A DNA stretch of 64,000 nt from Streptomyces venezuelae (lineage in GTDB: Bacteria > Actinomycetota > Actinomycetes > Streptomycetales > Streptomycetaceae), in contig NZ_CP029192.1 in the NCBI RefSeq assembly GCF_008642315.1, positions 8,804,001-8,868,000 of the forward strand. The letters are read 5' to 3'. Of the stretch, positions 1 to 64,000 are shown piece after piece. A program made the position numbers and the translations under genes. Positions within the stretch are counted from its first letter, which is position 1, and every line of letters begins with the position of its first letter. The notes beneath the pieces are model-generated. The model worked only from the letters and a program-made list of their open reading frames with translations, did not search any database and was not told where the DNA came from.

Positions 1-2
1 CC

Positions 3-218
3 GACTTCTTCGTACTGCCGTTGGATCCCACAGCCCTGCGACTGCCGACCGTGCGCCCGAGATCCTTGACTCCCCGGCCCGCCGTCATGCCCCGCCGGAC
101 CCCATCCGGGGCCGCCGCCGACCTCTCGGCGGTACGCGATCGCGCGCTGGCCACCCTCCTTCCCACTCTGCTGTCCGCGCCCAGGCGCCCCGATCACGAC
201 CACAGGACATCGTCATGA
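3..218 (+). CDS. C-terminal end of an unidentified protein (partial)
   Basis: The frame is open from the left edge and closes with a TGA that overlaps the ATG of the GrpE-like gene (ATGA). That is the coupling expected if this is the last part of an upstream operon gene. The visible 71 residues are rich in Pro, Arg and Ala and show no motif I recognise. It may equally be non-coding leader with a fortuitous open frame. The overlap is the only argument for reality. Confidence 0.3.
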   Translation, partial: DFFVLPLDPTALRLPTVRPRSLTPRPAVMPRRTPSGAAADLSAVRDRALATLLPTLLSAPRRPDHDHRTSS

Positions 219-817
219 GTAGCCAGTCTGCAGGCCGAAAGAACAATCCGGGCGCGGCCGGAGCGGCGAAGAAGCCCACAGGGCGTACGCGCCGTAAGGA
301 AAAGCGTGAGTTCGTTGAAGAGATGAAGCTACGCACCCTCCGGCCAGAAGAACTGCTCCATCCGGCCCAGCTCTTGGCCCGATTCACGGAACGGGCCGAA
401 GCGCTGCTTGCACAACTTCCACAGGAGTCCCGGCCTGCGCCCGCAGCGGTCAGCACGGCGCTACGGCAGGGCGTGCTCGACGCATTCCGGACGCGGGATG
501 AACACATCGCGCGCCTGGTTGAAACCGACCTCCTCGCGAGCACGCCCGAGCGCGGGGCGAAAGCCATCCGCCGGGCGGTCCGGTCCTCGCTCGTCGACAT
601 GGGGGTCCGTGTGGTTGAGGAGGCTGACGAGCACGAACTTTTCGTCGTGGTCGAAGGCGAGGGCCGAGGCTTCGAGCTAGTTCGGCCGGCCTACGTGGAC
701 CAGGCGACCGGCAAGCTGCTGCTGGCCGGGCAGCTGCGCCGTATCCCGACGCCGAGCGACCTGTCGACGCAGGAGCAGGCCGAAGAGGCGGATGTGCCAG
801 GAGGCGGTGCCAAGTGA
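215..817 (+). CDS. GrpE-like nucleotide exchange factor, partner of the downstream Hsp70
   Basis: This 200-residue protein has a Lys/Arg-rich head (about 1-33), a helical middle (35-110) and a compact C-terminal segment (about 128-175) reading FELVRPAYVDQATGKLLLAG. That segment resembles the GrpE beta domain, where a Gly-rich turn is followed by 'LRPA.V'. The assignment is strengthened because the next gene is an Hsp70 and starts inside this gene's stop codon (GTGA at 814-817). GrpE proteins release ADP from Hsp70. The sequence is divergent, so it could be another kind of cofactor. The start ATG at 215 overlaps the upstream TGA and has only a weak AGGA upstream, consistent with translational coupling. 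Confidence 0.5.
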   Translation: MSSQSAGRKNNPGAAGAAKKPTGRTRRKEKREFVEEMKLRTLRPEELLHPAQLLARFTERAEALLAQLPQESRPAPAAVSTALRQGVLDAFRTRDEHIARLVETDLLASTPERGAKAIRRAVRSSLVDMGVRVVEEADEHELFVVVEGEGRGFELVRPAYVDQATGKLLLAGQLRRIPTPSDLSTQEQAEEADVPGGGAK

Positions 818-2865
818 CCGCGACAGGAATCGATTTCGGAACGACCAACTCGGTCGTGGCCCAGTGGCAGGGGGACGACGCCGAGGTCCTGCCACTCGAC
901 GCCCACCACATCGACGCCGACTGGCGCCACCCGGGGTTTGAGCAGCTCTTCCCCTCGGTCGTGGGGCTCAGCTCGCTGAGGCGTGGCCCTCTGTTCGGGT
1001 GGGAGGCGAAGCTCCGCTCGGAGGAAGCGGCGGAAGCCTGCAAGCGGCTCCTCAAGAGCGACGAGTACGTGACCGTCCAGGGCAGGCGCTTCGCGGCGAC
1101 CACCGTCGCGGCGGGTGTCTTCACCGCCATGCGCGATGGTGCCCAGCACAACCTCACCGATATTGATCGTGCCGTCATCACCGTGCCCGCCAACGCTACG
1201 GGAGCCGCCCGCTACCGCACCAGGGCTGCGGCGCGGTTCGCCGGCATCGAGGTTCAGGCTCTACTCAACGAACCCACCGCCGCTGCCATCTCGTACGTCC
1301 ACGACTTCCGTGAGGATTCGCAGATCTTGGTCTTCGATTGGGGCGGCGGAACTATAGACGTCACCGTGCTGGACTACGCGGACGGGTTCTTCGAGGAGCG
1401 CGCATCACGCGGAGTTTCAGAGCTCGGCGGCCTGGAAATAGATCGGCGGCTGCGCGATCTGATCCTCGAACGGGCACCCGCACGCAGGGCGTGGACTCCG
1501 GCGCAGGAAAGGCAGTTCCGGCTTGACGTGGAACGGAACAAGATCCTTCTCTCTTCCCAGACGAGCGTGACAGTGATCACCCCGGACGGGATCGGCGTCG
1601 AGATCTACCAGGGCGAGCTGGAGGAGGCGATTGGCGACCTGGTCGACCGCGCACTCGCGCCGGTGGAACAGTGCCTGAGAGACCTGCACATGGCGCCACT
1701 CGACGTGGACGAGATCCTCATGATCGGCGGTACGAGCCAGATCCCCAGTGTGCGGGCCGCAGTGGCCGAGGCACTGCAGACAGAGCCCGTGCCCACTGAG
1801 CTGTGTGATCCGATGACGGCGGTGGCGCGCGGTGCGTCCATCGCGGCGGCGGTGCTCGCTGGCGAGACCGAGGGAGTCATTCAGGTGGCCACCAGTCACG
1901 CGCTCGGCACCATGGTCAAGGACTCCTCGGGACGGAAGCGGTTCAGCCAGATCATCCCGAGGAACTCGCCGCTGCCCTGGAAGGAACGCAAGAGCTACAC
2001 ACCGCACAAGGACCACGCGCGGAAGCTGTCAGTGGAGATCTGGGAGGGGGACCCGGACAAGGAGCTCGCCCACAGGGACAACGTGCAGCTCACCGAGCTC
2101 ACCCTCACGTACCCCACTGCGCGGGTCCGCGACGAATCCCGCTTCAACCTGGAGTACACGTACGACTCCAACGGTCTGCTCCATGTCAAGGCCACCCTGG
2201 AGCACACCGGGGACGTGGTGGTCGACCAGGAGGTCGAGAGCTTCGGGTCAGGTGGCCCCACGCCCGAGGTCCGCGCAGAGCTGGACCGGCTGATGAAGGC
2301 CAATTCGGGCCCCGCCTTTCTGGGGACGGCTCCTTCGGCTAACGGCGCTCGCCCCGTGCCCGTGCCTCCGAAGGCGCGGCCAATGACGGTCGACGGAAGC
2401 CCTCACGCCTTGGTGGTGGACGGTTCCAACCTTGCCTGGATCGGTCGTTCTCCGGTTCGCCCGGGTGTCTACGAGGATGGCGATCATCCGAGTTTCAGGC
2501 AGCTTCAGGACGCACGGGCCGCCTTGGCGAAGAAGTACCCCGCGGCCGAGATCCACGTCGTGGTCGACGCCAGCTTCAGGCACAAGGTGGCTGAGGTAGA
2601 GCGGAAAGCAGTAGAGGCTGCGCTCAGCAAGGGCGACATCATCCAGCCGCCGGCCGGTACTGAAGGCAAGGGGGATGCCCTCGTGGCGGCCATTGCAGAC
2701 GACTCCGGGGCGATGGTTGTGACGAACGACAACTTCGCGGAACTGCAAAGTCGCTACTCGTGGCTTCGGGAGAAGGGACGCGTTCTGGGGGCGACCCGGT
2801 CCAAGGGGGGCTGGTACTTCACCGACCGAATCTGCGTGGCGCCGCGCGGAGCGTACCGCGGCTGA
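814..2865 (+). CDS. Hsp70-family ATPase fused to a NYN/Zc3h12a-type ribonuclease domain
   Basis: This 683-residue protein starts at a GTG overlapping the previous stop. Residues 5-15 carry the Hsp70 phosphate-1 loop (GIDFGTTNSVV). A second phosphate loop (FDWGGGTIDVTVLDY) lies near 173-187 and the adenosine motif (MIGGTSQIPS) near 302. A shortened beta-rich substrate-binding region follows to about 500, then a Pro/Ala linker. From about 528 a PIN-like fold begins: VVDGSN with Asp536, VVVDASF with Asp585, GKGDALV with Asp621 and TNDNF with Asp639, the acidic set of Zc3h12a-type (NYN superfamily) RNases. DnaK normally ends in a helical lid; here an RNase replaces it. The fusion suggests that chaperone ATPase or client binding controls RNA cleavage. 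Substrate and trigger are unknown. A strong hairpin follows the stop. Confidence 0.85.
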   Translation: MTATGIDFGTTNSVVAQWQGDDAEVLPLDAHHIDADWRHPGFEQLFPSVVGLSSLRRGPLFGWEAKLRSEEAAEACKRLLKSDEYVTVQGRRFAATTVAAGVFTAMRDGAQHNLTDIDRAVITVPANATGAARYRTRAAARFAGIEVQALLNEPTAAAISYVHDFREDSQILVFDWGGGTIDVTVLDYADGFFEERASRGVSELGGLEIDRRLRDLILERAPARRAWTPAQERQFRLDVERNKILLSSQTSVTVITPDGIGVEIYQGELEEAIGDLVDRALAPVEQCLRDLHMAPLDVDEILMIGGTSQIPSVRAAVAEALQTEPVPTELCDPMTAVARGASIAAAVLAGETEGVIQVATSHALGTMVKDSSGRKRFSQIIPRNSPLPWKERKSYTPHKDHARKLSVEIWEGDPDKELAHRDNVQLTELTLTYPTARVRDESRFNLEYTYDSNGLLHVKATLEHTGDVVVDQEVESFGSGGPTPEVRAELDRLMKANSGPAFLGTAPSANGARPVPVPPKARPMTVDGSPHALVVDGSNLAWIGRSPVRPGVYEDGDHPSFRQLQDARAALAKKYPAAEIHVVVDASFRHKVAEVERKAVEAALSKGDIIQPPAGTEGKGDALVAAIADDSGAMVVTNDNFAELQSRYSWLREKGRVLGATRSKGGWYFTDRICVAPRGAYRG

Positions 2866-2880
2866 TCTGTGTTCCTGGCG

Positions 2881-2927
2881 GCTCCACCCGGTACTCGCGC
2901 ACGCGTTGCGCGAGTACCGGGTGGAGC
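2881..2927 (+). terminator. Perfect 21-bp-stem hairpin terminator
   Basis: A 21-bp perfect inverted repeat with a 5-base CGCGT loop begins 16 bases after the Hsp70-NYN stop. There is no U-tract, which is normal for Streptomyces hairpin terminators. It probably ends the GrpE/Hsp70 operon. Confidence 0.85.
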
Positions 2928-3449
2928 GTCGATCTGGTGTGCTATCAGTACTTCGGCGACGACCCTTTTGGGCGCATGCTCCGTGCATGGCCGCGCGCAG
3001 GACCACCGTGCCGGGGCGGCACCAACCGCGGTATCCCACCGGCAGCATCGCTGTGTGAGATGGACACATGGCTGAGCTCGGGGTGCCGGCTCGCCGAGGG
3101 GCGGGGCAGTGGTTGTGAGACCGTCGGAGGGTGAGGAGTTGCGAGCGTGAATCGAGGTGTGCGCCAGTGCGGACGTTGTGGTCCTGGGGTGCTTTAGGGC
3201 TGGGATGCCCAGGCGACTGTGTGGCCTCGGCGTGAACGCCGGCGCGTGAGCCGTGACCGGATTCCGGCTTTGGGTGCCGCGCCGATGGAAGAACGGTCGG
3301 CAGGTTGAACGATCCGATATGGGTTCGTATCTGTTCGGAAATGGCTACTGGAGCGGAGACGCCTTTGCAACACGTTTGCCGTCAGCTGAAGGTGAAGACA
3401 TCGGGCTCCTCTCGCGCATCGAGCGGGGCGCCAGAAGCTAGGAAGCAGA
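2928..3449. other. Non-coding stretch
   Basis: No supported gene. The only structure noticed is one copy (3377-3394) of an 18-bp sequence repeated directly at 3731-3748, on the far side of the IS701 relic. Confidence 0.4.
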
Positions 3450-3710
3450 TCTGGCGCGACGAAGTGAACCGTGTCCGGGCGAAATTGGCGTTTCGTCGAT
3501 GACGTGTTCGCCACCGTGCCGCGCACAGACCGGCGGGCCAAGAGCGACTGCTACCTGCGAGGTTTGATGCTGGACGGACGCCGCAAGTCCATCCAGGCCA
3601 TGGCGTCGCGCTGCCGGAGGGCAACGAGCAGAACCTGCAGCAGTTCGTGAACCAGTCCACCTGGGACCCGCTGCCGGTGCGCCGATGCATCGCTGAGCGG
3701 ATGCCACATC
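3450..3710 (+). pseudogene. IS701-family transposase, N-terminal fragment
   Basis: Translation in two frames gives FVDDVFATVPRTDRRAKS, then CYLRGLMLDGRRKSIQAM, then NLQQFVNQSTWDPLPVRRCI. This is the conserved N-terminal run of Streptomyces IS701-family DDE transposases. A frameshift near 3610 and the loss of everything after 'AERM' show that it is dead. A C-terminal fragment of the same family lies at about 17880-18356, but the two need not come from one copy. Confidence 0.7.
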
Positions 3711-3719
3711 TTGTTTCCA

Positions 3720-4434
3720 CGGGAGTCTCCTGCCGTCAGCTGAAGGTGCCCGAAATCCATACCGCACTGGCCAATACCATCCAGCCGTGGAGGATCGAAA
3801 TCCTCGACGGCATCCTTTGGGACGACGGCAAACCCCTGGACGAGTGGGCCAAGAAACTCAAAGAAGTTTGGACCAACCTGGCCACCCAGTCCCACTTCCA
3901 GCAGGACCCTGCACAGGCTCGTGCCGCGCACCTGGCCTCCCGCGCGGTGCGCGCCATCCTCCTGTATGGCATCGGCTCCTTCGCCCAACGCCCCCGCATG
4001 GTCACCGGCACCACCCCCCCGCACCCTGGAACGCGAGGTGCCCGCAGACGACGAAATCGTCGACTTCGACGCCGAGCAGATCACCTGGCAGAAGCCCACC
4101 GGATTTGCCCACGGCCCCAGCGCCCACCCCGAATGGGCTGCTGCCATCTGGTCCGGGGCACGCGCCGCCCTGCTCAGCCAGCGCCACCGCGAACATGGCA
4201 CCTACGCCTGAGCGCTGCACACACCACCGGGCAGTGCTGTCGCCTTCCGCACGGATGCCCTCTATCTGACCGGCGCCCACGACTGGCCTTACCAGCACCA
4301 GCCCAGCGACTACCTTCTGAAATGGCACTTCACCGGCCCTCTGCCCGCACCCACCAGCGAAGAACAGCTCCTGGCCTGCGCGATGCCAGACGCGCCGCCC
4401 TCACCCAGACCACCACGGGGACCTGATACCAGCG
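3720..4434 (+). pseudogene. Unidentified protein, broken by at least two frameshifts
   Basis: Coding-quality sequence runs from about 3750 (TIQPWRIEILDGILWDDGKP) to a C-run at 4010-4020, where the frame moves to one reading LEREVPADDEIVDFDAEQI. It shifts again near 4212 to one reading AFRTDALYLTGAHDWPYQHQ, and ends in an Ala/Arg-rich tail near 4426. Spliced together, the pieces would make a protein of about 230 residues. I do not recognise the family. The 'AFRTDALYLT' stretch recalls replication-type proteins, but that is only an impression. A second broken gene follows in the same orientation. Confidence 0.4.
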
Positions 4435-4469
4435 AGCAACCGCCGCTGCCCCGGCGCCCGCCCGGCGCC

Positions 4470-5130
4470 GGAGCTCAACGAGGCCGCCCAACTCGCCGAC
4501 CAGCTCCGGGAGGTCGGCTACACCAAACGTGACATCGCTCGCATCATCAACCGCGATGCCTCCCTGGTCTCCCAGTTCTACACAAAACACAAGGGAGCCG
4601 CCTTCGTCCATGCCCTGCCCGCCGCCACCACCGGCGGCATCACCGAGGTGTCCGAACTCGCGGCCCTGGCCCCCCCACGTCAACCCGCTGCACCACCGCC
4701 TCCGGCGCCCGCGCCCGGGTACGTGCCAAAGCCGTCCTGATCACCCCACCGGCACCGGCCGCGTCGCCGTCCAGGCCATCGCCTCCGGCTCCACCCGGCT
4801 GCCCTCCTGATCGCAGAAGCCGCCCGACAGAACCTGAAGTTGGCCTTCACCGTCCGCCTGGCCAAGATCGGCTACGTGCACCCCTCCGGCAGTCGCACCG
4901 ACTCACCCGGCATCCGCCGCGACGTCATCCAACGGACCGACCACACCGAGGAACGCTCTTACGGATCGGCCACCACCGGCGGCTTCGACGCCACCGACTT
5001 CGCCCGGCAGGTGGATGCATCGGGCGGCGATGTCACTGCAGCCGTACACCAGTGGCTCGTGGAGAGCGGCCGCATCCACTCGGGCGCCCACATCACCAAC
5101 CTTGAAGTGCGCACCTGGGGCTCACGCTGA
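4470..5130 (+). pseudogene. Unidentified HTH protein, frameshifted
   Basis: A reading frame with no start codon (4470-4740) encodes an apparent helix-turn-helix, GYTKRDIARIINRDASLVSQ, followed by TTGGITEVSELAALA. After a frame change within the C-run near 4670, homology-like sequence resumes as 4840-5130 (FTVRLAKIGYVHPSGSRTDS ... ITNLEVRTWGSR). The two parts look like one original protein of about 210 residues. A DNA-binding role is inferred from the HTH only. The arrangement of a larger gene followed by a small HTH protein could be a replication or telomere pair from a linear replicon, but I cannot support that from sequence. Confidence 0.35.
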
Positions 5131-5502
5131 CCTCCGTCGGTGCGTCGGGTCCTGCTACTGCCCCGCATCGTGGGCTTCATGGGATGGCAGTACGCGGGGT
5201 CCCTGCGCCACGTCCAGAATTGGCCAACTCGCCGCGCGAGCTGTAGGAGTGCTGACTGGCATGTGTGGGGTGCCGCACGACGGCCCGCTCCTCGTCCTCA
5301 CCGGCGTGGCCTGGTGAGACGTTCGCATTTGGAACGCTGTTGTCCTGTTCGCAGCGTGATGCCTGGGTTGCGCGGCTTGGTTGGGCAGGATCTCAGCCAC
5401 ACCGTGGACCCGGCCCCGTGCCAGGGAAACCCCTCGTGAAAACATCTGCACCGTAGGTAGCGTGTACAGCTCAGAATCCCCATACCTCCTAGGAGTTCAG
5501 AC
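5131..5502. other. Intergenic stretch before the RHS operon
   Basis: No supported gene. Its 3' end contains the AGGAG ribosome-binding site (5491-5495) of the lipoprotein gene, embedded in a small CTCCTAGGAG palindrome. The operon promoter must lie in this interval, but no convincing -35/-10 pair was found. Confidence 0.4.
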
Positions 5503-6147
5503 GTGACTCGCCGTTTCCTGTCCGTTGCGGTCGCCATCACCGCAAGTACCGCGCTGCTGCTGACCGGCTGCAGCTCGGGCGGCAGTGACGACGACGCGCC
5601 CGACAAGATCAAAGGCTCCGGGGCAGACACGGACAGTTCAGCGTCTGCCGGCCCATCGGCGAAGCCGGGCGGAGCCATGCGACCGGACATCACGCTGCCC
5701 AAGTCCGTCCAAGTCACCTTCGAGGGCTGGACGAACAGCGACCCGAAGCTGCAGGCCATCCTGGACGACGGCAAGGAGCGCCTCCGTGCCTCCTACGCCG
5801 CGATCATCAACAAAGACCCGCAGGACGATGCCTTCACCTTCTACAGCGAGAGCGACGCGCTGCGCACCGGCACCGAGTGGGTCAAGGGGTTCACGGACAA
5901 GAACCTCGTCCTGATCGGTAAGGGCCGGGTCTTCCAGCCGCAGCCCCGCATCAGCCCAGACGGTTCCGGCACGCTTTTCTACTGCGTGGACGAGGGCAAG
6001 GGATCCACCAAGGACACCAAGACCGGCAAGGTCACCGCCACCCCCGCGGATGACGCCCTCGTGCTCTACCGCACCAAGCTGCGCAAGACGAAGGAAGGCG
6101 TCTGGAAGACCACGATGGTCCAGACGGAGCGAGGAGCCTGCAAGTGA
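5503..6147 (+). CDS. Lipoprotein of the RHS operon
   Basis: This 214-residue protein starts at GTG 5503, with AGGAG seven bases upstream. It has a classic lipoprotein signal peptide: MTRRFL, a hydrophobic core, and the lipobox LLTG-Cys at about residue 23. A Ser/Asp-rich linker (25-55) is followed by a globular domain of about 150 residues that I do not recognise; it contains FTFYSESDALRTGTEWVKGF. The gene overlaps the next by GTGA and lies upstream of the WXG-like and RHS genes. It is probably a membrane-anchored accessory of the RHS toxin's export or assembly, inferred from context only. Confidence 0.8.
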   Translation: MTRRFLSVAVAITASTALLLTGCSSGGSDDDAPDKIKGSGADTDSSASAGPSAKPGGAMRPDITLPKSVQVTFEGWTNSDPKLQAILDDGKERLRASYAAIINKDPQDDAFTFYSESDALRTGTEWVKGFTDKNLVLIGKGRVFQPQPRISPDGSGTLFYCVDEGKGSTKDTKTGKVTATPADDALVLYRTKLRKTKEGVWKTTMVQTERGACK

Positions 6148-7220
6148 GGAAGCCGCTCCCTCGCGCAGTGACGCTCACCGCAGCGTCCCTGGTGGTCACG
6201 CTGCTGACCCCATCGGCCGCCTTCGCCTGGGGAACGGACCCTGGTGAGGCTGCCAAACCGCCCGCCGAGGACAGCGCCAAGGGCACGGCTAGCGGACCGG
6301 AATTGGGGGCCGAGGTCACCCGCACCCGCATCGTCGTCACACAGCCCGGCGGTGGCACGACCAAGCCGTCCGCCGGCAGCCTGGCCGCTGTCGACCCGAA
6401 CTGGAAACCGCCGGCCTGCTGGTACGAACCACTCGCCACACCACAGCAGCTCAAGGACGCGACGGAGAAGATGAACAAGGGCGACCTGTTCTCCGTGAAC
6501 TTCGGTCGCCGCTGGGGCAAGGACCTCCTTGTCGACGCGTTCGACAAGGGCGATGCGACCTTCACAGACACCCCGACCAAGAACTACAACGTCGGCAAGA
6601 AGGGCATGTTCTGGCGTGCGGTTGCCCGCCAGGACCGCGCGAACGACCCCGAAAGCCTGGACTGCTCAAAGAACTTGTTCTGGCAGAAGGCCGGCACCGT
6701 CCCCGACGATCCGAATGCCCCCACTCCTGAAGTACTCGCGGCCTACGCCTACGACAAGATCCGGGTCCCGGACACCAAAGTGGAGCTCAAGCCGCAGGGC
6801 AAGTCGACGGTCAACCTGCCCACCTGGGTGTGGCTGGACAAGGCCGTCTTCAAAGACGTCACGGTACGCGCCTCGCTGCCCCACACCGGTCTGTACGCGG
6901 TGACGACCGCGAAACCGGTGGCCCTGCACCTGGACCCGGGCACTGGCGACGCGCAGACCTTCCCTGCCTCCGGCGACTGCCCGGTCAACGAGGACGGCTC
7001 CATCGGCACTCCCTACACCAAGGGCGCCTCCCAGGAGAACCCGCCGTGCGGCCTCGCCTACCTCCGCGCCACGAGCGGGGAGCCCTACCAGCTCAAGGCT
7101 TCCGTCACCTGGGAGATCTCCTGGGAGGGCACAGGCAAAGCCAAGGGTGACCTGCCCAACGGCACCTTCGAGACCACTCAGGACATCAAAGTCCAGGAAA
7201 TCCAGTCCATCAACCGCTGA
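6144..7220 (+). CDS. Secreted protein of the RHS operon
   Basis: This 358-residue protein starts at the GTG that overlaps the lipoprotein stop. A Sec signal peptide is clear (RKPLPRAVTLTAASLVVTLL, ending TPSAAFA at about residue 28). The mature part has no transmembrane segment and includes NPPCGLAYLRATSGEPYQLK and a C-terminal region typical of secreted beta-rich proteins. I do not recognise the family. Tight coupling to a lipoprotein and placement ahead of a WXG-like gene suggest an extracytoplasmic partner for the toxin, for example in passage through the wall. The spacing to the next gene (64 bases) is larger than elsewhere in the operon. Confidence 0.8.
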   Translation: MRKPLPRAVTLTAASLVVTLLTPSAAFAWGTDPGEAAKPPAEDSAKGTASGPELGAEVTRTRIVVTQPGGGTTKPSAGSLAAVDPNWKPPACWYEPLATPQQLKDATEKMNKGDLFSVNFGRRWGKDLLVDAFDKGDATFTDTPTKNYNVGKKGMFWRAVARQDRANDPESLDCSKNLFWQKAGTVPDDPNAPTPEVLAAYAYDKIRVPDTKVELKPQGKSTVNLPTWVWLDKAVFKDVTVRASLPHTGLYAVTTAKPVALHLDPGTGDAQTFPASGDCPVNEDGSIGTPYTKGASQENPPCGLAYLRATSGEPYQLKASVTWEISWEGTGKAKGDLPNGTFETTQDIKVQEIQSINR

Positions 7221-7284
7221 CCACGGCTGTCGGCCAGCCACCACAGCACACGCACAACCATCTCAACCACGGGGGCGGACACGT

Positions 7285-7596
7285 ATGTCGGACCTGAAGA
7301 AGGACGCGGAAGCCCTGCACAAGGCGGCTTCCGCGCTGGGCAAGGCGGAGGACCACACCCGCAAGCCGCTGCACGACTTCAAGGCCGCTTCGCACGATCT
7401 GTCCGCATTCGGGGTGCTGGGCTCTCTGATGAGTGCCAAGGACGACATCCAGGACGGCATGGACACCATCGCCAATCTCACCAAGCACCTGCACAAGGAG
7501 TGGGAGGCCGAGGCGAAGTTCATGGACGATGTCTCCGACGCCTTCGACCTATTGGACGTCCTGCTGACGGCTGCGGCTCGCGCCAAGAAGGGCTGA
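7285..7596 (+). CDS. WXG100-like small helical protein
   Basis: Start ATG 7285 was chosen because GGGGGCGGA precedes it; longer in-frame starts run back into the previous gene. The 103 residues are almost entirely helical (MSDLKKDAEALHKAASALGK ...) with a break near GVLGSLMSAKDD, matching the helix-turn-helix hairpin of small WXG100/ESX-type secretion partners, although the W-X-G triad itself is not evident. It lies seven bases before an RHS protein that carries a WEG motif. It is best read as a co-secreted or chaperone partner of the RHS toxin. Confidence 0.6.
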   Translation: MSDLKKDAEALHKAASALGKAEDHTRKPLHDFKAASHDLSAFGVLGSLMSAKDDIQDGMDTIANLTKHLHKEWEAEAKFMDDVSDAFDLLDVLLTAAARAKKG

Positions 7597-7603
7597 GCCG
7601 TAC

Positions 7604-10600
7604 ATGGGTTTCGACATCATCCCCGGCGACGCCGAGTTCGAAATTGACGCCGGGGACCTCAACCCGCTGCACTGGGTCAACAAGGCCAACCACGCCTTCG
7701 GCAGCACCCTCGCCAGCAATCTTGAGTTCCTCGGCATCACCGACCCCGCCGTCGACCCGGACGGCATCCGGGAGATAGCCAAGCAGTGGCGGGCCCTGGC
7801 CAAGGGCCTGGACGCTGCCGCCCGCGACGCCGAGACGGCCCTCAAGGATTTGGGATGGGAGGGCAAGGCCGCAAAGGCCCTCCACAAGCGGGCCAAGACC
7901 GCCCGCACGCAGGCCACCGACATGGCCGACTCCCTGCGTACGGGCGCCAAGGCACTGGACGACTTCGCCGACGAGGCACACGACCTGCTGACCGAGATCG
8001 GCGTGCTTCTCGCGGAGATCGCCGAGTTCGAGATCGCTAGCCTCGCACTTTCGGTGCTGACCGGCGGCCTGTCCGTGATCGCTGGGAACCTTGCGGCCGG
8101 CGCGCGGGCCGTGAAGGTCGTGGCGTTGATCGGCCGGATCGAGAAGTCCGGGAGCCGTATGGCCCGGGTCATCCGCACCGTTGTGGAGGCGATCCGTGGC
8201 CTGGAGCGGGCGCTGAAGGCCCTCGGTGAGATTAAGACGATCGCCAAGGCAGGCAAGATGGCGGGCGAGGGCATGAAGTTCGCCGCCTTCGACGCCGCCC
8301 TGCGCGACCCTGGCGTATTCAAGGACCCGGGCAAGCTGGCGGAGACGCTGGCCCTGGGGGCCGCTTTCGGCGTCGGCGCGGGAGGTCTGGGCAAGCTCCT
8401 CGGCAAGGGTCTGGGTAAACTCAAACCCAGCGAACTCGCGAAGCTGGGCCAGAAGTTGGGGGTGGACGGCTCCGGCCTGTCCAGACTCAAGCTACGCCCC
8501 TCGGAGTGGGAGAAACTACCCGCCTCCATCCGGTCCATGTTCAAGAAGTGCGACCGCGACCCGATCGATGTCGCTACCGGCGACATGCTGCTGCCTCAGG
8601 CCGACGTCGAATTGCCCGGCACCCTTTCCCTGGTGCTGGAGCGGACCCACCTGTCGTCGTACCGGTGGGGTGGCTGGTTCGGCCCCACCTGGGCCTCCAC
8701 CCTCGACCAGCGCCTCCAAGCTGATGACGACTGCATCGTCTACGCGGCAGCCGACGGCGCACGGCTGATTTATCCGAACCCTGCCCCTGATACCGCCGAC
8801 CCCGTCTATCCAGAGCTTGGACCGCGAATACCCCTGGCCTGGGACAGCGAAGTCGACGGCGCACTGCGCATCACCGACCCGGACACGGGGCTGGCCTACA
8901 CCTTCCACAGCCCACGGCCCACCGACGACAGCGATGCTGTCGACTTGCCCTTGCAGTCCATCCAGGACCGCAACGGCCAGCGCATCACCCTTCACTACGC
9001 GGACGACGGTACGCCCGTGGAAGTCGCCCACTCCGGCGGCTACCGCATCGCGCTCGACCGCCACCGCGACCTGCCCCGCATCTGCGCCCTGCGCCTGCTG
9101 GACCCCGAGCGGCCGGACAGCCTCGGCACGGTCCTTGTATCCTACGGCTACAGCGAGGACGGGCACCTCACCGAGGTCACCAACTCCTCCGGCCTGCCGC
9201 TTCGCTTTACCTACGATTCCGAGGGCCGTATCACCTCGTGGACCGACCGCAACGACACCGCGTACCACTACACCTACGACGAGCATGGCCGAGCCGTTCA
9301 CACTGAGGGCAGTGCCGACTTTCTCTCCGGCAAACTCACCTACGACGACGCCACCCGTACCACCATTGTCACCAACTCTCTCGGGCACACCACTCGTTAT
9401 GAGCACAATGAGGCTCTGCGGCTGGTCAGGGAGACGGATCCGCTGGGCCACACCACCGTCCAGGAGTGGGATGCCGAGCAACGGCTGATCGCCGTTACCG
9501 ATGCCCTTGGGCACACCACGCGCTACGCCCACGATGAGCAGGGCCGGGTCGTATCCGTGTGTCTTCCCGACGGCCGTGAAGCCGGCGCGGAGTACAACGA
9601 GCTCGGCTTGCCGACCACTGTCATCGAGCCGGACGGCTCCCAGTGGAGTCAGGAATACGACGAGCGGGGTAACCGCACTCGCCTGACCGACCCGGCAGGC
9701 GCCATCACCCGCTACACCCTGACCCCTGCCGGTCATCTCGCAGCCATCACTGATGCTTTGGGCAATACCGTCCGGGTGCGCTGCAACCCGGCGGGACTGC
9801 CCACCGAGGTCACCGATCCGCTCGGGGCCCGCACTGCCTATGAACGGGACCGGTTCGGACGCCCCGTAACCCTCACAGACCCCCTGGGGGAGGTGACCCG
9901 CCTGGACTGGACCGTGGAAGGCAGACTGTCGCGCCTCACCACCCCAGACGGTGCCAGCGAATCATGGGAGTACGACGGCGAGGGCAACTGCATCACACAC
10001 ACGGACGCGGTGCGGGGAAATTCCAACTTCGAGTACACCCACTTCGACCTCCTCGCCGCACGCACCGGCCCAGACGGAGTCCGCCACACCTTCACCCACG
10101 ACACCGAACTCCGCCTGATCCAGGTCACGAACCCGCACGGCGCGACCTGGAGCTATGCCTATGATCCTGCGGGCCGTCTCGTCTCCGAGACGGACTTCGA
10201 CGACCGCACACTCACCTACACCCACGACGCCGCGGGGCGGCTCACTTCCCGCACTACGGCAACCGGCCAGACGGTCCGCTACGAGCTCGACTCCATGGGC
10301 CGGACCTTGGCCAAGAACGCCGCTGGCACCGTGACCGCCTATTCCTACGATGCAGCAGGCCGCCTGACGCGGGCCTCCAGCCCCGAGGCAGTACTTGCCC
10401 TCCGCCACGACGCGGTCGGACGTCTGGTATCCGAGACGGTCAACGACCGCACCACCACCTACACCTACGACCTTCTAGGCCGCCCCGCATCGCGTACCAC
10501 CCCCACGGGCGCGACCAGCACCTACACCTACGACGCAAGCGGCAACCGCACCCAACTCAACACCTGCGGCCGCACCCTGACCTTCGAACACGACCAGACA

Positions 10601-12112
10601 GGCCGCGAGCTGGCCCGCCGCATCGGCAGCAGTCTCACCCTGACCAGTGCCTTCGACCTCCTGGGACGGTTGAGCAGCCAGACAGTCACCGATGCCCAAC
10701 GCACCTCAATCCAAAAGAGGGCCTACACCTACCGCGCTGACGGCGCTCTCATCGCACTCGATGACCAGCTCAACGGCTCCCGTCGGTTCGAGCTGGACAC
10801 CACTGGCCACGTCACCGCGGTCCAAGCCGCCAACTGGACCGAGAGCTACGCCTACGACGAGACGGGCAATCAGGCACACGCCTCATGGCCGGACACCCAC
10901 CCGGGCCATGAGGCCACCGGTTCGCGTGCCTACAGCGGTACACGCCTCACCCGCGCAGGCCGAGTCCGCTATGAACACGATGCGGCCGGACGCGTCACTC
11001 TGCGTCAACGGCACCGCCTGTCCCGCAAACCCGACACCTGGCGCTACACCTGGGACGCAGAAGACCGCTTGGCCCAGGTCGTCCTCCCCGACGGCACGCT
11101 GTGGCGCTACTCCTACGACCCCCTCGGACGCCGCACTGCAAAACAACATCTGACGGCCGGCGGCGAAACCATCCTGGAGCAGACCAACTTCACGTGGGAC
11201 GGGCCGTCCCTGTGTGAACAGACCACCCGTTCTCACGTCCACCCCAACCCGGTCACCCTCACATGGGATCACGACGGCCTGAGCCCGATCACTCAGTCCG
11301 AACGGGTCTCTGTCGCCGATGCCCCCCAAGACGAGATCGACTCACGCTTCTTCGCCATCGTCAGTGACCTCGTCGGCGCACCCTCCGAACTCATCGACGA
11401 AGAGGGAGCCGTCGCTTGGCGTGCCCGTAGCACCCTGTGGGGAAAGACCGCATGGGCTACGGGAAGCAGCGCCTACACGCCTCTGCGCTTCCCCGGCCAG
11501 TATTACGACGCGGAGACCGGCCTCCATTACAACTACTTTCGCTACTACGACCCCGAAACCGCCCGCTACCTCACCACTGACCCGCTTGGACTAGAGCCCG
11601 CACCAAACCCATCCTCCTATGTGGACAACCCGCACATAGCTGGAGACCCACTGGGGCTTTCTCCGTGCATGATCGGAGCCAGAAAGAGTTCCACGCAGCT
11701 CCGGAACACTCCGGGGGCGGTAACGGGAGGCAGCAGACTTCCGGATGTCAACGGCCGGTGGCTCAGAGGATCGGAAGGAAATGCCGGACGCATCCCGGGA
11801 CAAGTAGCAAGAGGACTGCAAGGGCGACAGTTCAAGACCTTCCACGACTTCCGATCGGCATTCTGGGAAGAAGTGTCCAAACATCCTGATATCGCCAAGC
11901 AATTCTCCAAGTCTGGGCAAACGGCAATGGCAGGCGGTAATTCCCCCTTCGTTCTCGCAGCCCAGGCGGAACCTGGCCAGTATCGATACGTCCTACACCA
12001 CCTGCAACCCATCCAGCGTGGCGGCGGCGTCTACGATCTTGATAACCTTGTCGTCATAACCCCGCGCTACCACAAGGAAATACTCGATCGCGGCTACCAT
12101 TTCGGTAAGTGA
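7604..12112 (+). CDS. RHS polymorphic toxin with colicin E/pyocin-type HNH DNase tip
   Basis: This 1502-residue protein starts at ATG 7604. The N-terminal helical region (about 50-135) holds a WEG triad at 85-87, typical of WXG/T7SS-type trafficking domains, followed by a hydrophobic segment (145-170). A DUF6531-like entry (CDRDPIDVATGDMLL, near 316) leads into many RHS/YD repeats (about 500-1290; units such as YAYDPAGRLVSETD). The core ends with YYDAETGLHYNYFRYYDPET and the DPLGL cleavage-type motif near 1350. The tip matches colicin E2/E9 DNases: KTFHDFRSAFWEEVSKHPDI, then His1465-His1466 and His1490 around GGGVYDLDNL, the HNH metal site. It should cut DNA of competitors. The immunity gene overlaps the stop region. 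Confidence 0.92.
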   Translation: MGFDIIPGDAEFEIDAGDLNPLHWVNKANHAFGSTLASNLEFLGITDPAVDPDGIREIAKQWRALAKGLDAAARDAETALKDLGWEGKAAKALHKRAKTARTQATDMADSLRTGAKALDDFADEAHDLLTEIGVLLAEIAEFEIASLALSVLTGGLSVIAGNLAAGARAVKVVALIGRIEKSGSRMARVIRTVVEAIRGLERALKALGEIKTIAKAGKMAGEGMKFAAFDAALRDPGVFKDPGKLAETLALGAAFGVGAGGLGKLLGKGLGKLKPSELAKLGQKLGVDGSGLSRLKLRPSEWEKLPASIRSMFKKCDRDPIDVATGDMLLPQADVELPGTLSLVLERTHLSSYRWGGWFGPTWASTLDQRLQADDDCIVYAAADGARLIYPNPAPDTADPVYPELGPRIPLAWDSEVDGALRITDPDTGLAYTFHSPRPTDDSDAVDLPLQSIQDRNGQRITLHYADDGTPVEVAHSGGYRIALDRHRDLPRICALRLLDPERPDSLGTVLVSYGYSEDGHLTEVTNSSGLPLRFTYDSEGRITSWTDRNDTAYHYTYDEHGRAVHTEGSADFLSGKLTYDDATRTTIVTNSLGHTTRYEHNEALRLVRETDPLGHTTVQEWDAEQRLIAVTDALGHTTRYAHDEQGRVVSVCLPDGREAGAEYNELGLPTTVIEPDGSQWSQEYDERGNRTRLTDPAGAITRYTLTPAGHLAAITDALGNTVRVRCNPAGLPTEVTDPLGARTAYERDRFGRPVTLTDPLGEVTRLDWTVEGRLSRLTTPDGASESWEYDGEGNCITHTDAVRGNSNFEYTHFDLLAARTGPDGVRHTFTHDTELRLIQVTNPHGATWSYAYDPAGRLVSETDFDDRTLTYTHDAAGRLTSRTTATGQTVRYELDSMGRTLAKNAAGTVTAYSYDAAGRLTRASSPEAVLALRHDAVGRLVSETVNDRTTTYTYDLLGRPASRTTPTGATSTYTYDASGNRTQLNTCGRTLTFEHDQTGRELARRIGSSLTLTSAFDLLGRLSSQTVTDAQRTSIQKRAYTYRADGALIALDDQLNGSRRFELDTTGHVTAVQAANWTESYAYDETGNQAHASWPDTHPGHEATGSRAYSGTRLTRAGRVRYEHDAAGRVTLRQRHRLSRKPDTWRYTWDAEDRLAQVVLPDGTLWRYSYDPLGRRTAKQHLTAGGETILEQTNFTWDGPSLCEQTTRSHVHPNPVTLTWDHDGLSPITQSERVSVADAPQDEIDSRFFAIVSDLVGAPSELIDEEGAVAWRARSTLWGKTAWATGSSAYTPLRFPGQYYDAETGLHYNYFRYYDPETARYLTTDPLGLEPAPNPSSYVDNPHIAGDPLGLSPCMIGARKSSTQLRNTPGAVTGGSRLPDVNGRWLRGSEGNAGRIPGQVARGLQGRQFKTFHDFRSAFWEEVSKHPDIAKQFSKSGQTAMAGGNSPFVLAAQAEPGQYRYVLHHLQPIQRGGGVYDLDNLVVITPRYHKEILDRGYHFGK

Positions 12113-12138
12113 GAAATGCACCCGAGAGGATATACTCA

Positions 12139-12351
12139 ATGCCCCCCAAGACTCGCACAGAACTCGTCGAGATTGTGCAGAAGCTCATCGACGCAACTCT
12201 GCCGGAAACGGAAGGGGACGCACTGCTGGAAGAGTTGATGGCGAGTGTTCCGCACCCGCGCGTATCTGACTTGATCTTCTACCAGGAACCCCCACTGACC
12301 GCAGACCAAGTAGTCGACCAAGCACTGGCGTACCGCCCCATCGAACTGTAA
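12139..12351 (+). CDS. Colicin E/pyocin-type (Im9-like) immunity protein
   Basis: Start ATG 12139 was chosen for the GAGAGGA eight bases upstream; a GTG at 12109 would overlap the RHS stop. The product has 70 residues. It is acidic, helical and carries the hallmark of the Im2/Im7/Im9 family: HP at 39-40, SD at 43-44 and IFY at 46-48. In Im9 this segment, including two tyrosines, binds the DNase. It is 15 or so residues shorter than enterobacterial Im proteins. It directly follows the matching toxin tip, so it almost certainly protects the producer from the RHS DNase. Confidence 0.88.
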   Translation: MPPKTRTELVEIVQKLIDATLPETEGDALLEELMASVPHPRVSDLIFYQEPPLTADQVVDQALAYRPIEL

Positions 12352-12582
12352 TGCGCGTAACAGGGGGACTCACCTCTTCTATTCCGCTTCGCTACGTTCT
12401 CCGGAGATACGGACGGGTACGGGCTCGGTGTGCTCCTACCCGCATTGCAGGCACATGCCCCGATAGATGGGCGGCGCAGCGTTGGCGTAGAAGGCGGCCG
12501 TGAAGGGCTGCCCCCGACCGGACATGCCGGTGTCCGGCAAGCCGCTGTCATGGTGACCGGGTTCGGGTCGTCCACGGGTCGT

Positions 12583-13448
12583 TTAGTCCTCTCCAATGAT
12601 CATCCAGTGCACGATGGTTGGGGTGGTGTTGGTGCGGTGCACCCAGATGGTCAGCCCGCTCGATAAAACGGCTGTGACGCCGACGCCCACGACGGTCTTG
12701 CCCGGCACGGAGGCGACGGGGGTGACGAACGCGCGGAAGTTCTTCCCCCTTGATGTTCCCGCCGCTCAAGGTGACGGATGTGGGCTTGTTGGCCACCGGA
12801 GTAATGGTCGCCGTTCCAATCGAGACGTTGTCCGACCGCAGCACGCCGGCCGCCCGGATCGATGCCGCGGACATGGTCACGGGCCCCTGCCCCAGTGACA
12901 GGCTGCCACCATCCTGCCCAGACCCCAGCTGCGCGGAGTTCTTCCCGAGGAACAGGCGCCCGCCAAAGGGCTTGGCTCCCGTTCACAGTGATGCGCTCCG
13001 CGGTGAAGAAGTCGTTGCCGAAGAACGTCCGCCACCGGTAGACGTCCGCGTCGGTGAACGTCCCCGAATTGATCCCGATGTTCGCGTCCGAAGGGCTGGA
13101 GCCACTGACGTGGATGTAGGCCTGGTTCGAACCGTCGACGGACGCCCAATAGATGTACGGATAGACGTCGTTGGGCTCCATGCCGATCGCCGACCCGTTC
13201 GCGCCGATCGCCCGCAGCCAGGCCGCATTCAGGACGATGCGCGGCCCCTCGGCGGCGGTCTGCACCGTGGCACCGGTGATGATCTTGCCGTTGATCGCGT
13301 CCGCGTCCAGCAGGTCCGCAGTGATCGCCCTAGCAGCGACATGATCGCGCCGCACAACCCCTTGCCCCAGGTCCTCGGACGTGGCCCGGCGCGATGTGGC
13401 CTCCACCGCCTCGGACGGCGGCCCGGGAGTGCCGGAGGTGTTCACCAT
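12583..13448 (-). pseudogene. Phage minor tail/structural protein, C-terminal relic
   Basis: On the minus strand the sequence AITADLLDADAINGKIITGA, then a region with AIGMEPNDVYPYIYWASVDG, TFTDADVYRWRTFFGN and SVTLSGGNIKG resembles the C-terminal part of actinophage tail proteins that begin 'ITADLL...INGK'. The frame breaks near 12960 and 12750; in the correct final frame it ends TPTIVHWMIIGED before a TAA at 12583. No other phage genes surround it, so this is a single decayed prophage gene. Confidence 0.6.
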
Positions 13449-13504
13449 GACCTGCTGGCGGCGCCGGCCTCGTTCCAGGCGGCCAGGCGCCGCCAGCAGG
13501 TCAT
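13447..13504. repeat. 19-bp perfect inverted repeat
   Basis: Arms 13447-13465 and 13486-13504 (left arm begins ATGACCTGCTGG) are separated by 20 bases. The repeat sits exactly at the 5' edge of the phage-tail relic and could be a terminator or a recombination scar. Confidence 0.7.
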
Positions 13505-13627
13505 GCCCGAGCCGAAACCCAGCTGGGTGCGGTTCCTTTCGAGGGACAGTTGATCTGAAGTCGTCCTGATCAGTGTGTGCTGGTACTGGCTGCGAGGGCG
13601 TGTCCATTCGGCGTAGCGTCATGGTTC

Positions 13628-14083
13628 ATGGTGTCTTTGTTCGCGGTGTTGGGTCCGCCGTTGATCACGATCTTCCTCTTCGCCATGGGCGCGATCCCGT
13701 ATGCCTTGTGGGTGTCCAGGAGGAAGCCCTCCTGGCTGGCCCGCTGGGCTGTGATCGGCAGCGCGGCAGCGATCGCCGCCTACGGGGCTGGGGCCGTTTA
13801 CGGGCTCGCCTTCACGAACCCACTCGACGTGTGCGCGGACAAGACCGGTGGTGGCGTGTACATGGACGCGGGACGGGACTACACGCTGACATCAGTCGAC
13901 GTGAAGAGTTTCCCGCCGTCTATCAGTTGTCACTGGAGCAGTGGCCGCAGCACTGAAGTGGTGTGGTTCTGGACGTCCCCTCTGCTCTATGCGGGGCTGG
14001 CCTGCGCCGTTGTCTGCTCCGTCGGGCTCTTTGTCAACCGCAGCAAGGGCCGAAACGCACGAGCGCCCTACGAGACGGTCTGA
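13628..14083 (+). CDS. Small integral membrane protein
   Basis: A 151-residue protein if translation starts at ATG 13628; an in-frame start at 13577 would add 17 residues without a hydrophobic lead. Three membrane spans are visible: LFAVLGPPLITIFLFAMGAI (about 4-24), WAVIGSAAAIAAYGAGAVYG (37-57) and SPLLYAGLACAVVCSVGLFV (118-138). A loop of about 60 residues with two cysteines lies between spans 2 and 3. No family is recognised. It resembles in size and plan the protein at 17149-17556, but not in sequence. Confidence 0.65.
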   Translation: MVSLFAVLGPPLITIFLFAMGAIPYALWVSRRKPSWLARWAVIGSAAAIAAYGAGAVYGLAFTNPLDVCADKTGGGVYMDAGRDYTLTSVDVKSFPPSISCHWSSGRSTEVVWFWTSPLLYAGLACAVVCSVGLFVNRSKGRNARAPYETV

Positions 14084-14157
14084 GCTGGGAAGACGCTGAT
14101 TGGCGTGTGGTCGGCACCGTCGTACTTCTACCGTGGCGGGATGGAGGTGGGGCGCCC

Positions 14158-14946
14158 ATGGTGTCTTTGCCGGAAGAGCTTCAGGCTCGAGAGGCCGCAG
14201 CTCGGCGGCGTGTGGAGGAACTCCAAGCCGAGACAGCCGAGTTGGCCATCCGGCTGGAGGAGGCTCGGGAGGATCTTTCGCGGCTCGAGATCACGCGGGA
14301 GACCGTCGCGCAGGTGCTGGCGGAGTTGTCGGCCGCAGAGACCGAACCGCACGATGCGACGGGGAGGGTGCCGGAGGCGAACGAATCGGCGACTCCCCAT
14401 GGCGTCGGGGTGATGATGGTGCCGCCGTGGCGGGAGGGCCTGGTCGTGGCGGTATTGCCGGACGTGTACCGGGACATCGTGGAGATCATCGCTGACGCGC
14501 CCGGACCGTTGCAGGCCAAGCAGGTCGTGCCGCGGACCGGTCTGCCGACGACGACCGGGAAGATCGAGGGGACCCGGGGAAAGCTGAAGCGTCTGGTGGA
14601 GCGGGGCTGGCTGGACGAAGACGCGCCGGGACAGTTCACCCTCGCTCACCAAGGCCCGGGCGGGACCGTGTCAACTCCCAGTGACCAAGAGGCTCGTCTC
14701 CGAAGATTCGTAGGTACCAACCAGAACGAATCACTCCCGAAGAAGAGCCCTCGATGGAACCGTACGACGCCTTACCTGAGCTTGATCCGTACTCCGCCTC
14801 CCGTGATGCCTTCGAACGTGCTTCCCGTCGCCCGCCGCGACGCCGTCACCACCTGCGACCGCTACCTCACCGGCCACCTCGACCAACTCCACTACGACAC
14901 CGCCCTCGCGGCCGGCTGGCCGAGTGATCACATGCTCGGCCGATGA
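14158..14946 (+). CDS. Coiled-coil plus winged-helix protein, C-terminus running into an IS relic
   Basis: Start ATG 14158. Residues 5-60 form an uninterrupted coiled coil (LQAREAAARRRVEELQAETA ...). After a variable linker, residues 85-165 (VVAVLPDVYRDIVEIIADAP ... KLKRLVERGWLDEDAPGQFT) read as a winged helix. This two-part layout is common in Streptomyces near transposases. The last 90 or so residues are translated from transposase DNA (RYLTGHLDQLHYDTALAAGW), so the natural C-terminus has been replaced. A DNA-binding accessory role is inferred, not shown. Confidence 0.6.
   Translation: MVSLPEELQAREAAARRRVEELQAETAELAIRLEEAREDLSRLEITRETVAQVLAELSAAETEPHDATGRVPEANESATPHGVGVMMVPPWREGLVVAVLPDVYRDIVEIIADAPGPLQAKQVVPRTGLPTTTGKIEGTRGKLKRLVERGWLDEDAPGQFTLAHQGPGGTVSTPSDQEARLRRFVGTNQNESLPKKSPRWNRTTPYLSLIRTPPPVMPSNVLPVARRDAVTTCDRYLTGHLDQLHYDTALAAGWPSDHMLGR
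14754..14930 (+). pseudogene. Internally deleted ISKra4-like transposase
   Basis: ATG 14754 opens MEPYDALPELDPYSASRDAF, the start typical of Streptomyces ISKra4-type transposases. Some 25 codons later another frame carries DRYLTGHLDQLHYDTALAAG, which normally lies near the C-terminus. Most of the gene has therefore been deleted, joining head to tail. Confidence 0.6.
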
Positions 14947-15166
14947 CACGCCCCGGGCGCTGGCCCCGGGCCCCTCCGTACGTGGGCGAGGAGGTCGGCG
15001 CCCCGCTCGGGGTCGCCTACGACGCGTCCGTAGGTCTCTCACATGCCCTGGGGGATGCGGAACTTGGTGCTGTAGGTGTGGTCCCTGCCGTGTCCGAGAC
15101 GGCGGCGCACAACCGAATCCTGCGTCCCGTGCTGAGCACGTGAAGGGCCGACGGTAGCGTGCTGGT

Positions 15167-15811
15167 ATGGATGGACATGCGGCACGCGAGCACAGCATTG
15201 AGTGGCGTCAGATAGATGACGCCTGGCAGCGTATTGAGTCCTGGCTTGAACGGAACGCTCCGGCGACATTCGCGAGCCTGTTGCCTGGCGCTTCCGAGGC
15301 GGAGCTCGACGAACTGCAGGAGTCTTTGGGCGTGCGTCTGCCCGTTGGGCTGAGGGCGTTGTGGAGTCGGCGGGCAGGTGTGGGTCCGGAGACGACGCCT
15401 TGGTTCATGCCCGAGGAGTGTGTGCTGATGTCGTTTTCCGTCGTCCGCCGCGTCTACCAGCGACAGATGTTTCTGCGTCAGCAGGATCTAGAGGACCAGC
15501 AGAGGACGGGTAGCACGGAAGAGATCACGGTGTGGCGTCCCTCCTGGGTCCCCTTTGCCGCGATGGATGCAGATGCTCTGACCGGTCTGTGCGTGGACGC
15601 TGAGACCGGCAGGATCTGGTACTGGTGTGAGTATGCGGAGCGCAGGGTCCAGTTCGAGTCGCTGACGGACTACTTGGAGGAGATGGCTGACGCCCTGGAG
15701 AATCCGGAGCTCGCAAAAGAGGCGCGGGTCGGCCTGATGAACGGGTTCTTGGTGTGGGGTGTGCCGTTGAACGAGGCCGAGCGAGCGGCATGGGAGCCGT
15801 TGGGGAGTTGA
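15167..15811 (+). CDS. SMI1/KNR4-family protein
   Basis: This 214-residue protein starts at ATG 15167. The order of features fits the SMI1/KNR4 (SUKH) fold: WQRIESWLERNAPATFASLL, then LLPGASEAELDELQESLGVR LP in which the early acidic helix is followed by 'LP..LRALW..R.G', then WVPFAAMDADALTGLCVDAE for the central strands, and VQFESLTDYLEEMADALENP at the end. SUKH proteins are very often immunity proteins against contact-dependent or RHS toxins. No toxin gene lies immediately next to it, only NucA/NucB-like nuclease debris downstream, so it may be an orphan immunity gene. Confidence 0.8.
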   Translation: MDGHAAREHSIEWRQIDDAWQRIESWLERNAPATFASLLPGASEAELDELQESLGVRLPVGLRALWSRRAGVGPETTPWFMPEECVLMSFSVVRRVYQRQMFLRQQDLEDQQRTGSTEEITVWRPSWVPFAAMDADALTGLCVDAETGRIWYWCEYAERRVQFESLTDYLEEMADALENPELAKEARVGLMNGFLVWGVPLNEAERAAWEPLGS

Positions 15812-15856
15812 CGGTGTGGGGCGAGCGTGCGTACTCACCCCACACGTCACGAGGAT

Positions 15857-16600
15857 TTAGCTGATCTTCTTCCACGCGCAGGTGCTGCTGGTGGTGGTGC
15901 AGTGTTCGAAGCCAGGGTTACTGAGGTAGAAGGCGTCGTTGTCGAGCATGCGCCAGGCGGGGGCCGGGAATTTGTGGAAGGCCCCCCTTACTTCTCGGTG
16001 TTGGAGGGGCCGTTCTTGTCCTCGCGTGTGTCGGAGAAAAGGCCAAAGGAGTTCCCCGAGGGGTTGGCATAGAGCTGCGCGCACTTGTCTCCGGAGGAGA
16101 CCTGGTACTTGTTGCCGGCGTCGGGGTAGCCGCCGCTTTCGTGGGTTGAGGCCATGGCGAACTCATCGTAGGACGGGTCCCCCATGAGGCGTCAGTGGGG
16201 TGTTTCGGCCATGAGGTTGGGCAGACTATGTTTCGGCTGTCTTTAGCAGTCCACGGTTTGCCGCTTGGGGTGGTTTTGGTGGTGTCGGGGCCGAGGTAGT
16301 GCATGGGTGCGTCGCCGGTACCGGGCTTTCCGATCATGCGTTGCTGCATGAACCAGTAGTAGGCGCCGGCTGCCGGGTACTTGTTGGTGTCCGTTGTGTA
16401 GGTCGGGATGTAGTACGGAAGGACACACCCGGGGGTGGGGCTACCCGTGCTGAGATCGTCGCAGCAAACCTTGAGTTCTTTGCCGCTGGTGCCGAAGTTG
16501 GCGCGCGCGGCGAGGTCGAGATCGACGTCGACGGCGCCGACCATGTCCCAGGTCAGGCCGATGGTCTCCTTGCCGGTGCCTGTCCACTTCGTAGCTCGGG
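15857..16600 (-). pseudogene. NucA/NucB-type secreted nuclease, frameshifted relic
   Basis: In the minus direction one frame gives GAVDVDLDLAARANF, GCVLPYYIPTYTTDTNKYPA, MHYLGPDTTKTTPSGKPWTA and SRNIVCPTSWPKHP. After a shift near 16200 another gives YDEFAMASTHESGG and NSFGLFSDTREDKNGPSNTE; a third ends WRMLDNDAFYLSNPGFEHCT and stops at 15857. The D-E-F/Y-A-x-A-S-T-x-E-S-G-G block is the NucA/NucB DNase signature. Two frame changes make it inactive. The tip of a second, similar relic lies at 47870-48230. Confidence 0.6.
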
Positions 16601-16890
16601 CAAGAGGTAGCCGCTGTGCAGGTACAGCCACGTGGCGTCCCGCTCTTGCCACCACCGGATCGTCGAGTAGCCGACGACGCTCCCGTCGAACACCACCAGG
16701 ATCTGGTTCTTGGATGGCTCCTCCAGCTTGGCAGAGGCTTCGGCGATCTCGGCCGCTGTCGGGAGCCCTTCCACAACCGAACGGGCGTCGACTCGGTCGC
16801 GTTCGGCACACCCCAGCCGCACCGCGGCCATGGGGCCGTGGTCCTCGTCGCCGTGATACGGCCGGAAACTGAAGCCGGCCTGAAGGTCCT
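16600..16890 (-). pseudogene. GNAT acetyltransferase fragment
   Basis: The reading FSFRPYHGDEDHGPMAAVRL followed by KNQILVVFDGSVVGYSTIRW and TWLYLHSGYLLPELR is the N-terminal half of a GNAT fold (beta1 to beta4). It breaks off where the acetyl-CoA loop should begin, and nuclease relic sequence follows. Confidence 0.5.
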
Positions 16891-16954
16891 GTCCTGGTGC
16901 GCCATCCGAGATGACCGGATGATCTCCAACCTCAAGGCAGGCCCGCCACCCTAT

Positions 16955-17152
16955 TCATGTCACGGTCGTCCGCGGCCGTTCAACGAGCTGGCCGCGTTCG
17001 AACCGAGCCCCGGCGCGGGCGAGGGCGACGAGGCGTCCAGCCCCACCCGTGGACCGCTCCTGCCACGGCGATTGCGGGACAACTCTTAGGGCGACAGCCC
17101 CGGTCAGGCCACCGGCGGTGCCAAGTACGCGGCGCCTGCTCACATCGTTCAT
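16955..17152 (-). CDS. Short ORF with twin-arginine signal, probably truncated
   Basis: ATG 17152 overlaps the stop of the upstream membrane protein (ATGA). The 65-residue product opens MNDVSRRRVLGTAGGLTGAV, a textbook Tat signal. The remaining 40 residues are Arg-rich and do not look like a folded domain. It is probably the surviving head of a larger exported protein cut by the deletion that created the adjacent GNAT and nuclease relics. Confidence 0.4.
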   Translation of the reverse strand: MNDVSRRRVLGTAGGLTGAVALRVVPQSPWQERSTGGAGRLVALARAGARFERGQLVERPRTTVT

Positions 17153-17556
17153 GCGGTGTCCTTCTTCTTGGTGCGGCGATGGATGACGGCCAGTCGTATG
17201 GAGTACGCGAGGCAGAGTGTGGCCAGGATGGGGAGGACGATCAGGGTGGGGTTCACCCAGGCCGGGACCAGGTCGTAGCCTGCGTTGCACTTTTCGTGCA
17301 GTGGGTACCAGCGCTCGAATTCGTGGAAGTGCGCATGGCGGTACGCTGAGTCGTAGGCTTGGCCTGCGTTTTGGCATTCCTCTCCCGTGTCCAGCCCGCC
17401 GGCGAGGGCGCCGATGAGGTAGGTGATCCCAGTCCCCAGCAGGAGGACCACGGCGTTTATGGCGAACCAGAGGGGACTGCGGAGCCAGTTCCTGGCGAAC
17501 AGTGGGTAACACCAGAGCCCGATGAGGACAGCTACGAGGATGAAGAGGATGCTCAT
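17149..17556 (-). CDS. Small membrane protein with three spans
   Basis: This 135-residue protein opens MSILFILVAVLIGLWCYPLF (span 1), continues WFAINAVVLLLGTGITYLIG (span 2), then a 50-residue extracytoplasmic-like loop with two Cys and several His, then PTLIVLPILATLCLAYSIRL (span 3) and a Lys/Arg tail. No family recognised. It is coupled by ATGA to a short Tat-signal ORF. Confidence 0.65.
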   Translation of the reverse strand: MSILFILVAVLIGLWCYPLFARNWLRSPLWFAINAVVLLLGTGITYLIGALAGGLDTGEECQNAGQAYDSAYRHAHFHEFERWYPLHEKCNAGYDLVPAWVNPTLIVLPILATLCLAYSIRLAVIHRRTKKKDTA

Positions 17557-17779
17557 GGAGTAACTCTGCCCTCCCGTTCTTCCTGCCCTACCTGGCCGCC
17601 GCGGCCCGCTTTGCGCCCTGCTTGCGGAAAGTGGCGAGGTTCTCCTTGTGCTGGGCAGCCTTGCTGTTCTTCAGACCGATGAGGGCGAGTTGGCGGTCCG
17701 TGAATCCCTGGCAGAACTCGGCAAGCTTCTCTTCGCCACCGGTCAGGATCTAGGCGCTGTTTCTCGGATCGCCGGACGT

Positions 17780-18356
17780 GAGGGAGTAGTTGGGGTCAGG
17801 CTGGAGGCATGGGTCGTGGGGAATCGAATGCGAGTGGGATCGGCTGGCGTCGTTTCTGTCTCGGGGTGGTACGCGTGGCGACTGGGCTGTCGTCGACCTG
17901 GATCCCGTCCACGCAGCGGGCGCCTGCCAGCTGATACGCCGCAACCGCACCACCGGCGAGGCGTTCTACTACCGCTGCTTTGGCCCGAAGCCGGTGCCGT
18001 TCTTTGTCCTGTGTCCTGGTTGAAGTTGTCGGCGTCCGCTGGCGGATCGAGGAGACCTTCCAGGCCGGCAGGGGCGTCGTCGGTCTGGACGAACACCAGG
18101 TACGCCGCTATATATCCCGTGGTTGTGCTGGGTGATCCTCACGATGCTCGCGCACGCCTTCCTGGCCGTCATCCGCGCCCACGAGCACCGCGACCATCCC
18201 GCTTCCGAGGGACTTATCGCCCCTACCTGCAACGAGCTGCCGCGGTTGTTCGCCCTGTCCGTCGCGCTTTCGGGCGATCGACGCGACCATCGTCTGCGTT
18301 GGTTGCTGTGGTGCCGCCGACTTCAGGTCCGCTGCCGCGACTGCCACTTGTGCTGA
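17780..18356 (+). pseudogene. IS701-family transposase, C-terminal relic
   Basis: Fragments in successive frames read LIRRNRTTGEAFYYRCFGPK, GRGVVGLDEHQVRR, ILTMLAHAFLAVIRAHEHRD and APTCNELPRLFA, in the order of IS701-family C-termini. At least three frame changes are present. The family's catalytic N-terminal half is missing here; an N-terminal piece is at 3450-3710. Confidence 0.7.
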
Positions 18357-18398
18357 GGCAACGCCACAGCATGAAGGTCCACAACTGCGGCTGGAGTG

Positions 18399-19487
18399 TT
18401 AGTGGTTGGTTGGGTTGTGCCATTGTCCTTGGGTTGCGGCTCCGGCGAGGCCGGGGCCGATGCCGAGGAGGAGTGTGGGGCTGTGGTGGCGCGGTGTGGC
18501 ATCGGCCGTGCGTGCGAGGATGTCGAGGATGGCGACGCCTCCGAGGTTGCCGCGGGTGCGGAGGCTTTCCCAGGAGTGTGCGAGGAGTTGGGGCGTGCAG
18601 TTCAGGCCCTTGAGGGTGTCCTCCAGGATGCGGGGGCCGCCCGGGTGTGCGATGACGACTTCGGGAGTCCAGTTTTTGTCGTCCTGGCGTAGCCACGTCC
18701 ACAGAGGCGGCATGAGGTGAGTGATTCCGTCCGGCGCCCACTTTTCCGAGGTGAAGTGGAGGCCTGTGGGTTCGGTGTGGAGGGTGTAGGAGTCCGTGGT
18801 GCCTGGTACTACGTGTTGCCAGGTGCGGGTGATCTCCAGGCACGCACCCTGAGGTTGAGAGGAGACGATGCAGGCTGCGGCGCCGTCGCCGAACAGCAGC
18901 CGGTAGATGATGCCTGCGGGGTCGTTTTTGTCGGAGCGGTAGACGGTGGAGAGTGCTTCTGAGATGACGATGAGGATGCGGAGTTCGGGTTTGGCGTCGA
19001 CGAGTTCGGCGGCCCAGGACAGGGCGTGAGCGCCGCCGACGCAGCCGAGTTGGGTGGCGGGCATGCGCCGGATGTCTGGCCGCAGTTGGAGTTCGTTGAT
19101 GATGTGGACGTCGAGGCCGGGGGTGGCGGGGGTGGTGCTGTGGCTGGTGATGATGACGTCGATGTCGGTGTTGGTGAGGCCTGCGGCTTTGATAGCGGTC
19201 TGGGCGGCGTCTGTGCCCATGCGGGCCATGAGCGGCTGGGCGAGGTTGTTGCGTTCGGTGATGGTGCTGGGCCGGGAGAGGGCTTTGAGGGGTGCCACGA
19301 AGGAGCGGGTGTCGATCTGCAGGTTGCTGGCCAGGCGTTTGACGACCGCGGCTGAGGGCGCGCGGGTGTCTTCGGGCATGGTGCGGAGGATGTCGTCGAC
19401 GATGTCCGCGGTGGATATTTCGTATCCGGGGATTTCGACTGAGGGCCGGGTGACGTAGGCCACGGGGGCGCTCTCCGATCTGCGCAT
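18399..19487 (-). CDS. Type III polyketide synthase (chalcone synthase-like)
   Basis: 362 residues from ATG 19487; the open frame extends upstream but the family sequence starts near AYVTRPSVEIPGYEI. The catalytic Cys is Cys149 in TQLGCVGG, His is near 280 in IAHPGGPRIL and Asn near 312 in TRGNLGG, completing the Cys-His-Asn triad. A C-terminal GIGPGLAGA glycine loop is present. Type III PKSs condense malonyl-CoA units onto an acyl starter and cyclise the product, giving for example pyrones or resorcinols. No tailoring oxygenase or methyltransferase is adjacent, so the product cannot be predicted. The gene looks intact despite IS debris on both sides. Confidence 0.88.
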   Translation of the reverse strand: MRRSESAPVAYVTRPSVEIPGYEISTADIVDDILRTMPEDTRAPSAAVVKRLASNLQIDTRSFVAPLKALSRPSTITERNNLAQPLMARMGTDAAQTAIKAAGLTNTDIDVIITSHSTTPATPGLDVHIINELQLRPDIRRMPATQLGCVGGAHALSWAAELVDAKPELRILIVISEALSTVYRSDKNDPAGIIYRLLFGDGAAACIVSSQPQGACLEITRTWQHVVPGTTDSYTLHTEPTGLHFTSEKWAPDGITHLMPPLWTWLRQDDKNWTPEVVIAHPGGPRILEDTLKGLNCTPQLLAHSWESLRTRGNLGGVAILDILARTADATPRHHSPTLLLGIGPGLAGAATQGQWHNPTNH

Positions 19488-19845
19488 GCAGTATGTGGTC
19501 TGTGGGCGCCTCGGTGCGAGCCCTCGCGATGCTGCAACAGCGCGCCAGACAAGCGTGGTTACGAGGCGAGGTTCGCTCGCACACGGGTTACGCGGCCCGT
19601 AGGACGTTGCATGAGTGAGGCACTCGCAGAGTACATGTGGAATATCACCACGCTGATGCATCAAATGGTGCCAAATGCGCCCCAACCGGAAGCGGAATAG
19701 GAGAGTCGGCTCCTTCTGTGCTCATCCTCTTTGCAGGAGGGCACGGTTCGACTTCCCGGGTGGCGCGGTCCTAGGGCGTGACTTGCCTGACGGTGCGCTC
19801 GCCAGTACGCCTGCTGGCTGTGGTCTTGCCCACACCAGCGGGCTA
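19488..19845. other. Intergenic stretch upstream of the type III PKS
   Basis: No supported gene. It should contain the PKS promoter (minus strand). An additional IS-end-like sequence, CTAGGGCGTGACTTG, occurs near 19769 and may be the remains of another IS5-type end. Confidence 0.35.
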
Positions 19846-19896
19846 GGGCCTGTCTCTTTGACCGGTCGTTGGTGAGTCCTTGCTGCATAGTCTGCT

Positions 19897-20196
19897 GTGG
19901 TGGCAGACATAGAGTTGGTCGTTGACCTGCGAGGGCGTCCGATCGAGACGCTCAACGATTTCTGGGATGCGGTAGCTGGGCCGTGCGGGCTTCCAGAGTG
20001 GTTCGGTCGCAACCTGGATGCCTGGTCAGACACGATTCACGCTCGGGGTATTTCGAACGTCATCGACAGCCATGACCTTCTGGTCGTGCATGTCGATCAG
20101 CAGGGTCTGTTCAGCGAAGGCCGACAAGCTGGACATGCTCTGGCCGGCGTCTTTGACGGCGAGCAGAACCGCCTGGTCGTCCACGCAACGAAGTGA
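19897..20196 (+). CDS. Barstar-family RNase inhibitor
   Basis: 99 residues from GTG 19897. The sequence matches barstar: IELVVDLRGRPIETLNDFWD, then LPEWFGRNLDAWSDTI, the loop and helix whose acidic residues fill the barnase active site, then a final strand LVVHAT. Barstar proteins neutralise barnase-type RNases and often act as immunity proteins to polymorphic toxins. No barnase-like gene is near. The gene lies between the inverted repeats of an IS5-family element and is transcribed toward its transposase, so it may travel as a passenger. Confidence 0.85.
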   Translation: MVADIELVVDLRGRPIETLNDFWDAVAGPCGLPEWFGRNLDAWSDTIHARGISNVIDSHDLLVVHVDQQGLFSEGRQAGHALAGVFDGEQNRLVVHATK

Positions 20197-20214
20197 TGGC
20201 GCAAGACAACTTGT

Positions 20215-21074
20215 CTATCGACGTGCCCAGATGAGGATGGCGGCGAGGTGGAGTGCGGCCTGGTAGGCGATGGCGAGTTTGTCCGTTCGCATGGCCAGGC
20301 CACGCCACTGCTTGAGTCGGTTGATGCGTCGTTCGACCGAGTTGCGCTGCGTGTATGCCTCGGCGTCAAAGCCGGGCGGACGGCCTCCAGCGCGGCCTCG
20401 GCGGAGACGGTGGCCAACCTGGTCGGAGGGCTGCGGGATGACGGCACGGATCCCGCGTTGGCGAAGGTGGCTCCGGATCGCGCGGGATGAGTACGCGCGG
20501 TCGGCGAGAAGGGCATCCGGCCGGGTCCTCCGCCTACCAGGCCCAATTCGCGGAACCCGGATGCCGGCCATGACGGCTTCGAAAGCCGGAGCATCGCCTG
20601 CCTGACCTGCGGTGACGTGGACGGCCAGCGGCCGTGCGTGGCTGTCGCTGACCAAGTGGACCTTGGTGCTCAACCCGCCTCGAGAGCGTCCAAGACCGTG
20701 ATCGCCAGGTTCCGCGCGCCATGGCTCCCCCTTTTCCTGGCACCGGCGGCGTGCTGGTGGGCCCGGCAGACGGTGGAGTCCACCGACACGGTCCAGCCGA
20801 CATCATCGCTGTCATCTGCTGCCGCCAGGACGGTGGTGAGGATCCGTTCCCAGGTACCGTCAGAGGCCCATCTGATCAGCCTTTTGTGGGCAGTCTGGAA
20901 CGACCCGAGCTCTTCCGGAAGGTCTCGCCAGGGAGAGCAGGTGCGGTACTTCCATGCGATGGCCTCCAGAGTTCGGCGATGGTCGGCCCATCGCCGGCCG
21001 CGGACCGGATCGGCCGGCATCAGCGGCTCGATCCGGTCCCACATCGCCTCAGTGATCACTAACCGGACAGACAC
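20215..21074 (-). CDS. IS5-family transposase in two frames (-1 frameshift)
   Basis: OrfA (20670-21074, 134 residues) holds the helix-turn-helix region and the first catalytic Asp in TVSVDSTVCRAHQHAAG, ending LDALEAG. OrfB (stop at 20215) continues LSTKVHLVSDSHARPLAVHV with the second Asp in DALLADRAYSS and the Glu in RNSVERRINRLKQWRGLAMR. The junction GCGGGTTGAG needs a -1 shift, as usual for IS427-type elements. All DDE residues are visible, so the element may be active. Confidence 0.85.
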
Positions 21075-21112
21075 ATCCGATCAACTGACCAACCGATCAA
21101 AGAGACACGCCC

Positions 21113-21525
21113 TAGAGCACATCAGCGAGGGACAGGGCCAGCAGCCCGAAGGAAACCAGTGTCACCGCGAAGAGCCTGCGCATTCGCTGGGGAAGACGAG
21201 ACGACATCCACGAAGCATTCCTCGGACTCGCCGTCTGCCTGATCACGCACCGCCACGTCCAACGGCTCTGTTAGCGCCATTAAGCGCTGTGTCAGGTCGA
21301 CAGTGGAGGGCGCCCGGATCCCGTCCGCGAGCACTCGCCGAGCGTCAGATCCCGCAGGTACCGGCTCACCGGCTCGATCTCCCGATCAGCGGCGTCGACT
21401 GCGAACTGCGGAAGTGGAGGTCTTGAGGGCGTGCAGAAGGTCGACTTGACCCAGTACCGGGGAGGTGGAGGTGAGCTGAGAGGTTCAGGTCCTACGACAA
21501 AGCTGTTCTTCTGTCCTGGACAGCA
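21113..21525. other. Flank of the IS5 element
   Basis: No supported gene. On the minus strand a short frame ending at the IS edge reads MSSRLPQRMRRLFAVTLVSF followed by a hydrophobic tail, which looks like a signal peptide; its remainder could have been removed by the insertion. Confidence 0.3.
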
Positions 21526-21560
21526 CTGGGCCCCGGCACGCGATGCGTGCCGGGGCCCAG
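21526..21560 (-). terminator. 16-bp-stem hairpin terminator
   Basis: Arms 21526-21541 and 21545-21560 pair perfectly around a three-base loop. The hairpin lies 20 bases downstream of the minus-strand membrane protein gene. Confidence 0.8.
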
Positions 21561-21579
21561 CGCTGAAGGACTTATTGGG

Positions 21580-22012
21580 TCAGCCCGCTGTGCCGCTTGA
21601 GCCGCTCCTCGCCCACTCGATAACCAGACGGCGGAAGGGGATAACGAGGACGGAGCAGATGACCACAAGACCGCCCGTGAGGAGCCAGATGCCCTGTTCC
21701 TGGTCGATGGACAAGGCGATTCCGCTACCGACAACCGCGCCTGCGGGCAGGCCCAGCAGAGGGCGCCAGTCCGCGCCTCGCAGGGCGAGGCGAACTCCTG
21801 GGAATACGGCCCCGAAGCCGCCGGCGATGAGGAGTATGTCCCTGGCGTTGTGCTCTTCCCTGCCGGGCTCCGTCGAACAATAGCGTTTGCCTGCCGTGCA
21901 GTCGGCCACGTCGATCGAGTGCGCCACCCCCCCAGGCCAGCGCGACGACACCGCCTATGAACAGAACGCAAGATCCCCACCTCGCCCACATGGGCAGAGC
22001 ATAACCCCCCAT
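21580..22012 (-). pseudogene. Membrane protein with a frame break at a C7 tract
   Basis: From ATG 22012 one frame reads MGGYALPMWARWGSCVLFIG and a first span. At the seven-C tract 21927-21933 the coding potential moves to another frame: GGVAHSIDVADC, then ILLIAGGFGAVFPGVRLALR, GLPAGAVVGSGIALSI and GIWLLTGGLVVICSVLVIPF, ending TAG-like at 21580. Joined, the protein would have about 144 residues and four spans. A terminator follows, as for a working gene. The break could be a real mutation, slippage-controlled expression, or a sequencing error. Confidence 0.55.
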
Positions 22013-22084
22013 CCGTGGGCCCCATAGTCGTAAGAGCACCAGCTGAACTGGTCGCGGGCGGTGATCGACTCCTCGCACGTCCGG

Positions 22085-22420
22085 GCCGCCCGACGGGGCC
22101 CAAAAGCGGTCCCAGCCCGGTCGACCGCGCCCGGCCTGGCAGCAAGCACCTACTCCTCCTCGTCGACGGCCAGGGCATCCCGCTCGCGGTGTCGCTGACC
22201 GGTGGCAACCGCAACGACGTCACCCAGCTGCTGCCCCTGCTCGACAAGATCCCAGCCGTCGCGGGCCGGGTCGGCAGACCGCGTCGGCGCCCGGATGCCC
22301 TGCTGGCCGACCGCGGCTACGACCACGACATCTACCGGCGCCAGCTGTGGCAGCGCGGGATCCGACCTGTGATCGCAAGACGAGGCGAACCGCACGGCAC
22401 CGGCCTGGGCACGCCTTTGT
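22085..22420 (+). pseudogene. IS5-family transposase fragment
   Basis: The frame reads GSKHLLLLVDGQGIPLAVSL, TGGNRNDVTQLLPLLDKIPA and DALLADRGYDHDIYRRQLWQ, then RGIRPVIARRG. This is the central catalytic part of an IS5-type transposase. Both ends are missing. Confidence 0.7.
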
Positions 22421-22429
22421 TAGCGCCTT

Positions 22430-23572
22430 TTAGATGGGCAGGTGCCAGCGCGGTCCGTCCGGGGAGCCCAGCCAGACCGTCTGGTCCAGGGCGGTATCCG
22501 ACACCGTCATGCCGAATTCCGCCAGCGCGGGTGCCCCAGCGCTCTGCCAGGTCTCCAGTGCCGCTTCTACCTGGTCCCACAGGCGCAAGGGCCCGTGCTG
22601 GTGCACCGTTGAGCCCTTTCCGTCCGTTTCGGTCCATGCCTGAGAGCCGGTGGCCACATCCCGCAGGACCACGCCGTCACCCGAGGTCATCAGTTCGGCA
22701 GAAGGCGCGGCGAGTTGGGCGACGAAGCAGCCGGCCCATTCCTGGAGCAGAGCGGGGGCGACGCGTGCGTGGCTGGTGTTGCCGTCGTGTCGCAGGAGGA
22801 CCGGGTGCGGTGGGCGCTCGTGAGGGCGGGCGAGCATGTAGGAGATGGGATCGGCGGTGAAGCGGCCGTGTGCGGCTCCGGTGTCGTCGAGGGTGAGGCG
22901 GATGAGTCCGGAGGCGAGCATCCACCCGCTGATGGTGGTGGTGATGGATCCGCCGTCGGCGAGTTGCCACAGCCAGGAGCGGGGGATGGAGCGGACTGCA
23001 CAGGTGGCGATGACCGCGTCGTAGTCGGCCTGTTCCTGGTGGCCTTGCAGTCCGTCCCCGACCACCAGCGTCGGGGAGTACCCGGCGCTTTTAAGGTGTG
23101 CGGCCGCGCTTGCGGCCACTGCGGTGTCGTATTCGATGCTCACGACCTGCTTCTCGCCCAGCCGGTGGCACAGGATGGCCGTGGAGTAGCCGGTGCCCGT
23201 GCCCACCTCCAACACCTTATCGCCGCCTTGCAACTCAGCCACTTGCAGCGTGCGTACGACGAGGGAGGGAAGGGTCGCCGACGAGGTGGGGATGCCCGAG
23301 ATGGGGCCCGTCGCGTCGGCCGCGTCCACGCCGTCGACCTGGGTCACCAGTGTTCGGTCGGCGTACACCAGGCGCAGCCACTCCTGCTCGCCCACCTCTC
23401 CGCGGCGCACCGGCTCCCACCGGCTGCCTGCGGGCCGGTAGAGCGCGGTATCGAGGAACAGGTCACGGGGCACTGCCGCGACCGCGGCGCCCCATTGGGG
23501 GGCGAGCGTCGGGTTGCTGGTGCCGATCTCGGCGGCCAGGGCGCGGCGCAAGGGGGCGGTGTCAACGGTCAC
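22430..23572 (-). CDS. Isoaspartyl methyltransferase homologue of a graspetide/imiditide locus
   Basis: 380 residues from GTG 23572, overlapping the ATP-grasp gene by 11 bases. The N-terminal half is a PIMT-type Rossmann methyltransferase with the SAM loop VLEVGTGTGYSTAIL near residue 120-134 and the preceding GPISGIPTSSATLPSLV, matching the PIMT substrate loop. A C-terminal extension of about 150 residues goes beyond housekeeping PIMT (about 220 residues). Such extended homologues in ATP-grasp RiPP loci methylate a specific Asp of the ester-crosslinked peptide, which then closes to an aspartimide (known for fuscimiditide). Gene order and coupling support the same chemistry here. Confidence 0.85.
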   Translation of the reverse strand: MTVDTAPLRRALAAEIGTSNPTLAPQWGAAVAAVPRDLFLDTALYRPAGSRWEPVRRGEVGEQEWLRLVYADRTLVTQVDGVDAADATGPISGIPTSSATLPSLVVRTLQVAELQGGDKVLEVGTGTGYSTAILCHRLGEKQVVSIEYDTAVAASAAAHLKSAGYSPTLVVGDGLQGHQEQADYDAVIATCAVRSIPRSWLWQLADGGSITTTISGWMLASGLIRLTLDDTGAAHGRFTADPISYMLARPHERPPHPVLLRHDGNTSHARVAPALLQEWAGCFVAQLAAPSAELMTSGDGVVLRDVATGSQAWTETDGKGSTVHQHGPLRLWDQVEAALETWQSAGAPALAEFGMTVSDTALDQTVWLGSPDGPRWHLPI

Positions 23573-24533
23573 GGTGTTCTCCCGCGTACTGAAGCTGGTC
23601 GGCGACGGCGCAGACGAGGTGGCTGGTGATCGGTTCGGGGAACCAGGCGAATTGCCCGTTCGGATTGCACTCGTACCACCATGCGCGGTCGGCCGCGTCC
23701 AGGCCGAAGTCGAACGCGCCGAAGACCAGCCCGAAGGTGTCCAGGTAGGCGCGGACCCCCTTGGCCAGCTCGGGCGGGGTGTTGATGAGCGTGTAGGTTA
23801 GGGAGTCGTAGTGACGGCGCCAGTCCGGTCCCGGCGCGCCGTCGATCCGCACGGTGAAGACCTTCTTACCTACGGCCGTCACGCGCAGATCGGCTACCGA
23901 TGGCACCCGGTGCTGGAACTGGTGCATGGTCTGGGCGATGCCCGCGGTGAGGTCTGCCGGGTCCACCTCGTCGACCCACACGGTCAGCGCCCGCCCCTGA
24001 GCATCGTGGTAGTCGGTGCTGCGCAGCGGCTTGTACACGACGGGGCCGTGCTCGCGGGCGAAGTCGCGCGCTGCGGCCGGGTTGTTGGTGAGCAGAGTCG
24101 GGGGGACTTCGAACCCGCAGCGGGCGGCCACGGCCAGCTGGGCCGGTTTGTACTCGGCATCCCGGTTCCGCCATGGATGATTCACATAGTGCGCGCCGGG
24201 CAGCGACGCCAGCAGGCCCCCCAGGCCGAAGCGGGCTTCTTCGACGGACCAGCGGGCGTCCTGCTCCTCCAGGCCCGACGGGGCGGCGTAGGGCCGGGGC
24301 CGGCGCCAGTACACCGACCGCACCCGGTCCAGCTCCGCGGTGCGTGTCGTCGTCCGCACATGCCCGCCGAGCCCGGAGCCGTCCAAGCGGGCAGCGACAC
24401 CGATACTCTGCGGGAAGTCGCCCGGGTTGAGCCGGACGACCGGGACCCGGCGTCGGTTCAGCTCCGCGATCACCACATCGGCCGTCGCGTCATCCGTCCG
24501 GGTGGCCACCAGGACCGGCGCAGGCGGCGTCAA
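23562..24533 (-). CDS. ATP-grasp ligase of a graspetide (tgmB-like)
   Basis: 323 residues. The TTG start at 24533 overlaps the precursor stop (TTGA). An N-terminal domain (VLVATRTDDATADVVIAELN) is followed by the ATP-grasp core: EYKPAQLAVAARCGFEVPPT, then GPVVYKPLRS with the ATP-binding Lys, and ECNPNGQFAWFPEPITSHLV near the C-terminus carrying the metal-binding Glu and Asn. This is the MvdD/TgmB type that forms side-chain omega-ester or omega-amide links between Thr/Ser/Lys and Asp/Glu in a precursor peptide. The product's substrate is encoded directly upstream. Confidence 0.9.
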   Translation of the reverse strand: MTPPAPVLVATRTDDATADVVIAELNRRRVPVVRLNPGDFPQSIGVAARLDGSGLGGHVRTTTRTAELDRVRSVYWRRPRPYAAPSGLEEQDARWSVEEARFGLGGLLASLPGAHYVNHPWRNRDAEYKPAQLAVAARCGFEVPPTLLTNNPAAARDFAREHGPVVYKPLRSTDYHDAQGRALTVWVDEVDPADLTAGIAQTMHQFQHRVPSVADLRVTAVGKKVFTVRIDGAPGPDWRRHYDSLTYTLINTPPELAKGVRAYLDTFGLVFGAFDFGLDAADRAWWYECNPNGQFAWFPEPITSHLVCAVADQLQYAGEHRDR

Positions 24534-24778
24534 TCGGTGTCCCCGTCCTGGTCAGAACCCTCGTCAGGAGTGCCGTCCAAGCTGGTCTTCGTGGATGTCT
24601 CCTTTGACGTCTCGGACCGCTTATGCCGGTCCAGCGCGGGTATCTCCAGCCCGTCCGGCCCCATCCGCCGACCCGTCTGGGACTCGGGATCCAACACCAC
24701 CTCGGCGGCTGGCAGCGCCACCTCGGGAAACTGCCTCATGCGCGTTAACCCCCACGGAGTCACGGAATACCCGCCCAT
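24530..24778 (-). CDS. Graspetide precursor peptide (tgmA-like)
   Basis: 82 residues. ATG 24778 is preceded by GGGAGGTGGAG. The leader contains TPWGLTRMRQFPEV and LPAAEVVLDPESQTGRRMG, the conserved region of ATP-grasp-modified RiPP precursors. The tail from about 51 is low-complexity and alternates donors and acceptors: Ser/Thr cluster 55-66 (SETSKETSTKTS), then LDGTPDEGSDQDGDTD (67-82). The Thr/Ser residues are likely ester donors to the C-terminal Asp/Glu. D68-G69 and D78-G79 are Asp-Gly pairs and the best candidates for aspartimide formation by the methyltransferase. No Cys is present. Confidence 0.9.
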   Translation of the reverse strand: MGGYSVTPWGLTRMRQFPEVALPAAEVVLDPESQTGRRMGPDGLEIPALDRHKRSETSKETSTKTSLDGTPDEGSDQDGDTD

Positions 24779-24900
24779 CTCCACCTCCCGGTGCTCGCTC
24801 CGCTCACAGTGTGGCGGCCCGCGAAGCTGCACGGAAGCATGCGTCAGCCCGCGGACGCGGCGCACTGCGCCATGCGCCGCGCGGCGTGCGGTATGGAAGG

Positions 24901-25458
24901 TCAGGAGGTATCGAGCGTCCAGTGGTCGGCGTCGAGCAGAAGATAGCCGGGGCCGGTGACACTGATCGTTTCTCGGGTGCGATTGTCGTTGTGGAATTCC
25001 TTGCCGCCCCCGGACCCGGGACCGAAGAAGGTCAGAGTCCCCGGATGTTTCCCCTCGTTCCAGGTGATCCGCAGTTCCTTGCCAGAGTCCTCGACCCGCA
25101 GGACCCACGGCCCACGGCCGGACATGCGGCCCGCGACGAGCTCGATCTCCTCATCAGCCAAACGCGTCACCTTCCACGGGCCGAATCCCGACGTGCTGCT
25201 ACTGCCGACGCTCCGGCGGAACACGTCCACGGAATCGAATTCCGAAGGCACGATGAAGCGGCGTCGTCCCGCACCCCAGACCGTGGCGGCGGGGCCACCC
25301 CCTTCGACCGTCGTTTCCGTGCGCCGTAGTGAACTGATGTCTATCGCTGCCCCGAGAACACCCCGTACCGCAAGCACGATGGGCCCGGTGTCGCCCGCCT
25401 CGCGGACGACGAACTCGCGGCTGCGCCATGAGGACCACCGTTGTACCTGACTCTTCAC
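24901..25458 (-). CDS. Hypothetical protein
   Basis: 185 residues from GTG 25458, chosen for GGGAGGGG seven bases upstream. It is beta-rich (FVVREAGDTGPIVLAVRGVL ... GPWKVTRLADEEIELVAGRM ... TFFGPGSGGGKEFHNDN) with no signal peptide or membrane span. No family recognised. It lies 120 bases upstream of the graspetide precursor in the same direction, but the gap suggests a separate unit. Confidence 0.55.
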   Translation of the reverse strand: MKSQVQRWSSWRSREFVVREAGDTGPIVLAVRGVLGAAIDISSLRRTETTVEGGGPAATVWGAGRRRFIVPSEFDSVDVFRRSVGSSSTSGFGPWKVTRLADEEIELVAGRMSGRGPWVLRVEDSGKELRITWNEGKHPGTLTFFGPGSGGGKEFHNDNRTRETISVTGPGYLLLDADHWTLDTS

Positions 25459-25496
25459 GCCATTCCCCTCCCGAGCCATGCCTGTACGGCAGATCA

Positions 25497-25715
25497 TCAT
25501 GTCTGCGAAGGCAGGAAGGGAAGCTCAGCGGCGCCCTGGACCGGGCCTTCGTTTGCGTCGACGGCACCGCCAGGCAGAAGGAAGGTCGTGCGGTAGTCGA
25601 CGCGCTGGATCAGCACCCGGCCGCGCTGGCCGGTGATCAGCACAGACGTACCGGCCCACAGAGCAGGCGGCCGCGGTCGGTCAGGCGGCGATCTGGTGAG
25701 GGTCACTTGGCGCAT
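25497..25715 (-). pseudogene. NUDIX hydrolase N-terminal fragment
   Basis: 72 residues read SVLITGQRGRVLIQRVDYRT, then FLLPGGAVDANEGPVQGAAE. This is the first half of a NUDIX domain up to the Nudix box (G-x5-E), after which the expected REL...E..G is lost and the frame ends. Coding start may be the ATG at 25715. Confidence 0.6.
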
Positions 25716-25736
25716 CTCTTTTGCCGGGACGCTGTT

Positions 25737-26399
25737 TCAGAACAGGGCATCTTGCTTCACGTCAGGGCCCGGTCGCCGGTTGGGTTGCAATCCGGCGACC
25801 GCGTCCAGTTCAAGGAGGGTGCGCCAGCGCCCGTCGGCGCATCCGTCGTCCAGTAGCCGGGCCAGCACGCGGGCGGTCACCTCGATATCCGGCATCGCCC
25901 GGTGCCGTCCGGCCGGCTTGGGGATGCCGTAGTAGCCGAGCAGGCCATCCAGCCCGTAGGAGCCGAGTCCGGGCACCACGACTTTGGCCAGACGCAGCGT
26001 GTCCAGCAGCGACGTCGCCGCGAGCACAGGACAGTGCTCGGCCTGTCGGCCGATGATCCCGGCCTCCGTGGAGGCATGGTGCGCCACCAGACGGTACGGA
26101 GGCGCGGTCAGACGGGCGTCGAGCCGCGCCAGTACGTCGGCGGCCGGATGTGCCGTGGAGAGCATCTGCTGGGTGATGCCCTTGAGCTGGACGTCCCGGG
26201 CGGTCACGGGAACGTCTGCCGGCGGCCGCATCAGCTCCTCGAACCGGCCGACCTGCACCAACCCGTCGCCTACGGGGCGCAGCGCCAGCGCCGCGACCTC
26301 GATCGGCTCGGCGGGCCGTCCCGTTGGGGTAAGGCCTTCGAAATCGATCACCAAGAACGTCGTGACGGCGAAGCGGGGATCGTTCATCAGCGTGCCCAT
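25737..26399 (-). CDS. 3'-5' exonuclease, DnaQ-like (DEDDh)
   Basis: 220 residues from ATG 26399, chosen for AGGAGG seven bases upstream; an in-frame ATG near 26497 lacks a binding site. Exo I is FLVIDFEGLTP (Asp and Glu present). Exo III is HRAMPDIEVTARVL (His and Asp present). Exo II is YRLVAHHASTEAGII, where the usual catalytic Asp of N-A-x-F-D is replaced by Glu. Such stand-alone enzymes trim nucleic acid ends. The substitution may lower activity. It is flanked by broken genes, but itself appears intact. Confidence 0.75.
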   Translation of the reverse strand: MGTLMNDPRFAVTTFLVIDFEGLTPTGRPAEPIEVAALALRPVGDGLVQVGRFEELMRPPADVPVTARDVQLKGITQQMLSTAHPAADVLARLDARLTAPPYRLVAHHASTEAGIIGRQAEHCPVLAATSLLDTLRLAKVVVPGLGSYGLDGLLGYYGIPKPAGRHRAMPDIEVTARVLARLLDDGCADGRWRTLLELDAVAGLQPNRRPGPDVKQDALF

Positions 26400-26500
26400 G
26401 GTGCCACCTCCTGCCCGTACGCCCCGTCCTTCGAGCAGGGGTGGCCGTGGAGGACACAGAACTTCGATGTCTGGCACCGGATGCTCCTTGGTCATGGGGG

Positions 26501-27049
26501 TCAGGGCCGTGGGACGTAGCAGCGCAGGACATCGAGGTCGGCGCTGCGTACGCAGGGCCAGCCGGTTGTCGGCAGTTCGATGTCCAGGGGTGAGATCCCG
26601 AGTTCGTGGAGGGCTGGGGTGGTGGTCGTGTGGCGGGCGACGATCTTGGTGACGGCCAGGAAGACTCCGCCGGGTCTGAGGATGCGCCGGTTCCGATCGA
26701 GGAGGGCCGGCTGGTCGTCGATCGACCGGTAGACCAGGCGGCAGGTCAGAGGGCATAGGCAGGGTGCGCAGGGACGGTGACGTTGTCGGTGGTGATGTCC
26801 AGGTACTACCAGGCCGGCCCTGGGCTGGGTCCGGGGCCGATGTTGTGGGCGGCGGCGAGCTCGACTGCGCTGGGGGGAGCAGTCGATGCCCGTCGTGCGG
26901 TATCCGAGCTCGTGGTGCAGGCGGAGAACTAGGGAGCCGAGGTCGAGGGCAGGGCGCCTGGTAGCTCCGTCGGGGGAGTGTGCGGGGCCGCGCCGGTGCG
27001 CGGCCCCGCAGGGACCGGGGCTGTCTAGGGTCCTCATGATCACTAGCAC
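26501..27049 (-). pseudogene. SAM-dependent methyltransferase, frameshifted
   Basis: The pieces ALDLGSLVLRLHHELGYRTT and GIDCSP (motif I region), then TCRLVYRSIDDQPALLDRNR and RILRPGGVFLAVTKIVA (post-motif III), are methyltransferase-like. The middle is out of frame between about 26780 and 26900. The tail ends VLRCYVPRP at 26501. Confidence 0.55.
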
Positions 27050-27160
27050 TGGGTCCTGCTGAGACGTCAGAATCCAAGCGTGATTAGCACTCTTCGTGTG
27101 GGCTGATCATGAGCAATCCCGGCTCTGTCTGCGGTCGCATCGCTCACTGTCGGTAGGTGG

Positions 27161-27772
27161 GTGTCAGTCCTGCCTGCCATAGTTCCGCTCGTGGACGACG
27201 AGACCTTCTGGAACATCATCGAGGACTGTCGGCGGGAGACGCCGGATCGGGACGAGCGCCTGGGCTGGCTGCGTGGTCGGCTTTCGCGGATGCCGGAGTT
27301 GGAGATCGTGCAGTTCCAGATATGCCTGGACCGCGTGCTGACTCCGACCTTCACCTGGGACATGTGGGCTGCTGCCGACATGATCCTGGGGTGGTGCTCC
27401 GATGACAGCTTCTTCTACTTTCGGCTCTGGCTTGTCGGGCTGGGGCGGGAGGAGTTCGAGAAGGTTGCCCTCGATCCGGACTTGTTGGCGGGCACTCCGC
27501 AGGTCCGAGCCCTCGCGGGTCGGTCTCCGCGTGCATGGGGAGATCATGAGTGGCCGGAATGGGAGGAACTGGATTATGTCGCTGGGGCGGCATTCGAGGC
27601 CGTGACCGGTAAGCCCCACGAGGATTTTCATGACGCTCATGATGCCCAGGACGTAGAGGATCCGGAGCCGCGACATCCTGTTGGTGATCGATGGGACGTG
27701 AACCGCGCTGATGAGGCAGCACGTCGGTTCCCGAACCTCAACGCTCTGTTTCCCGCCGTCGAGCGCGCGTAG
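27161..27772 (+). CDS. DUF4240-family protein
   Basis: 203 residues from GTG 27161. The N-terminal half reads DDETFWNIIEDCRRETPDRD, ELEIVQFQICLDRVLTPTFT, then MWAAADMILGWCSDDSFFYF RLWLVG and EKVALDPDLLA. That is the order of DUF4240 proteins (FW, L..L...EI..F, SDD.F..FR.WL, PD.L). The C-terminal acidic and His-rich stretch is variable. Members often occur beside toxin genes in Streptomyces and related bacteria, and an immunity role is possible; nothing here proves it. Its 3' end overlaps, on the opposite strand, the Tn7-like relic. Confidence 0.75.
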   Translation: MSVLPAIVPLVDDETFWNIIEDCRRETPDRDERLGWLRGRLSRMPELEIVQFQICLDRVLTPTFTWDMWAAADMILGWCSDDSFFYFRLWLVGLGREEFEKVALDPDLLAGTPQVRALAGRSPRAWGDHEWPEWEELDYVAGAAFEAVTGKPHEDFHDAHDAQDVEDPEPRHPVGDRWDVNRADEAARRFPNLNALFPAVERA

Positions 27773-28240
27773 GTCGTGATGCTCGTTGGCCATGTGAGCC
27801 GCTGTCGAGCAGGGCCAGCAACGCCTCGGCCTCTGCGAGGAACAGGTGGCCCCGGTCCGTGGAGGCGAGTGGGCGAGATCGTTCGATCACGGTGAACCCT
27901 GCCGCTTCTTCGTTGCGTTTGAGCTGGTAGTTGAGGGTGTTCCACTGTGTGTTGAGGGCGACGGCGGCGGCCTGGAGGTTGCGGTGTCCAGGAAGCTGAA
28001 GGATGTGGCGGAGTCTGGGGACGCAGTTCTTCCTCCGGCTGACGGCGTGCATGGCGGGAGATAGCGTCGTACCGAGTGAGGCGAACGGGTTGGTGAACTG
28101 GCTGACCGAGTGGTGAGGGATATCCCACTTGTTCACCAGTCTCATGACGGAGCCCTTGCGGACGCCCAGTTCCTTGGCGATATCGGGAGATGATCGTCCC
28201 TTGTCGCGGTACTCGGTCTCCAGCCAGGTGCGCGTGACGA
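27738..28240 (-). pseudogene. HTH protein tail of a collapsed Tn7-like transposon
   Basis: The minus-strand frame opens after a TGA near 28243 with TWLETEYRDKGRSSPDIAKE LGVRKG, continues FTNPFASLGTTLSPAMHAVS, and ends with a LysR-type HTH: NLQAAAVALNTQWNTLNYQL and GFTVIERSRPLASTDRG. I know this two-HTH C-terminus from TniQ-like or accessory proteins of Streptomyces Tn7-like elements. There is no start codon and no N-terminal half, so it is a relic. Confidence 0.5.
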
Positions 28241-28249
28241 TCTCTCACG

Positions 28250-28458
28250 TGCCCACCCGTCGTCGCCGACGAGTACTTCCCCGAGTGGTGGAGCATTCCG
28301 TGTACCGACCGGACCGCACGCCACGGCTTCGACTCCGTGAAATCCGCCAACCGCAGCTGCTGGACCGGTAATTCACGCACGGCCGCTTCCTCGTACCGGA
28401 TAGACACCGTAGGAGCCTTGCGCGTACGCCGGGCACCGCCCGAGCTCCGTACCGTCAT
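28250..28458 (-). pseudogene. TnsA-like transposase endonuclease, N-terminal fragment
   Basis: From ATG 28458 the frame reads VSIRYEEAAVRELPVQQLRL, FTESKPWRAVRSVHGMLHHS and GKYSSATTGGHV, where intact TnsA-like proteins continue YESRLELARL with the catalytic Glu. At that point the sequence jumps into the HTH relic. The rest of tnsA and the transposon's core genes are gone. Confidence 0.55.
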
Positions 28459-28562
28459 GATGAAGATGGTACGGAGCAAGGGGCACCACGCCCGGGGAAG
28501 AGCGAAACAGGCCGCACGGAGATCGCTACTGAACGCAGTCATTGTCAACGAGATCGCGGATT

Positions 28563-28600
28563 TGCTAATCCACTGCTAACGAACTGCCTTCATTGCTAAT
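28563..28600. repeat. Three TGCTAA repeats, probable transposon end
   Basis: TGCTAA occurs at 28563-28568, 28574-28579 and 28594-28599, about 105 bases upstream of the tnsA start on its 5' side. Repeated short sites outside tnsA are how TnsB-binding ends look. The pattern supports this being the left end of the collapsed Tn7-like element. Confidence 0.5.
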
Positions 28601-28633
28601 GACCACGCGGATCCTAGAGCTGGGGGCCGCAGG

Positions 28634-30577
28634 TCAGCGGTCTTGGGCGAGGGCGTACAGCTCTCCGAGCAAACTCCCTTCGGTCGCGATGAGTTCGTCG
28701 AAGGAGCCTTGCTCCCGGATAGCTCCCTGGTCGAGGACGATTACCCGGTCGGCCATCCGTACGTTGTCCAGGCGGTGCGTCACCACCACCGTGATCCGAT
28801 CCGGGGCCATGGCGCGGAGCTCGCGGAAAATCTGGTGTTCCCCGCGGGCGTCCATCTCGCTAGTCGGCTCGTCCAGGACGAGGACAGCCGACTCCCTGTA
28901 CATCGCTCGCGCACAGGCCAACCTCTGCCACTGCCCGCCGGACAGTTCGTGGCCGCCCCACACCGACCGGGCGAGCAACGTCTGCAGGTCATTGGGGAGT
29001 TCACGCAGGGCCTTGGTCATGCCGACCCGCTCGACTGCGTCCCAGATCCGCTGGTCGCCGTGCTCCCGGGGCTGGCCCAGGGTGATGTTTTCCCGGGCTG
29101 CGAGCGGCCAGTGCCCGTTCTTCTGCGGGACCAGGCCGACGTTTTGCCACACCGAATCCGCATCGGCGGTCGACAGGTCAGTGTCATCCCAGAATGCCCT
29201 GCCCTGGGTCGGGGTGGTGAGCCCGGTGAGCATGCGGATCAGCGTGGACTTGCCGGCGCCATTCTCCCCAACGAGAGCGACGACCTCGCCGCGGTTCAAT
29301 GTGAGGGTGATCGGCTGTACGGACGGGGACTCCTTGCTCGGGTAGGTGTAGGAGGCCGCTTCCAGACGGATCTGGCGCGGGGGCTTAGCCTGTACGGTGC
29401 CGCGCGCGGTGGTCATGGCACGGACCTCGTCGATGAACTCGTAGTAGTCGGCCAGGTAGAGGCCGTGGTGGAACATGACCGTGCTGTACCGGATGATCGA
29501 GTTCAGGGACCGGCCGGCCGTCTGGGAGGCGACGACGGCGGTGCCTGCGAGGGCTGTGGTCATGGCTCCGGCGAGGACCAGGGCGGCGAGCGAGGCCCAC
29601 ATGCCGAGGGTGAACATGCCGCCGAGGCAGGCGGCCAGGAGCGTGATCCGCAGATACGGCCGGGCCCCGGCGACTTCGCGGGTTACGACCCTGTCGCACA
29701 TGCTTCTGTACCAAAAGTGGAGGTATGGGCGCATGGTGTTGGCGCGGAGCTCGTCGGCGAGCTCGGACGTGGTCAGCCACCAGCGCATCATCCCCCGCAC
29801 ATTGCGGGCGGAGATGGTCTGGTCGTGAACGCGGTAGTCGACCCGCGCGGCGATCACCCCGCCCATGCCGCGGGGGAGGACTGACAGCAGCAACACCCCG
29901 AGCAGCAGCGGGTGCAACGATGTCAGGACCGTCGCCGCGGACACCAGCTGCACGAGACCGTTCGTCAGGGTCTTGGCGTCGTCGGCGAGGTCGACCGCGC
30001 GCAGCGCACCGATCTCCGCTGCCTGACTGCGGTCCCCGAACCCCGGTGCGTCGTAGGCCGCGAGCTCGGCCCGCATATGCAGATCGACCAGCTGAAGGTC
30101 CGCGGCGGAGGCGATCTTGGGGTTCAGGCGCCGGGTCGCCCAGTCCGCGAGGATCCACATGGCCGCGCCGGTGGCCATCGCGACGACGGCGACGGTCAGC
30201 GCCGGCCAGGCATGCGCCAGTCCCTGACGGGGGTCGTCGGCCATGAGCTGCGGCAGGGCCCTGGCGACGGCGGTGAGCATCACGGCCGTGCCGATGCCGG
30301 ACAGCAACTGGCACACGACGATCGTCAGGGCCATGCGCCGGTCGACGCTCCAGGCCAGGCGGGCCGTCTGGAGCAGGGCCGCGGGGATGCGGTGGGCCAT
30401 GTCCCACAAGGTGGCGTCGTCCATCGCCCGCCGGTGCTTGCGCCCGTTGTAGTCCAGCTCCGGCGGTGCGGAGGGCTGCGGAGCGCCCGCCCGCGCGGCC
30501 GGGAGGGACGCCGCCTCACCGCCGATGGTTGCAGCGTCGGCAGCCGGAGCCTCGGTCTGATTGTGCGGTGTGGTCAT
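28634..30577 (-). CDS. ABC exporter, membrane and ATPase domains fused
   Basis: 647 residues from ATG 30577, overlapping the kinase stop (ATGA). After a 50-residue soluble lead come six predicted spans (about 75-345, e.g. MALTIVVCQLLSGIGTAVML and LLAACLGGMFTLGMWASLAA). The ATPase domain carries Walker A GENGAGKST (about 440), signature ELSGGQWQRL (about 542), Walker B VLVLDEPTSEMD (about 565) and the switch His VVTHRLDN (about 597). It is a half-size exporter acting as a dimer and is paralogous to the lasso exporter at 33072. Its operon holds two tiny ORFs and a kinase-like gene, so the cargo is probably a small peptide. Confidence 0.9.
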   Translation of the reverse strand: MTTPHNQTEAPAADAATIGGEAASLPAARAGAPQPSAPPELDYNGRKHRRAMDDATLWDMAHRIPAALLQTARLAWSVDRRMALTIVVCQLLSGIGTAVMLTAVARALPQLMADDPRQGLAHAWPALTVAVVAMATGAAMWILADWATRRLNPKIASAADLQLVDLHMRAELAAYDAPGFGDRSQAAEIGALRAVDLADDAKTLTNGLVQLVSAATVLTSLHPLLLGVLLLSVLPRGMGGVIAARVDYRVHDQTISARNVRGMMRWWLTTSELADELRANTMRPYLHFWYRSMCDRVVTREVAGARPYLRITLLAACLGGMFTLGMWASLAALVLAGAMTTALAGTAVVASQTAGRSLNSIIRYSTVMFHHGLYLADYYEFIDEVRAMTTARGTVQAKPPRQIRLEAASYTYPSKESPSVQPITLTLNRGEVVALVGENGAGKSTLIRMLTGLTTPTQGRAFWDDTDLSTADADSVWQNVGLVPQKNGHWPLAARENITLGQPREHGDQRIWDAVERVGMTKALRELPNDLQTLLARSVWGGHELSGGQWQRLACARAMYRESAVLVLDEPTSEMDARGEHQIFRELRAMAPDRITVVVTHRLDNVRMADRVIVLDQGAIREQGSFDELIATEGSLLGELYALAQDR

Positions 30578-31464
30578 GCGAACACCCCCGCCATCAGCCG
30601 GTCCAGGGTCTGCCGTCCGCGTGCGGTGACGTGGGGGTCGTCGAGCTTCGGCCCCCGGACCAGGCAGCTCACCGCGTCGATCGCCGCGAGACTCTTCAGG
30701 GCGTGCTGCTCCTCGACGGTGAGGTTGCGTCCGTAGCCCTGCAGGCACGCGGCCCGCAGATCGGGCCGGTCGGTCCAGGCGGAGCAGGCCATCAGCACGA
30801 AGTCCTGCACCGCGGCAGCGGCCCTGGAGCGCTCGAAGTCGATCCATCCGGCCTGCTGCCGGGAGGTCGACCACATGAGGTTGCGGTCCCACGCGTCGCC
30901 GTGGATGTACGCGAGCGGCAGCGACGGCAAGGTCTGCAGTTCCCCGGCCGGCTGGCGCACGAGCTTGTGTTCCGGCGCGGTCAGCCGGTCTCCGGCCGCC
31001 GCCAGGTGCTCCTCGGCGCCGTCGGCTGCGGCCTGCAGTGCCAGTTCCGCCTCGGCCCGTCGAGGGCCGGACAGATCACCGGCCGCGTGGAGGCGGGCCA
31101 ACAGGGCGCCGCCGTGCCGGTGCGCGCGCGCTTCCTCCACGGGCGAGAGTTCCAACTGCGTGAGCGGCTGTCCTGGGACGGCGGTCAGCAGCAGGGCCAG
31201 ATGCTCCGCGCTCGAGGCGCGCAGCTGCGGCGCAGCGCCGGCGCCGAGAGCCGGTGCGGCACTTCGGAGCGCGAACGTCTCGCGCTCGTACATCACGGCC
31301 TCGGGGGAGATCTTCAGGTAGGAGCAGGCCGCCCCGGGCAGGTCGAGCCGCCACACGCGGGAGTCCGCGCGCGGATGGCTGACGTCCTCGACGGCGGGAC
31401 GGGCGCCGAGCGCCCGGCTGGCCCACGCGAGCAGGGCCGGGGGCGCAGTGGTCGGGTTAGTCAT
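30574..31464 (-). CDS. APH/choline-kinase-like phosphotransferase
   Basis: 296 residues. ATG 31464 overlaps the stop of the upstream tiny ORF (ATGA), which fixes the start. The N-lobe contains SYLKISPEAVMYERETFALR with the ATP-binding Lys and the helix Glu. The catalytic loop is YIHGDAWDRNLMW (HGDxxxxN, near 188) and the metal Asp is in GWIDFERSR (near 207). The fold is that of aminoglycoside phosphotransferases. Homologues act in resistance, in small-molecule phosphorylation and in some RiPP pathways (dehydration through phospho-Ser/Thr). Its sandwich between peptide-sized ORFs and an exporter favours a peptide substrate, or self-protection. Confidence 0.85.
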   Translation of the reverse strand: MTNPTTAPPALLAWASRALGARPAVEDVSHPRADSRVWRLDLPGAACSYLKISPEAVMYERETFALRSAAPALGAGAAPQLRASSAEHLALLLTAVPGQPLTQLELSPVEEARAHRHGGALLARLHAAGDLSGPRRAEAELALQAAADGAEEHLAAAGDRLTAPEHKLVRQPAGELQTLPSLPLAYIHGDAWDRNLMWSTSRQQAGWIDFERSRAAAAVQDFVLMACSAWTDRPDLRAACLQGYGRNLTVEEQHALKSLAAIDAVSCLVRGPKLDDPHVTARGRQTLDRLMAGVFA

Positions 31465-31607
31465 GCCCCCCACCCCGATGACGGTCGTGATGCTGCCGCG
31501 AAAAGGACACGACGGACATCGACGGGGCGCCGGTTCGCGAGGGCCTCGGCCGCAGCAGGAGGGTTCTCGAGAGCAGGGTGGAGGGTGGCCAAGCGGACGG
31601 GATTCAC
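31461..31607 (-). CDS. Tiny ORF (48 aa), candidate precursor peptide
   Basis: GTG 31607 is preceded by AAGGAG and overlaps the stop of the preceding tiny ORF; its own TGA overlaps the kinase ATG. The peptide reads MNPVRLATLHPALENPPAAA, continues EALANRRPVDVRRVLFAAAS and ends RPSSGWGA. It has no Cys, one Trp, and Ser/Ser before the end. Two 4-base overlaps make a translated gene likely. It matches no precursor family I know. Confidence 0.55.
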   Translation of the reverse strand: MNPVRLATLHPALENPPAAAEALANRRPVDVRRVLFAAASRPSSGWGA

Positions 31608-31744
31608 GGTTTCTCCTTGGTTCGGGACGGGGCGGAGCACCCGGACAACGGACCTGATCGCAGGGCCGCTACGGGCAGCCGCGGGCGACGAGTCGAGTGA
31701 AGGTTCGATGCCGGTACACCGGCGGCAAGTGCCGTCTGCGTCAT
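31604..31744 (-). CDS. Tiny ORF (46 aa), candidate precursor or leader peptide
   Basis: ATG 31744 is preceded by GAGAGGAG at good spacing, the best ribosome-binding site in this operon. The peptide begins MTQTALAAGVPASNLHSTRR and ends with a Ser/Arg/Lys-rich tail SGPLSGCSAPSRTKEKP holding the only Cys. It is the first gene of the four-gene chain. It may be the modified substrate of the kinase-like enzyme and exporter. A regulatory leader peptide is the alternative. Confidence 0.55.
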   Translation of the reverse strand: MTQTALAAGVPASNLHSTRRPRLPVAALRSGPLSGCSAPSRTKEKP

Positions 31745-32379
31745 CGGCTCCTCTCGCTTCGTTCGATTCACACCTTCGAGGAAGGCGGAGGGACGGCCGC
31801 CCGAGCGGCGGCGTGCCTGACGCGTCGACAGCACCCGACTCCTTCGGTGTGGTGTGGCTGTGCTCTGCGGACGGACCCTCGCCCACGCCACCGACAATCC
31901 GCTGCCGACACCACCGTGATCCGGTCATCCCCGGCCTCCCCTGCCGCCAGTCGGCACCCGCATCAGGGAGGGTTCTGACCTGGGGTGACTGTGGGAGAAA
32001 GGTTTCTTGCACTCCTCGGCCGGGCCCGGATTTGGGCGCCCGCGAGAGTGGCTCGATCTGGTTCGCGGGCGGGTGAGCACCCGGAGCGTCACGCCCCTGG
32101 GTGGTCGTGACGGCGGCTACCATCGGCACCTTCGACGCGGACGGAACCCGCCTGGGTGGCGCTCTCGTAGCCCGCTTCCATGCGACCAGATCGGCCGTTA
32201 TGTTCGAACGCGATGTCCCCCGCTGCGCCCTTGTGGAGCTGCGTAGCGCATGAGGTCACCAGGAGCGCCATGACCATTCCTGCCCCGCACCCTCCAAGGC
32301 CTCGTCACCAAGTACCTGCGGGGGCACCCTGACGAACAGTTGCTGCTCCGCCCTCGCTTGGACCACCTCGCCGTCAGCG
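31745..32379. other. Stretch upstream of the tiny-ORF operon
   Basis: It should contain the promoter of the four-gene operon (minus strand). No convincing -35/-10 pair was found. A short minus frame at 32089-32277 begins MALLVTSCATQLH after an in-frame ATG and could pass for a lipoprotein start, but nothing else supports it. Confidence 0.35.
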
Positions 32380-32580
32380 TCAACGTGACCGACAGGCGGA
32401 GACGTGCGGCGGACGGCCGCAGGCGTGAGCCATCTGTCCGGCAGTGATGAGTCCGGCCAGGCCGCCGAGCATGGCGCCGATGTGGGTGATTACGGCGGGT
32501 GCGATCCTGGCGTACCGGACGGTGTCCGACGCCGCCGACCATTCCCTAATGACCTGGACTGCCCCGATGGCAGTCTGCAT
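32380..32580 (-). CDS. Small ORF, 66 aa, doubtful
   Basis: From ATG 32580: MQTAIGAVQVIREWSAASDT, then a hydrophobic stretch AVITHIGAMLGGLAGLITAG. Such a helix could be a membrane span or a bacteriocin-like peptide. No clear ribosome-binding site is present. It lies just downstream of the broken kinase gene, in the same direction. Confidence 0.3.
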   Translation of the reverse strand: MQTAIGAVQVIREWSAASDTVRYARIAPAVITHIGAMLGGLAGLITAGQMAHACGRPPHVSACRSR

Positions 32581-32600
32581 GACGACCGAGGTGTCGCTGC

Positions 32601-32996
32601 TCAGGATTGTTTAAGGAGGGTGAGGGTCTGGGCGGCGACCTGCTGGGAGGTGAGTGTGGTGGTGTCGATGACCTCTGCCTGGTCCCGCAGCCAGGTCTCG
32701 TAGGCGCGTTCGTAGTCGGTCAGGCGGCGCCGGCGGAAGGCGCGGACTCTCTCGCTGCGTTCCTCGTCGCCGGGGAACTCCTGGCTCTCCTCGATCCGCC
32801 GCCGGATGGTGGGGAGGTCCGCGTGGACAACGAGGTGGTGCAGTTCCACGCCCTCGTTGTGCAGGCTCGTGAAGATCTCCTGGGCGTACTGCTCGAGGGT
32901 CCGGGCAGGGCGTCGGCGATTTGGGCAGCGAGCTCCGGCGGGGTGGCATGAGTGCTGTCGAGAACCAGCACGTGCGCGTGCACGTGCGTGAGCCAT
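32601..32996 (-). pseudogene. AAA/adenylate-kinase-like protein, truncated and frameshifted
   Basis: The C-terminal half is well preserved: TLEQYAQEIFTSLHNEGVEL, HHLVVHADLPTIRRRIEESQ, then ERAYETWLRDQAEVIDTTTL and a final helix TLLKQS. It matches P-loop kinases in which a late 'LHAD...RRRI' segment forms the lid. The P-loop is absent, and the part before it (HAHVLVLDSTHATPPELAAQ) lies in another frame. It is probably dead. Confidence 0.55.
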
Positions 32997-33071
32997 CGCT
33001 GCTCGGGTGGAGCGCTAGCGCTGCTCGTGATCCCGTGGCGTCGCTTGCGGCAGCCTGGACGCTGGCGGTGA

Positions 33072-35024
33072 TCAGTTCCGGTCCTCCTGGAGCTTGAGCA
33101 TGTCGAAGAAGATGGACGTCGCTCCCTTGTCGATGAGTTCGTCGAAGGTTCCGGTTTCGGCGATGAGGCCGTGGTGGAGGACGATGATGCGGTCGGCGAG
33201 GCGGGCGTTGGCCAGGCGGTGTGTGATGAAGACGGTCGCTCGGCCCGCGGCGAGGGCCCTGAGCCGGCTGTAGATCAGGTGTTCAGCGCGGGCATCGAGC
33301 GCGGCGGTCGGCTCGTCCATCACGAGGACGGGGGCGTCGCGGTGGAAGGCACGGGACACGGCGATGCGTTGCCACTGGCCGCCGGACAGGTCGTGTCCGC
33401 CCCACCAGGAGCGGGCCAGTGAGGTGTCCAGTCCATGGGGCAAGGCGGCGAGGACGGTGTCGGCGCCGGCCGCCTCGGCGGCGGCGTGTACTGCGGTGTC
33501 ACCCTCGGGCCTGGGCTGGCCGAGGGTGATGTTCTCGCGGGCGGCCAGTGGCCAGCGCGTGTAGTCCTGCGGCACGAGCGCCACCTTGGAGAGGACCCCG
33601 GCCGGGTCGGCATCGGCGAGATCGATGCCGTCCCACCGCACGGTGCCCTGCGTGGGGAGATACAGCCCGGTCAGGATGCGGGCGAGGGTGCTCTTGCCGG
33701 CGCCGTTCTCGCCGACCAGGGCGATGACTTCGCCGCGCTTGAGGTCGAAGGTGACGCCGTCGAGTGCGGGAAGGGCGGCTCCCGGATAGGTAAAGGAGAC
33801 GTCCGTGGCGGTGATGACCTGCGGTCCGTCCTCGGGGAGTTGGGCGGTGCCGCGGCACGTGGTCCAGGGCTTGGCCACGGTCAGAAAGCGTGCCCAGTCA
33901 TCCAGGGACAGCGATGTGCGGAATTGCCGGGCCCCGGCCCTCACCGTGGTGGCCAGTGCCGCACCGGAGGTGCGGACCGCGAGAGCTGCGGTCCCGGACG
34001 TCGCGAGTTCCATCCGCCCTGTGGCTACGAGGAGTACGAGCACGCCCCAGGTCGCGGCGGTGGCGGCGGCCGCAAGCGCGTCACCGATGCCCTGCGCGAT
34101 CAGGGCCTGCCGCGTGGCTTTGAGCTGCTCGGCCTCCAGACGGTGGGAGACGATGCGGTACTGGCGGATCAGGAAGTCGGCCATGGTGCCCGCGCGGACC
34201 TCGTCAGCGGTGTTCCGCTCGGTGGTGTAGGCGCGGAAGACGTTGCGGAGCCGGGAGTCGGACAGGTTGCGGTGGTGGGCGGCGTGCTCGAGGCGCGCGC
34301 TGCGTACCGCACCCCATGCGCAGGGGGCGACGGACAAGATCAGCAGGGGCAGCATCACTGGGTGCAGGACGGTGACGACTGTCGCCGCGGCGGCCAGGTG
34401 GGCTGCGGCGGAGGTCAGCAGCTGGGCGTCGAGGATGAGGTCGCGGGTCCTCTCCGCGCCTTGGGAGGCCGCCGTGTGCGCGTCTGCGAAGTGAGGGTCC
34501 TCGTAGGCCGCAAGCTCGGCGGTGGTGGCCGCGGTGATGACCTGAAGGTCGGCTTCGCGTACGGCTTTCGGCGCAAGCCGGGCCGCTGCCGCGCGGGCGG
34601 CGGCATCCAGCAGATAGCGGCCGCAGGCAGCCAGAACCAGGACCACCAGGGCGGTGACCTCCTCGCGCAGACCGGCGGCGATGTCGCCGCCCGCGAAGAC
34701 GGCGGCCAGCACGCGGGTGGTGGCCGCAAGCGCGGCAGCGGTGAGCACGGCGGCGCCGATCTGGCAGGCCAGCAGGGCCAGGACGGCTCGGTGGTCGGTT
34801 TGCCAGCCCAACCGCGCTGCTTGGGCGAGGGCGCGGGGCAGACGGCGCGCGATCGCGGCCGTGGACAGGTTGACGCCCGCCTCGAAGTGCCGGTCGGAGG
34901 CCAGGCTCATCACGGGCGGCTGGCTCGCTGCCGCGGTTGGCGGGGGAGACACGGAAACGCTCACGCGCCCTATGAAGGCGTTGAACTCGACGGTCGGGCA
35001 ACGGAATTGTTCCGCGCATCTCAC
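33072..35024 (-). CDS. Lasso peptide ABC exporter
   Basis: 650 residues if GTG 35024 is used; no clear ribosome-binding site, so the start could be about 20 codons later. Membrane spans run from about 80 to 360 (ALLACQIGAAVLTAAALAAT, then LPLLILSVAPCAWGAV). The ATPase domain has Walker A GENGAGKST (near 441), DLSGGQWQRI (near 543), VLVMDEPTAALD and FITHRLAN. It is the last gene of the A-C-B1-B2-D lasso cluster, 127 bases after B2, and should export the mature lasso peptide, often giving immunity as well. It is paralogous to the exporter at 28634. Confidence 0.88.
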   Translation of the reverse strand: MRCAEQFRCPTVEFNAFIGRVSVSVSPPPTAAASQPPVMSLASDRHFEAGVNLSTAAIARRLPRALAQAARLGWQTDHRAVLALLACQIGAAVLTAAALAATTRVLAAVFAGGDIAAGLREEVTALVVLVLAACGRYLLDAAARAAAARLAPKAVREADLQVITAATTAELAAYEDPHFADAHTAASQGAERTRDLILDAQLLTSAAAHLAAAATVVTVLHPVMLPLLILSVAPCAWGAVRSARLEHAAHHRNLSDSRLRNVFRAYTTERNTADEVRAGTMADFLIRQYRIVSHRLEAEQLKATRQALIAQGIGDALAAAATAATWGVLVLLVATGRMELATSGTAALAVRTSGAALATTVRAGARQFRTSLSLDDWARFLTVAKPWTTCRGTAQLPEDGPQVITATDVSFTYPGAALPALDGVTFDLKRGEVIALVGENGAGKSTLARILTGLYLPTQGTVRWDGIDLADADPAGVLSKVALVPQDYTRWPLAARENITLGQPRPEGDTAVHAAAEAAGADTVLAALPHGLDTSLARSWWGGHDLSGGQWQRIAVSRAFHRDAPVLVMDEPTAALDARAEHLIYSRLRALAAGRATVFITHRLANARLADRIIVLHHGLIAETGTFDELIDKGATSIFFDMLKLQEDRN

Positions 35025-35151
35025 CGCATTGCTGGTAGCCGCCTCCTCGCGTCAGCGGCGCTCCCGATACTTCACTCTTTCGAGTGAGGCTGTGGTCTGG
35101 GGTCGGGAGGCTCGGCCCGGTCAGCCTCGGACCACGGCGGACCATGTGCCG

Positions 35152-35568
35152 CTACGGCACGGCAAGCACCGCCATCCACGGCCGGTCGACGGCATCTCCG
35201 ATGTCCCGGCCGACCGCGCCCTCGGGAACCTCGGCCCACGCGTGCGCGGCGTGGGGCAGGAAGCGGGCGCCGAGCACCCAGCGGGCGCGTCGGCCGGTAA
35301 GGGCGGTCGCGATGACGGTGGCGCGGCTGATCTCCATACAGGCGATCCGGCCCGGCCACCAGCGCGGGATCACCGCCAACACCGCCGCATAGAGAGCGTC
35401 GAGGCGGGCCAGGCGCGCGTGGGGGAGGCCGCGCACCAGTTGCACGGCCGCGATCTGCCAGCGCAGCGGCCATCGGCTCATCGCCAGGGACAGGGCGAGC
35501 GAGACCGCAGCTACCAGGCGGTCGCGCCTGGGCTCGGTGGGCCGGGCCGTGGGGACCATGGCCGTCAT
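35152..35568 (-). CDS. Lasso peptide leader peptidase B2
   Basis: 138 residues from ATG 35568, overlapping the B1 stop (ATGA). The transglutaminase-like core shows the catalytic Cys77 in GRIACMEISRATVI and His109 in HAAHAWAEV, with an Asp shortly after (near 122-125), forming the Cys-His-Asp triad of lasso B2 proteases. Together with B1 it cuts the leader from the precursor. Confidence 0.9.
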   Translation of the reverse strand: MTAMVPTARPTEPRRDRLVAAVSLALSLAMSRWPLRWQIAAVQLVRGLPHARLARLDALYAAVLAVIPRWWPGRIACMEISRATVIATALTGRRARWVLGARFLPHAAHAWAEVPEGAVGRDIGDAVDRPWMAVLAVP

Positions 35569-35864
35569 CGCCGCCACCACCTGTGCTGAGTCTGCTGAGG
35601 TGGTTGATTGGTGTCGATGAGCACACCGGAGGCGGTGAGGCCGTCCACGAACTGCGCGATCTCGTCCTCGATGGCCTGCGGGCCCTGGCCGGTGGGGACG
35701 GCGAGCTCGTCAGCGAGGCCGGCCGTGCCGCCCCTCACGGTGAGGGCGTGCCAGATCTTCGAGGCGTCCTGGTCGAGCATCAGCCATGCCCCGCGCCTGA
35801 CGTCGAGGACGGCCGTGCCGTGGGCACCGGTGGCGTGATGGATGTGAGGAGCCGGGCTCAGCAT
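35565..35864 (-). CDS. Lasso peptide leader-recognition protein B1 (PqqD-like RRE)
   Basis: 99 residues from ATG 35864 with GGGAGG upstream; it overlaps the cyclase stop. The sequence GTAVLDVRRGAWLMLDQDAS then KIWHALTVRGGTAGLADELA and IEDEIAQFVDGLTASGVLID follows the PqqD winged-helix plan (strand, 'LD..A..IW..L', helix, recognition helix). It delivers the leader to B2. Confidence 0.9.
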   Translation of the reverse strand: MLSPAPHIHHATGAHGTAVLDVRRGAWLMLDQDASKIWHALTVRGGTAGLADELAVPTGQGPQAIEDEIAQFVDGLTASGVLIDTNQPPQQTQHRWWRR

Positions 35865-37621
35865 GCCGCCACCTCCCGCCGGGGCATCTGGCCGGTCAGC
35901 CACCAGCAGGTGACGGCGAGTTGGTGCAGGTGGGCGATTGCTGTCGCGTTCTGGCCCCGGGCCGCCTGGCCGAGCGCGTCCCGGACGGCGTCGGGGTCGA
36001 TCAGTCCGTCGGCCGCGAGCGGACTTGACGTGATCAGCTCCTCGAGCTGGCTGTAGTGGCGGGCGAGTCCGGCGATGCGCTGGGCGGTGAAGGACCCCTT
36101 GGAGCGACGCGAGGTCAGCCAGTCGGGAAGCTGGGGCAGCGCGGCCCGCAGCAGCGGCTTGTAGGCCGTGAGTCCGCGTCGGGCCAGGGCCGGGACGGCG
36201 AACGCGGCCCTGACGACCTCGTTGTCCAGGTACGGGTACACCGGTGTGATGCCGAGCGTTTGGGCATAGGGGGCCCAGCCGCGAGCGGAGGCGCCCATCG
36301 CGCGCAGGGCGGCCCACTCGTCGAAGGTGTCGGCGTGCTCGGACGGCTGGTCGCGGGCGGCCTGCCGCAGCAGGGCCGCGACCTGCAGGCGGCCTTGTTC
36401 CGTCAGCCAGGTCGCCGACACTCCCAGGCGGCACCAGGCCCATCCGGCCGGGGCGCCCTGGGCCGGGAGCGGGCCGCGTTCCAGGACGGCGCCAGCCCGT
36501 TCGAGGGCGCCGGTTCTGCCGAGCTCGGCGGCCTGCTTCAGGGTCTTCCAGTAGGGGCCCGGAGCGGTGTTGCGCAGCCGGGCGAAGGCCACGACCTGGC
36601 GGTGGGCCTCACGACGGCGGCCCTCTTGCAGCAGGCGGACCCAGCAGGCGCTGGAGGCATCCAGCACCGTGTCCCCGCCGTGCCCTGTCACATGCGCGGG
36701 CAAAGCTGCCACCGGAGCCAGATACGCGGCGTCCATGGCCCAGTTGGCCAGGGCGAACACCGGCTCGCCCCCGGCCTCTGCCCGCGGTGGGAAGGTGAAC
36801 GGCAGCTGCCGGGGCTCGCCTTCGGTGCTGGTGTGCCGGATGTATGCGTGGGCGGCGACGCGGGCGGCGAAGGATGAGTCCTCGGCGCTGGTGTAGCCGT
36901 CGGTGTAGGTCACCGCGTGGACGTCGCCCGCCGCGGCGGCCAGCAGCACGGCGGTGGACGAGTCCAGGCCGCCCGACAGATCGGCGCTCACGCTCGCGCC
37001 AGCATGGCGCACACGGTGCTGGACGGCGTCGGTGAGGGCCTGGCCGAACCGGGCGGCACCCTCGCGCAGTTCGTCCACCGGCTCGACACGGCTCACCTCG
37101 ATGAGTCGGGGCGGTGCTGACGGCTCCAGCAGCAGCCCGAAGCCGCCGGGCACCGCACGGATTTCCTCAAAGGCCGTGCGGTGGGGCCAGTGGTGTCCGC
37201 CCACCACGAGGTGGGCCACCAGATACGGCAGATCCGCCACCAGCGGGTATCCCAGCAGAGCCGCGTCCGTCGCCCACCGCACCGGCCCACCCGGCGCACC
37301 CGGCGCACCGCGCAGGGTGTAGTAGACCGGCCGCAACCCGGCCAGGTCCCCGCACACGAACCGGTGCCCGCCGCTCTCGGCCACCACCCAGTACGCCCCC
37401 GGCCACCGAGTCAGCTCCCACCACCGGCCCGCCCGTACAGCGGCAAGGGCCCGCTGCAGGTCCTGACTGCTGGCCCCGCAGTCGCCCAGCACGGCAAGGC
37501 GCACCCGGCCGTCGGTCACCTGCCGCATCCCGCTGCCACCGTGCCATACGCCCTCAAGGCCCGTGACCGGGATCCCCCTTGGTGGTGCCCCGGTAGCGCA
37601 GACCATCCATTGTGTCGCCAT
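35858..37621 (-). CDS. Lasso cyclase C (asparagine synthetase-like)
   Basis: 587 residues from ATG 37621 with GGGAGG upstream. The N-terminal region is a glutaminase-like domain without a catalytic Cys2 (MATQWMV), as in lasso cyclases. The PP-loop SADLSGGLDSSTAVL (near 212) binds ATP. Further synthetase motifs include VTGHGGDTVLD and VYPYLDNEVVRAAF. It adenylates the Asp/Glu side chain of the core and closes the isopeptide ring on the N-terminal amine. It follows the precursor gene after a hairpin. Confidence 0.93.
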   Translation of the reverse strand: MATQWMVCATGAPPRGIPVTGLEGVWHGGSGMRQVTDGRVRLAVLGDCGASSQDLQRALAAVRAGRWWELTRWPGAYWVVAESGGHRFVCGDLAGLRPVYYTLRGAPGAPGGPVRWATDAALLGYPLVADLPYLVAHLVVGGHHWPHRTAFEEIRAVPGGFGLLLEPSAPPRLIEVSRVEPVDELREGAARFGQALTDAVQHRVRHAGASVSADLSGGLDSSTAVLLAAAAGDVHAVTYTDGYTSAEDSSFAARVAAHAYIRHTSTEGEPRQLPFTFPPRAEAGGEPVFALANWAMDAAYLAPVAALPAHVTGHGGDTVLDASSACWVRLLQEGRRREAHRQVVAFARLRNTAPGPYWKTLKQAAELGRTGALERAGAVLERGPLPAQGAPAGWAWCRLGVSATWLTEQGRLQVAALLRQAARDQPSEHADTFDEWAALRAMGASARGWAPYAQTLGITPVYPYLDNEVVRAAFAVPALARRGLTAYKPLLRAALPQLPDWLTSRRSKGSFTAQRIAGLARHYSQLEELITSSPLAADGLIDPDAVRDALGQAARGQNATAIAHLHQLAVTCWWLTGQMPRREVAAC

Positions 37622-37650
37622 CCCAGCCTCCCCAGACTCCCACTCATGAG

Positions 37651-37678
37651 CGCGGGGCCCGCTGCTGCGGGCCCCGCG
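37651..37678 (-). terminator. 12-bp-stem hairpin between precursor A and cyclase C
   Basis: Arms 37651-37662 and 37667-37678 pair perfectly around a 4-base loop, 23 bases downstream of the precursor stop. In lasso loci a partial terminator here keeps precursor mRNA in excess of the enzyme genes. Confidence 0.8.
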
Positions 37679-37701
37679 ATGAACCGCCCTGCTGGGTCAG
37701 G

Positions 37702-37869
37702 TCACTCGAAGTACCACTCCTTGTCGGAGTCGTTCTCCTTCTGGCTGCCCAGCGTCAGAGTGCCGACCGGGTGGGTGCTGACCTGCGGCATGAAGCCGCC
37801 GGTCCTCGGCGCCCCGGCGGGGCTTGCGGTGGCGGTGGGCTTGGTGGCGGTGACGGTCTGCTCGGCCAT
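37702..37869 (-). CDS. Lasso peptide precursor A
   Basis: 55 residues from ATG 37869 with GGGAGG eight bases upstream; the gene is too short for usual ORF filters. The leader (1-40) includes GGFMPQVSTHPVGTLTL. The penultimate leader residue is Thr39, the hallmark of lasso precursors. The predicted core is residues 41-55, GSQKENDSDKEWYFE: Gly1 would be joined to Asp9 (nine-residue ring) or less likely Asp7, with aromatic tail residues Trp12, Tyr13 and Phe14 as steric plugs. The core is very acidic and has no Cys, so a class II lasso is expected. It heads the C-B1-B2-D genes. Confidence 0.93.
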   Translation of the reverse strand: MAEQTVTATKPTATASPAGAPRTGGFMPQVSTHPVGTLTLGSQKENDSDKEWYFE

Positions 37870-38000
37870 GACCGGCCTCCCTTGTCATCGGTGGATGCGG
37901 AGGTGTTGCTGCCTCCATGTCACCGCGAAACAAGCCCCCCTCCCAGAGACGGAGTTGGGTAGTTGGTGGGAGCGGATCTGGGAGAAATCTGGGACGTACG

Positions 38001-39191
38001 TCAGCCCTGCAGGAGATTGAGCACAGCCCGCTGGTAGACGCGGTACACCGTGGGGAGCTCGGCCAGGTGGGCGCGCTCGTCGATGCCGTGCAGCCCTACG
38101 TAGGGCACACCGAAGCCGGCCGTGGCCGGGATGCCGTGCCCGGCGAGCAGGTTGCCGATGTTGGAGGGCCCCGCGGTCTTCGGATTCACTGCGAGCCCCG
38201 CCTGCGCGGCCGCGTTCAGCAGGGCAGCGGCGGGCTGCTCGTCCTCGGCGAGGCGGAAGGGGGGCCACGTGGCGACCGGGGTGATCTCCGTGGGCGTTGG
38301 AGTGGGCAGCTCCGCGTCCAGCTCGGCGACGGCCTTGCGGACCAGTGTCTCGGCATCGTGGCCGTCGAAGGTGGGAGTGGTGCGGATATCGACATTCAGG
38401 TCGCACCGGTCAGGGGTGACGGAGAAGTCCTGGCCGCCGTGGAAGGCGGTGACGGACAGCTTCGGTGGCAGCGGGAAACCCGGAGCCCCCGCTGCGCCGG
38501 GAAGCGGGGCAGCGTCCAGGAGCCGGACGAGGCAGGCGGCACGGGAGATCGCTCCCACCACCTTCTTGCTGGATCCGGAGTGGCCGGAGGGGGCGTGCAC
38601 GACGATGGAGGCCCGCCACAGGCCCCGCCCTCCGACCACGACCTCCTCCATGCCCGGGTATCCGATCATCACCCCAGCGGGGCGGGGAATCTGCGGGTCG
38701 GCGAGGTACGCGCGGGCGCCGCCGAAACCGCCGGTGTGCTCATCCACGTCCAACAGCACTGCGAGTCCGCCCCGCAGGTTCTCGGCGCGGGGCGCGAGGT
38801 CGGCGGCGATGTGGCAGAACATCGCCGCGGCGAGCTTGGAATCTGCGGCCCCACGGCCCCGCAGCCAGCCGTCCACGATGTCACCGGAATCGGGAGGGAA
38901 GGACCACGCCTGCTCATCCCCGTACGTGGCGGTGTCCACGCAGGCGTCCAGCGTCCACCACGAGCCCGGCCGGCCACCAGGAACCTGCACCAGCAGCCCC
39001 ACCAACTCGCCCGCACCATCGCGCAGATGACGTCGGGCCAGACCTCGCGCGGCAAGCCAGTCCTCCAGAACACCCAGCACCGGCCCGTAATCGTCGATCC
39101 CGCCCCTGCTCGGCCGCCTGACCAGCTCTTGGGCGAGTGCCACCACAGATGCCATACGGTCATCGGCCGCCTGCCGAACATTCCCGCTCAC
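38001..39191 (-). CDS. M20-family metallopeptidase in the lasso locus
   Basis: 396 residues from GTG 39191, chosen for GGGGAG upstream. M20 features: WLRGRGAADSKLAAAMF (bridging Asp), LLDVDEHTGGFGG (catalytic Glu), dimerisation domain 190-300 (GGRGLWRASIVVHAPSGHSG), and a C-terminal GHGIPATAGFGVPYVGLHGI (metal His). At the first metal site the usual H-x-D reads C-V-D (LDACVDTA), a notable change. It lies between the regulator and the lasso precursor in the same direction. It could trim or degrade the lasso tail, act on a co-substrate, or be unrelated. Confidence 0.8.
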   Translation of the reverse strand: MSGNVRQAADDRMASVVALAQELVRRPSRGGIDDYGPVLGVLEDWLAARGLARRHLRDGAGELVGLLVQVPGGRPGSWWTLDACVDTATYGDEQAWSFPPDSGDIVDGWLRGRGAADSKLAAAMFCHIAADLAPRAENLRGGLAVLLDVDEHTGGFGGARAYLADPQIPRPAGVMIGYPGMEEVVVGGRGLWRASIVVHAPSGHSGSSKKVVGAISRAACLVRLLDAAPLPGAAGAPGFPLPPKLSVTAFHGGQDFSVTPDRCDLNVDIRTTPTFDGHDAETLVRKAVAELDAELPTPTPTEITPVATWPPFRLAEDEQPAAALLNAAAQAGLAVNPKTAGPSNIGNLLAGHGIPATAGFGVPYVGLHGIDERAHLAELPTVYRVYQRAVLNLLQG

Positions 39192-39207
39192 GGCTCTCCC
39201 CACCACA

Positions 39208-40029
39208 TCAGTTGTGCCGAACCGGCAGCGCACGGACGGCCTCGATCGTCTCCACCGGCCGTGCGGACGCGCACGCCTCCCGCCCATGGTGGACCAACCC
39301 CACCGCCGCCTCCCGACTGAGTAAGACGCCGCAGTCGAACCCCTCCGCCCCGTGAAAGGACGGCAGCGGCACCACCGCGGACATCTCAGACGCCACGAAG
39401 AAGCGCTCCAGGGCCGCGGCGGGCTCCACCATTCCGACGTGCAGCGTCTTGATGCCGTTACGACGCGCCGCCGGATCACGCAGCTCCAACAGCCGCACCA
39501 GATGGTCGGCGAGGGCCCGATGCCGCGGAGGACCGTAGAGCACGCGGTAGTGCACGAGGTCAGGGCGCTGGGCCACGGCAGTCTCGATCGCCGCGAGATA
39601 GGCCTTCTCCCGCGACCGGCTGCCGGTGACCACGAGCTGCTCCCGCGCTCCCGCAACGACGTCGACCATGGCCTCGACCAAGTCCGTCCAGCGGGTGAGG
39701 ACTTTGACCACCACCGCCGTGCCGGAGGTCTCCAGCACGCTGGTGGCCTCCCCGTCCTGATGCGCGAACAGCACCTCCGGACGCTCGCGGTACAGCTGGC
39801 ACAGGCCCGCGCGGTTCCGCTTGCCCGTACGGCGGCGCCCCGACTCCCAAGCGCTCATCAAACTGGCGTCCGTCGCACCGCCGGTGATCACGTTCAGCCC
39901 GTCGGCGGCCTCCTCCAGCGTCATGTTCCGCGCGCCCCTGGCTCGCTTGAGTGCCGAGTCACCCGTGCTGACCGCGACCACGAACATCGCCCCCTCAACA
40001 TCCATCGATGCATTCGAATTCTTCCCCAT
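39208..40029 (-). CDS. XRE-type regulator heading the lasso locus
   Basis: 273 residues from ATG 40029; a later ATG at the MDVEGAMF residues is possible. The HTH reads LKRARGARNMTLEEAADGLN then ATDASLMSAWESGRRRTGKR. The C-terminal 160 residues (EQLVVTGSRSREKAYLAAIE ... GFDCGVLLSREAAVGLVHHG) resemble a sensor or phospholipase D-like fold seen in Streptomyces XRE regulators. It ends 16 bases before the M20 start and probably controls the lasso operon. Confidence 0.75.
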   Translation of the reverse strand: MGKNSNASMDVEGAMFVVAVSTGDSALKRARGARNMTLEEAADGLNVITGGATDASLMSAWESGRRRTGKRNRAGLCQLYRERPEVLFAHQDGEATSVLETSGTAVVVKVLTRWTDLVEAMVDVVAGAREQLVVTGSRSREKAYLAAIETAVAQRPDLVHYRVLYGPPRHRALADHLVRLLELRDPAARRNGIKTLHVGMVEPAAALERFFVASEMSAVVPLPSFHGAEGFDCGVLLSREAAVGLVHHGREACASARPVETIEAVRALPVRHN

Positions 40030-40376
40030 ACACAGGCAATTCAGCAGCTCCCCGCACGTTCCGTCCCGTCCAGGGTGCGAGGTGAAGCGTGGGTGCATCC
40101 GTAGGAAGACGCCCGGGTGGAACAGCTCCCGGGGCCCGACCCGCCAGGCCGTTGGGCCCGGGCGCCGCGCCCACACGCCCGAAGACGCGGCACCCGGGGT
40201 GGGCATCCCTGCACGGGCAAGGTGCCTCCGCGCGCTGCTCGGAGGCATTCGACCGAGCAGCGCGCGGTGCGGCGGTGTGGTTCGGCGCCCTCCACGGTTC
40301 CCCACCACACCGCTGGTGGTGCGCTGGTTTCTGCCGGCCCCATCGACATCCCGGCAGGAACCAGCGGTCTAGGGGG
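40030..40376. other. Non-coding stretch with two hairpins
   Basis: A perfect 15-bp hairpin (40228-40242/40253-40267) and a 15-bp hairpin with one mismatch (40323-40337/40351-40365) lie downstream of the broken gene at 40377 on the minus strand and upstream of the XRE regulator. They probably insulate the two units. The promoter of the regulator should be between 40030 and 40220. Confidence 0.6.
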
Positions 40377-40864
40377 TCACAGGTGGGTTTCGTCGTACGC
40401 CAGGTCCAGGAACCCGCTCGCGCCAGACAGCTGCTTCAGGTACTGCTCGTACACCGTGGTGCTGTCGGAGATGTCGACCGGGGACATGCAGACGAGACCG
40501 TGGATCTTCCTGCGCTGCAGTGCCGCGAAGGCCTGGCTGAGGGCGGCCCGGTCGGCAGGGTCATCTTCCAGGCGTCGTCGCTGTAGGTGTCAACGACGGC
40601 CAGGCCCTGGCGCTCGGCGTGCGCACGTGCCACCGCGCGCCGACCGCCCACATCGCCCCCTGTTCGGACCAGGACGTACAGCCCGACCGGGATGGGCGCG
40701 GGCGCGTCAGTGCGGAGGGACCACATCAAATCCTGGCGCACGGTACTCGACCGGCGCCATTCGGCGGCGCGCGTTGCAGCCGGGGCAGCCCTCACCAGAG
40801 TCAGGCGTGGGGCCGACGGCCTGGCGAGGTCCGAGCCGTCACTGGGAGTATTCAGGTTCCTCAT
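40377..40864 (-). pseudogene. Resolvase-like or unknown protein, one frameshift
   Basis: The first frame reads AAEWRRSSTVRQDLMWSLRT, VGLYVLVRTGGDVGGRRAVA and AHAERQGLAVVDTYSDDAWK. Near 40563 coding shifts to DDPADRAALSQAFAALQRRK, IHGLVCMSPVDISDSTTVYE and QLSGASGFLDLAYDETHL. The order resembles the catalytic half of serine resolvases without the HTH. One frameshift; otherwise well preserved. Confidence 0.5.
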
Positions 40865-42219
40865 CCCCGATCAGCCGCCGTCCCGGAACTCGACGCGAAG
40901 CCCCCCAGGTTGGGGACGTCGGGAGCGGGCCCGATCGGCATGGCGGGCGGGCGGAGCGCGCGGATGCGCGGTGCCATCCGGCCGGCGGCCCGGGCGTCCG
41001 TGTGCCGATAGCGGACTCGTGCAACCTCGAAGAGGCGCCGAGCTTCCCGTAGGCGTCCTTGCCGCAGGGTTGCCTCGCCCAGAGACTCCTGGACGCCGGC
41101 CAGGTGGGCGGCAGCTCCCGTTGCCTCGAGCGCTTCCAGCGCCGGGCGCAGGAACCCTTCCGCTGCGTCGTGCTGGCCTTGCTGCGCATGAATCTGGCCG
41201 GTCAGGGCCAGGGCGCGACCGAGGCTGAACCGGTCGCCCGCTTCGGACAGCTCCCGGGCCGCACGCGTAAGGTACCCGCGCGCGGGCTCCGGCTGGCCGG
41301 AGGCCAAGTGGATCTCTCCCAGCGCCAGGCGGCACAGAGCGGATGCGTGGGTGTCGGCGAGCGGTGCGGTCTCCCTGAGGTCCAGTACCAGGGTCATCAG
41401 CTCGATCGCCAACGTCGTCTCGCCGTTCGCGGCATGGCACAGCGCGAGCTGGTAGAGGGCCTCTGCGCGGCTGTGCTGGTCCTCGTCGAGGGTGGCGCTC
41501 TCCAGGGCGATGCGGACCCAGCGGACGGCCACGCCCGTCTCGCCCAGACCGCGCAGCGCGATGGCCCCGCAGGTGAGCAGCGCGCGTTCCTCTTCGGGTT
41601 GGCCGCATGAAGATGCGGCTGCCACGGCGCGGGTGTGCAGGTCCAGCCACAGTTCAAGGGGCCGCAGCCGGTACAGCGCCGGCCAGGCGGGGTGGACGAG
41701 CTGCGGGATCAGAAGGAGCAGGCGGCGCTCCTGGGCGGCGGTGACTGCGGCTTCGAGGGCGCCCAGGTGCGTTGAGAGCCAGGTCCAGGCGCCGTCCTCG
41801 GTGCTGAAGCCGGGGGGGGGGCGGTGGTTGCGTGCAGGTTGCAGGCCCATCGCTGGCGCCAGGGCGTGAGCAGTCGCTCTGCGCTGGTGACCGTGGTCAG
41901 CATCCATTCCAGCCATCCCAGGAGGGCTTCATCGCGCGCCTGCTGTGATTCCTGGCTTTCTGCGCAGAGTCGGGCGAGGCCGCGCACGTTGCTGTGGAAC
42001 GCGTAGTAGGCGTCGTGTCCCGAACCCGGTTCGTGCCTCTGCAGCAGACCGGCGTTGCAGAGCCTTGTCAGCTGCTCAGCTGTCTGGTGGGGGGGCACGA
42101 TTGCACACGGCGGCTGCCGCGTTGACGGTCCACTGGGAGGGGGGGGGCAGGGCTGCGAGGAGCCGGCATACCCGAGCCGTCTCCGGGGGCAGTGCTGCAA
42201 AGGTCTCGGTGAAAGTCAC
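40861..42219 (-). pseudogene. AfsR-like regulator, C-terminal NB-ARC/TPR part, broken at three poly-G tracts
   Basis: GTG 42219 (overlapping the preceding frame's stop) opens VTFTETFAALPPETARVCRL, the winged-helix linker of NB-ARC regulators. Coding moves frame at a G9 tract (42139-42147), again at a G7 tract (42089-42095; then AEQLTRLCNAGLLQRHEPGS) and at a G10 tract (41812-41821; then EDGAWTWLSTHLGALEAAVT). After that an uninterrupted run of TPR helices (e.g. ALYQLALCHAANGETTLAIE, LGRALALTGQIHAQQGQHDA) goes to the stop at 40861. The N-terminal DNA-binding and NTPase parts are absent. It is a relic, or an intact fragment mis-sequenced at homopolymers. Confidence 0.6.
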
Positions 42220-42610
42220 GGGCGGACAGTGCCCCTCGGTCTCTTTCCGTCGTGCATGGGGCGGGGTGTGCTCGGGCGGCCTGTTCCAGGCGCGCCCGCC
42301 GCCGGTGGGCGCCGTGGTCGGCCTCCGGGGATGTGCGGCGCCCTGGGTGCGCCTCCGGTGCAGGGGCGCCATAGGGAGCGGCGCGAGCGGCCCTGGTGCC
42401 GCCAGGTGCTCACCATGTACTCCACGGCGGCGAAGCAGTCCTTGAGCCGTCGGGTGTCGGTCAGGACGATCGCGCCCAGCGCGCCGCGGGTCAGGTCGTC
42501 CCACATGAACCAGAAGCGGTCCTGTCCTGGCGTGCCGAAGAGCATCACCTGCACGTCGTAGTCGAGCTCTGCTCTCTTCACGGGCAGCGTGATGCGTCCG
42601 ACGTCCATGG
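42216..42610 (-). pseudogene. Conservon CvnD-type GTPase fragment
   Basis: Residues VAMDVGRITLPVKRAELDYD, VQVMLFGTPGQDRFWFMWDD and GALGAIVLTDTRRLKDCFAA are the switch II (G3) core of CvnD/MglA-like GTPases. The P-loop and the NKxD region are missing. It is joined in frame to a secreted-protein fragment upstream, and followed by low-quality Arg-rich translation to a stop at 42216. Confidence 0.65.
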
Positions 42611-42983
42611 CGACGTACCGCTTCCCCGGCCCGAGATACGCCTTGTTGAGCTTCAGCAGGTCGGTGCCGCACATCCCCTTCCAGCGCCCCAGGACGCCCT
42701 TCCACGGCGGACGGGTAGCGATCACATCCGACCATTCCAGGTCAGCGATCCGTCCGCCGTCATCGGCGGGGAACGTCACCCGATCGAGGCCCCGTTGCGA
42801 CCACACCCGATGGGCGTGACGGCGTGCATCGTCGAACACGGACTCGTCCTCCCACGCGATCTCACCGCTGTCCGCTGACGACCGGCCCCGTGAATCCTTC
42901 TGGCCGTTCATGCACGCCGCCGGAGCCGCCGAAGCCGCTGAGGCAGGCGCAGTGACCAAGGACAGGGCAAGCAGCGTCGCCAT
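42611..42983 (-). pseudogene. Secreted protein fragment fused in frame to the GTPase relic
   Basis: ATG 42983 opens MATLLALSLVTAPASAASAA, a signal peptide; a few upstream codons (RRPRKHSVPLV) look like its n-region. The mature part (SGEIAWEDESVFDDARRHAH, VWSQRGLDRVTFPADDGGRI, CGTDLLKLNKAYLGP) is an unrecognised domain. It runs without a stop into CvnD sequence near 42610. Confidence 0.5.
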
Positions 42984-43010
42984 CACCAGCGGGACGCTGT
43001 GCTTCCGGGG

Positions 43011-43377
43011 CCGCCGCAGATCGTGCCCAGGGTTCCCTGCGCATCCCAGTGAGTTTCGGGGCGTGGCAACGTGGCGAGAGCGAGGACGCACGGGTCTCCG
43101 TTCGCAAGAAGACAGGGTGAGAGGAGCCTTCGTAGCGTGCCTGCAAGATTCTGCCGGCGAGGTGAGGCAAGCGCTTCCTCACCCGGACGAGGTGCTGACC
43201 CGCTGCCCACCGAGGCAGCGTCGGTCAGTGGTGGACGTTGCCCTGGTCTTCCTCGCAATCGGCAGGCGCATCCACCGCCCCGGTCACGCCTCTGTCTCAC
43301 AGCTGCGTCGGCACCTCGGCAGGGGGCAGGGATGGGTTCTGGTCAGTGGGTTGTCCACGCCTCAGGAGGCAGGAAGC
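43011..43377. other. Non-coding stretch
   Basis: No supported gene. Frames here have poor codon bias on both strands. Confidence 0.35.
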
Positions 43378-43893
43378 TCACCGGTGCGTCCATGGCCTCC
43401 GGGGGAGGAACACCGGTCGGGTGAGCAGGTGGTCCCCCGATCTCTGGACGCCGATCACTACGCCCAGGCTCCGTGATCCGGGTTCACCGAGGTTCGCATA
43501 AAACAGCTCGGAGAAGGGCTCGCGGATCCCGGCACGGTCGACAATCCACTGCTCGAGTTCCGAGGGCGTCCGGCCGACCAGCGCGACGCAGTCCGCGTAG
43601 ACCTGAGGGCCCTTCAAGGCGTCGACCGATATCCCGCGCAGCCGCTCCTCCCGACCGTAGTAGAACGTCAGCCCCAGCCCCCAGCACTCTCCCTTGACCG
43701 TGCTGTACCGATCTCGCGAGAGAGCCGCACGCGTGTGGCGCTGGGGGTTCCGTACGAGGGCACCCAGCGCTGCGGTGACCTCCTCTGGCCGCATCCCGAA
43801 ACGCAGCGGACCCACCCCCTCGAACGGTTCCAGCAACCATCGCCGCCGCCCGCTGTCCGGAAGCACATCCCACACACCCCACCGGTCGAACAT
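43378..43893 (-). CDS. Hypothetical protein
   Basis: 171 residues from ATG 43893. The sequence begins MFDRWGVWDVLPDSGRRRWL and continues EPFEGVGPLRFGMRPEEVTA, RYSTVKGECWGLGLTFYYGR and DALKGPQVYADCVALVGRTP. No signal peptide or span. 'GPLRFGM.PEEV' is a common opening of small Streptomyces accessory proteins often found near toxin-immunity loci. Function unknown. Third positions are strongly GC-biased, supporting a real gene. Confidence 0.65.
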   Translation of the reverse strand: MFDRWGVWDVLPDSGRRRWLLEPFEGVGPLRFGMRPEEVTAALGALVRNPQRHTRAALSRDRYSTVKGECWGLGLTFYYGREERLRGISVDALKGPQVYADCVALVGRTPSELEQWIVDRAGIREPFSELFYANLGEPGSRSLGVVIGVQRSGDHLLTRPVFLPRRPWTHR

Positions 43894-44131
43894 TCACTCA
43901 ATCCTTCATCCAAGATTCCTGCTTCACGATCCGGCCTTCCGTGTCCTGCTCGGTGGTAGTACGAGCCGGGCCGTGCTGGGCCACACCCCCAACCGCCGTA
44001 CCAGCAACCAATGCCGCCCTCAGGCACGGTGCGTCGGCCATCCGAGGGCCAGGGCCCGTCCAAGGTCCGCCGCCGGGAGGCTCCGGCCGCGAGCCGTTTC
44101 CTCCCGGTGGCCCGCCCACGTCGGCCGTCGC

Positions 44132-45343
44132 TCAGGCGGTGTGACGGCGACGGCTGTGGGCGGCGGCGGCCAGCGCCGCGCCCAGGGTGATCGAGGCACC
44201 GCCAGCCCCGAGCATCCAGCCGGAGCCGGCGGTGCTGCCGGTCGCGGCCAACGTGGCGCCCGAGTCGGCGTCGCTGCCGGTCTCGGTCAAGGTGGCACCC
44301 GAGTCGGCCCGGCCGACGGTGCCTCCCGTGTCGGTGGCCGAAACCTGTGGCAAGTCGCCCTGCGAAGCGGGCTTGTTGCCGGGGTCCTGCGGCTTGCTGC
44401 CGAGCTCGCCCGTGGCCGGCGGCTCGCTCTTCTCGACCACGATGTCGAAGTCGTAGGGCATCGCATCCGACATGATGAGGGTGTCGTCCTCGTCGAGGTA
44501 TCCGCCGAGCGCCGAGGCGTAGCCGACGCCTACCGGCGTGCCGACGCCGACCTTCATTCGCAACTTGATGTCGGTGTGCTCACCGGGCGCCAACCCGGCG
44601 AGCGTGGTGAGGTGGCCGATGTTGGGGTCGACCGTCTTCCAGACACATGCGTCCTCGTCGTACCACTGCAGGGTCAGCAGGTGCCACCTGTCGCGATTAT
44701 TGTGGCCGAAGGCCGCCAGCAGAGCGTAGACGTCGACCGTCTTGATCGCCTTGGCAGAGGAATTGATGGCGCGGAAGGTGAAATTCTTCCAGCCGGAGCC
44801 GGGCACGACCTTGCTGGGCAGGCCGTGCAGCGTAGTGCTCAGTGCCGACTCGTCCAACTCCGCCGCACCGGCCGGGCCTTCTTCGGATTCCCGGGCCGGC
44901 CCGGCGGCAGGCTGGGCCGAGGTGACGGACTCGGCGGTCCCGGTCGGCTCGATGGTGCCGTTCGGGGTGGTGGTGGGGGAGGACGGCCGGGTTCCGCTGC
45001 CCGTCTCCTCTCCTGCGGCCGTGTCCACGGTGCCAGGGGCTTCGGGCTGCGTGGTGGGGGCGCCGGTCGGTACCGACTCGGCAGCGCCCGGCGTCGGCTC
45101 GGCAGGATCTCCGGCCGGGGGCGCCGTCGGGCTGGTTCTTGCCTCGGATGCCGCAGCAGCGGAGCTGGCCGGATCACCGACTGACGGCTCTCCTTGCCCT
45201 GTCGGGAGCTCCGGGCTCCCGGGCTCCGGAGCGGGCTCCGGTATGGAGAGGGCCGGCGGGCTGACCTCTGCCGCCGCCGCGGGTGCAGCGGCCAAGAGCG
45301 TCGGGGTGGCCATCGAGACGGCAGCCAGGGCTGCCATACGCAT
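44132..45343 (-). CDS. Cell-wall-anchored surface protein with LAXTG sortase signal
   Basis: 404 residues from ATG 45343. A Sec signal (MRMAALAAVSMATPTLLAAA) is followed by a Pro/Thr/Ser/Glu-rich stalk to about 165, then a globular domain (about 180-310: SGWKNFTFRAINSSAKAIKT, WYDEDACVWKTVDPN, GEHTDIKLRMKVGVGTPVGV). After a second spacer with three Ser-Gly-Ala-Thr-Leu repeats the end is LAATG, a hydrophobic helix and Arg-Arg-Arg-His tail. LAxTG is the class E sortase motif of Streptomyces, so the protein should be covalently attached to peptidoglycan. Binding partner unknown. Confidence 0.88.
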   Translation of the reverse strand: MRMAALAAVSMATPTLLAAAPAAAAEVSPPALSIPEPAPEPGSPELPTGQGEPSVGDPASSAAAASEARTSPTAPPAGDPAEPTPGAAESVPTGAPTTQPEAPGTVDTAAGEETGSGTRPSSPTTTPNGTIEPTGTAESVTSAQPAAGPARESEEGPAGAAELDESALSTTLHGLPSKVVPGSGWKNFTFRAINSSAKAIKTVDVYALLAAFGHNNRDRWHLLTLQWYDEDACVWKTVDPNIGHLTTLAGLAPGEHTDIKLRMKVGVGTPVGVGYASALGGYLDEDDTLIMSDAMPYDFDIVVEKSEPPATGELGSKPQDPGNKPASQGDLPQVSATDTGGTVGRADSGATLTETGSDADSGATLAATGSTAGSGWMLGAGGASITLGAALAAAAHSRRRHTA

Positions 45344-45352
45344 GTACTTCAA

Positions 45353-46069
45353 GAGAAAATCAAATCTGTCGCTTTGGGATGGAGTCCCCTAATCTTTCGC
45401 GGTTGTCAAAGTTTCCACTACCTTGCATCAATTTATGGACTCATAAGCCATGCTTTGGACAGGGCGCGGCACTGCTGCCCCTGGAGCGGGCGCCAGGCAT
45501 ATCGGGTCAGCGGCGGGAGAAGTCGGCTGCGTAGGTGGCTCGGGGAGCCCGGAGCGTCGTGTCCAGTGGGCCGCGGTCTGGACCGTGATGCCCAGGAGGC
45601 GGCTCAGGACGACGGCAGGAAGTTCGCCCGCAAGGTCGGCCGGGTGGCAGGGAAACTCCGCGGCACAGAAGGGATCGAGGTTCACGAGCGGATGCTATGA
45701 GGGGGGTCCGACAACAGTCGTGGCACAGCAGCGCATCGCCCGATGCGAACCCTTCGCCCCGCGCTCGCGGCACCCGGACGGGCAGCGAACACCCTGCGTC
45801 GACCAGCCTTTCGGCGGGACGGCCGGCGTCGAGGATGATGCAGCCATGACTGCTCAGCTTCCCGCTGTTACTCCGGCGAAGGTATTCGACACTCCTCGGG
45901 CACCGGCGAGGTGACCATCAGCCCCCTCGTTGTACTTCCTGCTGTGACCGTACTGAGTTTCGTCGTTGCAGCGCTCGCGTTTCGTCGGTGCCCGTATTGG
46001 GTGGCGGCGAGAGCGAACACGCCCTGGCATCCCCGCCCCGTGGATCGCGATCATGGGCGACGGTGACGA
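45353..46069. other. Largely non-coding stretch with a decayed gene tail
   Basis: On the minus strand at about 45430-45685 a frame reads ELPAVVLSRLLGITVQTAAH WTRRSG, typical of the C-terminus of Streptomyces integrase- or transposon-borne proteins; a preceding part with CHDCCRTP is in another frame (45640-45773). No intact gene is present. Confidence 0.4.
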
Positions 46070-46954
46070 GTGGCGGGCCACCGGCATATCACCGATTTCC
46101 CAAGAGCATTGATCTGGACCGACGTGCGAGGTTACGGGCTGTCCGGCAATGGCTCGGGAGCTCGTGGCCCTGTCGTCCTGCAGTTGGCAGCGAGGCGGTG
46201 GGAACAGTTGAATGCCCTCGTGACGGACTGGACGCAGGTGGTCGATGCTCACGGGGCGGTTGGGCGAGTGCCACTGCTCCTGGATCAGGTAGAGCGTGAA
46301 GAAGTTCCGGAGGCGTGGGACGAGCTGTGGGACCGTCTCTGCCTCCACGGTGAGACGGTCTCCGCGGCGAGCTTCGCCGCTCTCCCGCGCTTGGCAGCTC
46401 TAGCTCCCGCGTGCGCCCAGGCGCTCGAACTGGCCTGCGCCATCGTGCGTGGCACGTTGCGGCACCCCGACGGTGAAGCTCTGCTCGCGGGCTGTCCGAA
46501 CGAGGTCGCCCGGTTGCGGGAACTCGTGGACCAGAGGCTTCGGATGCGTCCGGCCGACTACAACCGGCTCTTCGGTGACCTGCTCGCCCTTGCGGGGCAG
46601 TACCACTGGAGCGACTCCTTGGGGGACTTCACCGACGACTTCTACGCCGCGTCCTGCCCCGGCTGCGAAGCGGCGGTGACCATCGCCGTCGGTGACCACG
46701 GCTGCTACGCGGCCATTCGAGACTGGGATCAGGGCGACATCGCGCGGCGGTCGCTGCGGCCTGCCCCGGCCGAGGAGCTTCGCGACCCGGGCCGATGGAT
46801 GCACGCCACAGCCGGCCGGGACGGGCAGCAGCAGCTCGCCGAGGGGATCAGGCACATCTTTGGCCGCGCGGAGTGTCCGGCATGCGCCAGTGTGTTCGAC
46901 ATTGCGGAAGCCCACACGACCGCGAACCTTCCTCCCGCCCTGGAAACGTACTGA
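46070..46954 (+). CDS. Hypothetical protein with two CxxC pairs
   Basis: 294 residues from GTG 46070. Helical N-terminal half (LNALVTDWTQVVDAHGAVGR, VPEAWDELWDRLCLHGETVS, ASFAALPRLAALAPACAQAL). The C-terminal half has two CxxC pairs, ASCPGCEAAVTIAVGD and AECPACASVFDIAEAH, about 75 residues apart, likely one zinc site. The alpha-solenoid look plus zinc pair is seen in Streptomyces accessory proteins of unknown function, often adjacent to polymorphic toxins. Confidence 0.7.
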   Translation: MAGHRHITDFPRALIWTDVRGYGLSGNGSGARGPVVLQLAARRWEQLNALVTDWTQVVDAHGAVGRVPLLLDQVEREEVPEAWDELWDRLCLHGETVSAASFAALPRLAALAPACAQALELACAIVRGTLRHPDGEALLAGCPNEVARLRELVDQRLRMRPADYNRLFGDLLALAGQYHWSDSLGDFTDDFYAASCPGCEAAVTIAVGDHGCYAAIRDWDQGDIARRSLRPAPAEELRDPGRWMHATAGRDGQQQLAEGIRHIFGRAECPACASVFDIAEAHTTANLPPALETY

Positions 46955-46993
46955 ACAGTGCGAGGCGTCCCGGCCGCTTGCGATGATCTTGAA

Positions 46994-47809
46994 ATGGCTG
47001 GCGTCATCACGGCTTCGGATCCCGAGTGCGTACTTCCGTTCAGCGGGCTGAGCCCGAGGCAACTCGACAAGCTGCTCACCGCGCTCCGGCGCGAGGACGC
47101 CGACCCCTGTCTGCGTACTCCTCTGTGTGGCCCTGGCAAGTCCTGGAAGGGGTACGCGCCTGCCGACAAATCGATCGACACTGGTGGGCAGGGCTCATAC
47201 CCTTCCGAAGTGCTCGCACCCAGAAACATCGCATCCTGGCAGCAAGTGAAGTCCCGCCAGGACTTCACCACCTACCTGCAACAGCTGTCGGTCGACTGCG
47301 AGACCGCGTGCGACGACGGACAAGACACCCACACCCCCGCGGCACAGTGCTGGACCAACCGGTCCGTCGACGGCCTTCTGTGGGCCTGGGTCCGGCTTCT
47401 GGAGAGCCGGATCGACGGCCGGGACCCGCTGCACGAAGAGGCTCCCGGCAGGCCCGGTTGGCAGGGCCTGGCCTTCCAAGTGGACACTCTCCGCACTGCC
47501 CCGCCCGGGCCCGACCGCGCTCCCGCCGACTCGGTCACCGACTGGGAGGAGGTGGACAGCGCCCACGGCCTGCGCCTGTACACCGCGGCGCTCGCCGTCG
47601 ACTTCGCCCGCGACCAGCGGAGAACGCAGGCGAGGGCCGACCACGGAGAGTGGGCCGGCGATGGCGGCAGCTGGGCATCCGGCACCCTCGCCCAGATGCT
47701 CGAATCCTGGGCCGCCTGGCTGGCCGACACACCGTTCCACACCCGACTCGAACCGGTCACCTGGCAGTCAGTCGCCCTTCAACTCTCGGCCGCCCGGATA
47801 TACGAGTAA
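46994..47809 (+). CDS. Hypothetical protein with a duplicated domain
   Basis: 271 residues from ATG 46994; GTG 46958 would add 12. Two copies of one domain are visible: SWQQVKSRQDFTTYLQQLSV ... DGLLWAWVRLLESRI ... WQGLAFQVDTLRTA, and DWEEVDSAHGLRLYTAALAV ... AQMLESWAAWLADTP ... WQSVALQLSAARIY. The unit (W..V.....F..Y...L..D, then W....L..(L/M)L..W..WL, then W...A.QL..A) is that of small DUF7660-like proteins, so this is a tandem fusion. Confidence 0.65.
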   Translation: MAGVITASDPECVLPFSGLSPRQLDKLLTALRREDADPCLRTPLCGPGKSWKGYAPADKSIDTGGQGSYPSEVLAPRNIASWQQVKSRQDFTTYLQQLSVDCETACDDGQDTHTPAAQCWTNRSVDGLLWAWVRLLESRIDGRDPLHEEAPGRPGWQGLAFQVDTLRTAPPGPDRAPADSVTDWEEVDSAHGLRLYTAALAVDFARDQRRTQARADHGEWAGDGGSWASGTLAQMLESWAAWLADTPFHTRLEPVTWQSVALQLSAARIYE

Positions 47810-47869
47810 CCCTGACAGGCGTCCGATCCTCTGGGACGACGACGGCACCGGAACAGATCGCTGGAGACT

Positions 47870-48230
47870 GGGGCCCCTACGGCGCAGCGTCCAGCGGTGG
47901 CGGCACCAAGCGTTGCCGTAGGTGGCAGCCCAGCCATTCGGGCAGATCACCTTGCGGCTGTCGTCGGGGTCGCGCTGGTGCTGATTCTTTACCTTGGCGG
48001 GCAGGAAGAACAGTGGCTTGTTGGCGGCCTTGCTGCCGGGGGGCGTGGGCAGTTTGGCCTGAATCAGCCAGGCGTGCTCGACAGCAGGCAGCGTCTTGTT
48101 GAAGTTCATCACCCATGTCGGGATGTACTTGTGGAAGGTGCATCCCGGCGTGCTGGTAGAGATCTTGGTGCAGCGGATCTCGGCGCCGGCCTGCCACCGT
48201 GTCGCTGCCGGGTGGCCACGGGGGAGTAGG
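47870..48230 (-). pseudogene. Second NucA/NucB-type nuclease relic
   Basis: The minus frame reads STPGCTFHKYIPTWVMNFNK, HAWLIQAKLPTPPGSKAANK and DDSRKVICPNGWAATYGNAW, which parallels GCVLPYYIPTYT ... SRNIVCPTSW in the relic at 15857-16600. The nuclease signature block itself has been lost. Confidence 0.5.
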
Positions 48231-48244
48231 GCTGGCCCTGAAGT

Positions 48245-48507
48245 AGCCGAGCCTGCGACCTCGCTGGGGCCTTTGCCGATCTGGTCCGCCACCGGCGCGG
48301 CTACCTGCTGCTGGAGTGGATCCGCCAGGCCGAGCAGGACGCTCCGAAGCCAATGCAGGGCTTCGCTAGCTTCCTCCGGCAGGACCTCGACGCCGTCACC
48401 GCCGGCCTTACCCCCTCTGGAGCTCCGGCGTCGGCGAGGGCCAGGTGAACGCGTGAAAGCGCTCAGGAGAGCGAGGTACGGCCGGGCGCCCATCGCTCTT
48501 TTGTGAA
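48245..48507 (+). pseudogene. ISL3-family transposase tail
   Basis: Reads ADLVRHRRGYLLLEWIRQAE, QDAPKPMQGFASFLRQDLDA, VTAGL, then in other frames SSGVGEGQVNA and VKALRRARYGRAPIALL. This is the C-terminal catalytic Glu region (S-x-G-x-x-E-G) of ISL3-type transposases, with two frameshifts. Confidence 0.6.
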
Positions 48508-48625
48508 TCCGCACCTCACGCGACCATGACCTTCAGGAGAGACCACCAAACCGAAAAGGCCTCCGCTGCGGCTGCAGCGAGCAGACGGTGAGGGCGCAAC
48601 GCGACGGCACATACTGAGGGGGATC

Positions 48626-49165
48626 ATGGACGTACTTCCGCTCATCAGCACGATCGTTGGCGCGGCAATCGGTATCGGCTCCACGCTGCTAGCCGACCGG
48701 ACTCGTTGGGCACGTGACCGGCGTGATCGCGTAGAGCTTGCGCAACACCAGCTCCGCGCCGATTTCATTGCAGCCGTGGCTCGCAGCGCGGACATTGTCT
48801 GGAACGTCGCGCACCACGACCAGCCTCCAACCGAAGACGGCAATCGGGGTGCGCAGGAAGCGTTCCGGGAGGCGGACCTCTACACCTGGCGCTATCGAAT
48901 CGCCCTCTCCTCACCGTCAGAGATCGTTGCGGCGAGCGAGACCCTACTTGATGCGCTGCGGCACTACAGGAACACCGTTGCTGCAGGCGAGCGAAAGGGC
49001 AGCACGCAGTACAGCGAGGCTAGAAGCACGTACTTCGCCGCCGTGGCCGAGGCGATCAACGTCCTTCGCGGCACACAAGGGCGGCTGCCGTTCTTGATTC
49101 GCCAGTCTGAACGCAGGGCTAGGGCCGACGCATCAAACCCTGCCGGACGCTTCCGTGCTGAGTGA
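48626..49165 (+). CDS. Membrane-anchored helical hypothetical protein
   Basis: 179 residues from ATG 48626 with GAGGGGG upstream. A single N-terminal span (LPLISTIVGAAIGIGSTLLA) precedes a long helical cytoplasmic part (RTRWARDRRDRVELAQHQLR ... YRIALSSPSEIVAASETLLD). Such one-span proteins are common near accessory loci in actinomycetes. No specific function can be assigned. Confidence 0.7.
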   Translation: MDVLPLISTIVGAAIGIGSTLLADRTRWARDRRDRVELAQHQLRADFIAAVARSADIVWNVAHHDQPPTEDGNRGAQEAFREADLYTWRYRIALSSPSEIVAASETLLDALRHYRNTVAAGERKGSTQYSEARSTYFAAVAEAINVLRGTQGRLPFLIRQSERRARADASNPAGRFRAE

Positions 49166-49172
49166 CGCTCCG

Positions 49173-49604
49173 TTACGGCTGGACGTCGAAGAGAGCAATG
49201 GACGGGGGTGGCGGGGCAAGAACGGCGCGAAGGCGCGTCAGTATGGCTCGCCACTGCTTCCAGTTCTCCGGGTCGACCCAGTTTGAGGCCGGTCCATCCT
49301 CGTGGCCGACGATGCGGGCGAGGGCTTCGTCGGCGAGTACCCGAAGGTCGGAAGGGAACATGGGCATCGGTGTTTCCGGGCCGTAGGACATGTCGATGGG
49401 TACGCCTCCCGGGCATTGCGCCGCGATCAAGGCGGCGGCGGCCACCGCCTCTTCCGCTTCCGCGAGGTAGCCGGTGGCGTCGATAGTCCGTATGAGGACG
49501 CCTCGGATCAGGGCTTCACGTGCCTCGGGCTCGGCTTCGTCGAGCGCGTTGGCGAAGTCCGCGGCTGTGTCGTTGTCGAAGGGACCGGTCTCCCAGGTAC
49601 CCAT
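49173..49604 (-). CDS. DUF4259-family protein
   Basis: 143 residues from ATG 49604, chosen for AAGGAG upstream. The opening MGTWETGPFDNDTAADFANA is the DUF4259 signature, followed by helices EAEEAVAAAALIAAQCPGGV and LRVLADEALARIVGHEDGPA and the motif ENWKQWRAILTRLRAVL. Function is unknown. Members are frequently next to immunity-type genes. Confidence 0.88.
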   Translation of the reverse strand: MGTWETGPFDNDTAADFANALDEAEPEAREALIRGVLIRTIDATGYLAEAEEAVAAAALIAAQCPGGVPIDMSYGPETPMPMFPSDLRVLADEALARIVGHEDGPASNWVDPENWKQWRAILTRLRAVLAPPPPSIALFDVQP

Positions 49605-49699
49605 GCTGATCTCCTTGCGTACGGTCGTCCGCATCCTTGCATCAGGCACTGACAACCCGACTGACGAAATACCACACCCCGCGCTTCGTCCTCATCGCC

Positions 49700-50169
49700 G
49701 CGCTGCGCGAGCACGGCCGTCCGGGACCGCGGTCGGTGGGGACGAGGACTTCGACGGCTGGGTCGCTGGGCGATCGGCAGCAGAGCTGACCGAACCGTTC
49801 CCCTTCGTGGTCGGCACGGACGGTGTGCTTCGGCTAACGCCGCGGCGAAGCGAGCACGTGGCCTGCGCCGGCGGGGACATGGTTCTGAGTGCTGGCGAGA
49901 TCAGCTTCATGCGCGAGGCAGACCGGTGGACCGTGAGCGAGGTCAGCAACCAGTCCACCGGATACTGTCCGGACGTCACCTCCTGGCCGGCAGTCGCTCA
50001 TGCTTTGGACGACGCAGAACTTGGGCGCCCCTCCGGCTTCACCCACGCGGTGGTGTTCCGGCGGTGCCCCGACTGCCAGGAGCACAACATCGTGCGCGAG
50101 GACGACTTCGTCTGCGTCTTCTGCGGCAGCAATCTGCCGGAGACGTGGAATGCGGATCCCGCCGTATGA
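49700..50169 (+). CDS. Hypothetical protein with a C-terminal zinc ribbon, start unclear
   Basis: The frame is open well upstream but coding quality begins near 49730 with GDEDFDGWVAGRSAAELTEP. It continues VLRLTPRRSEHVACAGGDMV, SEVSNQSTGYCPDVTSWPAV and ends with two CxxC pairs, RRCPDCQEHNIVREDDFVCV FCGSN. The last part is a compact zinc ribbon. No plausible start with a ribosome-binding site was found in this frame, so the 5' end may be lost or shifted. Confidence 0.5.
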
Positions 50170-50179
50170 CGGCCCGAGG

Positions 50180-50345
50180 CCACAGCCACTCGTTGCTGGC
50201 AGCGACGAGGACAGTCGCTTCGTGGCGGACCGCGAGCTTGCCGTACCGCGTGGCGACGGCGCGTTACCGCTTGAGCCGGCGATCCCGCACCCGACCGCGT
50301 GACGCTCGCGATAGTCGACCGTGTGTGACTTGAGCTTGTCCATCG
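50180..50345 (-). pseudogene. IS5-family transposase tail
   Basis: Reads MDKLKSHTVDYRERHAVGCG, then after a one-base shift RAVATRYGKLAVRHEATVLV AASNEWL. This is a known C-terminal end of Streptomyces IS5-type transposases, where the catalytic Glu (HAVECGI) is here changed to Gly. Confidence 0.6.
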
Positions 50346-50568
50346 GCTCCTCCCGGGACTTGCCCGGTTGACCAAACACACAGCCCCGGAGGACCCGGCC
50401 CCTTCGCTCCACCCCTGTTACAGAGGCTTCAGCACCACTACGAGCCGGTCCGCCGGCACTCCTCGCGACGGTACTCAGCACCTCGCGGGTCCTCCGCTTG
50501 GTGCGCTCCCTCTCGCTTCTTCCAAGGGTGCGGTTCCGCCGAAGGGAGGATCGATTTTGTCGGGGCCG
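50346..50568. other. Non-coding stretch
   Basis: Nothing recognisable. Confidence 0.3.
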
Positions 50569-51102
50569 TTATGAGGCGTCGGCGTAGGCAAGGTGGGCGC
50601 CGCAGACGGTGCAGCGGAAGAGCATCGCGGTGGCGTCCTGGCCGAGATGGGTGAGGAACTGCTCGAGTTGGGCCGCGTCGCGCCAGCCGCCCATGCGCAG
50701 ATCCTGCCTGAGCTGGTCGAGAGCTTCGGGGTGGGCTGCCAGCTTGCCGTAGCCGACCTCGCCGATAAAGGCGGCCGCATCGTGGCAGTGGACGAGCCAG
50801 TGCGGATCCTCCCAGGAGTGGAAGCCGGGGGTGCGGCGGGTGACCTCGTGCAGGACCTCCTCGCTGACCCCCTCGAGTCCGTCGGAGTCCATGAACTCGC
50901 CGGCGAACCGTTCAGCCGCGCTGCCGTCCGCGATGCACCAGGGGCAGAAACGTCCGCCGACCTCTTGAGCGGTGTAGAAAGTCGCGGTGTAGATCCACCC
51001 CGTGGCGCGGTTGCAGCATGCGCATGTCTCGATGCCTGCACGGATGGACCCGCTGGCGAGCGGATCGGGGTGATAGCGGAAGACGGGAAGTTCGGGGCTC
51101 AC
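50569..51102 (-). CDS. CbrC family protein (UPF0167)
   Basis: 177 residues from GTG 51102; a TTG at 51138 is the alternative. The opening SPELPVFRYHPDPLASGSIR is typical of the family. Two metal-site pairs follow: ETCACCNRATGWIYTATFYT and GRFCPWCIADGSAAERF. Further family features are FHSWEDPHWLVHCHDAAAFI and the closing FRCTVCGAHLAYADA. E. coli CbrC is linked to tolerance to colicin E2, a DNase of the same family as the RHS tip at 7604-12112. That is an interesting coincidence, not evidence of a link. Confidence 0.8.
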   Translation of the reverse strand: MSPELPVFRYHPDPLASGSIRAGIETCACCNRATGWIYTATFYTAQEVGGRFCPWCIADGSAAERFAGEFMDSDGLEGVSEEVLHEVTRRTPGFHSWEDPHWLVHCHDAAAFIGEVGYGKLAAHPEALDQLRQDLRMGGWRDAAQLEQFLTHLGQDATAMLFRCTVCGAHLAYADAS

Positions 51103-51281
51103 CGGTGCAGTGTGTTCGCAAGGCCGCCCCGCGATCAAGCAGTTACGGCCGACCAGTTGAAGTCCACACCAACCATAGGCCCAGGTCGTGCCGATATGCT
51201 CAGGCGTCGCGCGGAGGGAGCCTCGCGACGGGAGACGCTGATGCAGGGGTCTTTCGCTAGACTACACCCGGGGGAATCCTT

Positions 51282-52070
51282 ATGCGTCATCACTTGTGCC
51301 TGCGTGCCGTCACGCTCACTGCAGTCTGTCTCGCTGCCGCCCTGACGGCCTGCGGTGCTGAGAGCGGGGAGGCCAGAGCCGGCAGCGAGGCCCTGGCAGA
51401 AGCCAAGGACAAGCAGACGGACACCTTTTCCGGACTGTCCGGCGCCGAAATCGCCGACAAAGCCATTTCGACGACCGCGGGCGCCTATTCACTGCGAATG
51501 AAGGGGACAACTCCGGAAACGGCCAGCGGGCTCAACACCCTTGACATGGTCGTCACCACCGCAGGTACGTGCGCGGGCACGGTAGGCAAGTCCCATACGG
51601 GTTCGATGCAGCTGATCATCACCGACGACACGGTCTACAGGAAGTACGACGAAGGGCTCCTGCGCGCCGCAGGCACCAAGGAGCGGGCAAGCGATGTCGA
51701 GGCTGCAGTCGACCTGCTTGCGGGTCACTGGGCGAAGACGAGCAGGATGAGTGAAGAGGGCAGGTACTACGTCAAATTCTGCGACCTCGACCTTCAGATG
51801 TCCGCATACGAGGACGCCGACACCTCCACGGCGCGTCGGGACGGCCGAGCCGTAGTTGACGGCACTCCCGCGATCAAGCTGTCGGGCGCCGACGGCAAAG
51901 ACAAGTTCACCCTGTACGTCGCGAGGGAGGGCAAGCCCTACCTCTTGAAGGTTGTACAGGAATCCGTCGGGGGGAAGCCAGAAGCACTCACTTTCAGCGA
52001 CTTCGACGAGCCCGTGAAGGCCAAGCCGCCCACTGGCGAGATCATCAACCTGGACCGGCCTCCACATTGA
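51282..52070 (+). CDS. Lipoprotein
   Basis: 262 residues from ATG 51282 with GGGGGAA upstream. The signal peptide ends in the lipobox ALTA-Cys at about residue 23. The mature part (DKAISTTAGAYSLRMKGTTP, TLDMVVTTAGTCAGTVGKSH, MQLIITDDTVYRKYDEGLLR, KFTLYVAREGKPYLLKVVQE) is made of the repeated antiparallel strands of LolA/LppX-like half-barrels, which carry lipids or hydrophobic ligands. Function is inferred from fold only. Confidence 0.8.
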   Translation: MRHHLCLRAVTLTAVCLAAALTACGAESGEARAGSEALAEAKDKQTDTFSGLSGAEIADKAISTTAGAYSLRMKGTTPETASGLNTLDMVVTTAGTCAGTVGKSHTGSMQLIITDDTVYRKYDEGLLRAAGTKERASDVEAAVDLLAGHWAKTSRMSEEGRYYVKFCDLDLQMSAYEDADTSTARRDGRAVVDGTPAIKLSGADGKDKFTLYVAREGKPYLLKVVQESVGGKPEALTFSDFDEPVKAKPPTGEIINLDRPPH

Positions 52071-52239
52071 TTGACAAGGAGCCGCCCCCGGCCTCGTTCA
52101 GGCCAGCATGAGGGCTGGCGCCCCGGTGTTCTGCGCCCCTTCGTCACTCGACCAGGACCGGGCACGACCAGCGGGGACAATGTCTGGGCTTCGTGGAACT
52201 TCCCGGACATCACCTGGGCGAGAGGAGCCGTGTCCCAAG

Positions 52240-52557
52240 ATGACGCAGGACGATGCCACGTGGCATGTCGTACGCAAAGGCACCTTGATCGGCACAATCA
52301 CCGTGACGGAGAACGACTTCCTATGGCTGCGAGGCAGGTTCATTGCCGAGCCCGTATTCGCCGAGGTCAAGCCGTGGTTCGACGAGGTCCTGGCCATCTT
52401 GGAGTCGGAGGACTTCGCGCGGTTCGATGCGGCCTACGACCGCATCCCCCAGGAGCTGGCACTGGTGTCTCCTTCGGGACCGGTTGCCGACTTCCTCCTG
52501 CACATCGAGGGCGATGAGGCGTGGTTCCGGTGGAGCGATGAGCCGCTCGGAGGTTAA
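52240..52557 (+). CDS. Hypothetical protein ending at an IS target site
   Basis: 105 residues from ATG 52240. Reads MTQDDATWHVVRKGTLIGTI, TVTENDFLWLRGRFIAEPVF and FLLHIEGDEAWFRWSDEPLG. It appears to be a small alpha/beta domain. Its TAA stop (52555-52557) is exactly the 3-base target duplication of the adjoining IS5 element. Either the insertion hit the natural stop codon or the C-terminus was cut and the duplication supplied a new stop. Confidence 0.7.
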   Translation: MTQDDATWHVVRKGTLIGTITVTENDFLWLRGRFIAEPVFAEVKPWFDEVLAILESEDFARFDAAYDRIPQELALVSPSGPVADFLLHIEGDEAWFRWSDEPLGG

Positions 52558-53417
52558 GATGCCATTTCACTTGGTCAGTCTGCGGTGACATATGAGGGTT
52601 GCGGCGATGGCGGTGAAGGCCAGGAAGTGTTGCGGCTTGCGCTCGTAGCGGCGGTGCAGGCGTCGACAGCCGGACAACCAGGACACGGTCCGCTCCACGA
52701 CCCAGCGGTGTCGTCCCAGGTGCTGGGACGACTCGATGCCCTTGCGGGCGAGGCGGTGCCGGATGCCGCGGGATGCCAGCCATCGCCGCAGGTGGCGGTA
52801 GTCGTAGCCCTTGTCTCCGTGCAGTTTCCCCGGCCGTCGGCGTCGCGGGCCGCGACGGGAGCGGATCGGCGGGATGCCACGAACCAGAGGGATGAGGGCC
52901 TGGCTGTCGTGGAGGTTGGCGGCGGAGATGCCGATCGACAGGGGCAGACCCTGCCGGTCGACGATGAGGTGGATTTTCGATCCCTTCTTGCCGCGGTCGG
53001 TCGGATTCGGTCCCGTCAGCTGCCCCCTTTGAGGGCGCGGACACTGACGGAGTCGATCGCACACTGCGTCCAGTCCAGCCCGCCCTGGGCGCCGAGTTCG
53101 TCCAGGACCAGGCGATGGAGTTTGGCCCACACCCGGGCTTCGGTCCACTCGGTGAACCGGCGAAAGGCGGTCACCCCCGACAACCCGAAGCCCGGCGGCA
53201 GTTGGTTCCATGTGCAGCCTGAGGTGGCCACGAAGATGATCGCGGCGAGCACCTCGCGGCCCCCGCGCCGGCGATGGCCTCCACCCTGCGGGCGAACCGG
53301 CGCCGGCGGCACCACTCGCTGGAACAACTCCCATAAGTCTTCCGGCGCCATCCGCTCGACGAGCGCAGCAGTCATCACCCCAGACTGCCGCAAAATCACG
53401 CCAACTGAAATGGCTTC
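52558..53417. mobile_element. Complete IS5-family element with TAA target duplication
   Basis: 860 bp. The left end GATGCCATTTCACTTGG and the right end read inward GAAGCCATTTCAGTTGG are 17-bp imperfect repeats (two mismatches). TAA flanks both sides (52555-52557, 53418-53420). It contains only the transposase. Confidence 0.85.
52567..53375 (-). CDS. IS5-family transposase in two frames (-1 frameshift)
   Basis: OrfA (to a TGA at 53016) reads MTAALVERMAPEDLWELFQR, ATSGCTWNQLPPGFGLSGVT and ends WTQCAIDSVSVRALKGGS with the first Asp. OrfB continues TGPNPTDRGKKGSKIHLIVD, KLHGDKGYDYRHLRRWLASR (second Asp) and HRWVVERTVSWLSGCRRLHR (Glu) to the stop at 52567. The junction AAAGGGGGC is a slippery sequence well suited to programmed -1 frameshifting. 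Confidence 0.85.
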
Positions 53418-53423
53418 TAAGTC

Positions 53424-54753
53424 TCACAGGTGGCCGGGTGCCTGCCAGGTCCGGGCGAGGTTGACGACCGTGGCGTCGTCGGCGCCGAGAGCGGCGGATA
53501 CGACGGGCAGTGGGTGGCCGAGGCCGTGGTGGAGGACGGCCACGTCGTACTGCAGGGGACAGGCAGCGGTCAGCGGCAGTGGGCGGGAGCGGCTGGCGGT
53601 GTGCGCGACGAGCTGGTCCCAGGCGTAGGCGGCTACGTTGGGTCGGCTGACGGCGCGTGGCCAGTGGGTGAGCAGGTGCCCGAAGGCGGACGCGACAGCG
53701 TGGTGGGCGGCGCTGGGCGGGAGGTGGGCTGGGCGTAGCCGAGGTAGCAGTCGCGGTGCAGGACGCAGAAGGCCTCGAAGGCGGGCGGCAGGACCAGCGG
53801 GGTGCGCCCGCCATGGCTGGGCCCGGCGGGCGGTGCGCGGCTCGGCGAGCCAGCCCCTGCCCCGGCCGGGGCGCCGGGCCGGGGGCAGCCAGGGCGCGGG
53901 TGCTCATCCGAAGGCCCCGGCCGGCAGGCAACTGGCGCCCGCGGCAGCGGAATGGAGTTGGGAGCGGATGGCGGCGGCCCACAGCGGACGGATCGTTTCG
54001 GGGCGGCCGTGCAGGGCGCTGACCAGGCGCCCCAGGGTCTCCCACTCCGGGATGTAGGCGCCCTCCAGGATGGTGCGGATCTCGTGGGTGGACAACGTGT
54101 GGTCCAGGCGTGAACTGAGCTGGTGGGCACTGGGGTTGGCGTCCGCGAGGAGCAGGCCGCGCAGCGCGGCGCCCAGGGCGGCGGGGTTCGGCGGGGCGCA
54201 GTCCGCGGGCTTCGTTCCACAGCGGCTGGAGGTCGGCGGGGTCGCCGCCGCAGGCTGTGGCGATCACCCGGGTGATATGCCAGGAGGGCAGGCGCTCGCC
54301 GCTGAGCACGCGGGAGACGAAGGAGGCGGAGACGCCGGCCTGCTGGCCCAGCGCGCGCAGCGTCAACGGGCTGCGGCGCTGGAGCTGGGAGAGCGCACGG
54401 GCCAGCACCTGACCGGGGTGGTCCAGATTCCTGGCCGATGCCCCCTCGTCGGTGATACCGGGGGTCTCGTCCTCGCGGCCATGACCGGCATTGCGGTGCG
54501 GGGGGCGCTGGCGGGGGATGGCCCGCACCGGCGGAGAAGCGGGGGCCGGGGGCCGCTGGCGGCTCTGGGTGCGCAGCTGGCGGCGGCCGGTGGCTTCCAC
54601 CGACCAGTGGCGGCTGACGTTGTCGGTGCCGATGTTCAGCGCACTGGCGATGTCGGCAGCCTTCTTCTTGTGCCCGCGGGACTGCTGCACGGTGGCTGCG
54701 GTCAGGTAGTCACGCCCGCGTCGCTGCCTCATCTGGCGTGTGGCGACAGGCAT
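53424..54753 (-). pseudogene. XRE-type regulator and trailing domain, frameshifted
   Basis: The N-terminal part from 54753 has an HTH for DNA (TAATVQQSRGHKKKAADIAS ALNIGTDNVSRHW). An XRE HTH follows (LRALGQQAGVSASFVSRVLS GERLPSWHITRVIATACGGD). Near 54185 the frame shifts to a second XRE-like unit (HEIRTILEGAYIPEWETLGR LVSALHGRPETIRPLWAAAI). Another shift leads to a C-terminal domain (AFEAFCVLHRDCYLGYAQ, AAYAWDQLVAHTASRSRPLP, CPLQYDVAVLHHGLGHPLPV). The last stop lies seven bases from the IS5 element. The original may have been two genes. Confidence 0.5.
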
Positions 54754-54786
54754 TCATCCCTCGCCGCGAGCCAGTCACTTCGCCGG

Positions 54787-55280
54787 TCACTCGCGCGGTG
54801 TCAGAAGCGCCGAGGGCAGGAGCTGGCGTTGGCTCTCCGCAGCCAGGGTGACGGTGGCGGTGCGGTTGCCCAAGTGGTAGCGGTCGATGACGATGATGTA
54901 CGCGAGTGCGCGAGCGGCCTCTTCGACCTGCTCCAGCACGTCCTGTGTGACGTGGGTCAGGTAGAGCTCCAGGACGCCGATGGCGTCGCCGCGGTTGGTG
55001 ACTGGGGCGAGAACTCACTGGCCCCGTGCATCCTGCGGTGCCAGCATCAGCTTCTGGCAGCGCAGGACCTCGTCGTAGGCACTGGCGTCCAAGAGGACCT
55101 GATCGGCACCGCGTTCCGGGTCCGTTGTCTTCTCTCTCCTCAGTGACCCGCAGCAGGAGTCGGCCGACGACGTTGACGAACAGGAATGAGACGCTTCCCC
55201 CTGGTTCCCGGGCATCACAACCGTGGGCGCGGGCGGACCTGGATATGCCTCCTGAGACGTCGGCGGCCCCGGCTCGGTCT
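54787..55280 (-). pseudogene. PP2C/SpoIIE-type phosphatase, N-terminal relic
   Basis: Pieces SFLFVNVVGRLLLRVTEE, VTNRGDAIGVLELYLTHVTQ, EEAARALAYIIVIDRYHLGN and TVTLAAESQRQLLPSALL follow the sensor-to-catalytic linker of Streptomyces PP2C phosphatases (LAAE.Q..LLP). Frames change at least twice and the catalytic domain is absent. Confidence 0.5.
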
Positions 55281-55456
55281 TGGCGTCCTCGACCGCCTCA
55301 CGAGACCGGGCGATGGCCTTGCGGGCCGCTCCCGCATGGGAGCAGTGCCGCCTGGCCGCTGCTTTGCCTCGGTAGTCATCACGTCGGTACGCGACATGGA
55401 GACGCGAGGGTCGTCCGCAGCCAGTTGGCCGCACAGTCTGCGGCAGGCCGCCTGTG

Positions 55457-56080
55457 CTACCAGGACGTCGGGGGAGAGGTGCGGGTGATGACGACGGGCA
55501 AGTGCCCGCTCACGATGGTCTGCTGAGACAGGAACAGCCCGAAGTGTTCGCCAATGACCGTAAGCACCCGGCGTCGCTGTTCGTGGGACGACAATTCCTC
55601 ATCCATGCCGAGCATGTCATCGAGGCAGTCCTCTGGCGGGATGACTCCGTCCGCCTCGAGGGCTGGGCGCAGCAGCTCGGGCTGGGCTCCTGCGGGGTCG
55701 TAGCCTCCCAGCTCGAAGTACAGCTGTACCTCGCCATTGGCGTGGTAACTGAAGAAGGAGGGCGGGTCGTCGGGCCGCGGGTCGAAGATCAATACTTCGG
55801 CGCCGCGGGATACGCCGGGGTCCAGGGCCCAGCCTTCGCTGCCTCCGTTCTCCACGATGAACGCCCAGTCGCCGGCTTGGCCGATGCGTCCTGTGCAGTA
55901 GACCTGGGACATGTCAACCATGCCGGAGGCTTCCTGGAGGGTGGTGGCAGGTTTGACCTCCACCGGCTCGTGATCGGCCATGCGCTGGACCAGATCCTGG
56001 GGACTGAGGCCGCGGGCGCAGGTGATGTACAGGCCCCTGGAGTTCCACGCATCGGCGATCCACTCAAGACTGTCAGGCAT
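55457..56080 (-). CDS. DUF6461-type protein
   Basis: 207 residues from ATG 56080. Reads WNSRGLYITCARGLSPQDLV QRMADHE, CTGRIGQAGDWAFIVENGGS EGWAL, FFSYHANGEVQLYFELGGYD and LTVIGEHFGLFLSQQTIVSG. The order (A.G..P..L..R, GW.F..E...G, S.H.N......F.) matches DUF6461 proteins of actinomycetes. Function unknown; the fold is immunity-like. Confidence 0.75.
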   Translation of the reverse strand: MPDSLEWIADAWNSRGLYITCARGLSPQDLVQRMADHEPVEVKPATTLQEASGMVDMSQVYCTGRIGQAGDWAFIVENGGSEGWALDPGVSRGAEVLIFDPRPDDPPSFFSYHANGEVQLYFELGGYDPAGAQPELLRPALEADGVIPPEDCLDDMLGMDEELSSHEQRRRVLTVIGEHFGLFLSQQTIVSGHLPVVITRTSPPTSW

Positions 56081-56111
56081 TGCCGCAATCTCTCTTCCGG
56101 GGATGCGTGGC

Positions 56112-56153
56112 GTAGCGGGGGCACAACAGTAAGGGCGGTTGCGCCCCCGCTAC
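56112..56153 (-). terminator. 11-bp-stem hairpin after the FG-GAP gene
   Basis: Arms 56112-56122 and 56143-56153 pair perfectly around a 20-base loop, 17 bases downstream of the minus-strand stop at 56170. Confidence 0.65.
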
Positions 56154-56169
56154 AGGTTGGGGCTTCTCG

Positions 56170-57597
56170 TCAGTCGTGCAGGGTCTCGCCGAAGCGCGAA
56201 CCCGTCGCGAGGCCGAAGTCGGCCGAGCTGAGCGACTTGGCGCCCGAACCGGTGAGGCCGGACGAGGTGCCCGGCAGGGTCCACAGGCCACCGCTGCGGT
56301 TGTTCTCGAAGGACGCGGTAACCGCCAGGTCGCCCTTGCCGTCCTTGTCGTAGTCGGCGATCCGGACCTGCGCGCCGAACAGGTCTCCCGTCTCGGCGGC
56401 GCCCGGAACTCCGGCGGAGTCCTGGGACACCCGCACGACACCGGACTGCGAGACGCCGGAGGCGGAACCGCGGAACACGGTCACGTCGCCGGCGTTGTCC
56501 AGGTCGCCGAGCTGCTCGCCGTTGGCGCCGACCACCAGTTCGGCCTTGCCGTCGCCGGTGATGTCACCGATGGCCACCGAGGCGCCCCAGTTGTCGCCGT
56601 CCTCGTTGGCACCGGGGACACCGGCGCTGTTCTGGTGCAGGGTCACCGGGTCACCGAAGCCCGTCCGACTGCCGTAGCGGACGGTGACGTAGCCGGAGCC
56701 CGCGCTGGGGTCCTCGATGTCGAAGAACTGGGGCCAGGTCAGGGACGAGGCCATGTCGGCGAAGCCGTCGCCGTTGATGTCGCCGAGCGCGACCGCGGTG
56801 TCCCCGTCGTCCACGCGCTGGATGCGGTACGGGCGGCCCTCCTGGCCCGTGAAGATGTCGGTGCCCGGACGCCCGGTGCCCGCGTCGCCGGTCACCGCCA
56901 GGTCGTCCCTGCCGTCGCCGTTGACATCGCCCACGGCGGCCTCCCGGTACCGCAGATTCGCGCCGGGCACGGTGAGGGTGTACGCGGGGACCGGCTTGCT
57001 CGCACGGGTGAAGCCGCCCTCGTACACGACGACCCCGCCCGACTCGATCACCGCGAGGTCCGCGCCGCTGCCGCCGGTGAAGTCGCCCACCGCGACGTCG
57101 CCACCGTGCGCCTGCCACTTCTGCGGGCTCTCCACGGTGGTCGTGGTGCTGCTGGTGAACGGCTTCTTGCCGCCCCACAGGATGGTGACGCTGCCCTGGC
57201 CCTCATAGGCCCCCACGGTCTCGCCGTCGGCGCCCACGACGAGGTCCGCGTACCCGTCGCCGTCCAGGTCGCCGCTGGTGATCGAGGATCCGAAGCGGTC
57301 GCTGTCCTCCGGCGTACCCGGCACGCCCGCGGAGCTCTGGGTCAGAGCGATCTTGCCGGTGGTGGACGGGCCGTCGGCCGTCCCGAGGGCCACGACCACC
57401 TCGCCCGCGGCCTCCGCTCCGCCGACGGTCTTGTACGGCGCCCCGACCGCGATGTCGCGGTGACCGTCGCCGTTGAAGTCATCGGAGAGCTTGGCGGGAG
57501 CGGCGGTGGCCGGTGCCACCGAACCGACGACCAACAGACCGCCGGTCAGCGCGGTGACGGCCGCCGTGGCGACGACGGTACGGAAAGGCAGGGGCAT
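56170..57597 (-). CDS. Secreted FG-GAP/integrin-like beta-propeller protein
   Basis: 475 residues from ATG 57597. The signal peptide is PLPFRTVVATAAVTALTGGL followed by VAPATAAPA. Seven or so repeats of the FG-GAP type follow, each with a calcium loop such as DFNGDGHRDIAVG, DLDGDGYADLVVG, DVNGDGRDDLAVTG, DINGDGFADMAS, DITGDGKAELVVG and DYDKDGKGDLAV, spaced about 60 residues. The protein ends in a single propeller with no anchor. Such proteins are abundant in Streptomyces and may bind carbohydrate or matrix. A hairpin terminator follows. Confidence 0.92.
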   Translation of the reverse strand: MPLPFRTVVATAAVTALTGGLLVVGSVAPATAAPAKLSDDFNGDGHRDIAVGAPYKTVGGAEAAGEVVVALGTADGPSTTGKIALTQSSAGVPGTPEDSDRFGSSITSGDLDGDGYADLVVGADGETVGAYEGQGSVTILWGGKKPFTSSTTTTVESPQKWQAHGGDVAVGDFTGGSGADLAVIESGGVVVYEGGFTRASKPVPAYTLTVPGANLRYREAAVGDVNGDGRDDLAVTGDAGTGRPGTDIFTGQEGRPYRIQRVDDGDTAVALGDINGDGFADMASSLTWPQFFDIEDPSAGSGYVTVRYGSRTGFGDPVTLHQNSAGVPGANEDGDNWGASVAIGDITGDGKAELVVGANGEQLGDLDNAGDVTVFRGSASGVSQSGVVRVSQDSAGVPGAAETGDLFGAQVRIADYDKDGKGDLAVTASFENNRSGGLWTLPGTSSGLTGSGAKSLSSADFGLATGSRFGETLHD

Positions 57598-57900
57598 GAA
57601 GGTTCACTCCTTGGAGCTGTGCTGGACGGTGCCGTAGACACTCCAAGGGGTCGAAGGGTTGTACGAAGCGAAGTGAGCGTTAGCAGAATTCACGGGGCTC
57701 ACGGGGCTCACGGGGCTCACGGGGCTTGCGTGGCTCATGCGGCTTGCGGTGCTCGTACGGCTTTCGAGGGTCTTTGCGCGGCGTCGGACCTCGTGGGGTG
57801 GCAGCGTGGGGCCCGGCCCGCGCCGGGACGTGGGGCTATGCACAACGACTGGTGGGTCTCAGGCCAGGATCACGTCCTGCCCTGCCAGGCCTCGCGCTGA
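57598..57900. other. Upstream region of the FG-GAP gene with tandem repeats
   Basis: Holds the GGAGTG ribosome-binding site of the FG-GAP gene (near 57610) and the 9-bp repeats at 57692-57727. No gene supported. Confidence 0.4.
57692..57727. repeat. Four tandem copies of a 9-bp unit
   Basis: ACGGGGCTC occurs three times and then ACGGGGCTT, without spacers. Degenerate copies continue to about 57765. Slippage in copy number would change distance to the FG-GAP promoter region. Confidence 0.75.
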
Positions 57901-58345
57901 CCATGCTGATTGGAACCGCGAGCCAGCCCGGCTTCACCGGCACCCTGGACGACCTGCTGCACGAGGCTGCGACGGGCACTGGGACATGATCAGCGGCAAT
58001 GTCGACAGTCTCCTCACGTTCTCCTGACCCGACGAGGAATGGGATGACGAGGAAGCACCGGAGGGCCGCGAGGGCGACCGCTGGAAGCAGTTCAGCGCCA
58101 GGCTGACAACGACCGGCTTCCCGGTGCCCACCACGGTGCGGGACCTGTCCGAGCTCTACCTGACGTGGGACCCGGCCCACCGCGAGGAAACACCCAACGG
58201 CCCCCGCTGGTCCATGCCGACCGCGCTTCTGCTCCCCGACGACCAGGATTCCGCCGAGGAGACCCTCTTCGCCTGGGACGGCGCCAACCTCGCCGAGCGG
58301 CAGTCGACGCGGGACGGCGTGGTGGAGACCGACCCCTGGGACTGA
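57901..58345 (+). pseudogene. Small hypothetical gene, frameshifted
   Basis: ATG 57903 opens MLIGTASQPGFTGTLDDLLH EAATGTG, and after a break near 57985 coding resumes as RLTTTGFPVPTTVRDLSELY, LTWDPAHREETPNGPRWSMP and LFAWDGANLAERQST to the stop at 58345. No family recognised. Located just ahead of an RHS tip relic, so possibly a displaced immunity gene. Confidence 0.35.
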
Positions 58346-58390
58346 GAGCCGGGTACGCACCGCGCGGCGGCCCAGATGCGCAGTCGGTAG

Positions 58391-58674
58391 CGTACGGCCG
58401 ACCCGGACGAGGACGACAGGCGGTTCTACGCGATCGTCACCGACCTGGTCGGCACGCCGAGCGAACTGGTCGGAGAGGGCGACGAGCCGACCCGCATCTA
58501 CGACGACTCGACCTACGACAAGCACGGTTCGGGCAGCAGCTCGTCGGCCAAGGGCGAGATCGGGCGAGCACCCGCGAACGGACAGGCGGAAGGTGACCTG
58601 AACAAGCTGAAGAAAAAGGGAATGATCAACAACCTCAAGAAGCAGAAGGTGCTCCCGCCCCCGTGCGACGGCTG
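58391..58674 (+). pseudogene. RHS protein tip relic
   Basis: Reads DDRRFYAIVTDLVGTPSELV GEGDEP, a signature of the RHS core end also present in the intact toxin (FFAIVSDLVGAPSELIDEEG). It then switches to a lysine-rich end LNKLKKKGMINNLKKQKVLP and a stop at 58674. The remainder of the RHS gene is missing. Such truncated tips are left by recombination at RHS loci. Confidence 0.65.
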
Positions 58675-58699
58675 ACGGGACGAGGCAGGAAGGCCGTTC

Positions 58700-59185
58700 A
58701 TGGCAGCCCAGTGGGACTGGAAGAGTGGCGAGGGACTGCTGGGTGTCGATGATCCCGCCGCGGTGGATGGGGCGTTCGAGCGTGGCGAGCCGCATCTCGG
58801 AACGGCGGTGATCGGGTTGGCATTCCAGTGCGCGCTGGAGGAGGCGTCGCCGCGCATCATCAGGGCGATGCGGCTGAGCGACCCGAACGAGCGGGGATTC
58901 GCCTTCACCGCGGCCGGGACCGCGGCCCGACTCCATGGCCGGCTGACTCCCGAGCTCTATGAGGCTCTGCGGGCAGAGGGCCCGGGCGGTTTCGCCGAGC
59001 ACGCCATCAGGGACACGCTGACGTTCGTTCCGTTCCGCGAGCTACCGCCGTGGTTCAAGCGCCGGAAGATCGTCACCGGGGTGGACAACAAACTGGAGAG
59101 CTGGTGGCTGCGCTCCACGGAGCCGATCAGCGATGCCGTGTCGGCCCTGCGCCGGCGCCGCTCCCGGGGTGGTCGAGTCCGGTAG
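58700..59185 (+). CDS. Immunity-like protein, first of two paralogues
   Basis: 161 residues from ATG 58700. Reads KSGEGLLGVDDPAAVDGAFE, CALEEASPRIIRAMRLSDPN ERGFAFTAAGTAARLHGRLT and DTLTFVPFRELPPWFKRRKI. The C-terminal helix is Arg-rich. The central repeat-like helices suggest a HEAT-like fold. It follows an RHS tip relic by 25 bases and is duplicated downstream, both signs of an immunity gene. Its toxin is probably the lost original of the relic. Confidence 0.6.
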   Translation: MAAQWDWKSGEGLLGVDDPAAVDGAFERGEPHLGTAVIGLAFQCALEEASPRIIRAMRLSDPNERGFAFTAAGTAARLHGRLTPELYEALRAEGPGGFAEHAIRDTLTFVPFRELPPWFKRRKIVTGVDNKLESWWLRSTEPISDAVSALRRRRSRGGRVR

Positions 59186-59187
59186 TT

Positions 59188-59581
59188 GGCGACAGATGAC
59201 AACGGTCCGGGTACGGCGGCCATCGGCCTGGCCCGCAACTGCCCGCTCGCCGCGGCCTCGCCGCGCATCATCACGGTGATGCGGCTGCCGGACCGCGCCA
59301 GCGCGGATTCGCGTACACCGCGGCCGGGACCGCGGCCCGGCTGAACGGCGCCCTCACCCCCGACCTGTACGCCGTCCTGCGGGCGGAGGGACACCGTGGC
59401 CTCGCCGAAACCGCCGTCGACGACACCCTTGATTACGTACCGTTCCGCGAGCTGCCCCTGTGGTTCAAGTGCCGAACGGTTCGCGTCGAGGGTTGAGGAC
59501 AAGCTGAAGAACTGGCGCCTGAACCTCACCTATGCGGCCAAGGACGTGCGCGCGGCCCTTCGCCGACTGCGGCGCCGCTGA
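59188..59581 (+). pseudogene. Decayed paralogue of the preceding gene
   Basis: ASPRIITVMRLPD, RFAYTAAGTAARLNGALTPD, TLDYVPFRELPLWFK and EDKLKNWRLNLTYAAKDVRA align with the gene at 58700. Frame changes near 59300 and 59470 make it non-functional. Confidence 0.65.
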
Positions 59582-59743
59582 CGCAGGGTCACGGTGCCGG
59601 CGGCTTCCATGGGGTCTTCATGAGGCTGCACGGGGCTACATGGAGCTCCACGGGGCTTTGGGGCCGGTGCGACAGGCGGGTCTGTCCGGCTCTGGGGTCT
59701 GGGGCCAGCGCCAGTGGTTGTTGCTGGTGTGGCCGCCGGCGCG

Positions 59744-60196
59744 TCAGCGGGCGAGGTCGGCGTGTGCGGTGGCGCGTTCGCTCGGCGTCGATCTTCTCCA
59801 CGTAGGGGTGGCCGACCGCGAATTCCAGGATGAGCCCGTTGGGGTCTGTGACGTAGAGCGAGACACAGAAGCCGTGGTCGAGTATGTGGGCGTTGGAATG
59901 GGGGCAGATGGCCTCCTCGACGCGCTTGAGTATCGCTTCTTGGGTGTCCGTCTCGACCTTGAAGGCGATGTGGCGCAGGGGCGTGACGTTGAGATCCGTC
60001 TTGAACTCCTCCTGCTCCTTGGGTCGGCGAACTGGAAGAAGGCGAGCGCAGGGCCGGAGAGCACCGCGGGTTCGGTCCGGGTGGCCACCAAAGGCAGGCC
60101 GATGACGTCCTCGTAGAAGTGCCGGTTGGCCTCCTGGTCGTCGGTGATCCATGCGTGGCGGTGAAGGCGGAGGGGCAGGGCCTGGCTGTGGGTCAA
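59744..60196 (-). pseudogene. VOC (glyoxalase-type) protein with a frameshift
   Basis: The first frame reads LPLRLHRHAWITDDQEANRH FYEDVIGLPLV. After a shift near 60027 coding resumes as LNVTPLRHIAFKVETDTQEA, ILDHGFCVSLYVTDPNGLIL EFAV. These are the paired beta-alpha-beta3 modules with one His and the final Glu as metal ligands. One indel separates them. A TTG at 60196 is the apparent start. Confidence 0.6.
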
Positions 60197-60308
60197 CTCC
60201 GTTAGCCGTTGGCGAGGTTGCTGCCGGGCGCTCCGTGGGGCTTGACCGGCCTTCAGCAGGGGTAGGGGCGCAGTGGTCCGTTCGTCTTGCGAGTCTCGGG
60301 GGGATCCA

Positions 60309-60956
60309 GTGTCGGATTTCGCGTGGATGGACGTTGAACTGGTGCCGCGACCGGTGCTGCACGGCGCTCAGGACGGTCTGTCCGAGCGCGGAGTGGTGTA
60401 TTTCGGGCGTCCGTTCACTACGGCCTTCGATCCGGCGTCGGCGTCTGAGACCACACGGGCCTATGCGGTGGAACATGAGGACGTAGCGGACTTCCGGCGG
60501 CTTGTACTGCCGCTCAACATGACGCCCCGGCCCGGCGAGCCGCTTACTTCTGTGGCGGTGCAGGGGGCTGCGCAGCAGGCTGATGGCCGGACGCTGTTCT
60601 GGGACCCGGTGCCATGTCGGCTGACCGACTCGGGCACGCGTGATTCCAGAGTGTCGGTCACGGCGGACTTCGGGTTGGTGCAGTCCCAGGCCGAGACTGC
60701 GGTGCAGCGCCAGACACAAGCGTCTTTCCTGCGGGCCCGGGGGGCCGGCACGGGGATCGTGCAGTGGGAGTTCACCAGGCGTTCGGGTGGGGAACTGGAC
60801 GGGATTTACGAGCTGATTGCCACGGTCGAGCTGCCGCGCGGAGCAAGCGGCGCCGTCCTGCTCTCAGCGGCGGCCCGCATCCACAAGAAGCGCTTGGGAG
60901 TCATCGGCTACACGGTCCGGCTGCCAGAGGAGTTGGCGACTGTTCTGCTGCCCTGA
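60309..60956 (+). CDS. Hypothetical protein beside the CHAT protease
   Basis: 215 residues from GTG 60309, with GGGGGGATC upstream. Reads WMDVELVPRPVLHGAQDGLS, FTTAFDPASASETTRAYAVE, CRLTDSGTRDSRVSVTADFG and WEFTRRSGGELDGIYELIAT VELP. A beta-rich domain with a final conserved-looking region AARIHKKRLGVIGYTVRLPE. It converges with the CHAT gene, 26 bases apart. It could be a substrate or regulator, but the arrangement does not prove that. Confidence 0.6.
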   Translation: MSDFAWMDVELVPRPVLHGAQDGLSERGVVYFGRPFTTAFDPASASETTRAYAVEHEDVADFRRLVLPLNMTPRPGEPLTSVAVQGAAQQADGRTLFWDPVPCRLTDSGTRDSRVSVTADFGLVQSQAETAVQRQTQASFLRARGAGTGIVQWEFTRRSGGELDGIYELIATVELPRGASGAVLLSAAARIHKKRLGVIGYTVRLPEELATVLLP

Positions 60957-60982
60957 GCGGCGGTCGGCGCACAGGCTCGTGA

Positions 60983-63900
60983 TCAGCGCCAGTCCCCGAT
61001 GAATACGAAGGCCCCCCAGTCCCGGTACTCGGGGAAGGCTTGTCGGGTATTTTGCTGGGCGTGGCGGAACGCGTCGCGTTTTGGGCAGTGTGCTCCGAGC
61101 CGGCTGTACAGCTCCTCGAAGAACAGTGTGGTGACCGGTACTGTCACCGGCCAGAGCGTCCCGATCACAGTTGTCACGCCGGCCAGTAGGAATGCGGCGG
61201 CCAGGCCCCGATGGTTGTCGTTGGCGTCGTAACGCCCCAGAGCGGACTCACAGGCACTCAGCGTGACCAGTCTGACGCCACGTAGGTCGAGGGTGAGGAT
61301 CTGGTGGGCGAAGAGTCGGCCCTCGCCGTTCTCGTCCGGTTCGAGGTAGAGGCACTGGTGCCAGGGTGCCTCGGCGTCTTGCGAACTGTGGGCAGCGATG
61401 TGCAGGTACTGATTCTTCGGGGCCGCTGCCATGACGGCCTCGGGGGTGGCGTCCTGCTGAAGCAATACGGTGTCGAACGCGTGCTCGGCGGTCAGGTGGC
61501 CCCGTAGTTTCTGGACGTGCTCGGTGACACCTGGTTGGTGCGCCAGGCCGTACTGGGTGCCTCCCGACGGTGATCCCGCGATCAGCAGTCGTCGAGGGCC
61601 GGCGACCGCAGAACTGGGGGCAGAACTGGGGTGGGGGCTGAGCTGGGAGCTGCTGGAGACCGTGGTGACGGTCCAGTCGTCGGCGAGGGGGCGTCCATTG
61701 CTGTGCAGCAGGTGGAAGGGAGCGAAGTGCAACGGGCCGTGCGGCCAGAAGCACAGGTGCCGCTTGCCTTGCGTCCACCAGCCCTGCAGCATCTGCGCGG
61801 GCGGGCCGCCCAGCACGGCGTAGAGACGCGCAAGTGTCTCCTCACCGTGCAGGGAAACCGGGTACCCGAGCGGGTCCGCGTTGACGCCCTCCCGGGCCTC
61901 TCCCACCGGGACCGCGGCCCAGTGGATCGAGAAGGCGTTCGCCCGTTCGGGGTCCACCACCGTGATGTGGCCGGCGGGCAGATCTATCAGTGGGACGACG
62001 CGGACAGTCTGCTCGTTGTCCGTGATCTGGCAGCAGACCAGCAACGTCGCGTAGCCGTCCGGGCCGAGATGGCGCGTACGGTCTTCGGCAAGGAACAGAG
62101 AGATGACGACGGTGTCCTCACCTGTCATGGCGCCGAGGAGGTTGTTGACCGTCGTCATTCCCGGTCTGACGCGGGCGCCCTCGGCCTGGTACGTATCGGC
62201 CAGCAGTGACTGGGTGATCTGGTGGTCGGCAGCCCTGCGGTTGTTCCCGACGGATGGTTTGGCCTGCTCTTCGGGCCCGATCTCCGCCTCGCTGACGAAA
62301 CAGAACCCCGAGGTGTCGCCGGGCATGCCGAACAGGCCGTCCAGAGCACCGGACCGTTCCGGAACGTAAGGCCCGCATGCCGTCTCCTGCTCCGCGATCT
62401 CCGCGTGCAGGATTTTGGCGTGTGCAGGCAGCTGGTGCGGGCCGGCGTTCTGGGTGAGCAGGCGGAAGTCCAAGCCTTTGAAGAGCAGGTGGTGGTGGGT
62501 GACGAGCGCCGGCAACGACTGCGGCGCATCGGAGGTATGCCGGTCCTGCCGGTCCTGCCGACCCCAGGTGACCAGGGTGTGCATGAGGTGCTGGCCGAAG
62601 CCTCGTACAAAGCCCGCGCGCTCGTCCAGCGCGCCGCCGAGCCCGGTCATCACCGGTTCGGCGATGGCAAGGAGTGCGCTGGCACGGATGCCGAGCTCAC
62701 TGTCGGTACCTGACTTGAGCAGCGCCTTGAGGCTGTGATCGGCGAGTGAGGTGCAAATCGTCGGCAGTTGGTGGTGCGAGGCGAACTCCGTTGCCGTTTC
62801 CACCGAGACCAGATACTGCATGATCGCCTCGTCGTGTCTTCCCTCGGCGGCGCACTGCTGGGCATGCCGCTTCCGACAGGTCAGCAGAACCCAGTCGATC
62901 ATCGCCGCGTAGGTGTCGGCGAAGCCTTGGTCATACTGCTTAACCCGGTGAAGCAGCCGGATCACCCGGCCGAGGTCGTCGGCGCGGACGTGCAGCGCTG
63001 CGTGGGTGAGCGTCGCGGCGCGTGAGCGGGACGACACGGCCCGCCGGTCACAATCGGCCTCAACAGCCGGGATCAGTTCGGAGTACGAGAGGGGCCCGGA
63101 CGGGCAGGACAGGACATTCTCAACAGACTGATGGGCGAGGAGCATCCAGAACCTGGGGGAGCGCGACAGCTCAGCAGACTCCGAGTACAACGCGTGAATC
63201 TCCTCCCACAGCTCTGGAAGATCGGCAGGGTGAACGACGGCGCACAGATTGGCCAGAATCCCCAGGTTCGCGTCGGCGGAGCAGAGCGTGCGCAGCTGGC
63301 GGGCGGGCCCGCCAATGGCGGTGCGCAGACGCAGACCAGGGGCGAGATGATGGTGCCGCGCCACGACGGCCAGTGCCTCCAGATGGTGTTCCAGATCCTG
63401 CGGTTCCACTTCGACGTGGCCGATGTCCTGGACCGCTGACCTGGCGACTTCCCAGTGCCGTGGCGCGTTGTCCGGTTCCGCCGCGGAGAGCAGGGCAGCC
63501 ACCCGAGCCCTCTTGACCTGGCACTGGGTCCGTAACGATGCCGGGCCGATACGTAAGGCTTCGTCCAGGAAATCCATGGCCAGGGCCAGCATGGACGTGG
63601 CATCCGGCATGCCGGCGATACGGTTGCCCCGCTCCGGCATCGTCCCGTCCAAGGGCCAGGAGACACGCTGTCCGTTGATCGCGTCACGGTAGACGATGCC
63701 GCACAGTCTGTACGGCGACACCCATCGTGCAAACGAGTCCGCCATGTCCTCGGGATCGAGGGAGACACAGTAGGGGCCTGCCAGGAGCCACCCCGCTGCC
63801 TGCAAGGTGTCGGCCAACTCCGCCCGTTCGCTGGCGGCTTCGGCCTGTTCTCTCCGGGCGACAGCCCGGCGACCGGGCAGGAACCGGTTGCGTCGCCGGT

Positions 63901-64000
63901 TCAACTGGGCGAGGGCCTGACGCGAGACGGCGATCTGTTCGGATGCCGTCTCGAGCGCGAGCAGCATCCGGTCAGCCCGCGGCGCATGCTCCAAGGTCAG
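60983..64000 (-). CDS. CHAT-domain (caspase-like) protease, partial
   Basis: At least 1003 residues visible; the frame is open at the right edge, so the N-terminus may lie outside. The C-terminal 200 residues form the CHAT fold: LLIAGSPSGGTQYGLAHQPG, the catalytic His in NQYLHIAAHSSQDAEAP (near 865) and the catalytic Cys in RLVTLSACESALGRY (near 913), then GLAAAFLLAGVTTVIGTLWP. The preceding 600 or more residues are helical, TPR-like scaffold. The N-terminus visible here is a coiled coil (EQIAVSRQALAQLNRRRNRF). CHAT proteases act in bacterial programmed cell death and in CRISPR- and gasdermin-linked defence. No gasdermin or Cas gene is in the window. Confidence 0.85.
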   Translation of the reverse strand: MTLEHAPRADRMLLALETASEQIAVSRQALAQLNRRRNRFLPGRRAVARREQAEAASERAELADTLQAAGWLLAGPYCVSLDPEDMADSFARWVSPYRLCGIVYRDAINGQRVSWPLDGTMPERGNRIAGMPDATSMLALAMDFLDEALRIGPASLRTQCQVKRARVAALLSAAEPDNAPRHWEVARSAVQDIGHVEVEPQDLEHHLEALAVVARHHHLAPGLRLRTAIGGPARQLRTLCSADANLGILANLCAVVHPADLPELWEEIHALYSESAELSRSPRFWMLLAHQSVENVLSCPSGPLSYSELIPAVEADCDRRAVSSRSRAATLTHAALHVRADDLGRVIRLLHRVKQYDQGFADTYAAMIDWVLLTCRKRHAQQCAAEGRHDEAIMQYLVSVETATEFASHHQLPTICTSLADHSLKALLKSGTDSELGIRASALLAIAEPVMTGLGGALDERAGFVRGFGQHLMHTLVTWGRQDRQDRHTSDAPQSLPALVTHHHLLFKGLDFRLLTQNAGPHQLPAHAKILHAEIAEQETACGPYVPERSGALDGLFGMPGDTSGFCFVSEAEIGPEEQAKPSVGNNRRAADHQITQSLLADTYQAEGARVRPGMTTVNNLLGAMTGEDTVVISLFLAEDRTRHLGPDGYATLLVCCQITDNEQTVRVVPLIDLPAGHITVVDPERANAFSIHWAAVPVGEAREGVNADPLGYPVSLHGEETLARLYAVLGGPPAQMLQGWWTQGKRHLCFWPHGPLHFAPFHLLHSNGRPLADDWTVTTVSSSSQLSPHPSSAPSSAVAGPRRLLIAGSPSGGTQYGLAHQPGVTEHVQKLRGHLTAEHAFDTVLLQQDATPEAVMAAAPKNQYLHIAAHSSQDAEAPWHQCLYLEPDENGEGRLFAHQILTLDLRGVRLVTLSACESALGRYDANDNHRGLAAAFLLAGVTTVIGTLWPVTVPVTTLFFEELYSRLGAHCPKRDAFRHAQQNTRQAFPEYRDWGAFVFIGDWR

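Follow-up and report, generated by a model that had tools for sequence, protein, structure and literature searches.

What does an Hsp70 chaperone with a built-in ribonuclease domain do for Streptomyces venezuelae, and which genes work with it? This question is raised by the beginning of the window, i.e., the 64,000-nucleotide stretch of contig NZ_CP029192.1 that we analyzed. An earlier note on this DNA had described the unit as a pair consisting of a GrpE-like gene (C) and an Hsp70-NYN fusion (D). Both genes are real, but the unit comprises three genes, with a TPR-like/J-like gene (B) positioned upstream and mostly outside of the window (Table 1). The full-length B protein has 585 aa (8802461-8804218 on the contig). 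The inverted repeat that follows D is terminator-like and may close the operon.

Table 1. Coordinates of the B-C-D locus within the window.
Feature	Position	Strand	Remarks
Gene B, 3' end	1..218	+	TPR-like protein; its C-terminal J-like domain lacks HPD; ORF call
Gene C, 200-aa GrpE-like protein	215..817	+	overlaps B by ATGA
Gene D, 683-aa Hsp70-NYN fusion	814..2865	+	GTG start; overlaps C by GTGA
Hsp70 nucleotide-binding domain, residues 1-365 (boundary approximate)	814..1908	+	HSP70 profile 3.8e-67
Beta substrate-binding domain, residues 366-495 (boundary approximate)	1909..2298	+	without helical lid
Linker, residues 496-530	2299..2403	+	fast-evolving by dN/dS
NYN (Zc3h12a-type, PIN-like) RNase domain, residues 531-665	2404..2808	+	profile matches
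Asp536 codon (VVDGSN motif)	2419..2421	+	Asp in 40/40 full-length sequences
Asp585 codon (VVDASF)	2566..2568	+	Asp in 34/40 full-length sequences
Asp621 codon (GKGDAL)	2674..2676	+	Asp in 34/40 full-length sequences
Asp639 codon (TNDNF)	2728..2730	+	Asp in 35/40 full-length sequences
Inverted repeat, perfect 21 bp, 5-nt loop	2881..2927	+	15 nt past the D stop; -50.7 kcal/mol, z=-7.7

The N-terminal part of D matched the Pfam HSP70 profile (PF00012) with 227.3 bits (gathering cut-off 20.6), a match that covers both the nucleotide-binding domain and the beta substrate-binding domain. Comparison with the genome's own DnaK protein revealed that D keeps the ATPase motifs GIDFGTTN, Lys, NEPTAA, and DxGGGT. 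The profile match stops at position 490 of 599; the NYN domain comes next, and a C-terminal helical lid is missing. These data bear out the description of D as a complete Hsp70 ATPase with a shortened substrate-binding region whose lid has been replaced, HSP70 and NYN being encoded by one ORF. We dropped the assignment of D as a plain DnaK paralogue since its scores of 229.5 bits (NF001413, cut-off 648) and 225.2 bits (TIGR02350, cut-off 822.55) are far under these NCBIfam equivalog cut-offs.

When residues 523-683 of D were searched alone, they matched PF11977 with 24.4 bits (cut-off 23); the same domain scored 20.2 bits, below the cut-off, in the full-length protein, and full-length homologues reached 23.1 (L009), 26.9 (L055), 31.4 (L052), and 34.2 bits (L185). 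In a profile search of the PDB with the NYN domain, ZC3H12 and KHNYN proteins made up the top 10 of 12 matches. The proposed PIN-like RNase domain of the Zc3h12a type is thus corroborated by profiles of two kinds, but Foldseek, run with an NYN model of low to middling confidence, returned nothing at E<=0.001. A Csx1-like nuclease identity was dropped (PADLOC E=0.059 only). Outside the order, the closest NYN relatives that turned up are free-standing NYN proteins; one of them has a weak S1-like match that falls below the cut-off.

The four acidic residues highlighted in the earlier note (Asp536, Asp585, Asp621, and Asp639), which from the alignment with the family we take to be the catalytic ones, are all present in the D protein of the window; another 33 full-length sequences out of 39 also have the complete set (34/40). 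Their conservation is not universal, however, as two or three of these residues are gone in one clade of six; these six of the 40 NYN domains look dead. By dN/dS, the NYN domain of D is under purifying selection, and so are the degenerate NYN domains (dN/dS 0.11-0.18, four pairs). For the 35-residue linker that joins Hsp70 and NYN, dN/dS amounted to 0.25-1.32 in 16 of 17 pairs, with the remaining pair not computable. A linker without conservation makes tight allosteric gating improbable, and its fast evolution fits better with a tethered effector than with a rigid mimic of the lid.

The C protein of the window had no GrpE match in Pfam at E<=1 (best match MDMPI_N, E=0.48), and a PF01025 search of its own genome yielded two other genes, C not being among them. 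By hhalign, however, C aligned with GrpE at a probability of 55% (P=1.2e-4; shuffled maximum 0.2%), in register with the C-terminal half of GrpE, and hence is likely related to it. Of the claim that a GrpE-like gene is coupled upstream of D, the 4-nt overlap stands firmly, while the GrpE likeness stands through this weak alignment and without a Pfam match. The scanned B and C proteins gave no significant Pfam, NCBIfam, or PADLOC match (HTH_WhiA at E=0.075 for one relative), and PDB profile searches with B and C were unconvincing (best E=0.45, to MBP fusions; designed Pizza repeats reached E=0.006 without any individual stretch passing).

B is all-helical with TPR-like matches, and its C-terminal region, mostly just upstream of the window, holds a J-like domain. 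In hhalign comparisons with the J-domain, this region reached a probability of 71% (49 sequences) and 88.8% (the 12 Druantia-type sequences described below plus L185), with shuffled controls at <=6.9%; the full-length B protein had a probability of only 2.7% against the J profile. Foldseek placed three P58IPK chains on top of the list for the B model (best E=0.02, none at E<=0.001; model confidence low to middling). J-proteins trigger the Hsp70 ATPase through their HPD motif. None of the 49 B sequences inspected by eye has this motif in the helix II-III loop; B may therefore dock without stimulating ATP hydrolysis. A single HPD, found in the B protein of L196, sits elsewhere than at the J-domain position.

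Relatives of this locus were found at 52 further loci, with the gene order conserved; this count excludes the window and the near-duplicates L187, L197, L245, L246, and L248. B, C, and D occur together in 51 of them (40 of the NYN kind and 12 of a Druantia type make up the 52), and the one exception, L195, is a truncated copy without C and B. The 4-nt overlap of C and D is kept in 50/52 loci. Eight partial or broken copies (L020, L062, L065, L066, L190, L191, L241, and L242) were not counted as full-length. With weak and partial matches included, 24 of 295 Streptomyces genomes and 33 of 343 genomes possess matches, a patchy distribution; outside the Streptomyces family, B-C-D was found once, in another family. 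Plasmids had no D match at E<=1e-50, plasmids and phages had no match to the NYN domain at E<=1e-5, and a search of viral contigs with six short patterns, which detects close relatives only, yielded no D match.

No defence gene was recognized at the window locus, where an IS630-like transposase and a NOV_C fragment lie upstream of B (Pfam). The latter has no similarity at E<=1e-5 to the HelR-like gene (A) found at other loci; we rejected it as a remnant of that gene and treated it as unrelated debris. Several relatives of the NYN kind, in contrast, adjoin defence genes, so that the idea of a phage sensor put forward in the earlier note gains indirect backing from them but none from the neighbours of the window copy. 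A DrmMI-like (DISARM-like) methylase gene overlaps B in L048 and L050 (PADLOC), LeoBC- and LeoA-like genes (Leo dynamins) directly follow D in L050, the next two genes in L063 encode PglW (1546.8 bits) and PglX (1682.7 bits), and two Type I methylases are located nearby in L060. A HelR/HelD-like SF1 motor precedes B in 12 distinct loci (one scanned, L009). Since the neighbours scanned with PADLOC were hand-picked as defence-like, the methylase, Leo, and Pgl cases, like those of DruF and DruL below, are examples and not rates. In a systematic test of the surroundings, 11 modules out of 29 (0.47 expected) had an N6-methyltransferase no more than 20 kb away. This test used 95 N6_Mtase matches out of 114, after removal of the 19 that were weaker than about E=4e-6, and included three truncated or partial modules (G029, G486, and G498); seven of the 11 share the same pair of matches about 2.2 kb apart, i.e., one syntenic hotspot, and the counts are therefore not independent.

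A sister group consists of B-C-Hsp70 triads in which NYN is absent and DruE immediately precedes B in 12 of 12 loci. This DruE corresponds to PADLOC DruE4 (2134-2172 bits in three scanned), and genes before it match the models of DruF4 (3/3 scanned loci) and DruL4 (2/2). Among 80 genomes, five of ten DruE4 loci possess the triad, to which it adds three genes without PADLOC models; the triad is thus not essential to Druantia. We rejected the window locus as a Druantia member, there being no DruE beside B. In the phylogenetic tree, 32 NYN sequences are set against a group in which L185, with an apparently active NYN, branches next to the six degenerate and the 12 Druantia-type sequences taken together (UFBoot 94-100). 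One member of the degenerate-NYN lineage lies beside PglW/PglX and three lie near a Type I methylase pair, and the Druantia-type forms displayed carry a short VNG stretch at the start of NYN. This topology points to an ancestral fusion and a later decay of the RNase; the direction of NYN loss is an inference.

The presence of close relatives inside or beside known anti-virus systems suggests that the chaperone acts as an infection sensor or switch. Our main reading, to which we assign a probability of about 0.5, is that a three-gene Hsp70 machine controls an RNase and serves in the defence against phages or other invaders. B would probably bind an infection signal, a protein or a complex, and hand it to D, an Hsp70 ATPase with a substrate cleft and, where the lid would be, a flexibly tethered putative NYN RNase; C would reset D through nucleotide exchange. 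Once enough client is loaded, the RNase may be brought to, or released on, RNA, and translation would stop in an abortive infection response. Client or nucleotide state would gate the presumed RNase activity, and the window copy may play the same role. The chaperone triad would then be a reusable sensor or switch with an exchangeable effector, and we propose that NYN is degenerate in one sister lineage and gone behind DruE because other effectors act there. Somewhat more tentatively, we consider the triad to be a plug-in infection sensor in which Hsp70 and its J-like and GrpE-like partners read the state of proteins (client load and nucleotide cycle) and license a coupled effector: ancestrally an RNase fused where the lid would be, and the Druantia helicase or Pgl/restriction proteins in derived forms with a decayed RNase.

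Part of the same evidence could be read differently. The triad might remodel, assemble, or recycle large defence complexes (DruE, PglX, DrmMI-like, or HelR-like proteins), with NYN handling or binding RNA in a secondary capacity and not acting as a killer. The 12 DruE loci without NYN would be explained in this way, as would the HelR/HelD-like motors and DrmMI-like methylases next to B and an NYN domain that is missing from one sister lineage and, in another, degenerate yet still under purifying selection. Several loci of the NYN kind (e.g., L051-L061, by eye), however, share no partner beyond B and C and have all catalytic residues kept, and half of the DruE4 loci do without the triad; we regard this explanation as somewhat unlikely. 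A role in stress or RNA quality control, in which Hsp70 senses misfolded nascent chains and NYN degrades the mRNA on stalled ribosomes without any phage being involved, agrees with the domain logic, with the standalone NYN relatives (the S1-like match resembles those of RNA-processing enzymes), and with a window copy that lacks recognized defence neighbours. Sacsin, in which a J-domain is described as occurring together with an RNase-like HEPN domain, offers a precedent for the idea (PMC3710099). The patchy presence of the genes in Streptomyces and the R-M, Pgl, DISARM-like, and Druantia genes near relatives are unlike housekeeping functions and render this role improbable.

The overlapping genes and the small partner directly 5' of the RNase gene bring to mind a toxin-antitoxin arrangement, in which D would be an RNase toxin held inactive by B and/or C and freed upon loss of the partner. 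This is very unlikely in our judgement: B and C resemble co-chaperones and not antitoxins, a full Hsp70 ATPase is excessive for such a toxin, and copies on plasmids, phages, or viral contigs were not found within the limits of our searches. That the fusion arose by chance or through faulty annotation and has no function is refuted, for practical purposes, by the 52 further loci with their kept gene order, mostly kept catalytic residues, and purifying selection. If true, our main reading means that bacterial immunity owns Hsp70 machines, served by co-chaperones of their own, through which a protein-folding signal leads to RNA cleavage or activates systems of the Druantia or Pgl type. It would provide testable entries to how Druantia and Pgl sense infection and to whether an enzyme that takes the place of the lid can be switched by the Hsp70 cycle.

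The earlier note knew of no described system with an Hsp70-NYN fusion, and we likewise found no description of the triad in open-licence PMC papers. D's NYN domain resembles Zc3h12a/Regnase NYN (PF11977) and KHNYN in profile and fold and belongs to the same active-site family; eukaryotic RNases of this type carry zinc finger, KH, or similar domains. Like P58IPK/DNAJC3 co-chaperones, B has TPR-like repeats followed by a C-terminal J-like domain, but it lacks HPD, superposes poorly (TM 0.18-0.25), and has no P58IPK among the 50 VIA-align matches listed. Druantia type IV (DruE-DruF-DruL) shares the triad through the sister group behind DruE, where Hsp70 lacks the NYN domain that the DruE-less window locus possesses. 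No PADLOC model was significant for C and D of the window, the scanned B and C proteins (L009, L048 B), or one Druantia Hsp70, and the main text of the PADLOC paper contains no match for Hsp70, DnaK, or chaperone (Payne et al., 2021; PMC8565338). The CnuD/CnuCD proteins of CoCoNuT systems likewise place Hsp70-like NBD/SBD parts in a predicted RNA-directed defence with RNase (HEPN) domains, but CnuD pairs with McrB/McrC homologues and has degenerate Walker A-like motifs (PMC11090510), whereas D keeps its ATPase motifs and carries its RNase, an NYN, in the same chain. A precedent for a chaperone cofactor in phage sensing is bNACHT25, which needs DnaJ, there a host protein acting with a NACHT protein and here replaced by a dedicated Hsp70-RNase (PMC12169576). 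The GAP1-N2 conflict systems, whose operons occur mostly in actinobacteria and firmicutes, are similar in having an Hsp70 and a GrpE of their own plus a DnaJ or TPR partner, with the chaperones viewed as threshold switches; they differ in being centred on GTPases and FNIII-repeat proteins, and the term NYN occurs zero times in the main text (Kaur et al., 2020; PMC7159879). The B-C-D core contains no GTPase (the Leo-like GTPase genes of L050 follow the core), and neither GTPase nor FNIII matches were present among the genes of the window genome scanned with Pfam. B-C-D would be a further form of such chaperone-controlled conflict systems.

The window covers positions 8804001-8868000 of a genome assembled as one contig of 8.94 Mb, and in it the gene for the Hsp70 protein under study (D) forms an operon with the genes for a TPR-like protein (B) and a divergent GrpE-like protein (C). 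Inspection of D with Pfam profiles revealed an HSP70 match (E = 3.8e-67) that reaches profile position 490 of 599 and is followed by a linker and then by an RNase_Zc3h12a (NYN) domain; the fusion of an Hsp70 to a Zc3h12a-type RNase that the earlier note had read from this DNA is thus borne out. The transcript probably ends at a hairpin with a perfect 21-bp stem (-50.7 kcal/mol, z = -7.7), located 15 nt 3' of the D stop codon.

Position of the B-C-D genes and of the genes preceding B
Feature	Position or locus	Remarks
ORF C	215-817	overlaps D via GTGA and the preceding gene B via ATGA
ORF D	814-2865	overlaps C via GTGA
Gene B	end at window position 218	585 codons; larger part outside the window
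SF1-motor gene upstream of B	L009-L017, L019, L021, L188	long C-terminal extension
IS630-like transposase and NOV_C (DUF3883-like) fragment	L008 (locus around the window's gene B), 14305-16195	before gene B; transposase in two overlapping frames, IS630 label by inspection

The same genome holds a second dedicated chaperone cluster (locus L184, G000:C1:1966001-1985000, at 2873-18498), whose mostly overlapping genes encode a CHAT-domain protein of 2197 aa, a protein of 119 aa, a GrpE, an Hsp70, a TPR-containing Hsp70 and two unknown proteins. The window also encodes (7604-12112) a 1502-aa RHS-repeat protein whose N-terminus is WXG100-like and whose C-terminus is a DNase of the colicin/pyocin type, a domain arrangement that identifies it as a predicted polymorphic bacterial competition toxin.

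Within the genus, 24 of 295 genomes gave NYN-domain matches, several of them weak or partial; for the order the figure was 33 of 343, including one genome from another family (locus L185 of genome G295; NYN 56% identical). A sample of the phylum yielded matches in 28 of 396 genomes; 27 of these, judged by eye, are standalone NYN proteins (L155-L181) lacking an Hsp70 fusion. Many carry a long Lys/Ala-rich tail, the one scanned gave a weak S1-like match below the cut-off, and they are probably RNA-processing enzymes. B was found in only two of the 396 genomes, both from the genus of the window. One genome (G226:C1) possesses two modules, with an active (L048) and a degenerate NYN domain (L067), respectively.

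A profile search with B gave matches in 38 of the 343 genomes. All 14 that lacked an intact NYN-type module were fetched, and exclusion of two broken copies (L241, L242) left 12 loci (L230-L240, L243), whose Hsp70 (566-588 aa) ends about where the NYN domain would start. In each of the 12, DruE is encoded immediately upstream of B; the PADLOC DruE4 model scored 2134-2172 bits in the three scanned, and further upstream DruF4 (3/3 loci scanned, DruF2 models scoring nearly as high) and DruL4 (2/2) were matched. The gene set preceding these sister triads is Druantia type IV as defined by Payne et al. (PMC8565338), whose main text mentions neither chaperone, Hsp70 nor DnaK. The members of the TPR/J-like, GrpE-like and Hsp70 triads that were scanned matched no PADLOC model significantly. 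Ten full-length DruE4 matches (at least 1998 bits) occurred in nine of 80 genomes and the triad was present at five of the ten, a tally that counts DruE4 matches and presumes that the NYN and B-profile searches used the same order sample.

In a tree of 54 sequences (495 columns of the nucleotide- and substrate-binding domains), one clade comprised 32 NYN-type sequences, and the other L185, with an active NYN domain, followed by six sequences with a degenerate NYN domain and the 12 from Druantia loci that have none; the supports were 94, 95, 99 and 100. A short VNG stretch, aligned to the VVDGS start of the NYN domain, is kept in the three Druantia forms displayed. The simplest reading of these sequences is that the fusion is ancestral and that catalysis was lost once, followed by the whole NYN domain; this order is likely, not certain, because the root depends on a long outgroup branch.

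For the genomic context of these modules, proteins were chosen for scanning by their defence-like appearance, and the loci named are examples. In both L048 and L050 the gene overlapping B encodes a DrmMI-like/type IIG-like methylase, and L050 also has LeoBC- and LeoA-like GTPase genes 3' of D; two Type I methylases lie upstream of B in L060. Among the six degenerate-NYN members, L063 carries PglW (1546.8 bits) and PglX (1682.7 bits) as the two genes directly after D, and L067, L193 and L194 are near an N6-methylase pair. A systematic test covered 29 modules from 28 genomes, three of the modules being truncated or partial, and 95 of 114 N6-methylase matches: 11 modules had such a match no more than 20 kb away, against 0.47 expected from 200,000 simulations (highest count 5). 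Seven of the 11 have a common pair of matches about 2.2 kb apart, so the enrichment partly reflects one hotspot. A gene related to SF1 motors (1173-1345 codons) precedes B in 12 distinct loci; the only one scanned (L009) is HelR/HelD-like at 231.4 bits, far below the NCBIfam cut-off of 1100. No SF1-motor or defence-type neighbour was recognised at the window's own copy, which has the transposase and the NOV_C fragment upstream of B instead.

Hsp70 proteins hold clients under a lid whose motion follows the nucleotide state; J-proteins bring clients and trigger ATP hydrolysis, and GrpE exchanges the nucleotide. In D, a tethered RNase replaces the lid, and B joins a TPR-like body to a J-like domain without the triggering HPD motif. 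We envisage that B would hand a protein or complex derived from infection to D, that C would set the rate at which D is reset, and that the putative RNase would act once D is loaded. The linker evolves fast, which argues for control by proximity or release rather than by rigid mimicry of the lid. The persistence of the triad where the RNase is degenerate or gone, beside Pgl, restriction-modification and Druantia genes, suggests a role as sensor or switch for the Hsp70 machine, with an exchangeable effector.

No description of the Hsp70-NYN fusion was found in the accessible text of open-licence PMC papers, in keeping with the earlier view that it is undescribed. Chaperone-thresholded conflict systems as such are already known from the literature consulted in part: GAP1-N2 systems contain HSP70, GrpE and DnaJ/TPR proteins (PMC7159879), CoCoNuTs include Hsp70-like proteins (PMC11090510), and bNACHT25 depends on DnaJ (PMC12169576). 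What sets the modules analyzed here apart from these three, as described in the portions of those accounts at hand, is the Hsp70-NYN fusion and the placement of Hsp70 triads in Druantia and Pgl loci.
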